A stretch of 64,000 nucleotides of DNA from Pseudomonas rhizophila (GTDB lineage Bacteria > Pseudomonadota > Gammaproteobacteria > Pseudomonadales > Pseudomonadaceae): the NCBI RefSeq assembly GCF_003033885.1, contig NZ_CP024081.1:4652388-4716387 (forward strand), in the 5' to 3' direction. The translations under genes were made by a program, and so were the position numbers. The notes beneath the pieces are model-generated. The model saw only the letters and a list, made by a program, of their open reading frames with translations, was not told the DNA's origin and searched no databases. Positions 1-64,000 of the stretch are shown one piece after another. Within the stretch, counting starts at the first letter, position 1, and every line of letters begins with the position of its first letter.

Positions 1-20
1 GTAAAATAAGGTTTTCGGAT

Positions 21-38
21 TCTAGGTCGAAGCCTAGA
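21..38. promoter_or_regulatory. Inverted repeat upstream of the dehydratase operon
   Basis: TCTAGG (21-26) and CCTAGA (33-38) form a perfect dyad around a 6-base centre. A second dyad, GTTAA-N5-TTAAC, lies at 53-67. Both precede the first gene by less than 90 bases, where an operator could sit. No regulator gene for this operon is visible, because it would lie left of the window. The role is inferred. Confidence 0.3.
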
Positions 39-80
39 CTCGGTACAAGATCGTTAAGGTAATTAACCGAATCGACATCT

Positions 81-91
81 AATAAAAACAA
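81..91 (+). promoter_or_regulatory. Crc/Hfq-type A-rich motif
   Basis: Two overlapping matches to AANAANAA (AATAAAAA at 81-88, AAAAACAA at 84-91) lie immediately before the GGAG ribosome site (93-96) of the gene at 103. In pseudomonads Hfq with Crc binds such motifs and blocks translation of catabolic mRNAs. The motif is seen; its use here is inferred. Confidence 0.5.
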
Positions 92-102
92 CGGAGCGAA
101 TC

Positions 103-1815
103 ATGCCCAAGAAGCTACGCAGTAATTTCCCCTACGGATCCTACTTGTGGGCTGTGCGCGCCGCCCAGTGGCGCGCCTTGGGCATTGAGGAGAGCGAGCT
201 GGAAAAACCGAAAATCGCCATCGTGAACTCGTCCTCGAACCTGGCGATTTGCTTCAGTCATCTGGATGGTATCGCTGCCAGCCTCAAGCAATCGATACGC
301 GATGCCGGTGCGCTGCCCTTCGAAATTCGTACGGCCGCGCCCAGTGACTTCATCACCGGAGCCGGTGCGGGAGGCGCCTATATGCTCGCCGCCCGAGACC
401 TCATCACCAATGACATCGAAGTCGCGGTCGAAGGCGCTCAGCTCGACGGCATGATCTGCCTGGCCTCTTGCGACAAAACAGTACCCGGTCAGTTGATGGC
501 AGCTGCCCGGCTGAACATCCCGACGTTGATCGTAGTGTGCGGGTATCAGCCAAGCGGCGAATACAATGGTCAGCACGTCGATATCGAAGATGTATTCATC
601 AGCTCCATGCACGTGGTCACCGGCACACTGCCCGTCGAGGAACTGGCCGGCATGGCACGCAACGCCATCAGAGGGCCTGGGGTCTGTTCGGGCATGGGCA
701 CCGCCAACTCCATGCATCTGGTATGTGAAGCCTTGGGCATGGCCTTGCCCGGCAGTTCCCCTATTGCAGCAAATAGCCCGCAGATGTTCGATTTCGTTCA
801 CCAGGCAGGCAAGCGCATTGTGGAAATGATCGAGGAAGATCTCAAACCTCGCGACATCCTGACGCCTGCTGCCTTTGCCAACGCCGTTGCGACAATTCTT
901 GCTGCGGGAGGCTCGGTCAACACCATCAAACATATGCAGGCGGTGGCGGCTGAAGGTGGCATTGACGTGGACGTGTACCAACTCTTCAGGAAACTGGGAA
1001 AAAAGATACCGGTGCTGGTCGGCGTACGACCAGTGGGCGAACACAGCATTGAGCAAATGGAAGCAGCGGGGGGTGGCCGTGGGCTGCTCAAGCGCCTTGA
1101 ACCTTTGTTGCACGGTGACGTGCTGACCGTCACCGGCAAAACCCTGACGCAAAACCTGCAGGGGGTGACCGTCAGTGACGACGAGGTGATCCGCCCGTTG
1201 CACGCTCCCTTTGCCACGCAACCGGCCATCGTGATGCTGCGCGGCAACATTGCCCCGCAGGCCGGCATCGTCAAATACGGCATCGACCCGCGCAAGCCAC
1301 GCCAGTTCAAGGGCCCCGCGATCTGCTTCGAGCGCTCCGCCGATGCCATCCAAGCGTTGCAGGATGGACGCATTCAGCCCGGCCATGTCGTGGTCATGCG
1401 GGGCGCAGGTGTACAGGGCGGGCCCGCCATGGGCGGTGGCGCCTCGAAGGTAGTGTTCGCCATTGACGGGGCCGGGCTGGGTGACCACGTGGCAATGCTG
1501 ACCGACGGTCACCTCTCGGGGCTGGTGTGCAAAGGCCTGGTCGTGGCGGAGGTGGCTCCTGAGGCAGCCGTCGGTGGCCCCCTCGCACTGGTGGAAGACG
1601 GGGACATCATCGACATCGACCTGGATCTCAACACCCTTGACGCCAATATCAGCGAAACACAAATGCAAGCCCGACGCGCCCGCTGGATACCTGCGGCCCC
1701 CCAGTTCGGTGGTGGCTGGCTGGATATATACCGCCACAATGTGTCCTCCATGGAACACGGTGCGGTGTTGATAAAGCCACTGGATATCACCCATCCCGGG
1801 GAGCAACCGCAATGA
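103..1815 (+). CDS. IlvD/Edd-family Fe-S dehydratase
   Basis: A 570-residue protein of the dihydroxy-acid / sugar-acid dehydratase family, cytoplasmic, expected to dehydrate a 2,3-dihydroxy or polyhydroxy acid to a 2-keto acid. The three likely Fe-S cysteines are present: C50, C123 in ASCDKTVPG (122-129, with the metal-site lysine K125) and C195 in GVCSGMGTANSM. The C-terminal catalytic stretch TDGHLSG followed by an AAVGGPLALVEDGD motif is intact. The start is set by GGAG six bases before ATG. The stop overlaps the next ATG (ATGA), so it is translationally coupled to the aconitase X subunits. Because of this company it is more likely a catabolic sugar- or hydroxy-acid dehydratase than the biosynthetic IlvD. 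The substrate is unknown. Confidence 0.88.
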   Translation: MPKKLRSNFPYGSYLWAVRAAQWRALGIEESELEKPKIAIVNSSSNLAICFSHLDGIAASLKQSIRDAGALPFEIRTAAPSDFITGAGAGGAYMLAARDLITNDIEVAVEGAQLDGMICLASCDKTVPGQLMAAARLNIPTLIVVCGYQPSGEYNGQHVDIEDVFISSMHVVTGTLPVEELAGMARNAIRGPGVCSGMGTANSMHLVCEALGMALPGSSPIAANSPQMFDFVHQAGKRIVEMIEEDLKPRDILTPAAFANAVATILAAGGSVNTIKHMQAVAAEGGIDVDVYQLFRKLGKKIPVLVGVRPVGEHSIEQMEAAGGGRGLLKRLEPLLHGDVLTVTGKTLTQNLQGVTVSDDEVIRPLHAPFATQPAIVMLRGNIAPQAGIVKYGIDPRKPRQFKGPAICFERSADAIQALQDGRIQPGHVVVMRGAGVQGGPAMGGGASKVVFAIDGAGLGDHVAMLTDGHLSGLVCKGLVVAEVAPEAAVGGPLALVEDGDIIDIDLDLNTLDANISETQMQARRARWIPAAPQFGGGWLDIYRHNVSSMEHGAVLIKPLDITHPGEQPQ

Positions 1816-3095
1816 AGTTGCGCGACGACGAAAAAGCCATGCTCGCTGGCGATCAAGGTCCGGCGGTGCAAAAAGCCATGGAGTTGCTGGTGCGCTATGG
1901 CGAAGCCCTGGATGCGCAATGTCTGGTGGATACGCGCAATGTCGCCGGTACCATCGGAGCCACCACGCCCTTTCTGCGTCAGTACGCAGACCAAAATGGC
2001 GGTATGGATGCGGTGTTCAGCGAGTTCAACCTCGACAGCGCCGAGTTGGTCAAGATTCCTCGGGTCAAGGTCCCGAGCAGCCACCTGCAGCAAGGCATCG
2101 ACCCCCGGCATGCTGTACGCCAAGGCATCTCGCCAGACGTGGTCCGCATCTATGAAACAGGTCAGGCTTACAGCAGCGGTCTGGGGGTACAACCCCTGAA
2201 TACCTGTACGCCCTATCAAGTCGGCAACGTGCCGGTAAAAGGCGAACACTGCGCATGGATGGAATCCTCTGCGGTGATCTATATCAACTCGGTACTCGGT
2301 GCCCGCACCAATGCCGAAGGCCGGGAAAGCACGGGCGCGGCGATGCTGACCGGCAAGATCCCCTATTGGGGTCTGCACATCGAGGAAAACCGTCGCGGTA
2401 CCCACCTGATCCAGCTGGACATAGACGTGAGTACCACGGCGGACTGGGGATTGCTCGGCTACTGGGTCGGCGAGCAGGTGCAGGACCGCATCCCGGTCAT
2501 CCAAGGCGTGAGTCACCAACCCAACCTGGCTCGCCTCAAGCACTTCGGGGCGGCGGCGGCTTCCAGCGGTGGGGTGGAGATGTATCACCTGGTTGGGGTG
2601 ACGCCTGAAGCCCAAACCAGCGAGCAGGCGTTTGGCGCGTCCCCTCCCCTGGCCGCAATGCGCTTCGGCGAGGCCGAACGGCGCTGGGCCTACGAGCAAG
2701 TCAATATCACCGCTCGCGATGACGAGATTGACTTCGTGATGCTCGGTTGCCCGCACTACAGCCTCGAACAGATCTGGGAGGTCTGCCAATTGCTGGAAGG
2801 CCAACGCCTGAGTCCGAATACCGAGCTCTGGATATTTACGGCGGCGTCGATCAAACAACTGGCCGACGTCGCCGGCTACACCCGCATCATCGAACAGGCC
2901 GGCGGGCATCTGATGACCGATACCTGCTCAGCCATTGGCAAGGTACTTCCCACGGGCACGCGGGTGGCGGCAGTCGATTCGGCCAAACAGGCGCACTACC
3001 TGCCGGCGATCATGGGTATCCAGGCGTGGTTCGGTAGCACCGCCGATTGCGTCCAGGCCGCCATCGAGGGCCGTTGGAAAGGAGTATTGAGATGA
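1812..3095 (+). CDS. Aconitase X large (catalytic) subunit
   Basis: A 427-residue AcnX catalytic-domain protein (former DUF521). Characterised relatives are cis-3-hydroxy-L-proline dehydratase in bacteria and mevalonate-5-phosphate dehydratase in archaea, so it should dehydrate a hydroxy acid. Family hallmarks are visible: NTCTPYQ (130-136), GEHCAWMESSAV (144-155), NSVLGARTNAEG (159-170), GCPHYSLEQ and TDTCSAIG. C132, C313 and C372 are candidate Fe-S ligands. It overlaps the upstream dehydratase and the downstream swivel subunit by ATGA junctions. No proline-pathway genes are adjacent, so the hydroxyproline role should not be assumed. Confidence 0.88.
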   Translation: MKLRDDEKAMLAGDQGPAVQKAMELLVRYGEALDAQCLVDTRNVAGTIGATTPFLRQYADQNGGMDAVFSEFNLDSAELVKIPRVKVPSSHLQQGIDPRHAVRQGISPDVVRIYETGQAYSSGLGVQPLNTCTPYQVGNVPVKGEHCAWMESSAVIYINSVLGARTNAEGRESTGAAMLTGKIPYWGLHIEENRRGTHLIQLDIDVSTTADWGLLGYWVGEQVQDRIPVIQGVSHQPNLARLKHFGAAAASSGGVEMYHLVGVTPEAQTSEQAFGASPPLAAMRFGEAERRWAYEQVNITARDDEIDFVMLGCPHYSLEQIWEVCQLLEGQRLSPNTELWIFTAASIKQLADVAGYTRIIEQAGGHLMTDTCSAIGKVLPTGTRVAAVDSAKQAHYLPAIMGIQAWFGSTADCVQAAIEGRWKGVLR

Positions 3096-3574
3096 GCACA
3101 ACCTTCACCCTCAAAGGCCGCAAGGTCGTCGGCGGCTGTTTCGAAGGCGAGGCCCTGGTGACCCGGGACCGCATCTCCGGCTGGGGCGGTATCGACCCGC
3201 GCAGCGGCACCGTCATCGAGACCCGTCACGAACTCAAGGGCATCAGTTTCGCCGGCAAAGTGCTGGTGTTTCCCGGCGCCAAAGGTTCGTCCGGCTGGTC
3301 CTCGCAGTTCCATATCGCCCGTCTCGCCGGCGTAGCCCCTGGCGCCATGTTGTTCAACGAAATGACCGCAAAAATGGGCCTTGGCGCCGTGGTCGTCCAT
3401 GCGCCCGCCATGACCGACTTCACCGAAGACCCGTTGAGCCGGATTCAAACCGGGGATTGGGTTCGCGTCGACGCCGACGCCGGGACCGTTGAAGTGACTC
3501 CGCGTCAGCTGCAAACCGATCAGTTCGTATCGCAACACCCGACCGGGTCGGAGCGAAGGCGAGACCTGTCGTAA
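3092..3574 (+). CDS. Aconitase X small (swivel) subunit
   Basis: A 160-residue AcnX swivel-domain protein (former DUF126) that should form the active site together with the large subunit. GGIDPRSGTV (32-41) and VLVFPGAKGSSGWS (57-70), with the catalytic-site serines, match the family. An in-frame start exists upstream at 3047, but ATG 3092 overlaps the stop of the large subunit (ATGA) and has GGAG about eight bases before it, so it is preferred. Separate large and small subunits, rather than a fused chain, are seen in several AcnX classes. Confidence 0.87.
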   Translation: MSTTFTLKGRKVVGGCFEGEALVTRDRISGWGGIDPRSGTVIETRHELKGISFAGKVLVFPGAKGSSGWSSQFHIARLAGVAPGAMLFNEMTAKMGLGAVVVHAPAMTDFTEDPLSRIQTGDWVRVDADAGTVEVTPRQLQTDQFVSQHPTGSERRRDLS

Positions 3575-3665
3575 CCGGAATCTGCCAGCCGCAACAACCG
3601 CTCCCGTGACCCTTGGTCATCGGGCTCGGGATCGGCTGCCCTTTTTACATCTCAAAGGTAGTTTT

Positions 3666-4943
3666 ATGGCTCATGTCATTCGCACGGTACGCCGTACCAG
3701 CGCCCCCACCGCTCAACGCTTGCAGGCCGACGTATGCATTGCCGGCGCGGGTATCTCCGGTATTTCCGCCGCTCTGGAGGCCGCTGCGCTCGGCAAACGC
3801 GTAGTGCTGTTCGATGCCTTGCCGATGCTCGGCGGCCAGGCGGTCGGCTCAATTATCGGGACCTTCTGCGGGCTGTTCTCCAATGGTCCGAACCGCCGGT
3901 TGCTGACCCACGGAATCGCCGACGATATCCTGCGTGACCTGGGCGCCTCGGGGGACCTTCACCAGGCCATTGGCCCCCTGACGACTGTTGTTTACTACGA
4001 CGAAGTTGCCTTGGGTCGATGGATTGGCCAGAAAGTGCTCGACGCCGGGATCACCGTGGTGCTCGGTGCGGTGTTACGCGATGTCGTGCGCGAAGGTCCG
4101 CGAATCCGCGAAGTGGAACTGGCCACCCGCTACGGCGATGTGCGTGTCGCGGCCAACGGCTTTATCGACGCCAGCGGAGACGCGGCGTTAGCCTGGAATG
4201 CCGGACTTGCCTGTCGCGAGCCGGACACCCCCATCTATGGCACCCAGATGTTCGTCCTTGAGCATATCAATGAAGCGTACTTGCCCACCCGCGCGCAGTT
4301 CACCGAACGGGTCAAACAAAAAGCCAAAAGCTACGGTATCGAACGCGACGACGGACTGTTCTTTCAGTTCCCCGGCCGTGGCACCGCAGCCTTCAACATG
4401 ACTCACATCGAAACGCCTCTGGATCCGGTGGCCGCTTCCCATGTCGCGATCGCCGGACGCCAGCAGGTGGACCAGGTCATCAACTTCCTCAAGTCGGAAT
4501 ACCCCGAGGCCTACAGCAAGGCCAAGGTACGGGCGTACGCGCTGCCAGGTATTCGCCAGACCCGCTGGATCGTCGGACATCACCATCTGACGACTGACGA
4601 AGTGCGGGCGGCAACGATATTCCCGGATGCGGTAGCTCGCACCTCCTGGCCGGTGGAATTGCACGGCAATACCAGCGGTTACCAGTGGGAGCCCTTTGGT
4701 GACGATCACGTTCACAGTGTGCCGTTGCGCAGCATGCTTGCCCAAGGCAGCGATAACCTGGTCGTGGCCGGTCGCTGCATCGACGCCGATGCGGCCGCGC
4801 TGTCGAGTGTCCGTGTAATGGGCCCCTGTATCGCAATGGGGGCCGCTGCGGCCCACGCGCTGGACCTCGCGGGCCCCGATGGCAGGTTGAGTGATATACC
4901 TGCCCCGGCATTGCGCGAGCGGCTGGCGTTCAATCTGGAATAG
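3666..4943 (+). CDS. FAD-dependent oxidoreductase
   Basis: A 425-residue flavoprotein of the FAD_oxidored type (PF12831-like). The N-terminal Rossmann motif GAGISG lies at about residues 27-32, followed by ALGKRVVLFDALPMLGGQA, typical of this fold. The C-terminal half ends with VAGRCIDADAAALSSVRVMG, the usual second FAD contact. The start ATG 3666 follows AAAGGTAG; an upstream in-frame start at 3606 has no ribosome site. It sits 91 bases after the AcnX small subunit and 81 before the MFS gene, on the same strand, so it is probably in the same operon. It likely oxidises or reduces an intermediate of the dehydratase pathway. The substrate is not predictable. Confidence 0.82.
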   Translation: MAHVIRTVRRTSAPTAQRLQADVCIAGAGISGISAALEAAALGKRVVLFDALPMLGGQAVGSIIGTFCGLFSNGPNRRLLTHGIADDILRDLGASGDLHQAIGPLTTVVYYDEVALGRWIGQKVLDAGITVVLGAVLRDVVREGPRIREVELATRYGDVRVAANGFIDASGDAALAWNAGLACREPDTPIYGTQMFVLEHINEAYLPTRAQFTERVKQKAKSYGIERDDGLFFQFPGRGTAAFNMTHIETPLDPVAASHVAIAGRQQVDQVINFLKSEYPEAYSKAKVRAYALPGIRQTRWIVGHHHLTTDEVRAATIFPDAVARTSWPVELHGNTSGYQWEPFGDDHVHSVPLRSMLAQGSDNLVVAGRCIDADAAALSSVRVMGPCIAMGAAAAHALDLAGPDGRLSDIPAPALRERLAFNLE

Positions 4944-4992
4944 TGCTTAAAGCAGTTCGACGCGCCCACCATCCATAGGGGGGCGCCACTCC

Positions 4993-5006
4993 AACAAAAA
5001 TAAAAA
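4993..5006 (+). promoter_or_regulatory. Crc/Hfq-type A-rich motif
   Basis: AACAAAAATAAAAA contains several registers of AANAANAA, about 18 bases upstream of the MFS start at 5025 and just before its GGAG. It follows a small GCGCCC/GGGCGC dyad (4962-4986). Confidence 0.45.
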
Positions 5007-5024
5007 ATGCAGTGGAGAACGCAC

Positions 5025-6389
5025 ATGTCACAGTCCCGCACCCTGGACGTAGCGGCGCTTATAGAAGGTCGCAAACTTTCACGCTTCAACTACGTGGTGA
5101 TTCTGGTCTCGGTTCTGATCACCTTCCTCGATGGTTTCGATTTGCTGGTGCTGTCGCACACGGCCTCCTACATTGCCGATGAGGTCGGTCTGGACAAGAT
5201 CCAGCTGGGTGAGATTTTCTCCATCGGCCTGCTGGGAATGATGCTCGGTGGATTCTTCTTCGGCTACCTGGGTGACCGAATCGGGCGGCGTCCCACCATT
5301 CTTCTTTCCACCTGCTCATTTGGCGTGTTGACCTTGCTGTTTGCCTTGGCCAACAGCTATGAATCGCTGATGGTCCTGCGCTTTCTCAACGGCTTCGCCC
5401 TAGGTGCCATGCTGCCGTTGTGCTGGGCCTTGAACATTGAGTTCGTACCCAAGCGTTATCGCTCGACGGTGGTGACCATCATCATGGTCGGATTCAGCCT
5501 GGGCAGCGCGATGGCCGGCCCGATCACCGTCTGGCTGGCGCCGCATATCGGTTGGCAGGGCGTGTTCGTGTTCGGCGGTGTACTGACCCTGGCCGCCAGC
5601 GTGCTCCTGTTTTTCACCCTGCCCGAATCGGTGCGGTTTCTGGCCAGCAAACGCAAAGGCCCGGAAAAAATCACGGCAACGCTCAAGCGTATGGATTCAA
5701 GCCTGGATGTGCGACCTGGCGACCGCTTCGTCCTACTGGACGAACCAGATCTGGGCCGCAAGGAATTTCGGGTCAGCCAGCTGTTTATCGGCCGCCTGAA
5801 ATGGGTTACCCCGATGATCTGGCTGGGCTACTCCGCCAGTTCCATGGCCATGTACTTTCTCGCCTCGTGGAGTCCACTGGTCTATCAGTACGCAGGCTTT
5901 GACCGCGCGACAGCTTCGTGGGTCAGTTCGATCGCCTCGTTCAGCGGCGCAATGGCGGGCTTGGCGATGATGCGTTTCGTCGATACCCGAGGCCCTTACA
6001 TGGTGATGATCTATCCGCTGCTGGCATTGCCTTTCCTGCTGGTATTGGGCATCACCGGCATGCAGGGCACCGCGTTCCTGATGCTGAGCCTGGTCGGGGC
6101 CGTGTTCGTCAAAGGCTCCCACTATGGAATCCTCAGTATCGCCGGGGTCTTCTACCCCAGCGCTATCCGCGCCAATGGCGCGGGCTGGGCCACCTCGATC
6201 GCCAAGATCGGCTCGATCCTCGGCCCATTGCTGGGCGCTTATGTACTGAACAGCGGAATGCCAGTGGTCAAGAGCTTCCTGGTCCTGGCCATATGTCCGG
6301 CAATGCTGGCCGCCTGTGCATTCGCAATCGGTCACCTGACCCGCCACGACCTTGCGGTGGATCCATTGCCCGCCCCGTCACAGACGTGA
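5025..6389 (+). CDS. MFS carrier, aromatic/organic acid:H+ symporter type
   Basis: A 454-residue inner-membrane carrier with twelve predicted hydrophobic segments. The first helix carries FLDGFDLLVLS, the DGFD signature of the AAHS branch, and loop 2-3 has GYLGDRIGRRPT. This suggests uptake of an aromatic or other carboxylic acid with protons. ATG 5025 has GGAG seven bases upstream and is preferred over ATG 5007. It is very similar along its whole length to the carrier at 7791, with the OprD porin gene between them. It is likely co-expressed with the preceding dehydratase genes and supplies their substrate. Confidence 0.85.
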   Translation: MSQSRTLDVAALIEGRKLSRFNYVVILVSVLITFLDGFDLLVLSHTASYIADEVGLDKIQLGEIFSIGLLGMMLGGFFFGYLGDRIGRRPTILLSTCSFGVLTLLFALANSYESLMVLRFLNGFALGAMLPLCWALNIEFVPKRYRSTVVTIIMVGFSLGSAMAGPITVWLAPHIGWQGVFVFGGVLTLAASVLLFFTLPESVRFLASKRKGPEKITATLKRMDSSLDVRPGDRFVLLDEPDLGRKEFRVSQLFIGRLKWVTPMIWLGYSASSMAMYFLASWSPLVYQYAGFDRATASWVSSIASFSGAMAGLAMMRFVDTRGPYMVMIYPLLALPFLLVLGITGMQGTAFLMLSLVGAVFVKGSHYGILSIAGVFYPSAIRANGAGWATSIAKIGSILGPLLGAYVLNSGMPVVKSFLVLAICPAMLAACAFAIGHLTRHDLAVDPLPAPSQT

Positions 6390-6433
6390 CCGCCTGCCTC
6401 TGATTCACAACACCTTGAGCCACGCCTGCTGTG

Positions 6434-6453
6434 CCGCGTCGTCACCGACGCGG
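6434..6453. other. Intercistronic stem-loop
   Basis: CCGCGTCG and CGACGCGG form a perfect 8-bp stem with a TCAC loop between the MFS and OprD genes. No T-run follows, so it looks like an mRNA stabiliser, attenuator or Rho-region hairpin rather than a classical terminator. Confidence 0.45.
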
Positions 6454-6499
6454 TCAGGCAAAACTCGCCCTGAATAATCGTATTCCCTCTCCTGAGAGC

Positions 6500-6507
6500 A
6501 ATAAAAA
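6500..6507 (+). promoter_or_regulatory. Crc/Hfq-type A-rich motif
   Basis: AATAAAAA directly abuts the ATG at 6509 and lies just after a GAGAG ribosome site, so occupancy would block initiation. Confidence 0.45.
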
Positions 6508-6508
6508 A

Positions 6509-7738
6509 ATGAACAGGAATCTAGCCATCTTCACCGCATTTGCCCTCTTCTGCCACGGCAGCTACGCCCAGGCAGACTTTCTCAAGGACAGCAGCGCGAC
6601 GTTGACCACGCGCAATTTTTACCTCAATCGCGACTTTCGCCAGAGTGGCGCCCCCCAGGCCAAGGCCGAAGAATGGACCCAAGGTTTCTTCGCCGAACTT
6701 CAGTCTGGCTACACCGAAGGTACCGTTGGATTTGGTCTCGACGCCTTGGGTGAACTGGGGATCAAGCTCGACTCGGGCCGAGGTCGACGGGGCACCGCAC
6801 TGTTGCCCTACGGGCCCGACAGCAACCAGCCTGTCGACGAGTACAGCGAACTGGGGCTGACCGCCAAAATGCGTCTGTCCCAGACCCGGCTCAAGGTAGG
6901 AACCCTGATGCCGATTCACCCGCTGGCGTATTACAGCGACACCCGACTATTGCCCTCGACCTTCACCGGTGCCTACCTGACGTCGAGCGAAGTCGAGAAC
7001 CTGACCGTCACCGCAGCGAGATTGACAGAGGCTAACGGTCGCGACTCCTCCAGTAATGACGACATCAGCTATGCCGGCCAGAGCAGCGATCATCTGGACC
7101 TGCTCGGCGGCGACTATACGCTGGGCAAGAACCTGACCCTGCGCTACCACCAGGGTGAGCTGCAGGACATCTACCGCCAGCACTTTTCCGGAGTGATTCA
7201 CGTCCTGCCACTGGGGGAAGGCATGAGCCTGCGCTCCGATTTGCGCTACGTCGACAGTAGCGACACAGGCGCGGCAAAAGCCGGGAAGATCGATAACCGC
7301 AACTTCAATGGCATGTTCACTTTGACCGTCGGGGCCCAGCGATTCGCCGCCGCGTTCCAGCACCTATCCGGAGACAGTGTGTTCCCCGTGATCGACACCG
7401 GTACGCCGTATGTGGCGAACCTCGTCACCTACAACTCCTTCACCAAAGCCAACGAAAAATCCTGGCAACTGCGTTACGAATATGACTTCGCCGCGCTTGG
7501 GATACCGGGCCTGACGTTCATGACCCGTTATGTGAAAGGCAGCGATATCCGCACCCGTACGGTCAACGACGGCAGTGAGTGGGAACGTGACACCGACCTG
7601 ACCTACGTCTTCCAGAGCGGTGCCCTGGAGGGCCTGAACCTGCGCTGGCGCAACGTCACGTACCGGTCGGGGGATGGTCTGACCCAGCAGCTCGATGAAA
7701 ATCGCTTGATCGTCGGTTACACCTGGAAACTGTGGTGA
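6509..7738 (+). CDS. OprD-family outer-membrane porin
   Basis: A 409-residue substrate-specific porin. A signal peptide (residues 1-22, ending SYAQA) precedes DFLKDSSATLTTRNFYLNRD, the usual OprD N-terminus. The family stretch EWTQGFFAELQSGYTEGTVG follows, then amphipathic strands ending in the terminal aromatic TWKLW. OprD proteins pass amino acids or small carboxylates across the outer membrane. It lies between two near-identical carriers, so it probably feeds them. The start is ATG 6509, because a signal peptide begins exactly there; the longer frame from 6431 adds a non-hydrophobic leader. Confidence 0.88.
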   Translation: MNRNLAIFTAFALFCHGSYAQADFLKDSSATLTTRNFYLNRDFRQSGAPQAKAEEWTQGFFAELQSGYTEGTVGFGLDALGELGIKLDSGRGRRGTALLPYGPDSNQPVDEYSELGLTAKMRLSQTRLKVGTLMPIHPLAYYSDTRLLPSTFTGAYLTSSEVENLTVTAARLTEANGRDSSSNDDISYAGQSSDHLDLLGGDYTLGKNLTLRYHQGELQDIYRQHFSGVIHVLPLGEGMSLRSDLRYVDSSDTGAAKAGKIDNRNFNGMFTLTVGAQRFAAAFQHLSGDSVFPVIDTGTPYVANLVTYNSFTKANEKSWQLRYEYDFAALGIPGLTFMTRYVKGSDIRTRTVNDGSEWERDTDLTYVFQSGALEGLNLRWRNVTYRSGDGLTQQLDENRLIVGYTWKLW

Positions 7739-7790
7739 GTCCGGCAAGCCGGAACACGCTCACTTGGATCTTACTGTGCGGAGAGCAATC

Positions 7791-9155
7791 ATGATCCCGT
7801 CACGCGCAATTGACGTCGCCGCCTTGATTGAGGGGCGCAGACTGTCGAGTTTCAACTATCTGATCATCTGTGTGTCGGTGCTGATCACCTTCCTCGATGG
7901 CTTCGACTTGCTGATGCTCTCCCACACCGCCGCCTACATGGCCGAGGACATTGGCCTGGATAAGTTGCAACTGGGCAACATCTTTTCCATAGGTTTGTTC
8001 GGCATGATGTTGGGTGGATTCTTTTTCGGTTATCTGGGTGACCGGATCGGCCGTCGCCCGACCATCATCCTGTCCACCAGCGCCTTTGGCCTGATGACGT
8101 TGCTGTTCACCTTGGCCGATAGCTACGCCTCGCTGCTGATCTTGCGCTTTCTCAATGGCTTTGCCTTGGGCGCCATGTTGCCACTCTGTTGGGCGCTGAA
8201 TATCGAGTTTGTGCCCAAGCGCTACCGTGCAACCGTGATCACAATCATCATGGTTGGCTTCAGCCTGGGTGGCGCGGTTGCCGGCCCTCTAACCGTGTGG
8301 ATGGCTCCCCACTATGGCTGGGCCAGTGTGTTCGCGCTGGGCGGCATCGCAACGTTGCTTTCCAGTGTGCTGTTGTTTTTCACCCTGCCAGAATCGGTGC
8401 GATTTCTGGTGAGCAAGCAAAGACGCCCCGAAACCGTGGCGCGGATCCTCAGGCGCCTGGATCCGGACATCGATCTTCGCGCCGGGGACCGCTATTTTCT
8501 TGCCGATGAAATCGACATCGGTCACCGACCTTTCCTTGTCGGACAGTTGTTCATCGGCAAACTGAAATGGATCACTCCCATGATCTGGATTGGCTTTGGA
8601 GCAAGCTCCATGGCCATGTATTTTCTCGCGTCATGGAGCCCGCTGGTGTACCAGTACGCCGGTTTCGACCGGGCGACTGCATCATGGGTGAGCTCCTTTG
8701 CCTCGTTCAGCGGCGCCATGGCCGGGCTCGTATTGATGCGAGTGGTCGACACCCGGGGGCCCTACGCCGTGATGATCTATCCCCTGCTGTCATTACCTTT
8801 TCTGCTGGTCCTGGGCATTGGCGAACTGCAAGGAGACGCCTTTATTGCACTGAGCCTGATGGGCGCTATTTTCGTCAAAGGCAGCCACTACGGCATCACC
8901 AGCATCGCCGGGGTTTTCTACCCAAGTGCCATTCGCGGCAACGGCGCCGGATGGGCAGCGTCAATGGGTAAGATCGGCTCTGTATGCGGGCCGTTACTCG
9001 GGGCCTACGTGCTCAACAGCGGCATGCCCGTGGTGAAAAGCTTCGCAGTACTGGCTCTATGCCCTGCGGTACTTGGAGTGTGTGCCTATGTCGTGGCACG
9101 CATTGATCGGCGCTCAACCGTGAGCGCCGAGCTTCTGACCACATCGCAGCCCTAG
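7791..9155 (+). CDS. MFS carrier, paralogue of the one at 5025
   Basis: A 454-residue twelve-helix carrier with the same FLDGFDLLMLS and GYLGDRIGRRPT signatures as the gene at 5025. Long blocks are identical, for example FLNGFALGAMLPLCWALNIE. The two differ most in the central cytoplasmic loop and the C-terminal tail. ATG 7791 has GGAGAG eight bases before it. Two paralogous symporters in one operon may cover related substrates, different affinities, or uptake and efflux. A strong imperfect hairpin follows at 9185-9220. Confidence 0.85.
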   Translation: MIPSRAIDVAALIEGRRLSSFNYLIICVSVLITFLDGFDLLMLSHTAAYMAEDIGLDKLQLGNIFSIGLFGMMLGGFFFGYLGDRIGRRPTIILSTSAFGLMTLLFTLADSYASLLILRFLNGFALGAMLPLCWALNIEFVPKRYRATVITIIMVGFSLGGAVAGPLTVWMAPHYGWASVFALGGIATLLSSVLLFFTLPESVRFLVSKQRRPETVARILRRLDPDIDLRAGDRYFLADEIDIGHRPFLVGQLFIGKLKWITPMIWIGFGASSMAMYFLASWSPLVYQYAGFDRATASWVSSFASFSGAMAGLVLMRVVDTRGPYAVMIYPLLSLPFLLVLGIGELQGDAFIALSLMGAIFVKGSHYGITSIAGVFYPSAIRGNGAGWAASMGKIGSVCGPLLGAYVLNSGMPVVKSFAVLALCPAVLGVCAYVVARIDRRSTVSAELLTTSQP

Positions 9156-9184
9156 AAACATTCAACGCAGCAGCGACGCAGGAT

Positions 9185-9220
9185 CATGCAAGTCAAGGAG
9201 TCACGTCCACGACTTGCATG
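9185..9220. terminator. Long hairpin between convergent genes
   Basis: CATGCAAGTC (9185-9194) pairs perfectly with GACTTGCATG (9211-9220), and an inner GGA/TCC continues the stem. It lies between the convergent MFS (ends 9155) and antiporter (ends 9225) genes, so a two-way terminator fits, although neither side has a T-run. Confidence 0.5.
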
Positions 9221-9224
9221 AGCG

Positions 9225-10466
9225 CTATTCGCCCGAGCAAGGGATCACGCGCTTGACCAGCTTACCGATGGTCATACCCTGGATCAGAATCGAAAACACC
9301 ACGACCAGGTAGGTCATGCCAACCACGACATCGCGAGCATCCCCCGGTGGCAACGACAACGCCAGGGCCACCGATATCCCGCCGCGCAACCCACCCCACG
9401 TCAGCACGCTCCAGGAGCCTTCAGGTAACCGGAAACGCTGCCCCAAGATCGCTATCGGGACGCCTACCGTCAACAGACGCGAGAACAAGGTCAGCACGAT
9501 CACCATCAAGCCCGTGACAATGAGCGGGCTGGTGAAGTGGATCAGAATCACTTCCAGACCGATCAGTACAAACAGGACCGCGTTGAGTATTTCGTCAATC
9601 AACTCCCAGAACATGTCCAGGTTTTTCTCGGTCTGCTCAGACATGGCATAAGAGCGTCCATGGTTACCGACGATCAACCCCATCACCACCATCGCCAACG
9701 GGCCGGACACGTGCAAATGAGTGGCCAGGGCATATCCGCCGAGCACAGCGGCCAGGGTGATGAGCACCTCCTCCTGATAGCTGTCGATACTCTTGAGCAT
9801 GCGGAACGTGACGTACCCAACAACCGCGCCTAAAAGCGCACCGCCGCCCGCCTCCTCCAGCAAGAGCCGCGAAACGCCAGTAACGGAGGGCGCGTCGCCA
9901 CTGGCGATCATCGCCAGAATCAGTGAAAACAGCACAACGCTGACCCCGTCGTTGAACAGCGACTCTCCGGAAATCACCAGTTCCACGCTACTTGGAGCAC
10001 CGGCGGATTTCAGAATGCCCATGACCGCAATCGGATCGGTGGGTGAAATCAGCGCACCGAACACCAGGCAGTAGGCAAGCGGCAACTCCAGGTCGGTAAA
10101 AGACAGCAGCCACCATAGCCCGAAGCCGATGAACAGCGTCGACACAGTCGTGCCAACCACAGCCAGGGACGCCACCTGCCATCGATAGGCGCGCAGTTGC
10201 GACAAGTCGACATGCAGGGCCCCCGCGAACAGCAGCAATGACAGCATGCCCTCCATCAGCAACTCGGAGAAGTCGATGGACTCCACCAGTGATTGCTCAA
10301 GCGTGTGCAGGGAGTGAAAGCCCAGCGCATCGGAGGCCATGTTCAATAACGATAAGCCCAAGGCAATACCCATCACGCCAATGGCCGGGGGTAGCCCTAC
10401 GTAGCGCCGATTGAGGTAAGCGAGTACTGCTGTAATGCAGAGGAATATTGCAATAATGTCTAGCAT
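9225..10466 (-). CDS. CPA1-family Na+(K+)/H+ antiporter
   Basis: A 413-residue inner-membrane antiporter of the NhaP/CPA1 type with about twelve hydrophobic segments. The ion-site motifs are present: ALISPTDPIAV (about residues 138-148) and GESLFNDGVSVV (about 166-177). It exchanges monovalent cations for protons in pH and salt homeostasis. It is a single gene, convergent with the MFS gene. The next gene upstream (10549) is on the same strand but 82 bases away and functionally unrelated. Confidence 0.87.
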   Translation of the reverse strand: MLDIIAIFLCITAVLAYLNRRYVGLPPAIGVMGIALGLSLLNMASDALGFHSLHTLEQSLVESIDFSELLMEGMLSLLLFAGALHVDLSQLRAYRWQVASLAVVGTTVSTLFIGFGLWWLLSFTDLELPLAYCLVFGALISPTDPIAVMGILKSAGAPSSVELVISGESLFNDGVSVVLFSLILAMIASGDAPSVTGVSRLLLEEAGGGALLGAVVGYVTFRMLKSIDSYQEEVLITLAAVLGGYALATHLHVSGPLAMVVMGLIVGNHGRSYAMSEQTEKNLDMFWELIDEILNAVLFVLIGLEVILIHFTSPLIVTGLMVIVLTLFSRLLTVGVPIAILGQRFRLPEGSWSVLTWGGLRGGISVALALSLPPGDARDVVVGMTYLVVVFSILIQGMTIGKLVKRVIPCSGE

Positions 10467-10548
10467 TGGGCAGAGGGGTCCATTGGGTACGTTTCAAGTG
10501 CGGCTAGCGTTGCGCTCACAAAGCGCTGCGCCTGGCACCGACAAAACA

Positions 10549-11835
10549 CTAAGCCGTTGCGCAAACAAGCCTTGCGGCAAGCGCTCTGAGCCGCTGCTTC
10601 TCTTCATCGAGCACCAACGCGGCATCGGCTCGCGCGAGCAAGCGATCAGCCTGCCTGGTCGCGGCTGCGCTGAACAATCCAGGATTGATCTGGCTGAGAG
10701 CAATCAGCGCCTTCATCATCCGAATATCCACTTCGACAATGCCGGCGCCATCTCTGGCAATGGGACCAAAAAAATCATCAAACAGGTCGTCAACGTTCAG
10801 GCCATGCAGGAACACACGATCACATTCCGGTTGCGTTACCGCTTCATGAAGCTCAAACGTGCCCCAGCAGGCCAGGCTGCGAACACCACGGCCCAGCACG
10901 TCAATGGCCGTTCCGGAGTCGTTGACCGCACTTGATAAAGCCCGTGAGGCGATTTCCGAAAGCACTGACAGCCCGAAACGCGGATCATGTTCAAAGGTTC
11001 GTCGAACGCCGATGCTCAGGCAGGCGAGAACTTTACTGGCGAGCGGGTCGTCCCCGTCGAGCCCTTCCTCGCTGGCTCGCGCGATATGGACAAGCGGCAT
11101 ACCTGGGTGGACAAAACTTCCGGGCAAGATCTCCAGAAATAACTGCGCCTCGCAACCCCTGGCAACCTCATTGAGTGCCTGTACATCGATATGCTGGACA
11201 TAACCGGTGGTGCCACTGACGACCGGCCGCGCAGACGACGGCATGACCCAACCGTCGGGGTATGCACAACCGCCAAGAAACGGCCATCGAACTCGATGGT
11301 TGATCGCGGCGATGGTCGCCTTCTCTACGCGATCAATCGTCTCGCCGACCCGCCCCAGTTTGGACAGATGATTGATCCAGCGCAAAAGCATGTACACGAT
11401 CAGAATCACCACGCCGATCGTCACTGCGAACAGCAAGACGCGCCCTTGCCCGCCGTAAGCGCCGGTACTCAGCGCGATAATGCCGACCAGACTGAACAAG
11501 AAAGAGCCGATAAAAGTGGCAAGTGCGTTCTGCGTCGTGGTGTCTTCAATCACCAGCGTTGTGGCACGGGGCGTGGCGCCCGTACTTGCTGCGCCATACG
11601 CTCCAACCATGATGCTCAAAGAGAAGGTGGTCACCGCGAGCATGCTGGAAGCGATGATGCCAAGGATGTTGTCGACGGCATCGGCGCCTATCCGGGCAGA
11701 CAAGGAGAACGGAATCCATTCCTTGAGCGCGATGGCCAGCAACGCCGTGACTACGCCCAGCAGCGAAAACAACGTAGCCTTGAACCACAGCTGTTTAGTC
11801 AGCTGCGTCAACAGCCAGCGCCAGCGAGCAATCAT
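10549..11835 (-). CDS. DUF2254 membrane protein
   Basis: A 428-residue protein of the DUF2254 family. Four hydrophobic segments fill roughly residues 20-170, followed by a soluble C-terminal domain with the ERxALSSAVNDSGTA-type region seen here as RALSSAVNDSGTAID. The function of the family is not established. ATG 11835 has AAGGAG seven bases upstream. It lies between an ion antiporter and an OPT transporter. An envelope role is plausible, but nothing in the sequence shows one. Confidence 0.8.
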   Translation of the reverse strand: MIARWRWLLTQLTKQLWFKATLFSLLGVVTALLAIALKEWIPFSLSARIGADAVDNILGIIASSMLAVTTFSLSIMVGAYGAASTGATPRATTLVIEDTTTQNALATFIGSFLFSLVGIIALSTGAYGGQGRVLLFAVTIGVVILIVYMLLRWINHLSKLGRVGETIDRVEKATIAAINHRVRWPFLGGCAYPDGWVMPSSARPVVSGTTGYVQHIDVQALNEVARGCEAQLFLEILPGSFVHPGMPLVHIARASEEGLDGDDPLASKVLACLSIGVRRTFEHDPRFGLSVLSEIASRALSSAVNDSGTAIDVLGRGVRSLACWGTFELHEAVTQPECDRVFLHGLNVDDLFDDFFGPIARDGAGIVEVDIRMMKALIALSQINPGLFSAAATRQADRLLARADAALVLDEEKQRLRALAARLVCATA

Positions 11836-11902
11836 GTTGTCTCCTTCTCAGTACGGTTGCAGGCGGGAAAATGCCCGCTCATTCATGCGTGCCGGTTTGA
11901 GA

Positions 11903-13648
11903 TCATCCGCCATTCCCAACCATCTGCCACAACGACGCCCCCACCCCGGTAATGCTCTCCCCGGCAATCAACCCCGCCGCCGCGGTGATGGCAAAGCGTT
12001 CTGTAAGGCTCGCCCAGCGGCAGCTCACCAGCCAGGTGAGTACCGCGCCGAAGGCCATCATCAGCGACACCGAGGCCGGCAAGACGAACGCCAGGCCCAA
12101 AGCCGCCGTGCTTGGCAAATAACGGGCCCGGTGGGTGGGCAGTACGCTGTCGAGAATCCCCAGCAACAAGCCGGCCACGGCGCCGATGATGACCGCCCAG
12201 CGAATGCTTGCTGACAGCGAGTCCAGCCCCAGGGTCAGGGTTTGCGCCACGGCTTTCCAGGTAGCGACCGCCGGGGCCGGCCACTCTTGGGTGAGCAGCA
12301 TCGATTGTGGGTCCGGGATCAGGGCCAGGTAGGCCAACACCCCAACGATGCTTCCGACGAAGATCCCCAGGGTCTGGGCGATCAACTGCTTGTGCGGCGT
12401 GGCGCCAATCGCACGGCCCACCTTGAAGTCGTTCATCAAGTCCGTGCATTGCCCAGCCGAACCGCCCGCGGTGTTGGCGCTCATCAAATTGATCGGCACC
12501 TGCCCCGGGGCGACGATGCCAAAACTCAGTTGGGACAATTGTCCGATGGCGCCGATGGGCGCAATGCCCGTGGCCCCCACCACCCGGGCGGCCACGGCGG
12601 CCAGGCAGATGGCCAAGGGAATGGTCAACAACGCCATCCAGGGGTTGATACCAAACAACAGCGCTTGCAGGCTCACCACCAACACGATAGCCACCAGGAA
12701 ACCGCTGGCAGGTCCGGTCTTGGGCACCACCCAAGTCGTCCCGCCGCCCGCCTTGGTGGACTTGTGCAGAGCCCACAAGCGAATCGCCAAAGAGGTCAGG
12801 GTCGAGCAGACCATCAGACTCACGCCCGGCCACAGCAACCACTCCACCAGCGCCGCGAACTGTGGGCCACTGCTGTCCGGCGGCAGTTGCACCAAGCCTT
12901 GCTCCAGCAGCCACGGCGCCAATCCACCCCACGCCAACAAGGCGCCAAGCAGCAGGGTCAGGCCAACGCGAATCCCGATGATCCCGCCGAAACCCACCAA
13001 CAACAGCGAAGGGTCCGCGGTAAACGTCAGGCGTTCCAACTGCGGGGTCGGCGACCAGCGCGGGAAAGCCCAGATGAAGGTATCGACCCACTTGACCAGC
13101 CCGGACAGCAGCGCAGCGCTGAGCAGCACCTTCAAGCGCTTCGCCGCTTCGTGGCCTTGGTTGTAGATGTGCAGAAGGGTCTCCAGGGTCGCCATGCCTT
13201 CGGGGAACTTCAGCGCTTTGTCATTGAGCAGCGAGGGTCGCAGGTACCAGGCGATCCAGATCCCCAGGAAGCTCACCGAGAACACCCAAGCGATCATCGG
13301 GATGACGTCCAACTGTTGACCGGTCAATAAGGTGTAGGCCGGGATGGGCGCAACCAGCCCACCGGAAATGATTGACGCTGCGGCCGAGGCCACGGTCTGG
13401 TTGATGTTGCTTTCGTGCAGCGTCCAGGGCAGTTGAGCGGCCGAACGCTTGGCCAGGCCTTGCCAAATGCCATAGCCTATCAGCAAGGCAATGATCGACA
13501 TGTTGAACGACCAGCCAATCTTGAGGCCGGCGTACACATTGGAAGGCGTCAACAAGACACCAATCACGATTCCCGTACTGACCGCTCGCAGGCTCAGCTC
13601 ACGTTCGACAGGGTAATCCAGGGCGATGGTTGGCGAAGTTGGGTGCAT
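11903..13648 (-). CDS. OPT-family oligopeptide/metal-chelate transporter
   Basis: A 581-residue polytopic membrane protein. LTPSNVYAGLKIGWSFNMS near the N-terminus and the GxSxGQCTDLMNDFKVG block (NTAGGSAGQCTDLMNDFK) mark the bacterial OPT family, which imports small peptides or metal-chelating compounds. About fourteen hydrophobic stretches are visible. ATG 13648 follows AAGGA. No accessory gene is adjacent, as usual for this single-component carrier. Confidence 0.85.
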   Translation of the reverse strand: MHPTSPTIALDYPVERELSLRAVSTGIVIGVLLTPSNVYAGLKIGWSFNMSIIALLIGYGIWQGLAKRSAAQLPWTLHESNINQTVASAAASIISGGLVAPIPAYTLLTGQQLDVIPMIAWVFSVSFLGIWIAWYLRPSLLNDKALKFPEGMATLETLLHIYNQGHEAAKRLKVLLSAALLSGLVKWVDTFIWAFPRWSPTPQLERLTFTADPSLLLVGFGGIIGIRVGLTLLLGALLAWGGLAPWLLEQGLVQLPPDSSGPQFAALVEWLLWPGVSLMVCSTLTSLAIRLWALHKSTKAGGGTTWVVPKTGPASGFLVAIVLVVSLQALLFGINPWMALLTIPLAICLAAVAARVVGATGIAPIGAIGQLSQLSFGIVAPGQVPINLMSANTAGGSAGQCTDLMNDFKVGRAIGATPHKQLIAQTLGIFVGSIVGVLAYLALIPDPQSMLLTQEWPAPAVATWKAVAQTLTLGLDSLSASIRWAVIIGAVAGLLLGILDSVLPTHRARYLPSTAALGLAFVLPASVSLMMAFGAVLTWLVSCRWASLTERFAITAAAGLIAGESITGVGASLWQMVGNGG

Positions 13649-13842
13649 GCGAATTCCTTATCGGCAATGAGACAGCGCGATCACTCAACGCGGCGACTTA
13701 ACAGGTGAGCGCTGCAGGGGCGGAAGGTTCACATGACAGGGGCAAGCCCTTGCGACCGCTTAACGCTCATATCGAGGTTTTCCCGAAGCGGTGACGGGGG
13801 GCGACGAGGGATGATCGCCGCGTTATTTCCCGAGTACCGGGC

Positions 13843-14538
13843 TCAGCCCAGCAGCTCGGTGATCCAGCGGGTTTGCAAAGCGATGTCCAGCACCTTCTGC
13901 TCGGGCACGACTTGTCGCGCCCGGGCGAAGTGAGTCAGGGTCCGCTGTTTGAGGCGCAGCATGCGCTGCCACTTGGCCAGGAACGCCGGGCTGCGGGCGC
14001 GCATCTGCAATGGCCCGAAGTACAGCTCCTGCGCGGTGTACGTCACCGGCCCGGCGCGCTCGGCGACGATGATTTCGTAGTAGAAGCGATTTTCCCGCAG
14101 CACTTCTTCGAAGCAGATGCGATAACCATTTTCCATCAGCCATTGACGCAGTGGCTGCTCGCCGCCGTTGGGCTGCAGGATCAGCCGTTCCTCACCGCTC
14201 AGGTGCGCCTGGCCGCCAGCGAGAATGTCGCGGATCGTCTCGCCGCCCATGCCGCACAGGCTGACTGCCGTGATCCCGTCTCCTGGCTCGATCACCGCCA
14301 GGCCGTCGGCCAGGCGGACAATGACCTGCTGGGTAAAACCGTTCTCGCGCACGGTGCGTTCAGCCGAACGAAACGGCGTCAACGCCACCTCGCCAGCCAC
14401 CGCTGCCGCAATCACACCGCGGCGCATCAATGCCACCGGCAGGTAGCCGTGATCCGAGCCGATATCGGCCAGGCGCGCACCTGCGGGTATATGCGCGGCC
14501 ACACGCTCCAGGCGCTGGGACAATGTCTGTTCGTTCAA
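13843..14538 (-). CDS. trmK: tRNA (adenine-N1)-methyltransferase, TrmK family
   Basis: A 231-residue SAM-dependent methyltransferase. RLADIGSDHGYLPVAL (residues 23-38) is the SAM-binding loop typical of TrmK, which methylates A22 of some tRNAs. SLCGMGGETI and LILQPN (about 140-145) are further family motifs. The start is unusual: TTG 14538 is preceded by AGGAG six bases away, and no in-frame ATG fits better. It is monocistronic. The function of TrmK homologues in pseudomonads is less studied than in Bacillus. Confidence 0.85.
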   Translation of the reverse strand: MNEQTLSQRLERVAAHIPAGARLADIGSDHGYLPVALMRRGVIAAAVAGEVALTPFRSAERTVRENGFTQQVIVRLADGLAVIEPGDGITAVSLCGMGGETIRDILAGGQAHLSGEERLILQPNGGEQPLRQWLMENGYRICFEEVLRENRFYYEIIVAERAGPVTYTAQELYFGPLQMRARSPAFLAKWQRMLRLKQRTLTHFARARQVVPEQKVLDIALQTRWITELLG

Positions 14539-14760
14539 CTGCTGCTCCTGTTCATCATCCCTACCTGGATCAAGCCTGGGCCTTTACCGTCCCCTGCGAC
14601 TCGGTCACTGGCGACAACGACAATGCAGTCATCAATACCTCGTGGCCGCTCAAAAATCATGTGCCCATGGTACATAGATGCCACACGTACTCAAAATCGT
14701 GAACGCGGATCAGGTAAGGGGGTCATCAAGACCCCTGACCCGATCTTGATTGGCTGCCGT

Positions 14761-15600
14761 TCAGAAGCGCCTGGTACTGAGCAACTCATCGAGCACCCGA
14801 GTGGGGACACGAAACGGCACCGACATGTGATCCTCGCCCGGTTCGATCTGGAAATCGCTACGCAACCCATACTGCGATAGCGCCTGCAGGCGTAACTGCA
14901 GCGCTCGGGCGTCCTGGATTTCCTGCACCATATCGCGCTCGCCCAACAGCAACGTCAGGCTGCTGTGGGTCAGGTCCACTTGCCCGGCGTGCGCACGCTT
15001 TGTGAAGGCGCGTTCGGGCGCCAACAGGTAACGGTCGAGCCACCACAGGCTCGGGCTCACCGCCACAACATGCTGAAAGAGCGCCGGACGGGTGAACAGC
15101 GCGTAGATGCCAAACATGCCACCGAAAGAATGCCCTACCAAACTGCGCTGATCCTGATCGACCTTGAAGCGCTCGTTCACCCTCGGCATCAGGCGCTGCT
15201 CGATGAAGTCGAGGAACAGATCCTGGCCACCTTGTGGCGGATTGTTGCGCTCCTGCGGGACGGGAGGCGACAAGTCGAAGGCGCGACGCACGAAATCCAG
15301 CGGCGTGTCGCTCGGGTAGCCAATGGCGACCAGAATCGAACCACGCAACCGATCCTGCGCGCGCTTGGCGGCATGAAAAGCCGGGAAATAGGCGTTGCCG
15401 TCAAGCAGGTAGATCACCGGGTAGCCGCCGGTGTGAGGCACGTCACCTTCAGGCAGGCTGATCATGATGCGGTAATCACGCCCTTGCGCGCTTTTCATCA
15501 TCCACTGCTCGGTGCCATCCAGTGTCACCGGCTCTGCATGGGCGAAGGACAAGCCAATCAGCAGCATGGCGCCCAGATACTTGAACAAAATACCCATCAT
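14761..15600 (-). CDS. Periplasmic alpha/beta-hydrolase esterase (siderophore-esterase type)
   Basis: A 280-residue esterase of the putative-esterase (PF00756, IroE/Fes-like) group. A signal peptide (MMGILFKYLGAMLLIGLSFAHA) precedes VIYLLDGNAYF and the nucleophile elbow GHSFGG (about residues 158-163); the C-terminal GEDH supplies the histidine. ATG 15600 has AGGAG eight bases upstream; a GTG at 15615 overlaps the receptor stop but would add residues ahead of the signal peptide. It is the last gene after a sigma/anti-sigma/TonB-receptor set, so it likely hydrolyses an ester-containing (trilactone) siderophore in the periplasm to free iron. Confidence 0.8.
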   Translation of the reverse strand: MMGILFKYLGAMLLIGLSFAHAEPVTLDGTEQWMMKSAQGRDYRIMISLPEGDVPHTGGYPVIYLLDGNAYFPAFHAAKRAQDRLRGSILVAIGYPSDTPLDFVRRAFDLSPPVPQERNNPPQGGQDLFLDFIEQRLMPRVNERFKVDQDQRSLVGHSFGGMFGIYALFTRPALFQHVVAVSPSLWWLDRYLLAPERAFTKRAHAGQVDLTHSSLTLLLGERDMVQEIQDARALQLRLQALSQYGLRSDFQIEPGEDHMSVPFRVPTRVLDELLSTRRF

Positions 15601-15611
15601 CGTCTCACTCC

Positions 15612-17993
15612 TCACCAGCGATAGCTCAGGCTGGTGACGACGCTGCGCGCCTCACCCCGGTAGCAGTAACCTTCCTGGCAGTTGATGTAGCGTTTGTCGG
15701 ACAGGTTGCGACCATTCAAGGCCAGGCGTACGCCGTCCAGCCCGCCACCGAAGTCGTAGTGCACACCGGCATCGACCAAGGTGTAATCCTCGTTTCTCAC
15801 CGTGTTTGCCGCGTCACCGTAGTTACTGCCGGTGTAGCGCGCGCCTACAGACATGCCCAGGCCCATGGGCAGGCGGTAATCCAGCCAGAACGACGCCAGA
15901 TGACGGGGCACGTTCATCGGTTCCTTGCCTTCATTGCCGTCGTTGCTGCGAGTGACTTCGGGATCGTTGTAGCTGTAACTGGCCGTCATTTTCATGCGGT
16001 CGCTGAGGTCCGACACCGCCTCCAACTCCAGACCGCGCGAGACCTGCTCACCGGTCTGAATGCTGTTGAGGGGGTTCGACAGGTCACGGGTGCGGACATT
16101 GGTTTGTGTCAGGTGATAGAGGGAGGCCGTCAGCAAGGTACTGGAGCCCGGCGGCTGATACTTGAGGCCTACTTCGTACTGCTCGCCCTTGGTTGGTTTA
16201 TAGGGCTCGCCACTGGCGTTCGTGCCACTCTCGGGCAGGAACGAGGTCGCGTAACTGGCATAGGGCGCCAGGCCATTGTCGAACAGGTAGAGTGCACCGA
16301 CCTGCCCCGTGGTCGCCGAATCGCGGGTCCTGCTGTTGACGTCGCTCAGGTTGTTCGTTCGACGAACCTTGACCCAGTCACGGCGAAGCCCGGCCGACAA
16401 ACGCCATTGATTCAATTCGATTTGATCCTGCACATACACGCCGCTGCGATGCTCCAGCCCGTTCTCGTCCGCCAGCGGTGTCGTGGGCCGATCGACGTGT
16501 TGGTGATAATCCGGCGCGTCGCGATCGATCGACGGCGCATCGCCCATGGCGTACAGCAGCGATGTATCGATCCAGGCATAGTCCATCCCGGTGACCAGGG
16601 TGTGCTGCAGATCCCCGGTGGCAAAGCGGCTCACCAGGCGCGTATCGGTGGACAGCGAGGACATGTCCTCGTAAACCCCGATCGCCGAGCGATTGAGGGT
16701 ATGTCCATCGCCGGCGTCGCTGGGTTGAAGGTACTGATTGGTGGTGTCCACCTGACCGTAGCGCAGGTTTTGTTGAACGCTGAAGGTATCGTTGAAAGCG
16801 TGTTCAAACTCATAGCCCAGCGTCCACTGCCGTTGCTCGAGCTTGTCGAAGTACTCATCACCCTGCCAGAAATCGGTGAGGTGGTCGCCTTCCTGATACA
16901 GCATCGGCGACGCACCGGTCTCGCGCTCCTGATATTGGGCCAGCAGCGTCAGGTGGGTATCGGGGTCGATCTGCCAGCTCAGTGAAGGCGCCAGCAGGCG
17001 GGTGTCGTTGTTTAACTGTTCGATATAGTTTTCTGCATCGCGGTACACGCCCACCGTGCGAAACAACACGTCTCCCGCCTCATCCAGACGACCGCCGACG
17101 TCGAACTGCGCCTGTTGGTGGTTGTAGTTGCCCGCCTGCACCTGTACTTCGTTTTTTGCCAGCAGACTCGGGCGCTTGCTCACCCGGTTGACCATGCCGC
17201 CAGGGCTGACCTGGCCGTACAGCACCGATGCCGGTCCCTTGAGCACCTCAATGCGCTCCAAGTTGTAGGCCTCGGTGGAGTACAACGACAACCATCCACT
17301 GCCCGGCTGGCGCAGGCCATCGAGAAAGTCAGCGCCGATGGTGGTTTCGAAACCACGGACACTGATCATGTCAAACCGCGGATCCAGCCCCGAACTGCCG
17401 ACGCGCACCCCCGAGCTGTAGGCCACGGCGTCTTCGACGCGGTCGACCTTTCGGTCGGCAATCTGCTCAGCCGTCACCACGCTGACGCTCTGGGCGGTTT
17501 CCAGGATTGGCTTATCGGTTTTGCTGGCCGTGCTGGCATTGCTGGCGAAATAACCCTCCACCGGCGCAAAAGCATTTTGAACGGCGGATGCATTGATGTT
17601 GGTGGGCTCAAGCTCATAGCGGGTGTCGGTCTTGCCTGGCAGCACCACGTAGCCGGACGAGGTCTTTTGCGCGACCAGGCCGCTGCCGGCCAGCAGCGTC
17701 GCCAGACCTTGTTCCAGTGAGCCGCCGCCGGGCAGACCTGGACTGCTCAAACCACGCACCGCTTCCGGGGAGTAAGACAAGGTGATACCGGCGCGCTCGG
17801 CAAAGATGCTTAGCGCCTGCTGCAACTGCCCGGCGGGTACACTCGGCGCCACCTGCTCAGCGCTTGATGATGCGGCCATGACCGGCAGGCTCGGCGTGCC
17901 GACGAGCAAGGTCAACGCCAGGCAGACAGCGCCTGGCAAGGTTCGGGTCGGGAACGGCGCGATGGCGCGCAGAGACAGTCTGGCAAGGAACAT
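15612..17993 (-). CDS. TonB-dependent siderophore receptor with signalling domain
   Basis: A receptor of about 793 residues. A long signal peptide ends near VMAASS, then comes a secretin/TonB short N-terminal signalling domain (LQQALSIFAERAGITLSYSP). The plug follows (PILETAQSVSVVTAEQI, VRGFE, LKGPASVLYGQVSPGG), then a 22-strand barrel ending in SYRW. The signalling domain matches the adjacent FecR and ECF sigma genes: ligand binding would signal through FecR to the sigma factor. ATG 17993 has GGA seven bases upstream; ATG 18005, ATG 18020 and TTG 18041 are alternatives with poorer spacing. The ligand is probably a hydroxamate or catecholate ferrisiderophore. Confidence 0.87.
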   Translation of the reverse strand: MFLARLSLRAIAPFPTRTLPGAVCLALTLLVGTPSLPVMAASSSAEQVAPSVPAGQLQQALSIFAERAGITLSYSPEAVRGLSSPGLPGGGSLEQGLATLLAGSGLVAQKTSSGYVVLPGKTDTRYELEPTNINASAVQNAFAPVEGYFASNASTASKTDKPILETAQSVSVVTAEQIADRKVDRVEDAVAYSSGVRVGSSGLDPRFDMISVRGFETTIGADFLDGLRQPGSGWLSLYSTEAYNLERIEVLKGPASVLYGQVSPGGMVNRVSKRPSLLAKNEVQVQAGNYNHQQAQFDVGGRLDEAGDVLFRTVGVYRDAENYIEQLNNDTRLLAPSLSWQIDPDTHLTLLAQYQERETGASPMLYQEGDHLTDFWQGDEYFDKLEQRQWTLGYEFEHAFNDTFSVQQNLRYGQVDTTNQYLQPSDAGDGHTLNRSAIGVYEDMSSLSTDTRLVSRFATGDLQHTLVTGMDYAWIDTSLLYAMGDAPSIDRDAPDYHQHVDRPTTPLADENGLEHRSGVYVQDQIELNQWRLSAGLRRDWVKVRRTNNLSDVNSRTRDSATTGQVGALYLFDNGLAPYASYATSFLPESGTNASGEPYKPTKGEQYEVGLKYQPPGSSTLLTASLYHLTQTNVRTRDLSNPLNSIQTGEQVSRGLELEAVSDLSDRMKMTASYSYNDPEVTRSNDGNEGKEPMNVPRHLASFWLDYRLPMGLGMSVGARYTGSNYGDAANTVRNEDYTLVDAGVHYDFGGGLDGVRLALNGRNLSDKRYINCQEGYCYRGEARSVVTSLSYRW

Positions 17994-18057
17994 GACGGTA
18001 TCCATTGAGGAAGTGATCATTCCTAACCGGACGAAGCGCAAAAGTCCGACAACTTAT

Positions 18058-18984
18058 TTATGCCAGCGGCGTGATGCGCACCCACCAGCGGGTGCGCTCG
18101 ACGACCTGTACGGGCAACAAGTGGCTGATGTTGCGCAGCATGAGCGCAGGTTCATCGAGGTGGAAAACCCCGGACAGGCGCAGGTCGGCCACGGCGCTGT
18201 CGCAGCCCAACCAGCCCTGGCGGTAACGTCCGGCCTCGGCCAGGAAGTCGACCAGGCGAATGTCGTTGACGATCAGCAGGCCACGGGCCCACGCAAAAGG
18301 GTCGAGCGGCCCGCGGCCCAACGCCGTCATCCGCGTCGCGGCAATGGCCATTGCATGACCGGCTTGCAAGTGCCGTTGCCCGAACGGTGTGGAAATCAAC
18401 ACTTCACCGCGCGCGACGTGGATTTCGCTATACCCGTCCCGCTCCCTGAGCACCGCCCTCGCCTGCCGCCCCTCACACTCAGCAAAACGGCAACGCACAC
18501 GCCAGTCGGCGCCATCGACCAATACCTCACCCGCACGCAGCACCCATTCGTGGCCGCGCACGTCCACTGCACTCCCTGTATTGAGCATCAGCTCGGCACC
18601 AGCGCCCAGATCGAGCCGGCGACGCTCGCCAGTTGCCGTGGCAAAGTCGCTTCGCCAGGTGGGAGGCGCTGTCGTGGTCAGCAGCGTCGCACCGCCAACA
18701 GCCAACCCCAGGCCGAGCAACTTCAGGGTGCGACGGCGACTCAGATCGGCCTCGGCCTGGCGCAGCAGAGGAATGGTACGGGCGGCATCGGGCAATGGAC
18801 TGGCCTTGAACAATCCGCCGACTTGCTGCAAGCGTTGCCAGGCCAGCTCATGGCGGGCGTCTTGGCGTCGCCAGTCGTTCAATTGCCTGCGCAGCTCAGC
18901 GCTGTTGGCATTGGCGCGCAATCGCATCTGCCATTCGATGGCCGTGCGGATGACACCCTCCGGCAAGGCCTCGGCGGCGCTCAC
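18058..18984 (-). CDS. FecR-type anti-sigma regulator
   Basis: A 308-residue inner-membrane regulator. The N-terminal cytoplasmic domain has the EGVIRTAIEWQMRL / RRQLNDWRRQDARHELAW pattern of FecR proteins. One hydrophobic segment near residues 85-105 is followed by a periplasmic FecR domain (GERRRLDLGAGAELMLNTGS). It would hold the sigma factor inactive until the receptor binds its ligand. GTG 18984 overlaps the sigma stop (GTGA) and is preferred over TTG 19014, which would overlap by 34 bases. Confidence 0.87.
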   Translation of the reverse strand: MSAAEALPEGVIRTAIEWQMRLRANANSAELRRQLNDWRRQDARHELAWQRLQQVGGLFKASPLPDAARTIPLLRQAEADLSRRRTLKLLGLGLAVGGATLLTTTAPPTWRSDFATATGERRRLDLGAGAELMLNTGSAVDVRGHEWVLRAGEVLVDGADWRVRCRFAECEGRQARAVLRERDGYSEIHVARGEVLISTPFGQRHLQAGHAMAIAATRMTALGRGPLDPFAWARGLLIVNDIRLVDFLAEAGRYRQGWLGCDSAVADLRLSGVFHLDEPALMLRNISHLLPVQVVERTRWWVRITPLA

Positions 18985-19499
18985 TGCGGTGCCTCGAAGC
19001 ACGCCTTGTAGCAATGCAACAGCGCGCTCGCCACATGCCGCTCCACGGTACGGCTGGACACACCAAGCTGCTGGGCCACTTGCACATGGCTCAGGTCACC
19101 GAGCTGATACAGCAGAAAAGCTTCGCGCACTGCCGGCTTGAGACCGTCAAGCAACTGCGCAATACGCTCCAGGCATTGCAACGCCTCATGCCGGACCTCA
19201 GGGGATGGATGACTCGCCTCGGGCATCTGCATCAGTGCGTCAAGGTACGCTCGCTCCAGCGCGTCGCGCCGCCAGTGGTCGACCACCAGGCCACGGGCGA
19301 TACGCACCAGCAATGCACGCGGAGCGCGCGCGCTGATGGGCTGGCCACGCACCAGCAAACGCAAAAACGTGTCCTGGACCAGATCCGCCGCTTGCTGCGA
19401 ACACCCCAGCGAGCGCCGCAACCAACCCAGCAGCCAACCCCGATGGGTGCCGTACAAATTATCGAGGGAAACGATCGAATCCGTTTCATGGAGCGACAT
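18981..19499 (-). CDS. FecI-like ECF sigma factor
   Basis: A 172-residue iron-starvation ECF sigma factor. Region 2 reads LYGTHRGWLLGWLRRSLGC and DLVQDTFLRLL; region 4 reads LSHVQVAQQLGVSSRTVERH. It should direct transcription of the receptor downstream. ATG 19499 is preferred over ATG 19535 because GAGGCG lies just upstream and homologues begin with this short MSLHETDS-type leader. It heads the sigma, FecR, receptor, esterase order on this strand. Confidence 0.87.
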   Translation of the reverse strand: MSLHETDSIVSLDNLYGTHRGWLLGWLRRSLGCSQQAADLVQDTFLRLLVRGQPISARAPRALLVRIARGLVVDHWRRDALERAYLDALMQMPEASHPSPEVRHEALQCLERIAQLLDGLKPAVREAFLLYQLGDLSHVQVAQQLGVSSRTVERHVASALLHCYKACFEAPQ

Positions 19500-19535
19500 G
19501 GAACGCCTCAGGCAGACAAACACGAAAAACGCCAT

Positions 19536-19859
19536 GACTGAACATGACGGACGCGCGCACCTTAAACGCGAATTGTTCCCATTACAATCTTTTCGAGTGA
19601 GCCGCTCTCCCGCTCACGCTCCTTTGCCACGCAGCTTTTCCCATAGGGAATACCCACTGAAGCGGCAAAAAACGCCAACGAATTGGCGTCGAAAAATCCA
19701 AATCTGAATAAACCTGAACTAACGACATTTTTCCGACGATTGGCCCGTGCAAGCCATTGCTGGGGATTTGAATGCAGGCTCATCATCCGTCTGTCACAGC
19801 CAGCATTTTCAGGCCTGACGCAGATGTATTAATCGCATCGCTCTATAGGAGCATTCAGG
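19536..19859. other. Intergenic region without a convincing gene
   Basis: It is AT-richer than its surroundings. It should hold the promoter of the ECF sigma gene, including the weak Fur-like site. Short frames on both strands lack ribosome sites or recognisable features. Confidence 0.5.
19568..19586. promoter_or_regulatory. Fur-box-like site
   Basis: Read on the minus strand, TGTAATGGGAACAATTCGC matches the 19-base Fur consensus at about 11 positions. It lies about 70 bases upstream of the ECF sigma start, where Fur control is expected for this class of genes. The match is modest. Confidence 0.35.
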
Positions 19860-20102
19860 ATGATGACTGTTTATTTTGTGGTTATGGCTATCTGCAGCGG
19901 CGTGGAAGGTTGTGTAGAAGAGCGAAAGCCGGGGCCGACTTACGCGTCCAGGGCTGTGTGCATGGACTCAGCCAGGACGATGGCGCCGCGCAAAGGCGTG
20001 AAATTCAAATGTCGCAGTGAACGCCTATGGGTGCCTGTTGAGGCGCGCGGTGTGAATCGGCACGAAAGCGTGGTCTCGACCGGAACGCAAACCCAGCCTT
20101 AG
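19860..20102 (+). CDS. Small protein with hydrophobic N-terminus and paired cysteines
   Basis: An 80-residue frame starting MMTVYFVVMAIC, a short hydrophobic leader, with four cysteines at about 12, 18, 34 and 50. AGGAG lies eight bases before the ATG, a good ribosome site. The sequence CVEERKPGPTY...CMDSA...KGVKFKCRSE looks like a small secreted or envelope protein held by two disulfides. I do not recognise a family. It stands alone between the iron module and the MocR gene, convergent with the latter. Confidence 0.5.
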   Translation: MMTVYFVVMAICSGVEGCVEERKPGPTYASRAVCMDSARTMAPRKGVKFKCRSERLWVPVEARGVNRHESVVSTGTQTQP

Positions 20103-20121
20103 CAGCATGAGTGGTGAGCCC

Positions 20122-21492
20122 TCAGCCACTCAACTCGGCTTTAAGCAACGGGTCATTCAGGTAGGCGACATTCAATCTGGTCCAGGGATTTATACGCGAC
20201 TGCTCCGGTGAAAAAATATGGCCGGGAGCAATCATGAATCCCTTCGGCAGTAGTTGCCGGGTCAGCTCCCTGGCGTCGTCAATGTGGGCGAACCTGGCCC
20301 ACAAATACAGACTCTGCTCTGGTCGGAAGAACACCTCGGCGCCTATTTCATCGAGCATCTGCAAACCTGCCGCAGTGGCACTCTTGAGTCGCTCCTGGAG
20401 GCGGATCTGATGTCGCAGAAAATGCCCCTCGGTCAGGATGACATCGATGGTTCGCTCACACAGCTCCGAGGTGCTGGTATGCAGGAGCATTTTCAGATCA
20501 CCCAGTTCATCGATGACCTCCTTGCTCCCGGCGATAAACCCCACCCTCAATGCCGCAGAAACCGATTTGGAAAAACTGCCCACGTACAGTGATCGGCTCA
20601 ACTGATCCAGCGCAGACACCTTGATGGCCGACGCGGGCTTGAAATCTGCCAAAGCGTCGTCGTCCACCAGAATGAAGTTGTGCTCATGGGCCAACTGCAC
20701 CAGTCGATGAGCCTTGCCGGGGGAAATATCGGAGCCCGTCGGATTGTGCCCAACCGACTGGAGGAAGAACAATTTCGGCTTGTGCAACAGAAGATGCTGC
20801 TCCAGCACTTGCAGGTCCGGCCCGTCCGGCAATCGGGGTACGGATAACATTCGCGCCCCTTGCAGTTGCAACTTGCCAAACAGCGGGTAATAACCCGGGT
20901 CTTCGACAAAAACTTGATCGCCCGGGGCAATGAAGCGGCGGATGATCAGGTCCAGTGCGTGATTGGCCCCATGGGTCGTGACGATTTGCCGAGCACTGGC
21001 GGTAATCGAATAGCTCGCCAGTTTTTGCACCAGGTGTTGACGAAGTGCAGCATTGCCCAGCCGGTTGCCGTAGCGAAAGAGCGTGGTCACCCCCATGCGC
21101 ATGATCTGACGGGTGAACTTGTCCAATCGCAGATCCATCAGCCACTCTACGGGCGGAAAACCTTCCCCAAGCGGCGAGTGACCCGGCTCACGGACAAATT
21201 GCTGGCGCATGAGCCAGATGGTGTCCATCGCCCGGGTAAAGGGCAGTGGCTCTTCCGGTTCGCTGCTGCTCGGGGCGCCTCGTGTCACGAAGAAGCCCTG
21301 CCCGTGACGCGCCTCGACCAGTCCTTGGGAGGCTAGCGATTCATAAGCGTTGATCACTGTGTTTTTCGAATGACCAAACAAGCGCATGCACTCGCGCAGG
21401 GACGGCAAACGGTCGCCCACTCGGTAGGTACCGTTGCCGATCTGCGTCACCAAGGAGGCCGTCAGCTCTTGGGCAAGCGTCAGTCGCGCCAT
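20122..21492 (-). CDS. MocR/PdxR-type transcriptional regulator
   Basis: A 456-residue chimera of a GntR winged helix (RVGDRLPSLRECMRLFGHSKNTV) and a fold-type I aminotransferase domain. GANHALDLIIRRF, NPTG, DDDALADF and the PLP lysine in SFSKSVSAALRVGF are present. MocR proteins use PLP or amino compounds as effectors and usually regulate a divergent neighbour. That neighbour here is the HMG-CoA reductase operon, and the shared upstream region holds repeated GGTAC half-sites. ATG 21492 is used; the longer frame to 21597 would run through the operators. Confidence 0.85.
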   Translation of the reverse strand: MARLTLAQELTASLVTQIGNGTYRVGDRLPSLRECMRLFGHSKNTVINAYESLASQGLVEARHGQGFFVTRGAPSSSEPEEPLPFTRAMDTIWLMRQQFVREPGHSPLGEGFPPVEWLMDLRLDKFTRQIMRMGVTTLFRYGNRLGNAALRQHLVQKLASYSITASARQIVTTHGANHALDLIIRRFIAPGDQVFVEDPGYYPLFGKLQLQGARMLSVPRLPDGPDLQVLEQHLLLHKPKLFFLQSVGHNPTGSDISPGKAHRLVQLAHEHNFILVDDDALADFKPASAIKVSALDQLSRSLYVGSFSKSVSAALRVGFIAGSKEVIDELGDLKMLLHTSTSELCERTIDVILTEGHFLRHQIRLQERLKSATAAGLQMLDEIGAEVFFRPEQSLYLWARFAHIDDARELTRQLLPKGFMIAPGHIFSPEQSRINPWTRLNVAYLNDPLLKAELSG

Positions 21493-21524
21493 TGTACGAA
21501 GTCCTGGATGAATTATTCGCAGAG

Positions 21525-21560
21525 GGTACAGCTTAGGTACTGTCTGTCCAAACTGTACCT
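21525..21560. promoter_or_regulatory. Candidate MocR operator with three half-sites
   Basis: GGTACAG (21525-21531) and CTGTACC (21553-21559) are a perfect 7-bp inverted pair, and AGGTACTG (21535-21542) adds a direct half-site between them. It lies between the MocR start (21492) and the HMG-CoA reductase start (21630), where both divergent promoters must be. Direct plus inverted half-sites are typical of MocR binding. Confidence 0.5.
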
Positions 21561-21602
21561 TTTTTGCCAGGACACATACGCATAGGGTGGCAGGCATTCG
21601 AA

Positions 21603-21610
21603 AACAATAA
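21603..21610 (+). promoter_or_regulatory. Crc/Hfq-type A-rich motif
   Basis: AACAATAA lies 20 bases upstream of the HMG-CoA reductase start codon in its probable leader. Confidence 0.4.
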
Positions 21611-21629
21611 CTGCAACTGGATTGCTACC

Positions 21630-22928
21630 ATGAGTATCGACTCCCGCCTCCCGATGTTCCGCAGCCTGTCGCCCGCCGAACGCCTGAGCCACTTGCAACA
21701 ACTGCTTGAGCTTGCAGAAGATGACGTTGCCCTGCTCCGCGACGCAGGCGCCCTGCCCCTGGAAATAGCCGACGGCATGATTGAGAACGTCATCGGAAAA
21801 TTTGAGTTGCCCTACGCTGTCGCGAGCAACTTCCAGATCAACGGACGCGACGTCATCGTGCCGTTGGTCGTCGAGGAGCCTTCGGTGGTCGCCGCCGCCT
21901 CGTTCATGGCCAAACTGGCGCGCGAAGCCGGTGGTTTTCAGACCTCCAGCTCGCTGCCGCTGATGCGCGCGCAAGTGCAGATCGTGGAAATCGACGACCC
22001 CTTCAATGCCCGTCTGAGTCTGTTGCGCCGCAAGGACGAAATCATCGAACTGGCCAACCGCAAGGATCAACTGCTGAACCAGCTAGGTGGAGGTTGCCGC
22101 GACATCGAAGTGCATACCTTCGCCCAGAGCCCTCGCGGCCCCATGCTGGTCGCCCACCTTATCGTGGATGTGCGCGATGCGATGGGAGCCAATACCGTAA
22201 ACACGATGGCTGAAGCGGTGGCCCCGCTGATGGAGCAGATTACCGGCGGCAAGGTACGGCTGCGCATTCTGTCGAACCTCGCCGACCTGCGGCTTGCCCG
22301 GGCCCAGATCCGCATTGCACCGGAACATCTCACCACCAAGGCCTACAAGGGCGAGGACGTCATTGAAGGCATCCTCGACGCTTACAACTTTGCGGTCGTG
22401 GATCCCTATCGTGCAGCCACTCACAATAAGGGCATCATGAACGGCATCGATCCTTTGATCGTCGCCACCGGCAACGACTGGCGCGCGGTGGAAGCCGGGG
22501 CACACGCCTATGCCTGTCGCAACGGGCATTACGGTTCACTGACGACCTGGGAAAAAGATTGCAAGGGCCATTTGGTGGGAACGCTGGAAATGCCCATGCC
22601 CGTCGGCCTGGTCGGCGGCGCGACCAAGACTCACCCGCTGGCGCAACTGTCGTTACGCATCCTGAGAGTGAAGAGCGCCCAGGAACTTGCCGAGATAGCG
22701 GTAGCGGTCGGCCTCGCGCAAAACCTGGGCGCATTGCGGGCGCTGTCGACCGAGGGGATACAACGCGGGCACATGGCTTTGCATGCACGCAACATTGCGC
22801 TTTCAGCGGGGGCCAGGGGCGACGAGGTCAATTGGCTGGTCGCGCAGATGGTCGAAGCCCGGGACGTGCGCTCGGACAAAGCCGCTGAGCTGCTTGAGCA
22901 AAAACGCGCGCAGGAGTCGGGCTCGTAG
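21630..22928 (+). CDS. mvaA: Degradative (class II) HMG-CoA reductase
   Basis: A 432-residue class II hydroxymethylglutaryl-CoA reductase. In bacteria that grow on mevalonate it runs oxidatively: mevalonate + CoA + 2 NAD+ to HMG-CoA. The catalytic residues fall at the same positions as in the Pseudomonas mevalonii enzyme: E83 (VVEEPS), K267 (HNKGIMNG), D283 (GNDW) and H381 (GHMALHARN). [11 protein letters not shown] (183-193) is the CoA/dinucleotide motif. ATG 21630 is chosen by this numbering and by the family start. Pseudomonads make isoprenoids by the MEP route, so a catabolic role is expected. No HMG-CoA lyase gene is adjacent; the leucine-pathway lyase could serve. Confidence 0.93.
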
Positions 22929-22960
22929 TCACGAACTCAACCACATCTCTTCACGTTCAT

Positions 22961-22968
22961 AACAATAA
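22961..22968 (+). promoter_or_regulatory. Crc/Hfq-type A-rich motif and small hairpin
   Basis: AACAATAA is followed by CCCCTCAGGGG (22971-22981), a short hairpin, and then the GGGAG ribosome site of the gene at 22998. This leader could allow separate translational control of the transporter genes. Confidence 0.4.
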
Positions 22969-22997
22969 AACCCCTCAGGGGAGGTGGGAGAATCCTT

Positions 22998-23474
22998 ATG
23001 AAACCCGAACTGTTCGAAGTATGGGGCGACACGGTTGATGGTCGCCACCTGCTCTACTCCATAGGCATCGGTGCAGCCGTCAGCCTCGGCGCTTTTTTTA
23101 TCGCCCAGCACTTGTTTGTCGGCTGGGTGGATTCCGTGCAAATGGCCCGCGCCTACGCGATGCTGGTAGGTATTGTCGGCTGCCTGGCAGGTGGCGCCAT
23201 CAGTGCGCTGCTTTTCAAACCCAAGCGCAATGTCATCGAACATCTGGCTGATCCGGCCTGGCGCGCAAAAATCCTGATTGAGTTGCAGAACGAGTACGGC
23301 CCACTGGGCAGTCTGGCTGATCTGCCGCCGGCCACGATCGCGGAACTGCGGGAAATGGACCTTTATGAGCTGTTCGCCGATTACGAGAAAAGCCTTGTCG
23401 CTCCCGAGAAGAGCCCGGCTGCAACACCCACTGTTGGCGTCGGTGCAGTCAGTGGCAATGGAGGTCAATCATGA
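22998..23474 (+). CDS. Small membrane subunit paired with a TctA-like permease
   Basis: A 158-residue protein with two hydrophobic segments (about residues 20-42 and 50-75) and a soluble tail rich in charged residues that ends in a flexible, Gly/Ala/Pro-containing stretch. It occupies the place of TctB in tripartite tricarboxylate transporters and is translationally coupled (ATGA) to the permease. It does not show the usual four-helix TctB pattern, so I name it by position only. It sits between HMG-CoA reductase and the permease, suggesting a role in uptake of that pathway's substrate. Confidence 0.7.
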   Translation: MKPELFEVWGDTVDGRHLLYSIGIGAAVSLGAFFIAQHLFVGWVDSVQMARAYAMLVGIVGCLAGGAISALLFKPKRNVIEHLADPAWRAKILIELQNEYGPLGSLADLPPATIAELREMDLYELFADYEKSLVAPEKSPAATPTVGVGAVSGNGGQS

Positions 23475-24859
23475 TCGTTCCACTGATGGATCAGGTCCTG
23501 ATGGCACTGGGCATGGGGATCCTGGGGGCGGTGATTTTTGCCGGGATCGGGCTGATCTCAGGGAGCGATGAAACCACTACCCTCGCCCCCTTGACCTTGC
23601 TGGTCGTCCTGCTGGGCGTACCTGCCCCCGGCGTGCTGACATTCTTTCTGGCCGGCGCCGTCGCCAAACATATGACCCACGCCGTACCGACGGCGCTACT
23701 GGGTATTCCTGGCGACACCATGGCGACGCCACTGATGCGCGAGGCCAACTTTCTGCGCAATCTGGGCGTACCCCACATTGCCCTGCGCAAGATGATTTCC
23801 GGGGCGGTCATTGCTGCGTTGATCGCGGTGCCAATGGCCGTATTGTTCGCGCTGATGCTCGCGCCGTTCGGTGACATGATCAAGCAGGCTGCGCCTTGGG
23901 TGTTCCTGCTTGCGGCGGTGGCGATCGCGTGGTTCTCCAAAGGCCGTCTGGCGGCCGTGCTGACGCTGATCCCGTTCGTCATGATCATTGTTGGCCTGCA
24001 AACCATGACCGCGCAGTTCGGCGTCAAGCTCAGTGTCAGTTACTTTCTGGGCATCGCAATTGGCCCGTTGATCGCCGCGCTGTTCTCGCTGCTCGCACCC
24101 GCCGAACGGGACACCATGCGACGCCAGCAAGTGCGCACGTTTTCCCTGTCGCCCGACGTAAAAAGCTGGGGTGGATTCTTTCCTAATCCGCTCAAGGTGC
24201 TGGACAGCAAGCAGAGCATGTGGACGGCCATTACGGCGGTGATCTCCAGCGCGACCTTTGTGTTCAGCCCAGTGGCCATGACCGTGATCATGGGCGAGCT
24301 CGTCGGTTCGAGGGTCAAGCATGTCTACCATCGCCTGACCACTGTCATCACCGCTCGAAACGGCGTTACGGAGTCAACCTACCTGGCCGAAGCATTGATC
24401 CCGCTGATCGCCTTCGGCCTGCCCCTGAGCCCTGTCGCAGCAGGCCCGGCAGCGCCATTGTTCAACGCCCCGCCGCGCTTTAGCGTCGACGCGACGACAG
24501 GCCAGGTGAACAACCTGCATTCATTGCTCAGCACCTGGGAATTTTTTGGCTACGGCGTGTTGGCGGTGGTCGTGGCCATCCTGATCGCTTACCCCTTCAC
24601 CATGAATTACGCCCACAGAGCCGCATCCTACGTGTCGCGCAAGATCAGTCACGAAGCGGTGATCTCGACCTTTGTTGGCCTGATCCTGGTGATCGGCATC
24701 TGGGAAGGTGGCCTGCTGGGGTTGCTGGTGATCGTCACCATCGGCCTGCTGGGCGGTTTCCTCTCACGCTTTTTGGGTTTCAACATTGGTGTGCAGTTCA
24801 TGGGCTATTACACAGCCGTGCTGTCTGTTCCTGCCCTGGTTGCCCTGATGAATGCGTGA
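23471..24859 (+). CDS. TctA-like large permease
   Basis: A 462-residue inner-membrane protein with about eleven hydrophobic segments. ALLGIPGDTMATPLMREANF (about residues 75-94) and the preceding PLTLLVVLLGVPAPGVLTFFL match the glycine/proline-rich region of TctA permeases. LIAFGLPLSPVAAGPAAPLF is a second such region. It overlaps the small subunit by four bases. No TctC-type binding protein is present, which is odd for the family. Given HMG-CoA reductase upstream, mevalonate or a similar branched hydroxy acid is the likeliest cargo (inference). Confidence 0.75.
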   Translation: MIVPLMDQVLMALGMGILGAVIFAGIGLISGSDETTTLAPLTLLVVLLGVPAPGVLTFFLAGAVAKHMTHAVPTALLGIPGDTMATPLMREANFLRNLGVPHIALRKMISGAVIAALIAVPMAVLFALMLAPFGDMIKQAAPWVFLLAAVAIAWFSKGRLAAVLTLIPFVMIIVGLQTMTAQFGVKLSVSYFLGIAIGPLIAALFSLLAPAERDTMRRQQVRTFSLSPDVKSWGGFFPNPLKVLDSKQSMWTAITAVISSATFVFSPVAMTVIMGELVGSRVKHVYHRLTTVITARNGVTESTYLAEALIPLIAFGLPLSPVAAGPAAPLFNAPPRFSVDATTGQVNNLHSLLSTWEFFGYGVLAVVVAILIAYPFTMNYAHRAASYVSRKISHEAVISTFVGLILVIGIWEGGLLGLLVIVTIGLLGGFLSRFLGFNIGVQFMGYYTAVLSVPALVALMNA

Positions 24860-24910
24860 TGTTTTTAACCTTCTACAACAGTGTTCAGATAACCAACAAC
24901 GGTGATTCCA

Positions 24911-25411
24911 ATGACCCTGAAAATATCGGTACTGACGGTAGGTGCGATCATGGCCCTTTCGGTTTGCACGGCAGCGTTTTCCGCCATGAAAAGCCCGCTG
25001 GTCGGGACATGGAAAATGGTCAGCGCAACCATTGAACGTCAGGGCACCCGGTCGGATGCGTACGGCCCCAATCCACATGGATGGCTGGTGTTCACTGAAG
25101 AATTGACGTTCGTCGAGGTGCTCACCGATCCGCGAGTGCCCGCGTTTCGATCCAACGCTCGGGGCGAAGGAACCGATGAGGAAAACCGGGCAGCGATGGC
25201 TGGGAGCATCGGTTTTTTCGGACGATATACCGTCGACCAGAACGGCGAGTTCACCGGCAATACCGTCGAAGGATCTACGTTCCCGAATTGGGTGGGCGCG
25301 ACACGTACTCAAGATGACCTGCAACTGAAAGTCGACGGCAACCGAATGGTGGAAAACTTCCAGCGCCCCGATGGCACGAAGGTTCACATCATCTGGGAGC
25401 GGGTAAAGTAA
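24911..25411 (+). CDS. Lipocalin-like domain protein, exported
   Basis: A 166-residue protein. A signal peptide (about residues 1-25, ending FSA) precedes SPLVGTWKMVSATIE, the start of the lipocalin-like domain (PF13924 type), and GWLVFTEELTFVEVL. The compact beta barrel could bind a small hydrophobic ligand, but its role is unknown. It follows the TctA-like permease by 51 bases on the same strand and may be the last gene of the operon. GTG 24902 is a possible alternative start. A hairpin at 25455-25479 closes the unit. Confidence 0.7.
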   Translation: MTLKISVLTVGAIMALSVCTAAFSAMKSPLVGTWKMVSATIERQGTRSDAYGPNPHGWLVFTEELTFVEVLTDPRVPAFRSNARGEGTDEENRAAMAGSIGFFGRYTVDQNGEFTGNTVEGSTFPNWVGATRTQDDLQLKVDGNRMVENFQRPDGTKVHIIWERVK

Positions 25412-25454
25412 CTCTACGTCGCGAGCAGCCCTGCGGGGCCGACTCAGTTCATGA

Positions 25455-25479
25455 GTGGGCTGAGCACTGCTCAGCCCAC
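25455..25479. terminator. Bidirectional hairpin between convergent genes
   Basis: GTGGGCTGA and TCAGCCCAC form a perfect 9-bp stem with a 7-base loop between the lipocalin-like gene (ends 25411) and the OprD gene (ends 25515). No long T-run is present. Confidence 0.5.
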
Positions 25480-25514
25480 GCTTGCGCACTGCTGGTATCC
25501 ACTCGCCCCACGGC

Positions 25515-26825
25515 TTACCAGATCGGCACCGTGTAGAGCACCAGGAAGCGGGTCTGGTTTTCATCACGAAATGCCGCGCCGCTCGGGAAGTCGTTGCGAT
25601 AGATCGACTTGCGCGCCATCAACCCGACATTCTTCAGCGGACCGCTCTGGATCAAATACCCCAGCTCCATCTGGAACTCCCGCTCCTTGCGGTCGTCGGC
25701 ATTGAGCGCCGCCAGCGCGATATTATCACCGCGCACGTAACGCAGCCGGCTCTTCAGGCCGGGCACCCCGGCGGCGGCGAAGTCATAGTCGTAGATTGCC
25801 TGCCAGGTCCGTTCCTTGGCATTGAGAAAGTCCGAGCTCATGGTCAATTCACTCATGCCCATCAACTCAGTGCCTGACACATAAGGCGTCGCTGTGTCGC
25901 CGCTGGCGTGCATGTAACCCAGGCTCAGGTGATGCCCGCCAAGGCGATAGCCGAACAGCGCCGACAGGTTGCGGTTGTCCACCTTGCCAGCCTTGGCAGT
26001 GCCATCTTCGTCGCTGAAGAAACTGCGCAGATCAGTGGTCAGCGTGCCCTCGCCTACCTGCATGTTATGCAGCAAGGCCAGGGTGTTCTGCTGGTACAGG
26101 TCGGCCACTTCGGCGTGGTAGGCGCGCAGGCTGAGGTCTTTGTTTACCTGATAATCGCCACCGACATAAGCCATGTGCGATGAGGTGGCCGCACCGTTGA
26201 AACGCCCGTTCGGCGAAGCGATGCTCATCGGCTGGTAGTTAGTGGAGTCACGCCTGTTGATGCGATCGATATAGCCGGTATTGAGCGTCAGTCCGTCGAT
26301 GTCCTTGGAACTGAGCGTGGTGCCGCGAAAAGTCTGCGGCAGCAACCGCGACGGGCTGGCAAAGGCGAACGGCAGGAAAATCGACACATCGCCGGTCTTC
26401 ACCGTGGTTTGGGCAAAGCGCATTTTGGCAGTCATGGCCAGGCGCGAATATTCATCCGCCGCGCGCTTGTCGCTGCTGGATACCGGCAGTAATTCGGTGC
26501 CGCTGCGGTCCGGTGACGAGTCCAGCTTGACCCCGATCAATGCACGGGCGTCCAGGCCGAAGCCGACAGCGCCCGGGGTAAAACCCGACTCCGCATTCAT
26601 GATGAAACCCTGAGCCCACTCCCGGGCCGCGGTTTTCGCCCCCTCGTCCTTGTAATCCCGGTCCAGGTAGAAATTGCGTAAGGTCAATGTGCCGCGGCTA
26701 TCGTCGATGAAACCTTCCGACAGCGCTGGAGTGGCGACCGCACATAAGCCCAACAGGACGAAACCGCGTGCGCAAAGAGGTAAGTCTGAGGTCGTCGCAA
26801 GGACGCCCCGGGGTGAATTCGTCAT
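25515..26825 (-). CDS. OprD-family outer-membrane porin
   Basis: A 436-residue porin. A leader with a hydrophobic core (FVLLGLCAVATPALS) is followed by EGFIDDSRGTLTLRNFYLDRD and EWAQGFIMNAESGFTPGAVG, standard for the family, and the chain ends in the aromatic VPIW. Its pre-sequence is longer than usual (about 36 residues). It is divergent from an MFS carrier at 27162 and convergent with the mevalonate-type operon, so it could serve either. The mRNA leader is extremely A-rich (see 26839-26857). Confidence 0.87.
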   Translation of the reverse strand: MTNSPRGVLATTSDLPLCARGFVLLGLCAVATPALSEGFIDDSRGTLTLRNFYLDRDYKDEGAKTAAREWAQGFIMNAESGFTPGAVGFGLDARALIGVKLDSSPDRSGTELLPVSSSDKRAADEYSRLAMTAKMRFAQTTVKTGDVSIFLPFAFASPSRLLPQTFRGTTLSSKDIDGLTLNTGYIDRINRRDSTNYQPMSIASPNGRFNGAATSSHMAYVGGDYQVNKDLSLRAYHAEVADLYQQNTLALLHNMQVGEGTLTTDLRSFFSDEDGTAKAGKVDNRNLSALFGYRLGGHHLSLGYMHASGDTATPYVSGTELMGMSELTMSSDFLNAKERTWQAIYDYDFAAAGVPGLKSRLRYVRGDNIALAALNADDRKEREFQMELGYLIQSGPLKNVGLMARKSIYRNDFPSGAAFRDENQTRFLVLYTVPIW

Positions 26826-26838
26826 GTCCTATGTCCAC

Positions 26839-26857
26839 TTATTGTTGTTGTTTTTTT
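26839..26857 (-). promoter_or_regulatory. Extended Crc/Hfq-type A-rich motif
   Basis: On the minus strand the leader reads AAAAAAACAACAACAATAA, with repeated AANAANAA registers 14 bases before the OprD start. It is the longest such motif in the window. Confidence 0.55.
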
Positions 26858-27161
26858 GAACGTGATCGCCAGCCATCCAGCCGCGATCTCGGGCCAGAGA
26901 GTGGGAAAAGCCGGAGGTGCCGTCAATCCACAATGGCCGATAATCGAACATTAATATTCGTATCTATTTCCAAGAAAACCTAAAAAACACAGGACATCCT
27001 GTTGATTTGAATAGGTTTATGTCGATGCGTTTGGACATTTTCCGTTAGCGTTCACTTTTTAGTTATCTTTGTTAATCTTAATTGCGGCTTGGCATTGCTG
27101 GATGCGAGCAAGCCTGCGTGCGCCCGTCAGCACACTCACAAAAACAATAAAGAGGTTTGCC
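26858..27161. promoter_or_regulatory. Divergent OprD/MFS control region with nested dyads
   Basis: A 336-base gap separates the two divergent genes. It is AT-rich and contains CAGGA-CA-TCCTG (26990-27001), flanked by AAACCTA (26976-26982) and TAGGTTT (27012-27018). Such near-concentric dyads suggest a dimeric regulator controlling both genes. No regulator gene is adjacent. Confidence 0.4.
27140..27150 (+). promoter_or_regulatory. Crc/Hfq-type A-rich motif
   Basis: AAAAACAATAA (27140-27150) contains two AANAANAA registers and leads into the AGAGG ribosome site of the MFS gene at 27162. Confidence 0.5.
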
Positions 27162-28379
27162 ATGGACACTCCATCACGTCGCACGACGCTGACTATTGCC
27201 CTGTGTTTTATCGTCGCTCTGATTGAAGGTTTTGACCTGCAAGCTGCCGGCACTGCCGCCGCAGGGTTGCGTCAGACCTTTGCCCTGGACCCGAAAATGA
27301 TGGGTTGGGTGTTCAGTGCCGGCATCATCGGTTTGCTGCCGGGCGCCTTCTTCGGTGGCTGGATTGCCGATCGCATCGGTCGCAAGAAAATCCTCATCGC
27401 AGCGGTGCTGCTGTTTGGCGTGTTCTCGCTCAGCACCGCCTACGTCAGCTCTTTCTCCGGCCTGCTGCTGGTGCGTTTCATGACTGGCCTGGGCCTGGGC
27501 GCCGCCCTGCCCAACCTGATCGCCCTGTGTGCCGAAGCCGTGGGAGAGCAACGTCGCGGTACGGCCATCAGCATCATGTATGCCGGCGTGCCATTGGGTG
27601 GGGCACTGGCGGCGGTGGTCGCCATGCTGTTTCCCGAACATTGGCAGACGACCTTCATCATCGGCGGCCTCGCCCCATTGCTGGTGGTGCCACTGATGAT
27701 GGTGCTGCTGCCTGAATCCAACGCCTTTCGCCAACAACAAAACAGCGTCAACCCGACGCGCACTTCAACCGGCCAGGCCTTGTTCGGCGAAGGCCGCGCC
27801 AGCGTTACCCTGGCGTTATGGTTGAGCTACTTCTTCACCCTGACCGTGATGTACATGTTGCTCAACTGGCTGCCCTCGTTGCTGCTGGAACAAGGTTTCA
27901 GCAAACCCCAGGCAGGCCTGGTACAGATGCTCTTCAATATCGGCGGCGCCCTCGGCTCCCTGCTCGGCGGAGTGTTGCTGGATCGCTGCAACGGCATCAA
28001 GGTGGTGCTGTTTGTGTACACCGGCTTGCTGGCAGCGCTGGGCGGGGTTGGCCTGTCCGTGGGCATCATCCCCATGGCCATCGCCGGTTTTGCCGCGGGG
28101 TTGTTTGTGATGGCTGCGCAACTGGTGCTTTACGCCCTGGCCCCGCCCTCCTATCCAACGTCGGTGCGCGCCACCGGCGTCGGCGCAGCGGTAGCGATCG
28201 GTCGTTTGGGCTCGGTGGCCGGGCCATTGGCGGCCGGGCAGATTCTGGCGGCCGGAGCCGGCACCACCGGTGTCCTGCTGGCCACCTCGCCCGGTTTGGT
28301 GATTGCAGCCTTGACGATCATCAGCGTCATTGCCCGCTCGACTTCGTTGAACGTGTCGATGAGTAAGGTCAAGGCCTGA
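27162..28379 (+). CDS. MFS carrier, aromatic-acid (MhpT/AAHS) type
   Basis: A 405-residue twelve-helix carrier. ALIEGFDLQAAG in helix 1 and GGWIADRIGRKKIL in loop 2-3 match aromatic-acid and phenylpropionate proton symporters. It is shorter than the carriers at 5025 and 7791 and belongs to a different subgroup. ATG 27162 follows AGAGG. It is divergent from the OprD gene, a common porin-carrier pairing that suggests co-regulated uptake of one carboxylic acid. No catabolic enzyme lies immediately next to it. Confidence 0.85.
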   Translation: MDTPSRRTTLTIALCFIVALIEGFDLQAAGTAAAGLRQTFALDPKMMGWVFSAGIIGLLPGAFFGGWIADRIGRKKILIAAVLLFGVFSLSTAYVSSFSGLLLVRFMTGLGLGAALPNLIALCAEAVGEQRRGTAISIMYAGVPLGGALAAVVAMLFPEHWQTTFIIGGLAPLLVVPLMMVLLPESNAFRQQQNSVNPTRTSTGQALFGEGRASVTLALWLSYFFTLTVMYMLLNWLPSLLLEQGFSKPQAGLVQMLFNIGGALGSLLGGVLLDRCNGIKVVLFVYTGLLAALGGVGLSVGIIPMAIAGFAAGLFVMAAQLVLYALAPPSYPTSVRATGVGAAVAIGRLGSVAGPLAAGQILAAGAGTTGVLLATSPGLVIAALTIISVIARSTSLNVSMSKVKA

Positions 28380-28535
28380 GGCCATCCGAGCGGCGTAGGT
28401 AAACAGGTGCTGTTGTGGGGGCTCAAGGTGAAGCTGTTTGAAAGGCGTCAATTCCTGACTTTATCGTCTGCAATAATCTCGAACTCATTCCATACCCCTG
28501 CCTCTAATGTGTAGATCAACAGAGGTAACGCGATT

Positions 28536-28727
28536 ATGAACAGCGATAACGGCATCGAATCAGAAGCAACCTCGAGTACCCCGCCGACCGATACGTCTGG
28601 CAAACCGGTCGATAAGAATCCTGAGGACAGCGCTACGCCCTCCTCAACTCAAACCAAGGAGCAGGAAGCAGAGGAACTCAGTCGAAAAATCGCGGAGATT
28701 GAGCGCAATGTGGCTGACGGTCACTAA
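28536..28727 (+). CDS. Small acidic, disordered protein
   Basis: A 63-residue protein, rich in S/T/E/D/P in its first 40 residues, then a short charged helix (QEAEELSRKIAEIERNV). AGAGG lies ten bases before the ATG. It has no cysteine, signal or known domain. The last codons overlap the convergent dehydratase gene by four bases. It is a plausible small gene, but its function is unrecognised. Confidence 0.5.
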   Translation: MNSDNGIESEATSSTPPTDTSGKPVDKNPEDSATPSSTQTKEQEAEELSRKIAEIERNVADGH

Positions 28728-29680
28728 CCGATTACGCCCGCATACACCGATCGATCGACATTGCCACCCGACAGAATCACCCCCACTGTCTCCCCCGCCC
28801 GAGCTTCACGTTCCTGAATAAGCGCGGCCAAGGCGGCGGCCCCGGCTCCTTCGGCGAGGTTATGGGTGTCGGTGTAATAGACGCGCATGGCCTCGGCAAT
28901 TTCCTGTTCGCTGACCGCTACGATCCGTGCGGCCCCGGCTGCGTAGAGGGCAAAAGCTGCGGGGATCGGTTTGCGCACGGCCAGGCCATCGGCGAAGGTA
29001 TTTGCCGAAGCGGTTTCCTGTATTTCGCCCGCCTCAAAAGATAACTTTGCCGCCGCGGCTTCACGGGACACCACGCCCACCACCTGGGTCTTCAGACCCA
29101 GTGCGTCGCGGGCGGCGATCACGCCACAAATGCCCGATCCGCAGCCAATCGGCACGTAGACGGTATCGAGATGCGGCGCGGCAGTGAACAGTTCCAGGGC
29201 GTAAGTGGCCACGCCTTTGACCAGTTCCGTGTGAAACGGTGGCACCAGGAACAGGTCATGCGCTTGCGCCAAACGGGCGGCCTCTTCACGGGCCTCATCA
29301 AAATCCCGCCCACACTCAATGACTTCGCCGCCAAAGCCGCGCATGGCATTGTTCTTTTCCACCGAGTTGCCCTGCGGCACGACAATCAACGCCTTCAAAC
29401 CCAGCGCGCTCGCCGCCAGCGCCAGGCTCTGGCCATGATTGCCGCGGGTGGCGGTGACGATGCCCTTCGCACCGGGATGTTCACGTTTGAGCCAATGCAT
29501 GAAGGTGATGCCGCCGCGTATCTTGAAAGCGCCGGTGGGAGTGTGGTTCTCGTGCTTGACCCACACCGTGCAGCCCAGCCGCTGAGCCAGCAAGGGCCAG
29601 GCATACTGGGCGGTGGCGGGCATCACCTGGTACACATGGCGAGCCGCCTGTTCAATATCGTCACGAGTCAGTCGGTGCAT
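28724..29680 (-). CDS. Threonine/serine dehydratase-like PLP enzyme
   Basis: A 318-residue fold-type II PLP enzyme. ENHTPTGAFKIRGG carries the PLP lysine, TRGNHGQSLA the substrate/PLP asparagine loop, and GCGSGICG the phosphate cup. It should deaminate threonine, serine or a related hydroxy-amino acid to a 2-keto acid. It lacks the ACT regulatory tail of biosynthetic IlvA, so a catabolic role fits. ATG 29680 with GGGAG eight bases before it is preferred over the start at 29788. It is divergent from an AraC regulator that probably controls it. Confidence 0.83.
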   Translation of the reverse strand: MHRLTRDDIEQAARHVYQVMPATAQYAWPLLAQRLGCTVWVKHENHTPTGAFKIRGGITFMHWLKREHPGAKGIVTATRGNHGQSLALAASALGLKALIVVPQGNSVEKNNAMRGFGGEVIECGRDFDEAREEAARLAQAHDLFLVPPFHTELVKGVATYALELFTAAPHLDTVYVPIGCGSGICGVIAARDALGLKTQVVGVVSREAAAAKLSFEAGEIQETASANTFADGLAVRKPIPAAFALYAAGAARIVAVSEQEIAEAMRVYYTDTHNLAEGAGAAALAALIQEREARAGETVGVILSGGNVDRSVYAGVIG

Positions 29681-29777
29681 GAAGTTATCTCCCTGAGTGG
29701 TTAGCCAGTCTAGGCATCGCCGCCGTGGGTCGGCTTTCAAAAAACCGACCTGACTTTTGCGCCGCTTCTTCACTACT

Positions 29778-30581
29778 ATGGCGCTCATGAACCATCAAAA
29801 CCGCCTACAGCCATCGCCCTTGTCTGAACCGGTCCGCCGTGTCGAGACTGGGTCCTGGGCGATCGAATTGTTGCCCAGCGCCGCTTACTCGACCCGCTAT
29901 GTGGCGGCCCAGGCCTCCATCGGGTTTGCCTTCGACAGCCAGCGCGGCCTGCACGCCTTGGGCAGCGACCGGGTGCATCCTTTCGAGGCCATGCCCAACG
30001 GCCTGGCATTCGTTCCCGCCGGCTGCGACGTGTTCTCCGAGTCGCTCATGGGCGGTGAATACCTGCGCGTAACGCGGACCGACGGTATCCCCCTGAGCGG
30101 GGATCACCCATTCAACAATCACATCGATCAACAGGCCATTGACCTCGCGCTGCGAATGCGCGGCGCGCTGTTACGTGCCTGCGTGGAAGATGACTGGGAA
30201 ACCTGGGCCTTGGCGCTGGCGCAACGGGCAACCGGTGATAGCGCGTTGTCGACACCGGACCAAGGCGCTATCACTCCCCGGCGCATGCGCCTGCTTGATG
30301 AGTTTATCGAAGCAAATCTTGAAGGGCCGCTGGGCGTGTCAGCGATGGCAGGTTTGCTGGGGTTGTCCGAAGGATATTTCATGCGGGCCTTCAAGCTCGC
30401 CACGGGCAAAAGCCCGCACAGCTACCTGATCGACCGGCGTCTGGCCAAGGCCCGGGCACTGATGCGTGATTCCACCGCCAGGCTGTCGGAAATCGCCCTC
30501 GCCTGCGGGTTCAATTCCCAGGCGCACATGGCAACCACGTTCAAGCAACGGCTCGGGGTGAGCCCGATGCAGTTGCGCTAG
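29778..30581 (+). CDS. AraC-family regulator
   Basis: A 267-residue protein. The N-terminal cupin-like sensing domain is weakly conserved; the C-terminal double helix-turn-helix (LGVSAMAGLLGLSEGYFMRAF, then ARLSEIALACGFNSQAHMATTF) is clear. ATG 29778 and ATG 29787 are both possible; neither has a strong ribosome site. It is divergent from the dehydratase-like gene, about 100 bases apart, so local control of that gene is likely. Its stop overlaps the convergent stress-protein gene. Confidence 0.8.
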   Translation: MALMNHQNRLQPSPLSEPVRRVETGSWAIELLPSAAYSTRYVAAQASIGFAFDSQRGLHALGSDRVHPFEAMPNGLAFVPAGCDVFSESLMGGEYLRVTRTDGIPLSGDHPFNNHIDQQAIDLALRMRGALLRACVEDDWETWALALAQRATGDSALSTPDQGAITPRRMRLLDEFIEANLEGPLGVSAMAGLLGLSEGYFMRAFKLATGKSPHSYLIDRRLAKARALMRDSTARLSEIALACGFNSQAHMATTFKQRLGVSPMQLR

Positions 30582-31462
30582 ACCGCCAAAACACTGCAAG
30601 GCACCTGATACAAGATATGCTCGGTGGTGCTGCCAAGCAGTTTCTCTCCGCCTGGATCCTGGACTCTGCCCATCACGATGACGTCCATGTGATGTGTGTT
30701 GGCAAACTCACTCAGCGCCGCAACCGGGTGTCCCAGAACGAAATGCCTGCGGCCAGGCGGAACGTTGTATCGACTGGCCAGTTTCAGAAACGATTGTTCC
30801 AACGCTTTGCGCTGCCATCGGGTCAGCTCCGACAGCGTTAAGCCTGTGTCTGACGCCTGGTAGTCTTGGGATATGTCGTAGGCATACAGCAAGTGCAGTT
30901 CAGCATCACACTGTTCGGCGAGACTGCAGGCCTGGCGAATAACGCGATCATTGAGTTCATTTTGTCCAGGCTCGGCCAGCGACGCCTCTACCGCCGCCAC
31001 GACCTTGCACGGCAAGGCAGGTCGAACCCCGCCCACCAGATACACCGGTACCGGTGAGTAACGCAGCAGGTGCCAGTCCAACGGGGTGAAAAAAGCACGC
31101 TTGAGCACCGACTCATGTTGGATTTCCTTGATCAACAGGTCAGGCTGCAATTCGCTGAAGTGGTCCAGGATGTCCTTTTCCATGTCATCAGCCCACGCCA
31201 GCTCGGTGGTCACATCGACCCCTCTGGCATGTAGCTTTTTCGCCTGTTCCCCCAACCAGTCGCGGTGGTCCTGCAGGTAACGCTCGCGTGTCTTTTCACG
31301 GTCACCCTCTTCAAGCAGCGACAACAGGTTCAAGGCAGGAATCAACGCCGCTATATGCAAGCGTGCAGCGCTGGCCTTGGCAAGCGCTGCGGCATGGTCG
31401 ATCACCGGAGAATGGCGCAGGGCCAGGTGGGTGATGAGTAACAGCTGTTGATACCGGCCCAT
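30578..31462 (-). CDS. Tandem universal stress protein
   Basis: A 294-residue protein with two UspA folds in tandem (about 1-140 and 150-294), as in UspE. The C-terminal repeat has the nucleotide-binding pattern GHPVAALSEFA...DVIVMGR...GEKLLGSTTEHIL. The N-terminal repeat is degenerate. GGAGG precedes ATG 31462. A perfect Anr box lies about 125 bases upstream, consistent with induction when oxygen is low, as for other pseudomonad USPs. Confidence 0.85.
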   Translation of the reverse strand: MGRYQQLLLITHLALRHSPVIDHAAALAKASAARLHIAALIPALNLLSLLEEGDREKTRERYLQDHRDWLGEQAKKLHARGVDVTTELAWADDMEKDILDHFSELQPDLLIKEIQHESVLKRAFFTPLDWHLLRYSPVPVYLVGGVRPALPCKVVAAVEASLAEPGQNELNDRVIRQACSLAEQCDAELHLLYAYDISQDYQASDTGLTLSELTRWQRKALEQSFLKLASRYNVPPGRRHFVLGHPVAALSEFANTHHMDVIVMGRVQDPGGEKLLGSTTEHILYQVPCSVLAV

Positions 31463-31585
31463 GATCTGCCTCCAGACAGGTGAAACTCAACCTCTGCCAC
31501 TGCCAGCTACACATTCAGCCGTGACATCTGCGCCGGATCGGGCACCAGCGTCATTTCAGACTGCGCCGTCGGAAGGTGCCTGACG

Positions 31586-31599
31586 TTGATAAATATCAA
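31586..31599. promoter_or_regulatory. Anr (FNR) box
   Basis: TTGATAAATATCAA is a perfect TTGAT-N4-ATCAA site. It lies upstream of the stress-protein gene starting at 31462 and just beyond the end of the next one (31661). Confidence 0.75.
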
Positions 31600-31660
31600 C
31601 CGGAGCAAGGCTGCCGTTCTTCACGCCGCCGGCAGGCCACAGCGGCATAGAGGCAGCGGT

Positions 31661-32563
31661 CTAACCGTATCGTTTGGCCTGCTGCGGCGCTGCGTCGGCT
31701 GGCAACTTGATCATCAGGACGCTGCACATGGGGTCTTCGAGTATCCCTTCAGCGGTCAAGCCGATATCAGAGGCCTGCGTATGATGATCGGCCGCACCGA
31801 TGACCAACAGGTTGTAAGCACTGCGCTGCAGATAAGCATGAATTGCATTCGCCGGAGCGCCGGGAATGAAGTGCCGATGCTGGCTGGCAATACCATGCTG
31901 GCTGGCCAAGGCATCGAACGCCTGTACCTGGGCCTCATAGAGGGACAGGTCACCGTGGCTGGCAGCGGCACAGTCGTAAACGCTGATCACGTGCAATGAG
32001 GCACCGCAGGCGTTTGCCAGGTGCCTGGCCGCCTCGATGAGCGAATGATTGTCGCGGTTTCCTTTCGCCTGTGACTCCATGTCAACCGCTACCAGAAACT
32101 TGCTGGGTGTCTGAATCGGGCCCGGCAACACATAAAGCACGGCAATCGGGCTGACGCTCAAGAGTTCCCAGTCCAGTGCTGACAAACCGCGCTGCGCCAG
32201 GCCTGGGCGTTCCTGGATGTCCTTGATGATCAAGTCCGCTTCAACACGCTGCGCATAGGCAACGCATTCGACTGCCGAGGAACTGGCGCATACCAGCTCT
32301 GGATGGACATCCACGCCTTTTTCCTGCAGGTGCGCACTTTCACTTTCCAGCCATTTGCGACGCGACGACATTAAGTTATCGCGCACGATGTCGGGCCTCT
32401 CGGTGACTGCATGGCCGGGCGGCTCTACACCGTGGGGCTCAGTGAACATCGCCACGTGCAGTGGCACGCCCAGGGCGCGTGCCAGATCGCCGGCATACTC
32501 CAATCCGGGAGAGTGAGCTGCCTGAGGGGGGGCAAGAAACAGTAAACGCAATGGATGAGTCAT
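31661..32563 (-). CDS. Tandem universal stress protein
   Basis: A 300-residue two-domain UspA protein. The start MTHPLRLLFLAPPQAAHSPG opens the first domain; the second has the GAPANAIHAYL...LLVIGAADH region, while the usual G-x9-GS nucleotide loop is altered (SDIGLTAEGIL). ATG 32563 has GAGGTG upstream; an in-frame start at 32665 is too far inside the neighbouring gene's end. It lies 98 bases after the small membrane protein gene and is probably co-transcribed with it from the Anr box at 33177. Confidence 0.82.
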   Translation of the reverse strand: MTHPLRLLFLAPPQAAHSPGLEYAGDLARALGVPLHVAMFTEPHGVEPPGHAVTERPDIVRDNLMSSRRKWLESESAHLQEKGVDVHPELVCASSSAVECVAYAQRVEADLIIKDIQERPGLAQRGLSALDWELLSVSPIAVLYVLPGPIQTPSKFLVAVDMESQAKGNRDNHSLIEAARHLANACGASLHVISVYDCAAASHGDLSLYEAQVQAFDALASQHGIASQHRHFIPGAPANAIHAYLQRSAYNLLVIGAADHHTQASDIGLTAEGILEDPMCSVLMIKLPADAAPQQAKRYG

Positions 32564-32661
32564 TTCACACCTCGGCATCCGATGATAAAAATGGCGTCCC
32601 TGCGCATTCCTGCTTGGGTGGACAGGTGCCGCATAGAGCGGCTTTTTAGTCCTGTTGAACT

Positions 32662-33120
32662 TCATTCATGGGGCAAGCCCGTGGCCAGTTCGACATTCGG
32701 CACCCACAGGGCATCAATGCAGGCCGAAGCGTCCTTCTGCGTCACAGGTTCAAGGGCCAGCGGTTCAAGCAGGCCTCTGTCGACCAATGCCAGACGCATG
32801 ATTCCGTTTTTGTCGAGAAGCGAACTTGCCAGACATTCACACAAGGAGCGCGGCAGCGCCTCTGGCAGCGGGCCTATATCGGCATTCTCCAGCTCAAGCT
32901 CATAACGCTCGGTACAGGTGTCTGCCAGATCCTGCATCGCATGGGTCGCGAAATACGACACCGTGAAATATCCCGAGGTCAGCACCGCCAGAATCGACAG
33001 CAAAATGGCTGCCTGACGTTTTCTCGAGCGTGTGCCCCGAAGATGCAAAAACCCGGGCAATGCGGATTTGCTCCGGTCCTGAACCACCTGCGCCCCGCTG
33101 ATGGGTCTGTTGTTTGTCAT
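32662..33120 (-). CDS. Small single-pass membrane protein, Anr-linked
   Basis: A 152-residue protein of no recognised family. A basic N-terminus precedes one hydrophobic segment (AAILLSILAVLTSGYFTVSY, about residues 37-56); the remaining region, with four cysteines (two of them in CEC), is predicted to be periplasmic. ATG 33120 lies about 57 bases from a perfect Anr box, good geometry for an activated promoter. It heads a unit with the stress protein at 31661, suggesting a role in low-oxygen survival or redox handling (inference). Confidence 0.65.
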   Translation of the reverse strand: MTNNRPISGAQVVQDRSKSALPGFLHLRGTRSRKRQAAILLSILAVLTSGYFTVSYFATHAMQDLADTCTERYELELENADIGPLPEALPRSLCECLASSLLDKNGIMRLALVDRGLLEPLALEPVTQKDASACIDALWVPNVELATGLPHE

Positions 33121-33176
33121 GACCGTATCTCTGCCCCATGCTTATCAAAAGAATGGCGCCGATCAACGAATGCCGT

Positions 33177-33190
33177 TTGATCTGGATCAA
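33177..33190. promoter_or_regulatory. Anr (FNR) box
   Basis: TTGATCTGGATCAA is a perfect TTGAT-N4-ATCAA site. Its centre is about 63 bases before the start codon at 33120, which fits a -41.5 activator position with a short leader. Confidence 0.78.
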
Positions 33191-33352
33191 CCTCGTGCTG
33201 CTGTTTGCCATTTTTCTGGCTACAGCAACACGCGGTGGGCGTTCAGGAGTAGACCGTTGCAGGCTTGGTGGCCCTTGCTGGGCCACCCTGCCCGGCCCTG
33301 GAAAATCGACGATGACCGCCCACCCCTCCGCCATCAGGCGGGCGACGAACGA

Positions 33353-34606
33353 TCACCAAAGGGCGATATCGTAGGTAAGGTAGATCCGGTTACTGTCCCG
33401 TCCCCTCGAGAATTCAGAGCGGTAGACGTAATTGCGCAGCTTCACGCCCAACCCTTTGAAGGAGCCTTGCTGCACCACATAAGCCAGTTCAGCATCGCGC
33501 TCCCACTCTTTGATGGTGGTGTTGGACTCTCCATCGTCGCCGCTAAGGTAACGCGTGGAGAACGTCAGGCCGGGGACGCCCAGGGCCGCGAAGTTGTAGC
33601 CGTAGTTGAGCATCCATGTCTTCTCGTCTTCCTCTACGAACTTGCCTATGCCGGCGTTGCTGAAAGAATAAACGGACGCGCCGCTGATGTAGGGCAGCCC
33701 GGCGTCGCCCTTCAGTGTTTGATAGCCGCCGCCTACGGTATGGCCTGCGACAGCGTAAGTCAGCTGGCCGCTGAGCATATGGTTGTCGATTTTACCGCCA
33801 TAGGCAGAACCGCTATCAACGCTGCGGAAGTAGCGCAGATCACTGGTCAGCACGCCTGGGCCGAGCGGCAGATCATGTTGGACACCCGCAAAGTTCTGCC
33901 TATAGAAGTTCTCCAGTTCGCCATGAAAGTAGCTGAGGCGAATCGTCTTGCCCAACTTGTAATCGGCACCGAGGTAACTGAAGTCCCCTGACTTATCGCC
34001 CCTGTAGCCGTCTGGCACGATGGGCATACTGTCGCTCGAATCTCGCAACTTGAAACGATCAAGATAGCCGCCCGTCAGGCTAAGGTTATCAATGTCGGTG
34101 CTAGTGAACTGGCCGCCCTGGTAGATCTGAGGCAACAGTCGGGAATCGTTGTAAATGAGCACCGGCGTTTTAGGAAGCAACGTACCGTATTTGACGGTGG
34201 TCTTGGCAAATCGAGCCTTGGCGGTCATCCCGAAGCTCGCAAATTCATCGGCGGCACGACCGTCATCATGCACAGGCAGCAGACCGGTGCCGCTACGACC
34301 GCGGCCCGAGTCGAGCTTGATGCCCAGCAGGCCCAACGCATCAATCCCCAAACCGAGGCTGCCGGTCGTGAATCCCGACTGATAATCAAGCAAAAAGCCT
34401 TGGCCCCATTCGGTGCGCTCGCTCTTGGCGGTATTTGCCGCTCGCGCACTCATGCCATGTTCATCGCGGAAATTTTCATTGATGTAAACATTGCGCAATT
34501 GCAGCTTGAGTTTGCTGTCGTCGATAAAGCCTTGCGCATTGGCATTGGCCAGCGGCAACAAAGCCAGGAGAGTCAATAAAGCTCCACGGTTATAAACAGA
34601 GGTCAT
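33353..34606 (-). CDS. OprD-family outer-membrane porin
   Basis: A 417-residue porin. A signal peptide (1-24, ending ANAQ) precedes GFIDDSKLKLQLRNVYINEN; EWGQGFLLDYQSGFTTGSLG and the C-terminal DIALW are standard. It is the last gene after PrpF-family, DctA and CitMHS genes on the same strand. Members of this porin family, such as OpdH, pass tricarboxylates, so a tri- or dicarboxylate substrate is likely here. Its own A-rich leader and an 88-base gap suggest separate translational control. Confidence 0.88.
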   Translation of the reverse strand: MTSVYNRGALLTLLALLPLANANAQGFIDDSKLKLQLRNVYINENFRDEHGMSARAANTAKSERTEWGQGFLLDYQSGFTTGSLGLGIDALGLLGIKLDSGRGRSGTGLLPVHDDGRAADEFASFGMTAKARFAKTTVKYGTLLPKTPVLIYNDSRLLPQIYQGGQFTSTDIDNLSLTGGYLDRFKLRDSSDSMPIVPDGYRGDKSGDFSYLGADYKLGKTIRLSYFHGELENFYRQNFAGVQHDLPLGPGVLTSDLRYFRSVDSGSAYGGKIDNHMLSGQLTYAVAGHTVGGGYQTLKGDAGLPYISGASVYSFSNAGIGKFVEEDEKTWMLNYGYNFAALGVPGLTFSTRYLSGDDGESNTTIKEWERDAELAYVVQQGSFKGLGVKLRNYVYRSEFSRGRDSNRIYLTYDIALW

Positions 34607-34619
34607 ATCAAACTACTCA

Positions 34620-34631
34620 TTGTTGTTATTT
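34620..34631 (-). promoter_or_regulatory. Crc/Hfq-type A-rich motif
   Basis: The minus strand reads AAATAACAACAA, with AANAANAA registers 14 bases before the OprD start at 34606, overlapping the likely ribosome site. Confidence 0.5.
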
Positions 34632-34694
34632 GGAATGCAGCTGACCGTCCGCCCCACTGGCATGGGGCGTCAGGTGTCAAAGAGGTTTGGAGAA

Positions 34695-35999
34695 TCAGGA
34701 GAACAGACTGATTGCCCCAGTCAGCAAGGCCAACGCAGTCACGACCAGGGAAGTGAGCACCGCCCATTTGACGGTGGCTTTCTGGAAGTCGCCCAGATCA
34801 CGGTCGACCATGCCGACCAGCAGCAGGGTCGAGGCCACCAACGGACTCATCAGGTGCACCGGCTGGCCGAGAATGGAGGCCCGTGCAATCTCGACCGGAT
34901 CAATGCCATAGGCCGCTGCGGCGTTGGCCAGGATCGGCACGACACCGAAGTAGTAGGCATCGTTGGACAGCACGAAGGTCAGCGGCATGCTGGTAATGGC
35001 AACCACCAGCGGGAACAAATGGCCCCAGGATGGCGGGATCCAGTCGACCAGGGTTTGCGCCAGCGCATCGACCATTTTCGTCCCAGAGAAGATCCCGGCG
35101 AAGATACCCGCGGCAAACACCAGCAGAACCACGGTCATGGCGTTGCCCGAATGAGCGAGAATTCGTTCTTTCTGAATATCCAGTTGCGGATAGTTGATCA
35201 TCAACGCCAGGACAAAACCGATCAGGAACAGGATCGCCGAGTGCATGAGGCCCATGACCAGCGCAACCATCACCGCCGTCACCAGCAGCAGGTTGACGTA
35301 GGCCAGTTTCGGGCGCTTGTGCGGCGTGTCTTCAATAATCGCCTTGATGTAGCAATTACCCCCACCGCTTTGCAGATGGGTGTTGCCGATGCGCTTGCGT
35401 TCGGCACGCCCCAGCAGGAACGCCGTGAACACCACCCACACTGCACCGCCGATCATGGTCGGCAGCAAGGGTACGAAATACTCGCCGGCATCCAGGCCCA
35501 GCGCTGCGATCGCACGGGTCGCCGGGCCGCCCCAGGGCGTCATGCCGCTCATGATGCTCAACGAGAGCATGGAAATGGTCGCCAGGATCATCGGGTTCAT
35601 GCCGATGCGCTTGTACAGCGGCAACATCGCTGCACAGGTGATCATGTACGTGGTCGTGCCGTCACCGTCCAGCGCCACCAACAGCGACAGCAGCGCCGTG
35701 CCCACGGCGATTTTCATCGGATCACCGTTAACTCGCTTGAGGATCTTGCGGATCAGCGGGTCGAACAGACCGGCATCGATCATCAGGCCGAAAAACAGAA
35801 TTGCGAACAACAGCAGCGCCGCCGACGGCGCGACCATCTTCAAGCCGTCCAGCATCATCTTGCCGGTGGTACCGCCAAACCCGCCGATCACCGCGAAGAC
35901 TATTGGCACCACCGTCAGGGCGACGATCGGTGACAAACGTTTGGTCATTATCAGGAAGGTGAAGACCACCACCATGGCCAAGCCAAGTAAAGCGAGCAT
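34695..35999 (-). CDS. CitMHS-family citrate/metal:H+ symporter
   Basis: A 434-residue inner-membrane carrier with about twelve hydrophobic segments. ALDGDGTTTYMIT (about residues 109-121) and MTPWGGPATRAIAALG are signatures of the citrate-Mg2+:H+ symporters, which take up divalent-metal complexes of citrate or related tricarboxylates. VLSNDAYYFGVVPI is a further conserved stretch. Together with DctA and the PrpF-family enzyme it forms a tricarboxylate-use module. Confidence 0.88.
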   Translation of the reverse strand: MLALLGLAMVVVFTFLIMTKRLSPIVALTVVPIVFAVIGGFGGTTGKMMLDGLKMVAPSAALLLFAILFFGLMIDAGLFDPLIRKILKRVNGDPMKIAVGTALLSLLVALDGDGTTTYMITCAAMLPLYKRIGMNPMILATISMLSLSIMSGMTPWGGPATRAIAALGLDAGEYFVPLLPTMIGGAVWVVFTAFLLGRAERKRIGNTHLQSGGGNCYIKAIIEDTPHKRPKLAYVNLLLVTAVMVALVMGLMHSAILFLIGFVLALMINYPQLDIQKERILAHSGNAMTVVLLVFAAGIFAGIFSGTKMVDALAQTLVDWIPPSWGHLFPLVVAITSMPLTFVLSNDAYYFGVVPILANAAAAYGIDPVEIARASILGQPVHLMSPLVASTLLLVGMVDRDLGDFQKATVKWAVLTSLVVTALALLTGAISLFS

Positions 36000-36011
36000 A
36001 AGTCAGATCTC

Positions 36012-36019
36012 TTGTTGTT
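36012..36019 (-). promoter_or_regulatory. Crc/Hfq-type A-rich motif
   Basis: AACAACAA on the minus strand lies 13 bases before the CitMHS start at 35999, next to AGAG. Confidence 0.5.
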
Positions 36020-36139
36020 ATGAGTAGCTTGGCCGACATTCAGGCGCACGCCATCCCACTCGCCAGGCGACACTCGAATGATTGCCTGGCGCAGGTATTC
36101 AGGAAGATAACGCGGTGATGTCGGGTCAGCCGTGACCGG

Positions 36140-37453
36140 TTAGATGTGATTCGCGACCTTTGTGTCGTCCCAGGCGTGCTCCGTTGCCTGGATGTGCCTC
36201 GGGGAGGGTTTGCCATCCAGGGTCTGCAACAGCACATCGCGGTCGCAGGCATTCTCCGAGATGGAGATCACCACGGTCGCCACTGCGTTGCTCGCCAGGC
36301 TGGTCAGCGCCCGCGCCTCGGACATGAACCGGTCGATCCCGATCAACAGGGCCAAACCGGCCAGAGGAATATCGTGGATGACGGTCAGGGTCGAGGCCAA
36401 CGCGACAAAGCCGCTGCCGGTAACACCTGCGGCGCCCTTGGAAGACAGCAACATGATCGCCAGCATGGTGATGACCTGGGTCAGCGTCAGGTCGATGTTG
36501 CAGGCCTGTGCAATGAAAATGGCCGCCAGCGACAGGTAGATCGCCGTGCCATCGAGGTTGAACGAGTAACCGGTTGGCAGCACCAGCCCCACGACTCCCT
36601 TCTTGCAACCCAGGGCCTGGAGCTTTTCCAACATCCGCGGCATCACCGGTTCAGTCGAAGAAGTGCCCAGCACCACCAGGAATTCCTCGCGCAGATAACG
36701 CAACAGCTTCCACAAACTGAAGCCGTGTGCACGGCAAATGCTGCCCAACACAACGAAGACGAAGAAGGCGCAAGCGACGTACAGGGTCATGATCAGCTTG
36801 GCCAGCGAGCCCAGCGACGTGATGCCGTACTGCCCGACAGTGAAGGCCAAGGCTCCGAAAGCGCCGATCGGAGCAAAACGCATCAGGTAGGAGAATATCT
36901 TGAACACCATGTGCGAAGCTGATTCCAGCACATCCAGCACTGGCTTGCCGCGCTCGCCCAAGGACGACAGGGCAAAGCCGCAGAGCACTGCGATAAACAG
37001 CACCGGCAGCACCTCGCCTTTATTGAAAGCGCCAATAAAGGTGTCGGGAATGATGTGCATGAAGAAGTCCACCACACTCAGCTTCGCAGCGGAGTCGGTG
37101 TATTGCGACAGGCCCTGGGTGCTCAACTGGGTCGGGTCTATGTTCATGCCTGCACCGGGCTTGAACAGGTAGACCGACACAAGGCCAATGATCAGGCTGA
37201 TCACCGTCAGCGCCAGGAACAGCAGCATGGTCTTGCTCAACAAGCGCCCCAGCGAGCGCTTGTCACTCATGCCGGCGATGCCGGTGACAATCGTGCAGAA
37301 CACCACCGGCGCGATCATCATCTTGATCAACTTGATGAAAGCATCACCCAGCGGCTTCAAGGCAATCGCCTGTTGCGACCAGAAGTGCCCGACCAGCACG
37401 CCCAGCAGCACGGCGCAGATGATCTGGAAGTAGAGCGATTTAACAACTTTCAT
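36140..37453 (-). CDS. dctA: C4-dicarboxylate:cation symporter, DctA type
   Basis: A 437-residue carrier. It starts MKVVKSLYFQIICAVLLGVL, as DctA does, and contains the serine-rich hairpin and LLSSKGAAGVTGSGFVALAS, the hallmark of glutamate/dicarboxylate symporters. It imports succinate, malate, fumarate or similar acids with Na+ or H+. ATG 37453 is preferred over 37465. It may be a second copy specialised for this cluster, since pseudomonads normally carry a dctA elsewhere. It sits between the isomerase and CitMHS genes. Confidence 0.88.
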   Translation of the reverse strand: MKVVKSLYFQIICAVLLGVLVGHFWSQQAIALKPLGDAFIKLIKMMIAPVVFCTIVTGIAGMSDKRSLGRLLSKTMLLFLALTVISLIIGLVSVYLFKPGAGMNIDPTQLSTQGLSQYTDSAAKLSVVDFFMHIIPDTFIGAFNKGEVLPVLFIAVLCGFALSSLGERGKPVLDVLESASHMVFKIFSYLMRFAPIGAFGALAFTVGQYGITSLGSLAKLIMTLYVACAFFVFVVLGSICRAHGFSLWKLLRYLREEFLVVLGTSSTEPVMPRMLEKLQALGCKKGVVGLVLPTGYSFNLDGTAIYLSLAAIFIAQACNIDLTLTQVITMLAIMLLSSKGAAGVTGSGFVALASTLTVIHDIPLAGLALLIGIDRFMSEARALTSLASNAVATVVISISENACDRDVLLQTLDGKPSPRHIQATEHAWDDTKVANHI

Positions 37454-37506
37454 GGCATCACCCATTTTTAGAATTGTTCTGATGCAAACGACAATGACTG
37501 CCTGGA

Positions 37507-38589
37507 CTATCCGGCCAGCCGGTGTGAAGCGGTGGCGTAGACGAAACCTGAGAAAAGCCGGCGGGCGGTACGCACCACCGAGGCACGAATGGTCTCACCC
37601 TTTTCGCCGGTATAGGACAGCACGACATCGATACCGCCGCTTGGGTGCTCAATACGAACCTGCTGCAGACGCGGCTCGCTGATGCCGCCGAGCAACTGCG
37701 CCACTACGCTGCCTTCAGTCACGCAAGCGGTAGCCAGACCGATGGAGCCGGTGATCGCCAAGGCGCGATGACAGTTGTGCGGCATGAAATAGCGCACCTG
37801 GACCGTCCCGCCCGACTTGGCAGGCGACACCAGCACCGGCTTGGGGATGACCTTGTCACTGACATCACCCAGGCCCATGGCCAGGCCGGCTTTGAGTCGC
37901 AGGGACTCCAGGCGTTGCAGGAACGCCTTATCGGCGTCCAGTTCAGCGGGGCTTTCATCGCCGCGCTTGCCAAGCTGACTGGCCTCGACGATCAGCATCG
38001 GCATCGCCATGTCGATACAGGTCACCGGGATACCATCGATCAGGTCCAGCGGTTGCCCCGTCGGGAAGAGCTTGCCGGTCTTGCTGCCAGCCGCATCCAG
38101 AAAGGTCAGTTGCACCGGAGCCGCCGTGCCAGGCACGCCGTCGATGGCGGTGTCCCCTTCATAGCTGACCTTGCCCTCAGGGGTTTGCACCTCTGAATTT
38201 ACGAAGGTCCCGGTATTGAGGTTGCGGATCCGCACGCGGGTCAGATCGCCGGAAGGCTTGACCAGCCCCTGCTCGATGGCGAACGGGCCGACGGCGCACA
38301 GCATATTGCCGCAGTTGGGCGCGGTATCGACCCGGCGCTGGGAAACCATGACCTGGACGAACAGATAGTCGACATCCGCGTCCGGGTGCAACGATGGGCT
38401 GACGATTGCCACTTTGCTGGTTTGCGGGCTGCCGCCACCGATGCCGTCGATTTCCAGTTCATGGCCGGACCCCATCAGGTTGAGCAGCAGCTCATCACGT
38501 TCGGCGATGGCACTGGGCAGGTCCCAGGCAAGAAATACGGGCCCTTTGGAAGTACCACCGCGCATCAGCACACAAGGAATTCGCTGCAT
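37507..38589 (-). CDS. PrpF/GalD-family isomerase (aconitate isomerase-like)
   Basis: A 360-residue protein of the PrpF family (DUF453, diaminopimelate-epimerase fold). Members isomerise 2-methyl-trans-aconitate or trans-aconitate (PrpF) or 4-oxalomesaconate (GalD). MRGGTSKGPVF (9-19), K59 in GGSPQTSKVAI and C93 in APNCGNMLCAVGPFA match the active site. ATG 38589 is the family start; the frame to 38637 adds an unrelated leader. None of the other gallate genes is present, while citrate- and dicarboxylate-type carriers are, so trans-aconitate to cis-aconitate is the better guess. Confidence 0.83.
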   Translation of the reverse strand: MQRIPCVLMRGGTSKGPVFLAWDLPSAIAERDELLLNLMGSGHELEIDGIGGGSPQTSKVAIVSPSLHPDADVDYLFVQVMVSQRRVDTAPNCGNMLCAVGPFAIEQGLVKPSGDLTRVRIRNLNTGTFVNSEVQTPEGKVSYEGDTAIDGVPGTAAPVQLTFLDAAGSKTGKLFPTGQPLDLIDGIPVTCIDMAMPMLIVEASQLGKRGDESPAELDADKAFLQRLESLRLKAGLAMGLGDVSDKVIPKPVLVSPAKSGGTVQVRYFMPHNCHRALAITGSIGLATACVTEGSVVAQLLGGISEPRLQQVRIEHPSGGIDVVLSYTGEKGETIRASVVRTARRLFSGFVYATASHRLAG

Positions 38590-38607
38590 GAACACTAACT
38601 CTTGTTG

Positions 38608-38626
38608 ATCAATCTGGATAATTGAT
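38608..38626. promoter_or_regulatory. LysR-type dyad in divergent promoter
   Basis: ATCAA-N9-TTGAT is an interrupted palindrome between the PrpF-family gene (start 38589) and the LysR gene (start 38758). Its size and position suit a LysR box, though it lies close to the PrpF start codon. Confidence 0.35.
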
Positions 38627-38757
38627 GTTCTGGACACAAGAGTGGCAGGGTTCTAAAAGTGTTTCCAATGCAAAGATCAGAGCAATTATTGCGTTTCACG
38701 AATGAATTAATTTACGATGATTTCCCAGCGCATCGCTCTTGCCCGGTGAGAAAGAAC

Positions 38758-39648
38758 ATGGAATACGAGCTTCAGGACATACGATCTTTCGTGAAAATCG
38801 CTGAACTAGGCAGTTTTCATGAAGCCGCCGATGCGTTGCATCTCTCTCAACCGGCCCTGAGCCGGCGCATGAAAAAACTCGAGGAAGGCCTGGGGACCGC
38901 CTTGCTGGATCGCACCACCCGCAAGGTCAGCCTGACGAGCGTCGGGCGCGATTTCCTGCCCAAGGCGCGGCGCTTGCTGGATGATTTCGACGACTCGATT
39001 CTCAATATTCGCGAACTGGCGGAGCGCCAGATCGGTCGGGTGACCTTGGCCTGCATCCCCACCGCGGCCTTCTATTTCCTGCCTTCGGTGATCCGCCTCT
39101 ATAACGAGCGCTACCCCAAAATCCGCATCCGCCTGCTCGACCTCAGCGCAAACGAAGGGCTCGAGGCGGTACTGCGTGGCGAAGCCGATTTCGGTATCAA
39201 TATGATGAGTGGCCAGCACCCGGATATCGAGTTCGTGCCATTGGTCAACGAACCTTTCGTTTTAGCTTGTCGACGCGACCATGAACTGGCCAGACGCAGC
39301 TCGGTAAGCTGGTCTGAGCTCAGCGATTACCGACTGATCGGTGTCGGTCGTCTCAGCGGCAACCGAATGCTGCTGGACCACGCCTTGTCGGGTTTGAGCT
39401 GGCGTCCGCAGTGGTTCTACGAAGTGCAGCACTTGTCTACATCGTTGGGGTTGGTCGAGGCCGGCCTCGGGGTGTCGGCCATGCCCAGCCTCGCAATGCC
39501 AGCCGAGGATCACCCGACATTGGTCAGCGTGCCGTTGATTGATCCGGTGGTAAACCGATCGCTGGGCCTGGTCTATCGAAGGGGCGCATCGCTCTCCCCG
39601 GCCGCGGAAAAATTTGTCTCGATATTGCTTGAACAATGGGAACACTGA
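38758..39648 (+). CDS. LysR-family regulator
   Basis: A 296-residue LysR protein. The helix-turn-helix is at residues 20-45 (GSFHEAADALHLSQPALSRRMKKLEE); the effector domain follows from about residue 90. ATG 38758 starts the canonical MEYELQDIRSFVKIAELGS; the longer frame from 38659 is not family-like. It is divergent from the tricarboxylate operon, the standard arrangement for its activator, with an aconitate-like acid the likely inducer. Confidence 0.86.
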   Translation: MEYELQDIRSFVKIAELGSFHEAADALHLSQPALSRRMKKLEEGLGTALLDRTTRKVSLTSVGRDFLPKARRLLDDFDDSILNIRELAERQIGRVTLACIPTAAFYFLPSVIRLYNERYPKIRIRLLDLSANEGLEAVLRGEADFGINMMSGQHPDIEFVPLVNEPFVLACRRDHELARRSSVSWSELSDYRLIGVGRLSGNRMLLDHALSGLSWRPQWFYEVQHLSTSLGLVEAGLGVSAMPSLAMPAEDHPTLVSVPLIDPVVNRSLGLVYRRGASLSPAAEKFVSILLEQWEH

Positions 39649-39693
39649 TTTTTCGGGGTCCATGATCAGGACTGGATGAGAAACGGGCCGAGC

Positions 39694-40521
39694 TCAGTCA
39701 ACCTCCGTGCTCATTGCAAGCGCTTGATATTGCTCCAGCTCAGCCAGCCGTTGGACCAGGGCATTGCGAACACGCTCGTAAGCCCCGCTGCCTAGCAGTA
39801 GACGCCTGGGTGCGGGATCGACGTCGACAATCTCGAGCATGATCCTGGCCATTTTCTGCGGGTCTCCGGTAAGCGGGAAAGTACCCTCGGCGATTGCTTT
39901 ACGCACTTCACCGGCAGGCGTTTGCTCGTACTCAGCCATCGCGGGCGGACGAACCAGCGCGGCGCCGAAATTAGTTCGTGTCGGGCCCGGCTCTACCAGG
40001 GTGAACTCGATCCCAAAAGGCGCAACCTCCAGAGCGACCGACTCAACGAATCCCTCAATGGCCCATTTGCTTGCGTGGTAAAGGCTGAAGTTCGGGTAAG
40101 CGAGCTGCCCGCCCTCCGAGGACACTTGAAGAATTCGACCGCCCCCCTGTTTGCGCAGAAACGGTAGGCAGGCACGGATGAGTTGAATAGAACCGAGCAG
40201 ATTCGTTTGCAACTGCTGGTCGATCTGTTCATCGCTGGCTTCCTCCGCCGCACCAAACAACGCGTAGCCCGCACTGCTCACCACAACATCAATACGTCCT
40301 AGCTCGGTGAACGCCTGATGAACCACAGCGCGGATGGCCAATGCGTCGTTTACATCGAGCAACGCTGTCCACAGTTGCTCGCCGTAGCGTGTCTTCAAGT
40401 GACTCAAGGCCTGAGGCTTACGCAAAGTAGCCGCCACACGGTCCCCCCGTTCCAGCAATTGTTCGACCACCGCCAGACCAATGCCGGACGAACTTCCAGT
40501 CACTAACCAAGTTTTGCTCAT
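39694..40521 (-). CDS. Short-chain dehydrogenase/reductase
   Basis: A 275-residue classical SDR. TGSSSGIG (8-15) binds the cofactor; SSAGYALFG, S137 and the YHASK catalytic pair are intact. The lack of an acidic residue after the second strand (ATLRKPQ) suggests NADP(H). ATG 40521 with GGAG upstream is preferred over 40569. It is divergent from a LysR gene that probably controls it. The substrate is unknown; relatives are generic oxidoreductases. Confidence 0.83.
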   Translation of the reverse strand: MSKTWLVTGSSSGIGLAVVEQLLERGDRVAATLRKPQALSHLKTRYGEQLWTALLDVNDALAIRAVVHQAFTELGRIDVVVSSAGYALFGAAEEASDEQIDQQLQTNLLGSIQLIRACLPFLRKQGGGRILQVSSEGGQLAYPNFSLYHASKWAIEGFVESVALEVAPFGIEFTLVEPGPTRTNFGAALVRPPAMAEYEQTPAGEVRKAIAEGTFPLTGDPQKMARIMLEIVDVDPAPRRLLLGSGAYERVRNALVQRLAELEQYQALAMSTEVD

Positions 40522-40632
40522 GTGCTTGATCTCCGAATGAAGGGTGAGTTGCCATCGATGTGAGACCAAACTACGTCAGCCGGACTGCTGCTACTATGGG
40601 GCAGAATTCGGATGAGCTAATGAAATATAGCC

Positions 40633-41529
40633 ATGAATCAATTGCCCCTTTCGCTTGCCGATTTACGCGCGCTGACCCGCATCGTTGCTCATCGCAGCTT
40701 TCGTAAAGCGGCCGATGAGTTGGGCCTGTCAGCCTCTACCCTGAGTCATATGATGAAAACGCTGGAGGCCGGTCTTGGGGTGCGTTTGCTGCACCGCACC
40801 ACGCGCAGCGTTTCACCGACGGCAGCGGGAGAGCGTCTGCTAAGACGACTGGCGCCTGTGTTGCGCGAATTCGAGCTGGCGATTGAGGAAGTCAATGAAT
40901 ACCGGGATCTTCTCAGCGGCACTTTACGGATCAATGCCAGCGAACAGGCCGCGCGCGTTTTGATGAAAGCTGCCCTTCCGATATTCCTGGAACGCTTCCC
41001 CCAGATGTCGGTTGACCTCGTGACCGAGGGCCGTCTGATCGATATCGTAGCCGAGGGCTTCGACGCCGGTATCCGTTTAGGTGAAGCGATCCCCCAAGAC
41101 ATGATCGCCGTGCCGATAGGAACGGATACGCGATTTATTACCGTGGCGTCCCCCCAATACCTGAAGACTCATCCTGTCCCCCTTACGCCGGATGATCTGC
41201 CAGGACATCAATGCATCTGCATCCGGATGCCCAGTGGTAAACCTTATAGATGGGAATTCTCCAGGAACGGACAATCCTTGGTCATCGAGCCCAAAGGACA
41301 GCTAACCCTCGATAATGCCGAAATCATGGTCGATGCAGCCATATCCGGGCTCGGCATCGCTTACGTGCCAGAGCAGACGGTATCGCAACCTTTGGCAGAC
41401 GCCCGTCTGGTCGAGGTCCTCGCGGATTGGTGCCCCAGGATTCCTGGGCTGTTTCTGTATTATCCGGGGCACCGCTATATCCCATCAGGCTTGCAGGCCT
41501 TCATCGAGGTCTTGCGCGAGTCTCATTGA
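40633..41529 (+). CDS. LysR-family regulator
   Basis: A 298-residue LysR protein of the AaeR/DsdC-like crowd, with the HTH at residues 17-43 (AHRSFRKAADELGLSASTLSHMMKTLE) and HRTTRSVSPTAAGERLL. It is divergent from the SDR gene across 111 bases and likely regulates it, as such LysR-SDR pairs do. No effector can be inferred. Confidence 0.83.
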   Translation: MNQLPLSLADLRALTRIVAHRSFRKAADELGLSASTLSHMMKTLEAGLGVRLLHRTTRSVSPTAAGERLLRRLAPVLREFELAIEEVNEYRDLLSGTLRINASEQAARVLMKAALPIFLERFPQMSVDLVTEGRLIDIVAEGFDAGIRLGEAIPQDMIAVPIGTDTRFITVASPQYLKTHPVPLTPDDLPGHQCICIRMPSGKPYRWEFSRNGQSLVIEPKGQLTLDNAEIMVDAAISGLGIAYVPEQTVSQPLADARLVEVLADWCPRIPGLFLYYPGHRYIPSGLQAFIEVLRESH

Positions 41530-41639
41530 TTGTCCGCGACTGTGCATTCGAACATAACGGCATGCGCCCTTGCGAGGTGAACGCGCGACGGCCTCAAGGC
41601 CGACGCGTCGGTTGCGATCCGGCCCTTGTTTGAGCTGAC

Positions 41640-42332
41640 TCAAGCCTTCTGCTCTTGCTGCAAGCGCTTGAGCAGCGCGTTGGCGGCGGCTTCGGAAGAA
41701 GCCGGGTTCTGGCCGGTGATCAGATGGCCATCCTCGACCACGTAACTCGCCCAGTCTGCCGCCTTTGAATACTCGCCACCTCTGGCTTTGAGCATGTCCT
41801 CCACCAGAAATGGCACCACCTGGGTCAATCCCACGGCCTCTTCTTCAGAGTTGGTGAACCCGGTCACTTTCTTGCCCTTGACCACTGGATGGCCATCCGG
41901 CGCGTTGACGTTCTTGAGCACCCCAGGCGCGTGACAGACGGCCGCGATGGGTTTATTCGCGGCGTAAAAGGCTTCGAGGAGGGTCTTGGAATCAGTGTCC
42001 TCGGCCAGATCCCACAGCGGCCCATGACCTCCGGGATAGAACACGGCATCGAAGTCGTAGGGATCAATTTCGCCCAGCGGCACCGTGTCGGCCAACGCTG
42101 CCTGGGCCCGGGTATCGGCGCTGAAGCGGCGAGTGGCGTCCGTCTGGGCCTGTTCCTCGTCGCTCTTGGGGTCCAGCGGCGGTTGCCCTCCCTTTGGTGA
42201 GGCGAGCGTAACCGTCACTTTGGCGTCGACAAACACGTAATAGGGCGCGGCGAATTCTTCCAGCCAAAACCCCGTTTTCTTGCCGGTGTCACCCAACTGA
42301 TCGTGGGACGTCAGGACCATTAGAATGTTCAT
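41640..42332 (-). CDS. DJ-1/PfpI-family protein (Hsp31-like)
   Basis: A 230-residue class I glutamine-amidotransferase-like protein. The nucleophile elbow AAVCHAPG contains the reactive cysteine, and FYPGGHGPLWDL supplies the conserved acidic/GH region. Relatives are glyoxalase III, chaperone or deglycase-type proteins that protect against methylglyoxal. GGAGG precedes ATG 42332. It is a single gene. Confidence 0.85.
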   Translation of the reverse strand: MNILMVLTSHDQLGDTGKKTGFWLEEFAAPYYVFVDAKVTVTLASPKGGQPPLDPKSDEEQAQTDATRRFSADTRAQAALADTVPLGEIDPYDFDAVFYPGGHGPLWDLAEDTDSKTLLEAFYAANKPIAAVCHAPGVLKNVNAPDGHPVVKGKKVTGFTNSEEEAVGLTQVVPFLVEDMLKARGGEYSKAADWASYVVEDGHLITGQNPASSEAAANALLKRLQQEQKA

Positions 42333-42635
42333 GTAAACCTATCCTCCAAGTCGGAATGAGCGGCGTATGTTCGCCCTGCATTACGTCAGAGGCCGCGTGG
42401 TAGCAGACGTTCAAGTGGGTGAAGCGAATCCTCATGAAACGGTCGTTGATCCCAGCGTTACTCCCCCCATCAGCCCCGCTGCCGAGGAGTTCGGGGCCCG
42501 TTATTGAGTTGCCGAACCGGTTCACCGCTGCTAGAAATGAAAGACCTTGGCCTTGTCTCTGCCAGCGCCACAATCCAGGACAGCCTCGCGGACATCATCC
42601 GTTGACCCCATTCATACCTCACAGGGAGCTTCACC
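42333..42635. other. Intergenic region, no gene seen
   Basis: The 303 bases between the divergent DJ-1-like and LysE-family genes hold no convincing reading frame. Only the ribosome sites (GGAGG for the first, GGGAG for the second) stand out. Confidence 0.5.
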
Positions 42636-43262
42636 GTGTTTCCGATGGATATCTGGTTCACCTACACCGCAGCCTGCGTGCTGCTGGTCTTGTCACCCGG
42701 TCCTGACAATCTGCTGGCCATAGGACGGGGGCTGAGCCAGGGTCGCCTGGCCGCCATCGTGTCCGGCCTGTCGTCTGGGCTGGGCATTTTGTTTCACGTC
42801 ACCACCGCCTCGTTGGGGCTGACGCTGTTGATCCAGACCTCGACGGTTGCCTTCTGGGTCGTCAAATTGGTAGGGGCGGCCTATCTGGTCTGGCTCGGGA
42901 TCAAGGTGCTGCGCTCCAGAAGCCTGATAACCTTCGCGCCCGCCGCACGACAGCCACTGCGAAGCATTTTGCTTACAGGCTTTCTTTCGGCGGCGCTAAA
43001 CCCCAAACCCGGGTTGTTCGTCCTGGCGTTCATCCCTCAATTCATCAACCCCGCGCTCGGCTCGGTCACCGTACAGATGCTGGTCTACGGGTTCTGGTTC
43101 GCCCTGCTGACGGCCGTGGGGTTCTCGTTGATGGGGGTCTTCGCCACGCGCCTGTCGCAATACATCTGTCAACGCCCTCGCCTTGCCAACGGACTGAACC
43201 TCGGGGCGGGATTGACCTTCATCGTCTCAGGCCTGTCCATCGCCGCCCTCAGGCAGAAATAA
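42636..43262 (+). CDS. LysE/RhtB-family amino-acid exporter
   Basis: A 208-residue inner-membrane protein with six hydrophobic segments. SPGPDNLLAIGRGLSQG (about residues 20-36) is the LysE/Rht signature; NPKPGLFVLAFIPQFI is the second conserved block. It exports an amino acid or similar metabolite. The start is GTG 42636, eight bases after GGGAG; ATG 42645 is the alternative. It is convergent with the GGDEF-EAL gene. Confidence 0.86.
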   Translation: MFPMDIWFTYTAACVLLVLSPGPDNLLAIGRGLSQGRLAAIVSGLSSGLGILFHVTTASLGLTLLIQTSTVAFWVVKLVGAAYLVWLGIKVLRSRSLITFAPAARQPLRSILLTGFLSAALNPKPGLFVLAFIPQFINPALGSVTVQMLVYGFWFALLTAVGFSLMGVFATRLSQYICQRPRLANGLNLGAGLTFIVSGLSIAALRQK

Positions 43263-43279
43263 CCGCCCGTTCCACGCAC

Positions 43280-46174
43280 CTAGCCACCAACCAGCGAAGT
43301 CGCCAGCAATGCCTCCAGCCCCATCGGCTTGGCGAAATAATAACCTTGGGCCTGCCCTGCCCCCATCTCCCGCAGCAAGAGCAACGTCGCTTCATCTTCG
43401 ACACCTTCGGCCACCACGCTAAGGTCCAGTGATTCGGCCATACGCACGATCGCCCGGACGATCGCGCGACTGCGGGGGCTGGTGGTCAGTTCGAAAATGA
43501 ACGACTTGTCGATCTTCAAACCGCTGAAACGGTATTGATGCACATAGCTCAGGGAGGAAAATCCTGCGCCAAAGTCATCGAGCACCACCGACATGCCGTT
43601 GTCGGCCAATTTCTGCATGGTCAGTCGGGCAATGGCGGGCTCGGCCACCAGCGCACCTTCGGTCAACTCCAGGCAGATCCGCGACGGCGCGACGTTGTAA
43701 CGGGCCAACAGTGCCAGCACATCATCGGCAAAATCCGGGCGCGTCATGCTGTAGCTGGAGCAATTGACATGCACCGGTGGCCAATTGGCGTGTTGCGGTA
43801 GTGCGAGGATCGCCACGATGCTGGTGAGCATGTACAGATCCAGTCGACCGATCAGACGCAACCCCTCGACATCGGGCAGAAACTCGCCCGGCGCGATGAT
43901 CCGGCCACCCGGTTGATGCCAGCGGATCAGCGCTTCAAGGGCCACCAGCTCGCCGCTTTCGACGCTGACAATCGGCTGGAAATACGGCAGCAGTTCGTCG
44001 GTACGCTTGAGCGCATTGCGCAGGTGCCCTTCACGCTCAACCTGGTCCGAGACTTCACGACGCACTTCCTGGTTGAACACCGCGTAACTGTCGCGCCCGG
44101 CATTCTTGACCCGGTACATCGCCGCATCGGCATCGCGCAGCAAGTCCGCGGGTTCGTGGTGAAACTGACTGTCGGCGCTGACAATACCGATGCTGCAAGA
44201 CGAAAACACTTCGTGGCCATTGATGAGAAACGGCAGGTCGAACACCGACAGAATCCGCTCGGCGATTTCGATCACCGCCTCCAGTGTCGCCTCGGGCGCC
44301 AGCACTGAAAACTCATCGCCCCCCAGGCGGGCCAGCATGTCGGTGTCACGCAGGCAACTGCGCAAGCGGTGGGCGGCCTGCATCAACAGCAAATCGCCAA
44401 AATGGTGGCCGAAGCTGTCGTTGACCATCTTGAAGCGGTCGAGGTCGATGAACATCACCGACAGTTGCCCGCCTTCGCTCTCGAACCGCGCCCAGGCCAC
44501 ATTGAGGCGCTGCTGCAGGTAGGAGCGATTCGGCAGCCCGGTCAGCGCATCATGGGCGTTTTCGTGTTGCAGCTTGGCGTTGGCGTGATCCAGTTCGCGG
44601 GTGCGGTCCTGCACCCTGGCTTCGAGCTTGAGGTTGGCGGCATGGATCGCTTCTGCGGCCGTGCGGCGCGACAATGCCGTATCAATGTGCCGTGACACGA
44701 ACGTCAGCAGTTCCTGGTCGCGCAAGGTGTAGCGCACCTGGGAGGTATAGCTTTGCACCGCCAGCACACCCCGTACCACATCGCCATCGAACAACGGAAT
44801 GCCCAGCCAGGAATGGAAGCGGACCGACTCGTAGGCCACTTCGAGTTCACCCTGTGCAGACAACCGATCCGCGTCGAAAGGATCAATCAGGCAAGGACGA
44901 CGCTGGCGGATAACGTACTCAGTCAGGCCCCGGCACCCACGGCGTGCCTCAGGCAGGGTGGTTTTGCGCTCATCGACATAATACGGAAAGGTCACTTCAC
45001 CGATCGCGTCGTCGAACAGCGCGATGTAGAAGTTCTCCGCGAACAGCAGATCCCCGACAATGCCATGCAAGGTCTGGAACAGCTCCGCCATGTCGCCAGG
45101 CTGGCTCGACAGTTCTGCAATCTGAAATAGCGCACTCTGCAGGTGTTCGGCGCGCTCTCGATCTGCCACTTCCTGCCTCAGCGCGTCATTGACTGCCGAC
45201 AGTTCCAGCGTGCGACGCATCACCGTCTCTTCCATGCCCTCACGGTGCAGAATCCGGTCCAGCGCCATGGCCACGTGCCGGGCCACCACCAGAAACAGCG
45301 CGCGGTCTTCGGCGCTGTAGGTGCGTGCAACGTCGTAGACCTGCATGGCAAGCATGCCAAACACTTCATCGGCGGCATTTTTCAGCGGAGCGCCCATCCA
45401 GAATTCGGGACGATCACCTACGCAATAGAAACGACCCTCGGCCTGAGCGGCGCAAATGCCGGCGGCATCGATCAGCAACGGCTGGCCCGAGGTCAGCACC
45501 TGGCCGGTCAACGACAGACGCGAAGGGTCTAGGTATTCGTAGTGTTGGGACTCCACGGCATCGACGTCGATGATGTCGACGTAGTACGGGTAGTCGATTT
45601 TTCCGCTGTGGGGGTCATACAGCGCGAGATAAAAGTTCTCGGCGTCGATCAGGCTGGCGAGCAGCCGATGAACCCCCACCAGGAACACGGAGCGGTCGCG
45701 GGTGGAACTGGCCAGGTAGGTAATTTCATACAGCACACGCTGAGTAATCTGGGCCCGGGCCAGGGTATTGGTCTGTACCTGGATGCCCAGGCATCGGGCA
45801 AACTCGGCGAGGGCCGGCTCCTCGGTATCGGTGACTGGCGCCAGTAGCCAACCCAGCACACTTTCGCCCCGACCGGTCGGCCAGCGGCACAACCGTCTGG
45901 TCCGGCAGAAGGTCTCGAACTCGGCGTTCGCAACGCTGGCCGGCCACTGTTGCCCTGGGTCGCCCTGCCCCAGCAGATGCAGTTGTTCACCGGCGCGATA
46001 AACCACCCACTGGGTGGTGTGGGCCCAGGTGCGGGCTGATTCCAGCAATTGTTCGATCGCGTCTTCCTTGCCAACGTATGCCATGCCGGCCGCATCCGGG
46101 TTTTCTTGCAGGTGAATTGCCACACCGTAATGGTTCGATGGCTGCGGGGGATCGCTCAATGGGCGAAAACTCAT
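43280..46174 (-). CDS. GAF-GAF-GGDEF-EAL cyclic-di-GMP enzyme
   Basis: A 964-residue cytoplasmic signalling protein. An N-terminal region of about 145 residues is unassigned. Two GAF domains follow (about 150-315 and 355-515), then a coiled linker, a GGDEF domain with intact ARLGGDEFSV and an RxxD inhibition site (RDTD) five residues before it, and an EAL domain with EALIRW, ELTEGAL, DDFGAGFS, KIDKSF and VAEGVE. Both catalytic halves look active, so it may switch between making and breaking c-di-GMP depending on GAF ligands. ATG 46174 has GGGAG five bases upstream. No transmembrane segment is visible. Confidence 0.9.
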   Translation of the reverse strand: MSFRPLSDPPQPSNHYGVAIHLQENPDAAGMAYVGKEDAIEQLLESARTWAHTTQWVVYRAGEQLHLLGQGDPGQQWPASVANAEFETFCRTRRLCRWPTGRGESVLGWLLAPVTDTEEPALAEFARCLGIQVQTNTLARAQITQRVLYEITYLASSTRDRSVFLVGVHRLLASLIDAENFYLALYDPHSGKIDYPYYVDIIDVDAVESQHYEYLDPSRLSLTGQVLTSGQPLLIDAAGICAAQAEGRFYCVGDRPEFWMGAPLKNAADEVFGMLAMQVYDVARTYSAEDRALFLVVARHVAMALDRILHREGMEETVMRRTLELSAVNDALRQEVADRERAEHLQSALFQIAELSSQPGDMAELFQTLHGIVGDLLFAENFYIALFDDAIGEVTFPYYVDERKTTLPEARRGCRGLTEYVIRQRRPCLIDPFDADRLSAQGELEVAYESVRFHSWLGIPLFDGDVVRGVLAVQSYTSQVRYTLRDQELLTFVSRHIDTALSRRTAAEAIHAANLKLEARVQDRTRELDHANAKLQHENAHDALTGLPNRSYLQQRLNVAWARFESEGGQLSVMFIDLDRFKMVNDSFGHHFGDLLLMQAAHRLRSCLRDTDMLARLGGDEFSVLAPEATLEAVIEIAERILSVFDLPFLINGHEVFSSCSIGIVSADSQFHHEPADLLRDADAAMYRVKNAGRDSYAVFNQEVRREVSDQVEREGHLRNALKRTDELLPYFQPIVSVESGELVALEALIRWHQPGGRIIAPGEFLPDVEGLRLIGRLDLYMLTSIVAILALPQHANWPPVHVNCSSYSMTRPDFADDVLALLARYNVAPSRICLELTEGALVAEPAIARLTMQKLADNGMSVVLDDFGAGFSSLSYVHQYRFSGLKIDKSFIFELTTSPRSRAIVRAIVRMAESLDLSVVAEGVEDEATLLLLREMGAGQAQGYYFAKPMGLEALLATSLVGG

Positions 46175-46412
46175 CAGCGCTCCCTGCGCCACAGTGGCGA
46201 GATTGAATGACTGATTGCCAGGCAATATGCCAGTGAGCCTTCGGTGTATAGCGTCCAGAGGGTTTTTTCAATCGTTTTTATTCACTTGAGTGCTATCACG
46301 ACGCAATGAGTGTTTCATCGGTCATGGAGTGTTGCCTGCGGCGGCGCTCGTCCTCCCGGGTTCTCAACCATACGCCCCGGGAGTCCCTGCAAGCACGGCC
46401 GGTTCATCGTGC

Positions 46413-48023
46413 CTACCACACAGCAATATGAGAATCCGCCCTGGGCTCGGTGCCGCCGCACAGGACACCGCTGACCGGGTCGCGGAGAATGATCTGGCCT
46501 CGTCCGTAATCAGTCCGGTCACTGGCGATCTGCACTTCATGACCGCGCCGCGCCAAGGCATTGGCCAAGTCGCCGGAGGCACCCTGCTCGATGCCAACTT
46601 TCATCTCACCAAGCCACTGCCAGCGCGGAGCGTCCAGCGCCGCTTGCGGGTTCAGGCCGAAGTCCACCAGGTTCATCACCATCTGCACATGGCCTTGGGG
46701 CTGCATGTAACCGCCCATCACGCCGAAAGGGCCAAGGGCCTGGCCATTCTGGGTGAGGAAACCAGGGATGATGGTGTGAAAAGTCTTCTTGCCCGGGACC
46801 AGGCAATTGGCGTGGCTCGGATCCAGGCTGAATTCCTGTCCGCGATTCTGCAAGGCAATCCCGCTGTCAGGCAGCACCACGCCAGAGCCAAATCCGTGGT
46901 AGTTGCTCTGGATGAACGAGACCATGTTGCCTTCCCCGTCAGCGGTCGCCAGGTACACCGTGCCGCTGGCGTGGGGATCGCCGGGTTTGGGTGCCTGGGC
47001 CTGTTCACTGATCTGGGCGCGACGGCAGGCGCTGTACTCCTCGCTCAACAGGTCAGTCACCGCCACACGCATGTGCAGAGGGTCGGTGATGTAGTGCAGG
47101 CCGTCGCTGTAGGCCAACTTCATGGCCTCCAGTTGGCGATGCCAGGTCTGCTGGCTGTCGCGGTGATCGAAGCTGAAGCCCTCCAGTATTTTCAGCGCCA
47201 TCAAGGCCACCAGCCCCTGTCCGCTCGGCGGGATTTCCCAGACATCGACGCCTCGATAGTTGACGTGGATCGGTGCCACCCATTGGGCGCGATAATCCTG
47301 CAGGTCCGTGGCACGAAGGTAGCCGCCGCTGGCCCGGGAGTGGGCATCCAGGCGTTCGGCCAAGGCGCCGCGATACAGGCTCTCGCAGCGGGTGGCAGCC
47401 AATTCTTCAAGGGTACGGGCCTGAGCCGGGTTGCGGAAAATCTCCCCGGCCCGTGGCGCGCGACCGTCAATCAGAAAAGTCTGGAACCAGGCATCCAGGA
47501 CCTGATCACGATGAGGCGTGAATTCGTTCAAAGCGATCTGCCATTGATGGGCAACCACCGGCGACAGCGCAAAACCGTCCCGCGCCAGGCTGATCGCCGG
47601 CTGCAGCAACACGGCAAAGGGCAGCTTGCCAAAGCGTTGCGACAACTCGGCCCAGGCCGATGGGCAACCCGGGACGGTTACCGGTGTCCAGCCATAGAGC
47701 GGCATCTGTTCATGACCGGCCGTCTTGACCGCCTCGATACTCAGGGCCGCCGGTGCATGGCCGTTGCCGTTGAGGCCATGTAACTGACCCTTGCACCAGA
47801 CCAAGGCAAAAGCATCGCCACCGATGCCACAACCCGTGGGCTCGACCACCGTCAGCGCCGCCGCCGTGGCGATGGCCGCATCAATGGCGTTGCCGCCCTT
47901 TTGCATGATCTCGATGCCCGCTTGGGCAGCCAGAGGCTGGGACGCGGCGACCATGCCCCGGCGGGCAAAAACGCTCTGGCGTTGCGACGGATAAGGGTAC
48001 TCGTGAGCAGAAAATTTCAGCAT
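46413..48023 (-). CDS. Gamma-glutamyltransferase-family hydrolase
   Basis: A 536-residue Ntn-hydrolase that should self-cleave before the conserved threonine in HASGTVYLATADGEGNM (about residue 351). MVAASQPLAAQAGIEIMQKGGNAIDAAIA and VVEPTGCGIGGDAFALV are typical. It splits gamma-glutamyl amides such as glutathione. No signal peptide is visible, as in the YwrD-type branch, so it may be cytoplasmic. It is 61 bases after an ABC transporter set on the same strand and likely degrades what that transporter imports. Confidence 0.86.
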   Translation of the reverse strand: MLKFSAHEYPYPSQRQSVFARRGMVAASQPLAAQAGIEIMQKGGNAIDAAIATAAALTVVEPTGCGIGGDAFALVWCKGQLHGLNGNGHAPAALSIEAVKTAGHEQMPLYGWTPVTVPGCPSAWAELSQRFGKLPFAVLLQPAISLARDGFALSPVVAHQWQIALNEFTPHRDQVLDAWFQTFLIDGRAPRAGEIFRNPAQARTLEELAATRCESLYRGALAERLDAHSRASGGYLRATDLQDYRAQWVAPIHVNYRGVDVWEIPPSGQGLVALMALKILEGFSFDHRDSQQTWHRQLEAMKLAYSDGLHYITDPLHMRVAVTDLLSEEYSACRRAQISEQAQAPKPGDPHASGTVYLATADGEGNMVSFIQSNYHGFGSGVVLPDSGIALQNRGQEFSLDPSHANCLVPGKKTFHTIIPGFLTQNGQALGPFGVMGGYMQPQGHVQMVMNLVDFGLNPQAALDAPRWQWLGEMKVGIEQGASGDLANALARRGHEVQIASDRTDYGRGQIILRDPVSGVLCGGTEPRADSHIAVW

Positions 48024-48084
48024 GGCAAAGACTCTTCAACACAAGGATTCATTGGCGGGACTCAGGGCGAACACCCTGGAACGG

Positions 48085-48864
48085 TCATAACACGCGACTG
48101 AGGAAAGCCCGAGTTCGCGGGTGCGTGGGATGGCTGAAGATCTGCTCCGGCGGGCCTTGCTCAATGAGTTCACCTTGGTCCAGCACCACCACACGGTCTG
48201 CCACTTCGCGGGCAAAGCCCATTTCATGGGTGACCACGACCATGGTCATGCCCTCCTCTGCCAGCGCTTTCATGACTTGCAGCACCTCGCCAACGGTTTC
48301 CGGGTCGAGGGCGCTGGTGGGTTCATCGAACAGCATGGCCTGGGGTTTCATCGCCAGCGCCCGGGCAATCGCCACCCGTTGCTGCTGGCCGCCGGAGAGC
48401 ATCGACGGGTAGTGGTTGGCCTTGTCCGCCAGACCGACCCGCTCCAGCAGGTTGCGCGCCTCTTCCAGCGCTGCGGTGCGCGGTATCCCGAGCACCTGGA
48501 TCGGCGCCTCGATGATGTTCTCCAGGGCCGTCATGTGGGGGAACAGGTTGAAGCGCTGAAACACCATGCCGATGTCCCGGCGCTGGCGGGCGATGTTGCG
48601 CTCCGACTCACGCACCAGGCTGCCGTCAGCCCGCTCGCGATAGCCCATGGCCCGGCCATTGACGCGGATGCGCCCACCCTGGATGTCTTCCAGCAGATTG
48701 ATGCAGCGGATAAAGGTGGTCTTGCCCGAGCCGGAGGCACCGATCAGCACCACCACTTCGCCGCGCCGTACTTGCAGGGATATGCCCTTGAGGATCTGCA
48801 GCTCGCCAAAGGACTTGTGCACATCCAGCGCCTCGATGATCAGCTCTTCACTTTTGTGCGCCAT
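48085..48864 (-). CDS. Polar amino-acid ABC transporter ATPase
   Basis: A 259-residue ATPase of the HisP/GlnQ class: Walker [10 protein letters not shown], signature [15 protein letters not shown], Walker [14 protein letters not shown], and the [17 protein letters not shown] switch region. ATG 48864 lies two bases from the permease stop. It energises the permease at 48867. A longer frame on this strand upstream of the ATG overlaps the permease in another frame and is not coding. Confidence 0.92.
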
Positions 48865-48866
48865 GG

Positions 48867-49643
48867 CTAACGTGCCCTCAACAGGTTCAGGGTGCTGCGA
48901 CCGAACATCCGCGTCGACGCCGGCGGTGGTGACGAGGGTCGGTCCGATTGGCCGAAACGGGCTTCCAGCCAGCGCTGGAAAAAGCCCCAGAGAGTGGTCA
49001 ACAAGAGGAAATAGATCGCCACCACCAGGTACAACTCGAACACCCGGAACGTCGCCGACGTGACCATCTGGGTACTGAGCAACAGTTCCTGTACGCCGAT
49101 CACGCTGACCAACGTGGTGTTCTTGAGCATCACGTTGAACTCGTTGCCCAGTGGCGGGACGATGACCCGGAACGCCTGGGGCAAGACAATGCGGCGCATC
49201 AGCTTGGCGAACGTCATGCCCAGGGAACGCCCGGCTTCGTACTGGCCCTTGTCCACCGCGCCGATGCCGGCCCGGATGATCTCGGCCATATAGGCACCTT
49301 CGTTGAGCCCCAGGGCAATGATCGCCGCCTGGATATTGCCGGGAATCACCAGGCCGAACAGATCGATGTCTTCGAAGCGGAAAATCCCCCCTGCCGCCAG
49401 TGCTGTATAGAGAAAGACAATCTGCACCAGCAACGGCGTGCCGCGCATCAGCCACACATAAAAACGCACCGGTAAATGCAGCAACGGATTGCTCGACAAC
49501 CGTAGCAACGCCGCGGCCAGTCCCAGGAAGCAGCCCAGCAGCATCGCCAACACACTGATCACGCAGGTCAGCCAGAGCCCGGTGAGGTAAACATCACTGG
49601 GCTGCAACAGGTACTGCCAAAACACATCCCAATTGAAGTTCAT
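48867..49643 (-). CDS. Polar amino-acid ABC transporter permease
   Basis: A 258-residue membrane permease of the HisMQ/GlnP type with about five hydrophobic segments. The EAA loop reads [29 protein letters not shown] ([16 protein letters not shown], then [13 protein letters not shown]). ATG 49643 overlaps the binding-protein stop by one base (TGATG), so the genes are coupled. There is a single permease gene, so it probably works as a homodimer. Confidence 0.9.
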
Positions 49644-50461
49644 CAACGCTCACCCCAATCAAGAGTGTCACTGGCGACATGCCATTTGCTGAGCAGTTGG
49701 CTGTAGCTGCCATCACTGCGCATGTCGTTGATCACCTGCTGCACTGCGGCGCTCAGTTGCGTGTCGTCCTTGCGAATACCCAGTCCGGTAAGAATCCGGC
49801 TGAAGGCAGGCACCCCTTCCTCAAACAAATCGGAGGCCATGGTGGCGTAATAACCGGCGGTTTCCACCGTGGTGCCGTAGGCATCGACCTGGCTGATGCG
49901 CAAGGCCTGGAATGCATCGGTGTCGGTGTTGTAGACCACCAGTTTCATTCCAGGCTTGCCAGCCTTGATCAGCGCTTCATTCTCGGCGTCGAGCAGCGTC
50001 TTGATGGTGGAGCCATTGAGCACCGCAACTTTATGCCCGGACAGGTCCGACAGCGTCTTGATTGCCTTCGGATTACCCTTGGGCACGACCACCGCCTGGC
50101 TGGAGTACATGTAGTTGACGATATCGATCACCTCACGGCGCTCGGGCTTGTCAAACAACTGGTCGACGATCATGTCGCACTGCTTGGCGAGCAAAGCCGG
50201 GAGCAGCCCGGAAAAGGGAATCACCCGCCACTCGACTTTCTTGTCGCCCACCCGCTTGGCGATTTCCAGGCCCAGGTCAACGGTCAAGCCCCTGGGTTTC
50301 TGCGCTTCATCGAAGGACACCAGGGGCGGCGAATCCATGCCTGAGCAATAGACGAGTTTTTCGACCTTGAGCAAGCGCTCCGGAACAACGGGCGCGGCAA
50401 CCGCCCACTGAGCACAGAATCCCAAGGATAGGGCGGCAACCAACAGGCGAGGCTTATGCAT
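49643..50461 (-). CDS. Amino-acid-type periplasmic binding protein
   Basis: A 272-residue family 3 solute-binding protein. A signal peptide (1-22, ending AVA) precedes LVYCSGMDSPPLVSFDE; LTVDLGLEIAKRVG is the standard SBP_bac_3 motif. It delivers a polar amino acid or gamma-glutamyl compound to the permease. It is first in the operon of binding protein, permease, ATPase and gamma-glutamyltransferase. Confidence 0.9.
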   Translation of the reverse strand: MHKPRLLVAALSLGFCAQWAVAAPVVPERLLKVEKLVYCSGMDSPPLVSFDEAQKPRGLTVDLGLEIAKRVGDKKVEWRVIPFSGLLPALLAKQCDMIVDQLFDKPERREVIDIVNYMYSSQAVVVPKGNPKAIKTLSDLSGHKVAVLNGSTIKTLLDAENEALIKAGKPGMKLVVYNTDTDAFQALRISQVDAYGTTVETAGYYATMASDLFEEGVPAFSRILTGLGIRKDDTQLSAAVQQVINDMRSDGSYSQLLSKWHVASDTLDWGER

Positions 50462-50537
50462 GACCAGACACTCCAGTTCAGTTAGTAACGGGCAGTACTC
50501 AAAGTCAAAACAACGGCAGGCTCGGGGCCCGCACTGG

Positions 50538-51206
50538 TTATTTTTTCGATTGCAGAAATTGGATCAACTCAGGAACGGTGCCTTCGATGTGCGCACGCAC
50601 CACTGCCTCGGCCTTATCGGCGTCGCCAGTACGAATCGCCTCGAGAATCACCGCGTGTTCCTGGCGCGCACTCAGCGGTTTTTCCACGTGCTCAAGCCAT
50701 AGGCGCATGGGCGCCTCGATCAAGGAATAGAGGGCACTGATCTGCTTCAGCAACCGGGGACGACCGCTGAGGCTGCACAGGTATTCATGAAAGGCGCGAT
50801 GCCGGCTGACCCACTCGGCGCTTTCCTCGCGGTAATCGTCCATCTCGTCCAGCAGACGCTCCAAGGCTGCCAATTGGCGCTCGCCTATCCTGGCTACCGC
50901 GACACGGATCGCCAGGCCTTCGAGGACGCTGCGCATCTCGAAGACTTCGTGCAGCTCATCGATATCCAGGCCACTGACAACGGCCCCGCGATTGGGTCTA
51001 AGGGTCACCAGGCCCTGGGCGTCCAATCGACGGAACGCCTCGCGCACCGGCATCCGGCTCATACCGATCTCGCTGGCGATGTCTTCAGCGATCAGCCGGT
51101 CACCCTTGCGCAATCGTCCCCCGCAAATGGCGTCCAGCAGGAAGTTGTAAGCCTCCTCCTCGGCCGTCATCGACGGGCGCCCAACGTAACTCGGAGCGAA
51201 TTGCAT
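50538..51206 (-). CDS. GntR regulator, FCD (FadR) subfamily
   Basis: A 222-residue regulator. Winged helix: RKGDRLIAEDIASEIGMSRMPVREAFRRL; the FCD effector domain follows with the metal-binding-type histidines (RHRAFHEYL and later E/H residues). ATG 51206 has AAAAGGTG eight bases upstream and is preferred over 51290. It lies 76 bases upstream of the ABC operon on the same strand and likely represses it with a carboxylate or amino-acid effector. A 10-bp inverted repeat sits just before its start. Confidence 0.86.
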   Translation of the reverse strand: MQFAPSYVGRPSMTAEEEAYNFLLDAICGGRLRKGDRLIAEDIASEIGMSRMPVREAFRRLDAQGLVTLRPNRGAVVSGLDIDELHEVFEMRSVLEGLAIRVAVARIGERQLAALERLLDEMDDYREESAEWVSRHRAFHEYLCSLSGRPRLLKQISALYSLIEAPMRLWLEHVEKPLSARQEHAVILEAIRTGDADKAEAVVRAHIEGTVPELIQFLQSKK

Positions 51207-51215
51207 GGCAGCACC

Positions 51216-51253
51216 TTTTGAATTTTTGTATCCAATTATCCATAAATTCAAAA
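51216..51253. promoter_or_regulatory. Perfect 10-bp inverted repeat before the GntR gene
   Basis: TTTTGAATTT (51216-51225) and AAATTCAAAA (51244-51253) with an 18-base AT-rich centre. It begins 10 bases upstream of the GntR start, so it may be an autoregulatory operator or an mRNA stem. Confidence 0.4.
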
Positions 51254-51579
51254 AGCAGAATGCGTGCCAACTGAATGGATCGATGTGCAAGTGATTGATT
51301 TGAAGGAAAGGGTCTTGCTATGGGGCGTGCATGGGCCCGGCGTCAATTGGGTAGACGTGCTACCAAATGGCTCAAGCGACGCCCATTAGTGTGCACAGTG
51401 GTAGCCAGGTAACACTCAATCAGCCAGCCCTGGGAGTGTCCGAAGGTGACTCACCAAACAGCGCTCGGTAATGACCTTCCAAAACGGCCATAACCTACTA
51501 AGGTTTTAATCGCCTGCTGAATCGGCGCGATTGCGCCCCCAGATGACCACCGTGCGACTTCCAGGGAAGGAGAAACCGT
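51254..51579. other. Intergenic region, no gene seen
   Basis: It contains an imperfect dyad (TTGGGTAG...CTACCAA, 51347-51366) and the strong GGAAGGAG ribosome site of the gene at 51580. I see no supported reading frame. Confidence 0.45.
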
Positions 51580-52260
51580 ATGAATGCCAGATCGGACCCG
51601 GGCGGTGACGGCATCGTCCTTATACTGGGGGCCACCGAAAGCGTCGACAGTGTGGCCTACGCCTACGGGCATGCGCGCGAGACACTCTGGGATCACCCGC
51701 GCAATGCCGATCTGCGCCGTCAACACCCGGACGGGACGGCGCTCGCGGCGGGTGATTCGTTGTTCGTCCCGCCGCGTGTGAAAGCGACCTTCGAACAGAA
51801 CGCCACCGGGCAAAGACACACCTTCCGCGTACTGAACACCCCTGCCATGCTCAGGTTTCGCCCTTATGCCCTCGCCGGACAGGGCCTGGCCCGGCACTTT
51901 CAGGTACTGCGCGGTGACACGCTGCTGGGCAGTGGCGAAGCCGAAGCCAACGGCGATATCGTCTGGCCTCTGGAGCCCACCGCCGACGACATCACCGTGC
52001 GCGTAACCTTTGACGGCTTCTCCCGCGACTATCATCTGAGGCTGCGCGCGCTCGACCCGATCAGTACCCTCAAAGGCGTGCAGCAGCGTCTGCGTGGCCT
52101 TGGCTACTTCAACGGCGACTGCGATGGTCAGATGGATGACGCGACCCGTGTGGCCATCGGTGCGTTCAAGATGCAGGCCGGATTGCCCGACGACAATGAG
52201 TTACTCAGCGATGCCGTACGCACCGCGCTCCACGGCTACCACGGCGAGGCCCCCGTATGA
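51580..52260 (+). CDS. LysM-like and peptidoglycan-binding domain protein
   Basis: A 226-residue protein. The N-terminus (VDSVAYAYGHARETLWDHP...LAAGDSLFVPPR, residues about 22-66) resembles a LysM domain ending in the usual FVPP. A beta-rich middle begins GQRHTFRVLN. The C-terminus (about 160-220: GVQQRLRGLGYFNGDCDG, then FKMQAGLPDDNE) is a peptidoglycan-binding type 1 domain. There is no signal peptide, which is unusual for a wall-binding protein and is typical of cargo moved by contractile secretion systems. It overlaps the HNH nuclease gene (ATGA). Confidence 0.78.
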   Translation: MNARSDPGGDGIVLILGATESVDSVAYAYGHARETLWDHPRNADLRRQHPDGTALAAGDSLFVPPRVKATFEQNATGQRHTFRVLNTPAMLRFRPYALAGQGLARHFQVLRGDTLLGSGEAEANGDIVWPLEPTADDITVRVTFDGFSRDYHLRLRALDPISTLKGVQQRLRGLGYFNGDCDGQMDDATRVAIGAFKMQAGLPDDNELLSDAVRTALHGYHGEAPV

Positions 52261-54170
52261 TCAGGGTTCGCAAAACGCCTACGGCCCCTCCCGCGCTACA
52301 GCGCTCGCACGATGCCATGAAAAACAACGTCCTGCAGGCTGTCCAGGCTGGCGCTTCGGTGGTCCTCTGCACCAAAGGCACCAACACCGCCAAAACAAAA
52401 AGTGTTCCCAAAGGCTCGGTGAAGGTCGTCATCGATGACGACCAATACAAACCGCCCCACGCCAAAGCGCTGCTCAAGGTCGACCAATATGGCAAGTGCG
52501 CCTTTTGCGAGGCACGCTTCATGGACACCGCAGGCGGGGATGTTGAACATTTCCGGCCGAAAAAACGCCACGACGGTTTCGTTCCAGTGAACGACAAGGC
52601 AATGGATAACCTCGGTTATTTTCAGTACGTGTACGACTGGAGCAACCACTTGTGGTCATGCAAGGAGTGCAACGAGACCTACAAGAAGAACTACTTTGAC
52701 GTGATACCGGACAATCTGGCGCAACCGCCGCCGAGACTGGAAGACTTCAACACCGAGGATGAGTTCTGGGACGCCATTGGCGAATGGGGCCGGTTCAGGC
52801 CACCGCGCCACGACGCGTGGGACGACCCGCACAACGCCGAGAAACCGGTGTTGATCAATCCTGTCACCGAGAATCCCCGCGAGCACATCAACTTCAATTG
52901 CGCGACAGGACTGGCCATCCCCGCCCCTCTGAATGACCTCAACCAACAAATGCAGCCCACCAGCGACAGGGGTGGCAAGAATATCCTTGTGCTCGGTCTG
53001 AACCGCAAGGAGCTTGTGTTCGCCCGCATGCGGCATCTGACAATGTTGCGAGGGGTTTTTCTGGAGATGACCCACAGCCTCGACCTGACAATCGAATTCC
53101 TGAAATGGCAACGTGGAGAAGAGTGGTTCAAGACCTTGCAGGAACCGACATTGCGCCACCTGGTGAAATACCCCGACGCTTATCAGGTATCGGACAATCC
53201 AACGCGCTGCGCTATCGAGTTTTTGTTCTATTCGACAACGCCCCAGGCACCGTTCTCTGGATTGGCAATGGACGCCTTTGCCTGCTGGAGCCTGGAACTG
53301 GCCCGGCACGTGATGCAGTTGCGCGAGCACATCACTCAACTGCAGGCCGCACAAAGCGGGATAGCCCCGGCCACCCGCAGCGTCCACGAACTCCCCCGGC
53401 TCAGTCTGCATGCGACCATCCTCGCTACCTACAAGGCGGACATGAAGGCGCTGCAAGCATTGCGCGACACCCTTGAGGTGTATGCTCCGCTATGGAATGC
53501 CGGCTTTGAGCAAACGCACATCGAATACGTCTGCCGGGATCGCCTGGAAAAAGTCATGGCTGAACACGCCCAATTTTTCCTGTGGCAAAAGAACTATACC
53601 CGTTACGACCCGGCTTTCGTCGCCGGCTATCTGACCCACGAACGCAACTTCCTGGATGTCTACAACGCCCTGGAAACCTATGAGTGCGACAAGAGTACAT
53701 GGAGCAATGCGATAGACGCGATGAGGCGAAACCTCAATAGATACGGGCCGGATCTCGCAGAAGACCTCACGCCCCATTGCAATCAGGTCGTCGCCCGACT
53801 CAAGGTGGTGACGCAAGCGTTCGACCAGGATCGAAACCTGACTCAGACAGCGCCCTGGTGCAACGAAGTGGTCAAGATAGGACAGGATGCTGAACAGCTT
53901 ACCGCTGAGCTCGACCGCCGTTGCCAAGCCTGTGGGAACGAAGATGCCAGCAACAGCACCACTGAAATGCGCACCACGCTGACGAAAATCGCCAACGCCG
54001 TCGCCAAGCTGAAAGCGGGCGACATTCCCCGAGAAGTGACGCCACTTGAATTGCCAGCCCCGCCGAAGCCCTGGATCACGCCAAAGGCCACCGGGCTGCG
54101 CAAGCGCGCCGGCATGCCCCAAGACCTGGACGCCGCGTGGAAGCACATTCGTTTGCGATCCAATTCATGA
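52257..54170 (+). CDS. HNH nuclease, PtuB/TIGR02646-like, large
   Basis: A 637-residue protein. The N-terminal quarter is an HNH module of the type in PtuB and retron-associated nucleases: C81-x2-C84 (CAFCEARF), VEHFRPK with H98, WSNHLWSC-KEC (C135, C138) then N139, and VLINPVTENPREHI after it. The remaining 430 or so residues have no recognised domain and look largely helical, with a further CxxC (RRCQACGNED). It is much longer than simple PtuB proteins. It is translationally coupled to the wall-binding protein at 51580. No PtuA-like ATPase, retron or restriction gene is present. It could be a secreted nuclease toxin or a defence nuclease. Confidence 0.78.
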   Translation: MIRVRKTPTAPPALQRSHDAMKNNVLQAVQAGASVVLCTKGTNTAKTKSVPKGSVKVVIDDDQYKPPHAKALLKVDQYGKCAFCEARFMDTAGGDVEHFRPKKRHDGFVPVNDKAMDNLGYFQYVYDWSNHLWSCKECNETYKKNYFDVIPDNLAQPPPRLEDFNTEDEFWDAIGEWGRFRPPRHDAWDDPHNAEKPVLINPVTENPREHINFNCATGLAIPAPLNDLNQQMQPTSDRGGKNILVLGLNRKELVFARMRHLTMLRGVFLEMTHSLDLTIEFLKWQRGEEWFKTLQEPTLRHLVKYPDAYQVSDNPTRCAIEFLFYSTTPQAPFSGLAMDAFACWSLELARHVMQLREHITQLQAAQSGIAPATRSVHELPRLSLHATILATYKADMKALQALRDTLEVYAPLWNAGFEQTHIEYVCRDRLEKVMAEHAQFFLWQKNYTRYDPAFVAGYLTHERNFLDVYNALETYECDKSTWSNAIDAMRRNLNRYGPDLAEDLTPHCNQVVARLKVVTQAFDQDRNLTQTAPWCNEVVKIGQDAEQLTAELDRRCQACGNEDASNSTTEMRTTLTKIANAVAKLKAGDIPREVTPLELPAPPKPWITPKATGLRKRAGMPQDLDAAWKHIRLRSNS

Positions 54171-54863
54171 GCCGCGGCATCGCTCGACGGCACGCTGATC
54201 GAGTTTGGGAAACGTCACCTGACAGTTGCCGGGATCAACCCCTTCCGCTCTCGCCCGGCCGAGTTCGTCAAGCACACCGCTGCGCTGGGTCCCATTGGGC
54301 AGCACAATGACGTAGGGCTCCCCGCTGACGGGCTGCCCCTGCATATCCAGTAACTCGATCTCCACAAAGGTCAGCGCAACCGGCTCAAGTGGATTGACGG
54401 ACTCGGACGAGGCTTTTACCTGCGCACGCTTGTGAGCCGCGGCGGACACCGGTGCAACAACCGCTTCCACAGCGCCCGAGGCCGGTAGGCGAACGGGCAT
54501 CGGTCGTTGATGTGGAGACACGTAAGCACACAACTCGCCACTCGACAGCTTGCCCGCGACCTGACGGCGAATCTCGTCATCGTCCAGCAGATGGACCAGA
54601 ATCCCCTGGGCGGACAATAGCGCGCGCAGACGGGCTACTTCACCGCTCCCGGCAAAATGTCGGCGAATAAAGCGCTCTGCCTGCCACGGTTCACGCACAT
54701 CGATCCTGGTCGCCGGGCTTGCCTCTCGCAGCGCGGACTGGCCATCAGCAAGGTTGGATCGAGTACCCAGCTCGATGCGATCGGCCCCGTCAAAAAAACA
54801 AATCCGCATAGGCTGCCAGTCCCGGGCAGGAGGATGAAAAGGCAGTGTAGATGATCCAGGCAT
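54165..54863 (-). CDS. Protein with C-terminal transthyretin-like domain
   Basis: A 232-residue protein. The C-terminal 60 residues (LTFVEIELLDMQGQPVSGEP, then LPNGTQRSGVLDELGRA) form a carboxypeptidase-regulatory/transthyretin-like beta fold that is common in proteins of contractile-injection loci. The N-terminal half is unrecognised. No signal peptide is apparent. Its end overlaps the end of the HNH gene by six bases, tail to tail. ATG 54809 (MRICFFDGAD) is an alternative start. An immunity or adaptor role for the nuclease is conceivable but unproven. Confidence 0.65.
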   Translation of the reverse strand: MPGSSTLPFHPPARDWQPMRICFFDGADRIELGTRSNLADGQSALREASPATRIDVREPWQAERFIRRHFAGSGEVARLRALLSAQGILVHLLDDDEIRRQVAGKLSSGELCAYVSPHQRPMPVRLPASGAVEAVVAPVSAAAHKRAQVKASSESVNPLEPVALTFVEIELLDMQGQPVSGEPYVIVLPNGTQRSGVLDELGRARAEGVDPGNCQVTFPKLDQRAVERCRGS

Positions 54864-55007
54864 CCCAACTCAGGGTGTGTTGCGAAACCCGGCGACCATT
54901 CGGAATGCCGCGCCAACCGGACAGGAGTTCCGGTCCAGGATGGCGCGCACCTTTGTACTGATCTTTTTCCGATAGATGTCCAGTAAACCGCTGCGAGATA
55001 CAGCCGC

Positions 55008-55415
55008 TTATTTTCCCCCCTCGCAATTGACCATCCAGGCAATCCCGAAACGGTCTTCGAACATCGCAAAACGTTCCGCCCAAAAGGTCTTCGCCAGGGG
55101 CATCTGCACGGTGCCACCTGCACTCAAGCCATTGAACAGCCGTTCGGCCTCTTCCACGCTGTCGACGTTGAGGGAAACCGACACGCCTTGCGGTTGGCGA
55201 TACGGCTGGCCTGGCGGGCAGTCGGAAGCCATCAGGCTGAAATTGCCCACGGTCAGGCAGGTGTGCATGATCAGGTCGGCGTCCTTGGGCATGCCGACGT
55301 CCTCCGGCGCCTCGGCAAAGGACATGGAAAACAGCTCGCCGCCAAGTACGTCCTTGTACAACGCAAAGGCTTCCTTGCAGCGGCCGTTGAAGGTCAGGTA
55401 AGGGATGATTTTCAT
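55008..55415 (-). CDS. VOC-family (PhnB-like) protein
   Basis: A 135-residue glyoxalase/bleomycin-resistance fold protein. It starts MKIIPYLTFNGRCKEAFALY and ends FGIAWMVNCE, as PhnB-like VOC proteins do. AGGAG lies eight bases before ATG 55415; the longer frame to 55556 runs into the neighbouring gene. The activity is unknown. It follows a YCII protein, a pairing often seen together with an ECF sigma gene, which is absent here. Confidence 0.85.
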   Translation of the reverse strand: MKIIPYLTFNGRCKEAFALYKDVLGGELFSMSFAEAPEDVGMPKDADLIMHTCLTVGNFSLMASDCPPGQPYRQPQGVSVSLNVDSVEEAERLFNGLSAGGTVQMPLAKTFWAERFAMFEDRFGIAWMVNCEGGK

Positions 55416-55437
55416 GCTCGCAACTCCTGTAGTCGGC

Positions 55438-55863
55438 TCACGATTGATTGGACAACTGCGCCCGCAGACGCTCTTCCTGCTCGCGCAACTCGGGGGTAAA
55501 GCTCTCGCCAAAATCCTCGGCTTCGAAGATCTGGCGGATCTCGATTTCACTGTCACTGATCATCGGGTTCGGGCAGCGTTTGACCCAGTCGATGGCTTCC
55601 TGCAGCGACTGGACCTGGAAGATCCAGAAGCCGGCAATCAATTCCCTGGTTTGCGCAAAAGGCCCCTCGACGACGGTCCGGTTCTTGCCGGAAAACTGCA
55701 CACGCACACCCTTGGCACTGGGATGCAGCCCCTCCCCGGCGAGCATCACCCCGGCCTTGAGCAATTCTTCATTGTAGGCGCCCATGGCGGCGAGCAATTC
55801 TTCGCTGGGCATCTGTCCGGCTTCCGATTCCGGGCTGGCTTTGACGATCACCATAAATCGCAT
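55438..55863 (-). CDS. YCII-related (DGPF-type) protein
   Basis: A 141-residue YciI-like protein: MRFMVIVKASPESEAGQ at the start, GPFAQTRELIAGFWIFQV in the middle. AGGAG precedes ATG 55863. The fold is a small alpha-beta barrel with a possible His/Asp active site; the function is not established. It is 22 bases upstream of the VOC gene and in the same operon. Confidence 0.84.
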   Translation of the reverse strand: MRFMVIVKASPESEAGQMPSEELLAAMGAYNEELLKAGVMLAGEGLHPSAKGVRVQFSGKNRTVVEGPFAQTRELIAGFWIFQVQSLQEAIDWVKRCPNPMISDSEIEIRQIFEAEDFGESFTPELREQEERLRAQLSNQS

Positions 55864-56072
55864 GCGCTTGTCTCCTGAGAGTGGATGGATTAAGCCGCCC
55901 TTGTGGTGGCTCTGCGGACTAATCGAATGGCAAGGGTCGAAATCGACAGCCTGACGCAATTATTTTTTTGGCAGGCCGTTGCGGCTTCAGCCATGGATCA
56001 CTCGGAGCAACGGCGCAGCCTTTCACACCATCCGAATGAACACTGCAAACCGCAGAAACGCTTAAACAGCCG

Positions 56073-57014
56073 TCATGCCCGACGATAGATGCTGGGCGTG
56101 ACCCCCACTTCGCGGCGAAACACCTGGGAAAAATGGCTGGGGCTCGAATAGCCGACCTCCAACCCGACATCGATGATGCTTCGGTCCGTCTCCAGCAGCA
56201 GATGCCGGGCGCGGCTCATGCGCAAGCGAATGAAGTACTGCGAGGGTGAAAGCCCGGTGGCGCGTTTGAACATGCGGCTGAAGTGGTACTCGCTCAGTTG
56301 CGCAACCCGAGCAAGGTTCGCGAGGCTGAAATCGGCGGCAAGCCCCTCGGTCATTGCCTCGATAACGCGGCGCAGTTTGTAGGCCTGCAACGCGTTGTTG
56401 CGCCGGGCACTGCGGTTTGGGTCAAGGTAGCGCCGCACCAAATGCACGGCCAGCGCCTGAGCCAGGCTGTGGGCAAACAAGGGGCTGGGCTGGCGCTCGT
56501 CGATGAGTTCCTGGCGCAGTTGCTCCAACAGGAAACTGATTCGTTCATCCCGGTCACCGGAAACATCGAGGAAGCTGACCGGGTCGGCGTGTTCGCCCAG
56601 TACCTCGCGCGCGGCTTGATCAATCAATGGCAGGCCGAGATACAGGTGCATCACTTCAAAAGCGCCGCAGCCTTGGGTCTGCCAGCGCATCTCGTAGGGT
56701 TCGCCAGTGTTGGTGAGAAAGAAGTCGCCGGTCTTGACGTCGGACGCTACCCATTCCCCACCCAGAACGCGCTCCTCGACCCGAGCCGCGCCCGCCAGCA
56801 CCCACACCAGCAGAGGCTCGACCACCGCAGGCACCAGGATGGGCTCGACGATGCTGTGATGGCTGAACCGCAACATCACCACGTCCTGCATCTGCGGGCG
56901 CGGCGGTAACGTCTGCGGCGTTCCCGGCAAATAGTGCAGCATCGATTCGCCCGTAATGCGTTGAGCATCGCTGGCGAGGTTTTGCGGATCGGGTTGGTGC
57001 ACAGGATGCTCCAT
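56073..57014 (-). CDS. AraC-family regulator
   Basis: A 313-residue AraC protein with an N-terminal cupin (GDFFLTNTGEPYEMRW) and a C-terminal double HTH (FSLANLARVAQLSEYHFSRM; DVGLEVGYSSPSHFSQVFRR). ATG 57014 is chosen; the frame to 57122 adds an arginine-rich leader that is unlikely to be coding. It is divergent from the SDR gene at 57258 and probably controls it together with the small gene at 58263. Confidence 0.84.
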   Translation of the reverse strand: MEHPVHQPDPQNLASDAQRITGESMLHYLPGTPQTLPPRPQMQDVVMLRFSHHSIVEPILVPAVVEPLLVWVLAGAARVEERVLGGEWVASDVKTGDFFLTNTGEPYEMRWQTQGCGAFEVMHLYLGLPLIDQAAREVLGEHADPVSFLDVSGDRDERISFLLEQLRQELIDERQPSPLFAHSLAQALAVHLVRRYLDPNRSARRNNALQAYKLRRVIEAMTEGLAADFSLANLARVAQLSEYHFSRMFKRATGLSPSQYFIRLRMSRARHLLLETDRSIIDVGLEVGYSSPSHFSQVFRREVGVTPSIYRRA

Positions 57015-57257
57015 CGACAAAGCCCTCTGACGAGGGCTGGTGCCAACAGGATAACGCGGCGGCGGCCATGAGCAAGGTTGCGCGACAGACCGTGTGCGCC
57101 GGAGCCTCGCATGCTGGAGCAAAACCCCAACAGTCCAGGCAAGCCTGCGAAAGCCCGAACATGCACATTGAGAGACAGTGAAGCCGTCGATAACGACAGC
57201 GCCTCACGGGCGCGGAGCCGGCGAATGTCTCCTCGGCTCGCAACGCAGGAGAGCATC

Positions 57258-58022
57258 ATGACTGATATCACCTACAGCATCCCCCACGAAGTCGCAGGCA
57301 AAGTCGCGCTGGTCACCGGCGCGGCCAGTGGCATCGGCAAAGCCATCGCACTGTTGCTGCACGCTCGTGGCGCCAAGGTCGTTGCTGAAGACCTGAACCC
57401 CGCCGTCGAAGAGCTCGCCCGTCCCGGGCTGGTGCCGCTGGTGGCGGACATCAGCGAAGACGGAGCCGCCGAGCGCGCGGTCGGCCTAGCCGTCGAGCAG
57501 TTCGGCCGGCTGGATATCCTGGTCAACAACGCCGGGATCATCATCAACAAGCTTGTCATCGACATGACCCGTGAAGACTGGGAGCGCATTCAGGCAGTCA
57601 ACGCCACCGCGGCCTTCATGCATTGCCGCGAGGCGGTGAAAGCGATGATTCCCAACAGATCCGGGGCAATCGTCAACATCGCCTCTTACGCATCCTACTT
57701 TGCCTTTGCGACGATCGCGGCCTACACCGCGTCCAAGGGCGCGCTGGCCCAGTTGACCCGCACGCTGGCGCTCGAAGTGATCGAGCATGGCATCCGCGTC
57801 AATGCCATCGGCGTCGGAGATGTGGTGACCAACATCCTCAATGACGTGGTCGACGACGGCCCCGGCTTTCTGGCCAAGCACGGCGAAGCGGCACCCATCG
57901 GCCGCGCTGCGCAGCCGGAGGAAATTGCCGAAATCGTCGCCTTCCTCGCCTCGGACCGCGCGAGTTTCATGGTCGGCTCGGTGGTTATGGCCGATGGCGG
58001 CATGACCGTCACCGCGGGCTAA
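57258..58022 (+). CDS. Short-chain dehydrogenase/reductase
   Basis: A 254-residue classical SDR: TGAASGIGKA cofactor loop, NNAGI, the catalytic YTASK, and VMADGGMTVTAG at the end. D/E after strand 2 (VVAEDLNP) suggests NAD+. ATG 57258 has CAGGAGA six to eight bases upstream. It is divergent from the AraC gene and 240 bases upstream of an Atu4866-like gene. AraC-SDR-Atu4866 sets are recurrent, but I know of no defined pathway. Confidence 0.86.
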   Translation: MTDITYSIPHEVAGKVALVTGAASGIGKAIALLLHARGAKVVAEDLNPAVEELARPGLVPLVADISEDGAAERAVGLAVEQFGRLDILVNNAGIIINKLVIDMTREDWERIQAVNATAAFMHCREAVKAMIPNRSGAIVNIASYASYFAFATIAAYTASKGALAQLTRTLALEVIEHGIRVNAIGVGDVVTNILNDVVDDGPGFLAKHGEAAPIGRAAQPEEIAEIVAFLASDRASFMVGSVVMADGGMTVTAG

Positions 58023-58262
58023 TGCGGCGTTGTCGCTGCACACCCCGGGGCAAGGATGCCCTCGGCCGGCGTCTGTTGACTTTGGTCTTGATCGATAAGC
58101 CGGTTCGGTGTCGGTTACGCCATACAGGATCAGGCAAACCCGCGACATTTTTGACATAACGGCCAAGCGGATCCACTCCCTAATCTGGACTCACGAAACG
58201 GATGACACCGGACGGCCCGGACAGGGCCATCCGAACTCGCTGTTCAAATGTGAGGGCAGAAC

Positions 58263-58607
58263 ATGAAAAGCATCAGCCGATTGTTGATCGGTACCGCTTT
58301 GAGCGCCGTTGTCGTCTCGGCTGATCTAACCGCAGAAGGAGAATGGAACATGCGACGTATTCAACCTACTACCGCCAGTCACCCCTACACCGGCATGTGG
58401 ATCACCGCTGATGGGAATATTCGCCATGAGCTGTTGCCAAATGGGCGCTACGACGAGGCTCGCGGAAATCGCGAAAGTGCTTATCAGGGGCGTTACGAGG
58501 TGGAAGGCGATTACATCCGCTACTGGGACGACACGGGCTTCACTGCCGATGGAACGTTTCGGGACGGCGTCCTCTACCACGCCGGGATGGTCCTCTATCG
58601 CAAGTAA
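58263..58607 (+). CDS. Atu4866-domain protein
   Basis: A 114-residue protein. A signal-like hydrophobic start (LLIGTALSAVVVSA) precedes a compact beta domain: GMWITADGNIRHELLPNGRY, YQGRYEVEGDYI and TFRDGVLYHAGMVLYRK match the Atu4866 family, whose role is unknown. A good hairpin terminator follows directly, so this is the end of a transcript. Confidence 0.78.
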   Translation: MKSISRLLIGTALSAVVVSADLTAEGEWNMRRIQPTTASHPYTGMWITADGNIRHELLPNGRYDEARGNRESAYQGRYEVEGDYIRYWDDTGFTADGTFRDGVLYHAGMVLYRK

Positions 58608-58612
58608 CAGAG

Positions 58613-58641
58613 ACGCCCGGCTCCTTTTGGCCGGGCGTTTC
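58613..58641 (+). terminator. Rho-independent terminator
   Basis: ACGCCCGGC (58613-58621) pairs with GCCGGGCGT (58630-58638) over an 8-base loop, followed by a short T stretch. It lies six bases past the stop of the Atu4866-like gene. Confidence 0.75.
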
Positions 58642-58725
58642 TCGTCTCGCCAGCATGAAGGATGCATAAAACCACCCTCGAGCGGAGACTGGTCGTCCGT
58701 TTCATCGCCAGCGTTGCACCACCGG

Positions 58726-60717
58726 CTAAGAACGAAACGCATCAACCTTGAGCCCATACCGACTCATCTTGTTGTACAACCCCCCACGCGACACATTCAG
58801 CCGTTGAGCCGCCAGGCGGATGTTTCCGCGCGTGTCTGTGAGGGCGGCAATGATTGCATTCATTTCATGGGTGCCAAGGTCCGGCGCCGTCCGAGGTTCA
58901 GGGACGCTCGCCCACGTCGATAGTCGCCCTCGCTGCCTGATCTCCAGCGCAAGATCGCTCGGCTGGATCAGTTCGCTCATCGCCAGGTTGGTCGCCCGCT
59001 CAATGACGTTTTCCAGCTCGCGAACATTGCCCGGCCAATCGTAGGCGCCAAGCATATCCAGTGCCACGGGAGAAAGGTCCTGCGTCGATTTGCGGAGCGA
59101 CCGGGCACAACGCGCGAGAAAATGCCGCGCCAGCAACGGCACGTCTTCGCGGCGCATCCGCAGTGGCGGCACGGTCAGGTTCAGGACGTTGAGCCGGTAG
59201 TAAAGGTCCTCACGAAAGGCGCCCTCGGCCACCGCCTGGCTCAGGTTGCGGTGAGTGGCGGCAATGATGCGAACGTTGACCCGCAACGATTTTTTTGCCC
59301 CCACCCGTGTCACCTCGCCTTCCTGCAGGACGCGCAGCAAGCTGACCTGGGCATCAAAGGACATGTCACCGATTTCGTCGAGGAAGATCGTCCCGCCATC
59401 GGCCAATTCGAACTTGCCTGCCGAGCCACCGCGAGCCGATCCGGTGAAAGCGCCTTCGACATGACCGAACAGTTCGCTCTGCACTAGGTCACGGGGAATG
59501 GCGCCGCAATTGACCGCCACGAAAGGACCGCGACAACGGTCGCTGGCATTATGGATCGCCTGAGCGAACAGCTCCTTGCCTGTGCCGCTCTCGCCGAGGA
59601 TCAGCGTGGTCGAATCACTGCGACTGGCAATCCGTGCCAGGTGCACTGCATCCTGAATCGCCCGTGAATGGCCCAGGATGGTTTCGAAGGTGTAGCTGGC
59701 CTGGGTGCCCATGATCCGCCGGGTGATTTCCCGAATGCGTCGGTTTTCGCGCAACGAAACAATCCGCCCGCCTTGTTCCAGCGGGCAGACCGACACCAGG
59801 CATGCCAGATGGCTACGGTCGTGCAGTTCAAAGGTGCAGTCCAGGTCCCGTACGCCCTCCCCGCTGGCAAGCAGGACGGCATCGGTCAGCTCACTTTGTC
59901 CCAGGCTCTTGAACGGACTGCCGAGCAGGTCATGGCCCACTCGGAACAACTGACGAGCGTAATGGTTGAGCGCCTTGATGCAGCCCTGCTCATCCAATAC
60001 CACCAAGCCCTCGTTGAGCACTTCAAGCACGGTTTGTTGCTCTTCCAGCAAGGTTTGCAGCGCCATCTGCCTCGAGACCGCCTCGGCCGCGGCCTGGACG
60101 GTGCCCAGCGTATGGAAGTGAAACCAGCCTGGTTCTGCCGTCAAGGTCAACATACCCAAGGTTCGGCCCTGGGCATCCCGGATAGGCGCGGCGGCGCAAT
60201 GCATGCGGCGCTGGCGCAGGCCAAGCCCGAAGTTCTCCTCGGCCAGCACATAGACCAAACGGTCTTCGACGATCGCCAGCCCGGTGCAATTGGTGCCCTG
60301 TACCGACTCCAGCAGGCGACTGCCTATGGGGGTGAGATCCAGGCCACAAAAGTACAGAGTCGTGCCTTGGGTATCGGTCAGATTGATATGGCCCTTGGGG
60401 TTGTAGGCGAGCAAACCGCGCATGACCTGCGCCGCTGCGGCGATCAGCACCCGGTTGGCTGCCAGTGTCGCGGCGAGGTCGTCGGGCGCGACAAAACGGT
60501 ACGCACCGTCTTCCGGATCAAGGCCGGCATGGACGCTGCGCAACCAGGACTCCCAAATCACCCGCCTGATTCCGGCAGGGCGAGCGATTACCCCCTGCAA
60601 GCACGCTCGCCAGGCCTCATCCAGCGCAGTGCTGGGCCCTTCGTTCAATGACGCCGGGCCAAGCGCGGTGAGGTAATCGCGGTCTTCGGCGCTCAAGGCG
60701 GCAGGTTGCTGATTCAT
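58726..60717 (-). CDS. Sigma-54 enhancer-binding activator, AcoR-like
   Basis: A 663-residue activator: GAF-type sensor (about 80-220), PAS (about 225-330), AAA+ domain with Walker A GESGTGKE (375-382) and Walker [12 protein letters not shown] (441-451), and a Fis-type HTH at the end ([20 protein letters not shown]). The sigma-54 contact loop reads GAFTGS (422-427) instead of the usual GAFTGA. It is divergent from the operon at 60906, which has a perfect -24/-12 promoter, so it is the likely activator. The inducer is unknown, perhaps a sugar acid or polyol. Confidence 0.9.
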
Positions 60718-60729
60718 TATTCGGCCATA

Positions 60730-60777
60730 TGTTCATATTTTCGACATGTCAGTATAGACATGTAATCAAAATGAACA
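60730..60777. promoter_or_regulatory. Candidate enhancer (UAS) for the sigma-54 activator
   Basis: Nested dyads: TGTTCAT (60730-60736) and ATGAACA (60771-60777) enclose GACATGTC (60743-60750) and GACATGT (60757-60763). The block ends about 50 bases upstream of the -24 element and lies next to the activator gene's start. Confidence 0.45.
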
Positions 60778-60829
60778 TCAATGCAAACGACAATGAATAA
60801 AACCTGTTTAATATCAATGAGTTGATTAT

Positions 60830-60845
60830 TGGCACAGCGCTTGCT
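60830..60845 (+). promoter_or_regulatory. Sigma-54 promoter (-24/-12)
   Basis: TGGCAC-N5-TTGCT matches the sigma-54 consensus exactly, with GG and GC at the required spacing. It lies about 60 bases upstream of the gene at 60906. Confidence 0.82.
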
Positions 60846-60886
60846 CCCTGCTTATCCAGACGAGGACATTCTTAGCGCCGAGTCGT

Positions 60887-60897
60887 AAAAACAATAA
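60887..60897 (+). promoter_or_regulatory. Crc/Hfq-type A-rich motif
   Basis: AAAAACAATAA (60887-60897) immediately precedes the AAAGGGAG ribosome site of the gene at 60906. Confidence 0.5.
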
Positions 60898-60905
60898 AGG
60901 GAGTC

Positions 60906-61934
60906 ATGCTCGTGAGTACATCCAGGATCATCCGCCTTGGCCTTATCGGCGCCGGCCGCATGGGCAGTTTCCACGGCCTCACCGCCGCCCGTCACATCCC
61001 CGGCGCGTGCCTCGCTGCCATCGCCGACCCTACTCCCGGCCAGGCCGCGCGCCTGGCGGCAGAACTGGACGTGCAGAAGGTCTATGCCGATCCACAGCAA
61101 CTGCTCGATGACCCGGACATCGACGCCGTGCTGATTGCCGCCCCGGCGCGCAGCCATGCCGAACTGGTGATCAGTGCGGCCCGGGCCGGCAAAAGTGTGT
61201 ACTGTGAAAAACCGATGGCGATCACCCTGGACGAAGCCGATCGCGCCATAGCTGCGGCTGCCGATGCACGGGTGACACTCCAGGTCGGCTTCAACCGGCG
61301 CTTTGCCAGAAGTTTCCGCACCGCTCATCTGGACGTGGTTGCCGGCCGGATCGGTACGCCACAACTGCTGCGCTCGCTGACCCGCGACCCGGCGCTGAAC
61401 AACCCCGCCGCGTCACCGCAATGGGTGATCTTCCTCGAAACCCTGATCCATGACTTCGATACCCTGCGCTACCTGAATCCGGGCGCCGAGGCGGTTGAAG
61501 TTTTTGTGATGGCCGATGCCCTGATCGCACCGGCCTACAAAGACAAAGGATTTCTCGACACCGCGGTGGTCACGATCCGTTTCGACAACGGGGCCATCGC
61601 CACGGCCGAAGCGAATTTCCAGGCGGTCTATGGCTACGATGTCCGCGGCGAAGTGTTCGGCAGCGCTGGCATGCTGACCATGGGCAACGTCAACGACTCC
61701 GACCTGCTGCGGTACCTGGCCAATGGGGTTCAGGCCGACACCCAGCGCATGGACACCGACTTGCTGCGTGATGCCTATGTGGCTGAGCTCAACCACTTTG
61801 TCAGTTGCGTACGCAGTGGCGAAAAACCTCTGGCCAGCGGTGAAGACGCCCGGGCGGCACTGGCCATTGCTCGCGCTTGTATCGAGTCCTTCCAACTGGG
61901 CAAACCGGTGCGCGTACAAGGAGCTCATTCATGA
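60906..61934 (+). CDS. Gfo/Idh/MocA oxidoreductase (inositol dehydrogenase-like)
   Basis: A 342-residue NAD(P)-dependent sugar or polyol dehydrogenase. GLIGAGRMGSFH (about 12-23) is the Rossmann loop, CEKPMA holds the catalytic lysine, and QVGFNRRFARSF and LIHDFD (substrate His/Asp) resemble myo-inositol 2-dehydrogenase. ATG 60906 is close to GGGAG; GTG 60912 has better spacing and is a possible start. It is first in a sigma-54 operon and coupled to the isomerase gene by ATGA. The substrate may be an inositol, a sugar or a sugar acid. Confidence 0.85.
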   Translation: MLVSTSRIIRLGLIGAGRMGSFHGLTAARHIPGACLAAIADPTPGQAARLAAELDVQKVYADPQQLLDDPDIDAVLIAAPARSHAELVISAARAGKSVYCEKPMAITLDEADRAIAAAADARVTLQVGFNRRFARSFRTAHLDVVAGRIGTPQLLRSLTRDPALNNPAASPQWVIFLETLIHDFDTLRYLNPGAEAVEVFVMADALIAPAYKDKGFLDTAVVTIRFDNGAIATAEANFQAVYGYDVRGEVFGSAGMLTMGNVNDSDLLRYLANGVQADTQRMDTDLLRDAYVAELNHFVSCVRSGEKPLASGEDARAALAIARACIESFQLGKPVRVQGAHS

Positions 61935-62722
61935 GTTTCATACCGTTCAAACTGGCGATCAGCGCCGAGATGGTCTTTCTCGACCTGCCCTTTACCGAGC
62001 GGGTCAAACGCATCCACGCGCTGGGCTTCAGCGTCGAGATATGGAACTGGACGACCAAAGACATCCAGGCTCTCGTCGCGACTGGCGCGGATTTCACCTC
62101 CATGACCGGCTACATCTCGGGCAACCTGACCGATCCCGAGGATATCCAGCAATTGCTCGACAGCGCCCAGGAATCTCTAGCCGTCGCAGCCCAATTGGGT
62201 TGCCCGAGCCTGAACCTGCACGGCACCGGCCTGGGTGATCAAGGATTGCCAGTCAAACCCGTTGCCCAGACCACCGGCCGCATGTGGTTGAGCGCCTGCA
62301 AGACACTGGAAAAAATAGCCCGCCTGGGCGAAGACGCGGGCCGGGTATTCCTGCTGGAAAACCTCAACACTGAAGTCGACCACCCGGGCACGCCTTTCGC
62401 CCGCGCTGACGATACCCTGGCACTGATCGAGGCCGTGGGCAGCCCGCACCTGAAGATGAACCTGGACCTCTATCACGCACAGATCGGTGAAGGAAACCTG
62501 ATCGAACTGATCCAGCGCGCCGGCAACGCCATCGGCGAAATCCAGGTCGCCGACGTTCCTGGCCGCATGGAGCCCGGCACCGGCGAAATCCACTATCGCG
62601 CCATTGCCAGGGCCTTGTTCGGCATGGGATACAGCGGTGTCGTCGGCCTCGAAGGCTGGGCCAGCGGTGACAGCGAAGTCGCGCTTGAGCGTTTCCGGCA
62701 GGCCTTCACGCTTGATGGATGA
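61931..62722 (+). CDS. TIM-barrel sugar isomerase/epimerase (Hyi-like)
   Basis: A 263-residue xylose-isomerase-like TIM barrel. LNLHGTG, LLENLNTE, LKMNLDLYHAQIGEGNL and IQVADVPGRMEPGTGEI place it near hydroxypyruvate isomerase and OtnI, which isomerise small keto-acids or keto-tetronates. Metal-site E and D/H residues are present. It overlaps the dehydrogenase by four bases. Dehydrogenase plus isomerase suggests a short oxidised-sugar pathway. Confidence 0.82.
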   Translation: MSFIPFKLAISAEMVFLDLPFTERVKRIHALGFSVEIWNWTTKDIQALVATGADFTSMTGYISGNLTDPEDIQQLLDSAQESLAVAAQLGCPSLNLHGTGLGDQGLPVKPVAQTTGRMWLSACKTLEKIARLGEDAGRVFLLENLNTEVDHPGTPFARADDTLALIEAVGSPHLKMNLDLYHAQIGEGNLIELIQRAGNAIGEIQVADVPGRMEPGTGEIHYRAIARALFGMGYSGVVGLEGWASGDSEVALERFRQAFTLDG

Positions 62723-62782
62723 AGCCCGCGCCGAACTCAATACGTGCGGCAGATTTTCAGCTCTTGGTGACGTACCACTCAT

Positions 62783-62790
62783 AACAACAA
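62783..62790 (+). promoter_or_regulatory. Crc/Hfq-type A-rich motif
   Basis: AACAACAA abuts the AAGGA ribosome site of the binding-protein gene at 62804. Confidence 0.5.
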
Positions 62791-62803
62791 AAGGAAAACC
62801 ATC

Positions 62804-63730
62804 ATGCGTCGTTGCACACTGCTTTTCGCCACCCTGCTATTGCTCTTGAGCCAATGGGCCAGCGCCGACTATCGCATCGGCGTCAGCATCGCCAGGGTCG
62901 ACGACAACTTCATGACCTACGTGCGTAACGGCCTGGACGAGGCCGCGAAAAAGGAAAACGTGCAGATTCAATTCGAGGACGCCCAAGGCGATGTAGTGCG
63001 CCAACTCAACCAAGTCCAGGGCTTTATCAACCAGAAAGTGGATGCAGTCATTGTCCTGCCGGTGGACACCTCCGCCACAGCCAACATCACCCGCGCCGCG
63101 GTCGAAGCGAAGACGCCGCTGGTCTACGTCAACCGCCACCCGGACGAGCGCACCCTGCCCAAAGGCGTTGTCACCGTGGCGTCCAATGACATTGAGGCCG
63201 GACAACTGCAGATGCGTTACCTGGCCGAAAAGCTCGGGGGCAAGGGCAACCTGGCGATCATCATGGGCGACCTGGCGCAAAACGCCACCCACGACCGCAC
63301 CGAAGGCGTCAAACAGGTGCTCAAGGATTATCCCGGGATCAAGATTGTCGAGCAGCAAAGTGCCGAGTGGCAGCGCAGCAAAGGGATGGACCTGACCAGC
63401 AACTGGTTGCTGGCTGGGAGCCGTTTCGATGCCATCGTCGCCAACAATGACGAGATGGCCATCGGTGCGGCCATGGCACTGCAACAGGCCGGCAAAGCCA
63501 AGGGCGAGATCGCGATTGTCGGCATCGACGGCTTGCCTGACGGCCTGGCGGCAATCAAGCGCGGGATGCTGGTCGCCTCGGTATTCCAGGACCCCAAGGC
63601 CCAAGCGACCAGCGCGGTGCAAGCAGCACTCAAGATGATCAAGGGAGAGCCGGTGGAAACGGACGTCTGGGTACCCTTTCAGTTGATCAAGCCTGAGCAA
63701 TTGGCGGTGTTTGAACAACATTACAAGTAG
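62804..63730 (+). CDS. Sugar ABC transporter periplasmic binding protein
   Basis: A 308-residue RbsB-like (type I) binding protein. A signal peptide (1-21, ending ASA) precedes DYRIGVSIARVDDNFM; DAVIVLPVDTSA and VGIDGLPDGLAAIKRG are typical pentose/inositol-binding features. It is the last gene of the sigma-54 operon. No ATPase or permease follows; a convergent LysR gene begins after a hairpin. It must use transport subunits encoded elsewhere or serve in sensing. Confidence 0.88.
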   Translation: MRRCTLLFATLLLLLSQWASADYRIGVSIARVDDNFMTYVRNGLDEAAKKENVQIQFEDAQGDVVRQLNQVQGFINQKVDAVIVLPVDTSATANITRAAVEAKTPLVYVNRHPDERTLPKGVVTVASNDIEAGQLQMRYLAEKLGGKGNLAIIMGDLAQNATHDRTEGVKQVLKDYPGIKIVEQQSAEWQRSKGMDLTSNWLLAGSRFDAIVANNDEMAIGAAMALQQAGKAKGEIAIVGIDGLPDGLAAIKRGMLVASVFQDPKAQATSAVQAALKMIKGEPVETDVWVPFQLIKPEQLAVFEQHYK

Positions 63731-63747
63731 CGAAAAGCTCAACACTT

Positions 63748-63777
63748 CGCCGCGATCCCGGCAAGGGATCAGCGGCG
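63748..63777. terminator. Strong hairpin between convergent genes
   Basis: CGCCGCGATCCC pairs with GGGATC-A-GCGGCG (one bulged base) over a GGCAA loop, 17 bases after the binding-protein stop. It lacks a clear T-run. It also precedes the end of the convergent LysR gene. Confidence 0.5.
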
Positions 63778-63833
63778 ATTCACAACCCCAAACCCTATTG
63801 AGCAACACAGCGCGTCATATAAAACCCGCCGAG

Positions 63834-64000
63834 TCACTGCCCCACCCTGGCCCAGAATTCTTCGGCAGATGGACTGAGTGGCGCTACTGGACGGGTCAGA
63901 TGAATTTCCAGCGGTATATCCCAGCTTTCGTCGAGCGCTCTGACCAGGCGCCCATCCAGTATTTCTTGCTCGGTGAGGCTCCTGGGCAACCAGGCCACGC
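63834..64000 (-). CDS. LysR-family regulator, C-terminal part (runs off the window)
   Basis: An open frame of 55 codons enters from the right edge and ends at TGA 63836-63834. The translated end contains VAWLPRSLTEQEILDGRLVR, then DIPLEIHLTRP and a final LSPSAEEFWARVGQ, the usual C-terminus of a LysR effector domain. The DNA-binding half is outside the window. It is convergent with the sugar-binding-protein gene. Confidence 0.75.
   Translation of the reverse strand, partial: VAWLPRSLTEQEILDGRLVRALDESWDIPLEIHLTRPVAPLSPSAEEFWARVGQ

Follow-up and report, generated by a model that had tools for sequence, protein, structure and literature searches.

A probable orphan type VI secretion cargo module built around a PtuB-related HNH nuclease in Pseudomonas rhizophila

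The 64,000-nucleotide stretch of the Pseudomonas rhizophila chromosome analysed here (the window; contig NZ_CP024081.1, positions 4,652,388 to 4,716,387) possesses a compact block of three genes, A, B and C. The start of B overlaps the stop of A by 4 nt, and C lies on the opposite strand. The features are as follows:

51476..54873, no strand: boundaries of the ~3.38 kb block holding A, B and C (BLASTN against loci L022 and L023)
51580..52260, + strand: gene A, candidate LysM-beta-PGB carrier/adaptor protein, 226 aa (PF01471, E=1.2e-6; model)
51613..51768, + strand: LysM-like domain of A, residues ~12-63 (model, VIA-align match 4uz3, profile match 4uz2)
51832..52044, + strand: beta-sandwich (Ig/TTR-like) domain of A, residues ~85-155, also present on VgrG C-termini
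52057..52245, + strand: peptidoglycan-binding-type (PGB) domain of A, residues ~160-222
52257..54170, + strand: gene B, PtuB-related HNH nuclease, 637 aa (PADLOC PtuB model, E=6.6e-40)
52491..52673, + strand: HNH/zinc module of B, residues 79-139, with zinc cysteines, catalytic His and Asn
54165..54863, − strand: gene C, encoding an N-terminal domain followed by a TTR-like domain at the C-terminus (start probably at ~54809)
54168..54401, − strand: TTR-like domain of C, also carried at the C-terminus of PAAR and VgrG proteins (alignment, genus search, Pfam of targets)

The product of gene B had been called PtuB-like in a preliminary description of this DNA, which proposed HMM searches for PtuB and TIGR02646. 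The PADLOC PtuB model does match it strongly, but its scores remain below the curated NCBIfam cut-offs (53.6 against 150 bits for PtuB; 29.6 against 52.15 bits for TIGR02646), and by sequence B is a relative of these families rather than a member. The zinc cysteines and the catalytic His and Asn can be recognized in all 14 HNH sequences linked to an A-type carrier, window B included. These carrier-linked nucleases measure 543–785 aa as called versus 205–407 aa for PtuB, and their HNH module is placed N-terminally or centrally. A PDB sequence search with B returned designed helical proteins, hexosaminidases and weak PtuB matches. We rejected the idea of a phage or plasmid core element: none of 50,697 phage records matches B, the matches in 38 plasmid records cover it incompletely at <60% identity (none reaches 80% coverage), and viral relatives are distant or partial, comprising 24 viral contigs with HNH relatives at 20–36% identity and one with a relative of A confined to residues 115–217.

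In a tree covering 47 of the 56 candidate HNH loci, the 14 carrier-linked HNHs form one side of a branch (support 97/99). A PtuA-like ATPase was found within 4 kb of none of them, compared with 32 of 33 shorter relatives; the single exception is L041, whose contig begins only 179 bases ahead of the HNH. The profile used for this count represents six ATPase-domain proteins found with B (P0034-36, P0038-40) and may include HNH columns. Two loci were dropped for want of a core match (L046, L049) and seven for scoring <40 bits (L010, L037, L058, L063, L065, L067, L068), and an A-type gene is present in 0/9 of them; the second distant HNH of genome G039 (L011) was likewise left out of the tree. The arrangement that characterizes PtuAB/Septu systems, PtuA next to the HNH, is thus absent from the carrier-linked loci. 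Retron I-A systems have a reverse transcriptase and an ncRNA alongside PtuAB; PADLOC gave no match in the 10 ORFs flanking the unit.

Genes A, B and C, which the preliminary description had grouped together, stay together in three Pseudomonas species, where the block occupies unrelated sites. By BLASTN, window 51476-54855 matches L022 at 84.4% and 51496-54873 matches L023 at 83.5%, and nothing beyond the block matches either locus across window 49000-60000. Of the three genes whose co-occurrence had been proposed for checking, A and B adjoin each other in 14/14 carrier-linked loci from Pseudomonadota, Myxococcota and Acidobacteriota (−50 to +75 nt apart in the gene calls; the degraded carrier of L066, at 24 bits, is counted); C or its TTR domain was not found at 6 of these loci. 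Gene order and orientation differ among lineages, one pair being divergent. Apart from A, C is the only neighbour of B whose recurrence across lineages looks functional. No conserved immunity candidate occurs across lineages within 3 kb, while a lineage-specific one is possible. A full VgrG is encoded at 0/14 HNH loci and DUF4123 at 1/14, the Massilia locus L026, which comprises a DUF4123 gene (PF13503, 1.4e-28), a TTR-LysM-PGB fusion and the HNH. An operon in genome G035 contains a relative of C, DUF4123 (1.6e-23), two further ORFs, a TTR-LysM-PGB fusion and an unrelated toxin candidate. No clean empty site was found: in the best relative the left flank matches up to 51415, and the right flank was not found beside it in five stretches. 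GC content is 0.57–0.62 across the island and 0.58–0.64 around it. A profile comparison of alignments A3 and A4 was negative (2.2% probability).

The LysM-like domain of A is predicted by the model to adopt a LysM fold; VIA-align served here as a re-examination of the Foldseek list only, most rows of which are common beta folds. The beta+PGB half of A corresponds to the C-terminus of eight VgrG proteins (L105, L158-L164; found with a profile of A, VgrG identity by Pfam). A beta-only profile recovers them again among 2002 ORFs (E 2e-10 to 2.5e-6), and reciprocally a tblastn search with VgrG L159 retrieves gene A at window 51859-52221 (E=1.35e-7). Viewed by eye, L105, L158, L159 and L161 are situated inside T6SS clusters with TssK, TssM and kinase/phosphatase genes; this viewing covered all but L160, L163 and L164. 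A-type genes also accompany other enzymes, namely a non-specific endonuclease in L152 (above the Pfam cut-off) and, more tentatively (weak matches or inspection by eye), proteins of MBL-fold (L154) or EEP-like (L153, L156, L165) type. A PAAR-like start was noticed by eye in L106, for which Pfam reported nothing. A also shows a weak profile match to the LysM tail-tube initiator 9g8s (E=0.21). The earlier label of A as wall-binding is probably misleading, since LysM proteins are described as bridging VgrG and effector in excerpts of Wang et al. 2023 (PMC10673891).

The TTR domain of C is found at the C-terminus of PAAR proteins L171 and L173 and of VgrG L174, and at the N-terminus of class-3 lipase L177. 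These four are the Pfam-confirmed cases among 19 TTR places from the genus search; L172 was assigned by eye, and L175, L176 and the remaining places are unconfirmed. A PDB sequence search with C gave no match. We also considered C as an HNH-specific immunity protein and rejected this, as the G035 operon combines a relative of its N-terminal domain with another toxin candidate, and as A-type proteins with a fused TTR domain exist.

A genome survey for T6SS loci, proposed in the preliminary description, located two VipB places in the genome of P. rhizophila itself. VipB, the T6SS sheath gene, was found in all 12 carrier-HNH genomes tested out of 13 (G522 was left out) and in 5/17 controls; all five are Myxococcota, so this comparison is confounded by taxonomy. 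The controls represent 17 of 35 non-carrier loci, hand-chosen and mostly on longer contigs, and the T6SS call relies on the sheath gene alone, whose profile could overlook divergent T6SS types. The six VgrG ORFs of the P. rhizophila genome have no detectable beta or TTR domain.

We consider it likely that A, B and C constitute an orphan T6SS cargo module. The LysM and beta/PGB domains of A would dock on a VgrG spike and hold B, to which A is translationally coupled, while C may act as a second loading part through its TTR domain of the VgrG/PAAR kind. B would be an HNH nuclease of the PtuB family in which the link to the PtuA ATPase was lost and a long extra region gained; once injected, it is expected to cut DNA or tRNA in the recipient cell and thereby be toxic. 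The domains shared with VgrG and PAAR proteins, the DUF4123 genes next to two A-type fusions and the other enzyme partners lend good support to the earlier proposal of an orphan island in which A is a cargo or adaptor of contractile secretion. Counting against T6SS cargo are the missing immunity gene, the host VgrGs without detectable beta or TTR domains, the lack of VgrG and the single DUF4123 gene at the HNH loci, the 6/14 loci where C or TTR was not found and the position of the HNH, as toxin domains are usually C-terminal; the published LysM link, moreover, concerns mainly cell-wall enzymes. The effector island of the preliminary description is supported, but its DNase label is premature, because one of the PtuA-PtuB systems degrades tRNA-Tyr, according to excerpts of PMC11555353 and PMC13096335.

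A defence unit had also been suggested; in an anti-phage version without PtuA, the infected cell's nucleic acid would be cleaved by B, with A as sensor or anchor. The HNH region of B is nearest to PtuB models, distant HNH relatives occur on viral contigs, and the block is found at different sites, as defence cassettes move between sites. However, the absence of a PtuA-like ATPase within 4 kb of 14/14 carrier-linked HNHs, the lack of PADLOC matches in the flanks and the domains that A and C have in common with T6SS spike proteins render this role improbable. Delivery by another contractile device (an extracellular injection particle or tailocin) would agree with the weak match of A to a tail-tube initiator and with excerpts of PMC10673891, where LysM belongs to the core of eCIS and is present in phage baseplates. 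Yet the VgrG-beta-PGB relatives include VgrGs within T6SS clusters, links to DUF4123 and PAAR are typical of T6SS, and the sole viral-contig match of A is partial, so we see little chance of such a device.

The orphan T6SS cargo module also has a variant, not exclusive of it, in which B is aimed at eukaryotes (amoebae, fungi) or serves a non-killing function. This would explain the missing immunity gene, but nothing eukaryote-specific was noticed in B, and we find the variant rather unlikely. That A, B and C are merely neighbours without shared function might be read from their varying order and orientation, including the divergent pair; the constant adjacency of A and B in three phyla strongly disfavours this, leaving it barely credible. 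We further speculate, as a long shot, that B is a latent nuclease, inactive in a donor without an immunity gene and switched on in the recipient by a factor, perhaps its own PtuA-type ATPase, which would turn a defence system against its owner; this notion draws on an excerpted report that growth continued when PtuB was expressed in the absence of PtuA (PMC11555353).

If the T6SS cargo module is real, a family of defence nucleases would have moved from phage immunity to cell-to-cell weaponry on one branch, marked by loss of the ATPase and a spike-loading protein in its place. LysM/PGB loading would then extend to orphan modules, which are not expected in vgrG-anchored surveys, and the LysM-beta-PGB architecture could serve as a search handle for finding more cargo. 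How donors survive with no apparent immunity gene would become a testable puzzle.

Literature searches linking TIGR02646, PtuB or Septu HNH with type VI secretion gave no match, and the excerpted account of the orphan VgrG module of P. ogarae (PMC10671463) contains nothing relevant on HNH, LysM or nuclease. With PtuB (the Septu / retron I-A effector; TIGR02646) B shares the HNH module and its surrounding core, but the carrier-linked HNHs are longer, lack a nearby PtuA-like ATPase, occupy a separate side of the tree and score below the NCBIfam cut-offs. TsxE of Myxococcus xanthus, as excerpted in PMC5801462, is a LysM protein involved in T6SS-dependent killing, with a Nannocystis homologue that has PAAR; it is likened to A by description only, and unlike the present unit it is an amidohydrolase rather than an HNH, adjoins vgrG2 and has the immunity gene tsxI. 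The TTR domain of C is homologous to those at VgrG and PAAR C-termini, but C is a separate protein with an extra N-terminal domain. The closest parallel to A is offered by the LysM loading proteins of the T6SS, which, in the excerpts of PMC10673891, are needed, stand-alone or fused, for VgrG-effector co-precipitation in two bacteria, are encoded just upstream of the toxin gene or fused to it, and count PG_binding_1 among six conserved domains. Their toxins are mainly cell-wall enzymes rather than nucleases, each tested toxin having an immunity protein, whereas the unit described here combines a LysM-beta-PGB carrier, often with a TTR partner, and a PtuB-type HNH cargo, away from vgrG and without a conserved immunity gene.

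The preliminary description had placed three genes side by side, and three ORFs of the window genome (5.95 Mb, one contig) confirm this:

51580–52260, + strand: gene A, LysM-beta-PGB protein (PGB, peptidoglycan-binding domain), 226 aa
52257–54170, + strand: gene B, PtuB-related HNH nuclease, 637 aa
54165–54863, − strand: gene C, protein with a transthyretin-like (TTR) domain, 232 aa

The end of A and the start of B share ATGA, and the 3' ends of B and the convergent C overlap by 6 nt. Homologue lengths indicate that the start of C, called as the longest ORF, is probably 18 codons too early (54809–54863). The eight neighbours scanned have ordinary roles in metabolism, transport and regulation (including gamma-glutamyltranspeptidase, ABC-transport parts, GntR, glyoxalase-like, YCII, AraC and short-chain dehydrogenase), and PADLOC produced no matches among 10 ORFs scanned around B, A and C included. 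The block 51476–54873 recurs with 84% identity in the congeneric P. kilonensis (G039) and in P. thivervalensis; its flanks there do not match those of the window (49000–60000 compared), nor each other apart from two short stretches.

The PADLOC PtuB model matches the N-terminal part of B (E=6.6e-40). The proposed PtuB affiliation was borne out in part: NCBIfam PtuB (2.6e-14) and TIGR02646 (6.3e-7) match the same part, both below curated cut-offs. The zinc/HNH residues, described as complete, are intact in B and in 13/13 aligned carrier-linked relatives ("carrier" denoting a relative of A). Profile matches in the poorly characterised rest of B are mostly designed helical proteins, so this region is probably helical. 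A protein search with B gave 42 relatives at E≤0.001; for seven of them (P0006–P0009, P0013–P0015), a contig of equal length bears a relative of A (P0047–P0053), which suggests that the A-B pairing is likewise present there.

A scan of species genomes yielded 47 loci with HNH relatives. The profile of A detected an A-type gene in 12, one of them (L066) degraded: P. kilonensis, P. thivervalensis, P. bharatica, Paucimonas, Massilia (two loci, one genome), an Acidobacteria MAG, four Myxococcaceae and Andreprevotia. With the window and L151 (genome G522) this makes 14 loci in 13 genomes. A and B adjoin in 14/14, the gaps as called ranging from −50 to +75 nt; either gene may come first, and the P. 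bharatica pair is divergent. In the second Massilia copy (L066, 6714–7196) the HNH motif is intact and the carrier gene degraded. In L025, a Myxococcus pair is preceded by an ORF of 1037 aa (4402–7515) with a C-terminus resembling Ulp1 protease by eye. The same dehydratase-like gene (70% identity, 427 aa) lies near the Massilia and P. bharatica pairs (L026 14987–16360 and L045 6508–7857), hinting at a common insertion neighbourhood.

TTR is present at 8/14 HNH loci. It is a separate, convergent gene in the window, L022, L023, L024 and L028, follows the pair in the same orientation in L151, is fused to A in Massilia L026, and gives a weak match ~3.4 kb away in L045; it was not found at L025, L027, L029, L030, L032 and L066. 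The TTR profile (A5) matched 18/199 Pseudomonas genomes (19 places, E≤1e-6), and its four confirmed targets are two PAAR-TTR proteins (L171 and L173; PF05488 1.3e-19 and 6.2e-20), a VgrG (L174) and a class-3 lipase (L177). At Massilia L026 a DUF4123 gene (PF13503 1.4e-28), the only one found among the 14 HNH loci, precedes the TTR fusion; in genome G035, DUF4123 (1.6e-23) directly follows a relative of the N-terminal domain of C. The VgrG-beta-PGB genes of L159, L161, L162 and L105 are followed by proteins of 576–605 aa, and the two scanned (L105, L161) have a PGB domain close to the N-terminus; in L159, L161 and L162 a secreted-looking protein of ~168 aa comes next, possibly forming an effector-immunity pair.

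Carriers also occur with other partners. Among nine Pseudomonas genomes with LysM carriers, an HNH lies beside the carrier in four (window genome, G039, G640, G522) and a different partner in five: an MBL-fold protein (G009) and an EEP-like protein (G504), a non-specific endonuclease (PF13930, above cut-off) and an EEP-like protein (G749), and proteins with no Pfam match (G629, G035); the MBL and EEP matches are below Pfam cut-offs. G749 holds two LysM-beta-PGB carriers (L152, L153), each with a different enzyme partner. Downstream of the L152 carrier, a 1020-aa bacterial protein (7725–10787) has two matches to the FYVE zinc finger (E=4.8e-26), typical of eukaryotic lipid-binding proteins, and weak metallopeptidase matches. 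On an Eleftheria terrae plasmid, a carrier and a TTR gene accompany a protein of 924 aa that looks EEP-like by eye (no Pfam match), with a 4-nt overlap resembling that of the window.

The preliminary description left two alternatives, a delivered effector and a defence unit. A defence role for A-B-C is unlikely, as 32/33 non-carrier HNHs versus 0/14 carrier-linked ones have a PtuA-like ATPase ORF at a distance of up to 4 kb. The HNH-core tree (47 rows) places the 14 carrier-linked proteins on one side of a branch (97/99) and the 33 others opposite; as called, the former measure 543–785 aa and the latter 205–407 aa.

On sequence grounds we favour the effector reading, which is probably correct. 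The genome survey revealed T6SS genes: two VipB (sheath) places, six VgrG-family ORFs (seven matches), two PAAR and two DUF4123 places, none inside the window, in line with the earlier remark that it lacks VgrG and PAAR. VipB is present in 12/12 carrier-HNH genomes tested (of 13) versus 5/17 hand-picked controls, all five Myxococcota (8/8 versus 0/11 outside this phylum, 4/4 versus 5/6 within it), a contrast limited by controls drawn from other lineages. Our confidence is slightly lowered by two results: no complete VgrG was found at any of the 14 HNH loci, and neither a beta nor a TTR domain of the A and C kinds is detectable on the VgrG ORFs of the window genome itself, so that A, if it docks on one of these, must use LysM or another surface.

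An all-against-all comparison (ORFs within 3 kb, E≤1e-4) detected no conserved immunity family; its cross-lineage matches were C, ABC-transporter regions (by eye) and the dehydratase-like gene of Massilia and P. bharatica. Possibly B is latent or its target is not bacterial, or immunity is encoded elsewhere or differs between lineages.

Effector-VgrG binding is reported to need LysM proteins, stand-alone or fused (PMC10673891), and a LysM-bearing Myxococcus effector to mediate T6SS-dependent killing (PMC5801462). By analogy, A would keep B attached to the spike, aided by C or its TTR domain. The substrate of B may be DNA or tRNA: Septu PtuAB is reported to degrade DNA, and retron-Eco7 PtuAB expression leads to loss of tRNA-Tyr, directly or indirectly as its authors leave open, while growth was not arrested by PtuB on its own (PMC11555353); cleavage was subsequently mapped to the variable loop of the tRNA (PMC13096335). 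The parts of the literature searched gave no description of this cargo lineage or of the orphan LysM-beta-PGB/TTR arrangement; the kind of system, LysM-loaded T6SS cargo, is already known.
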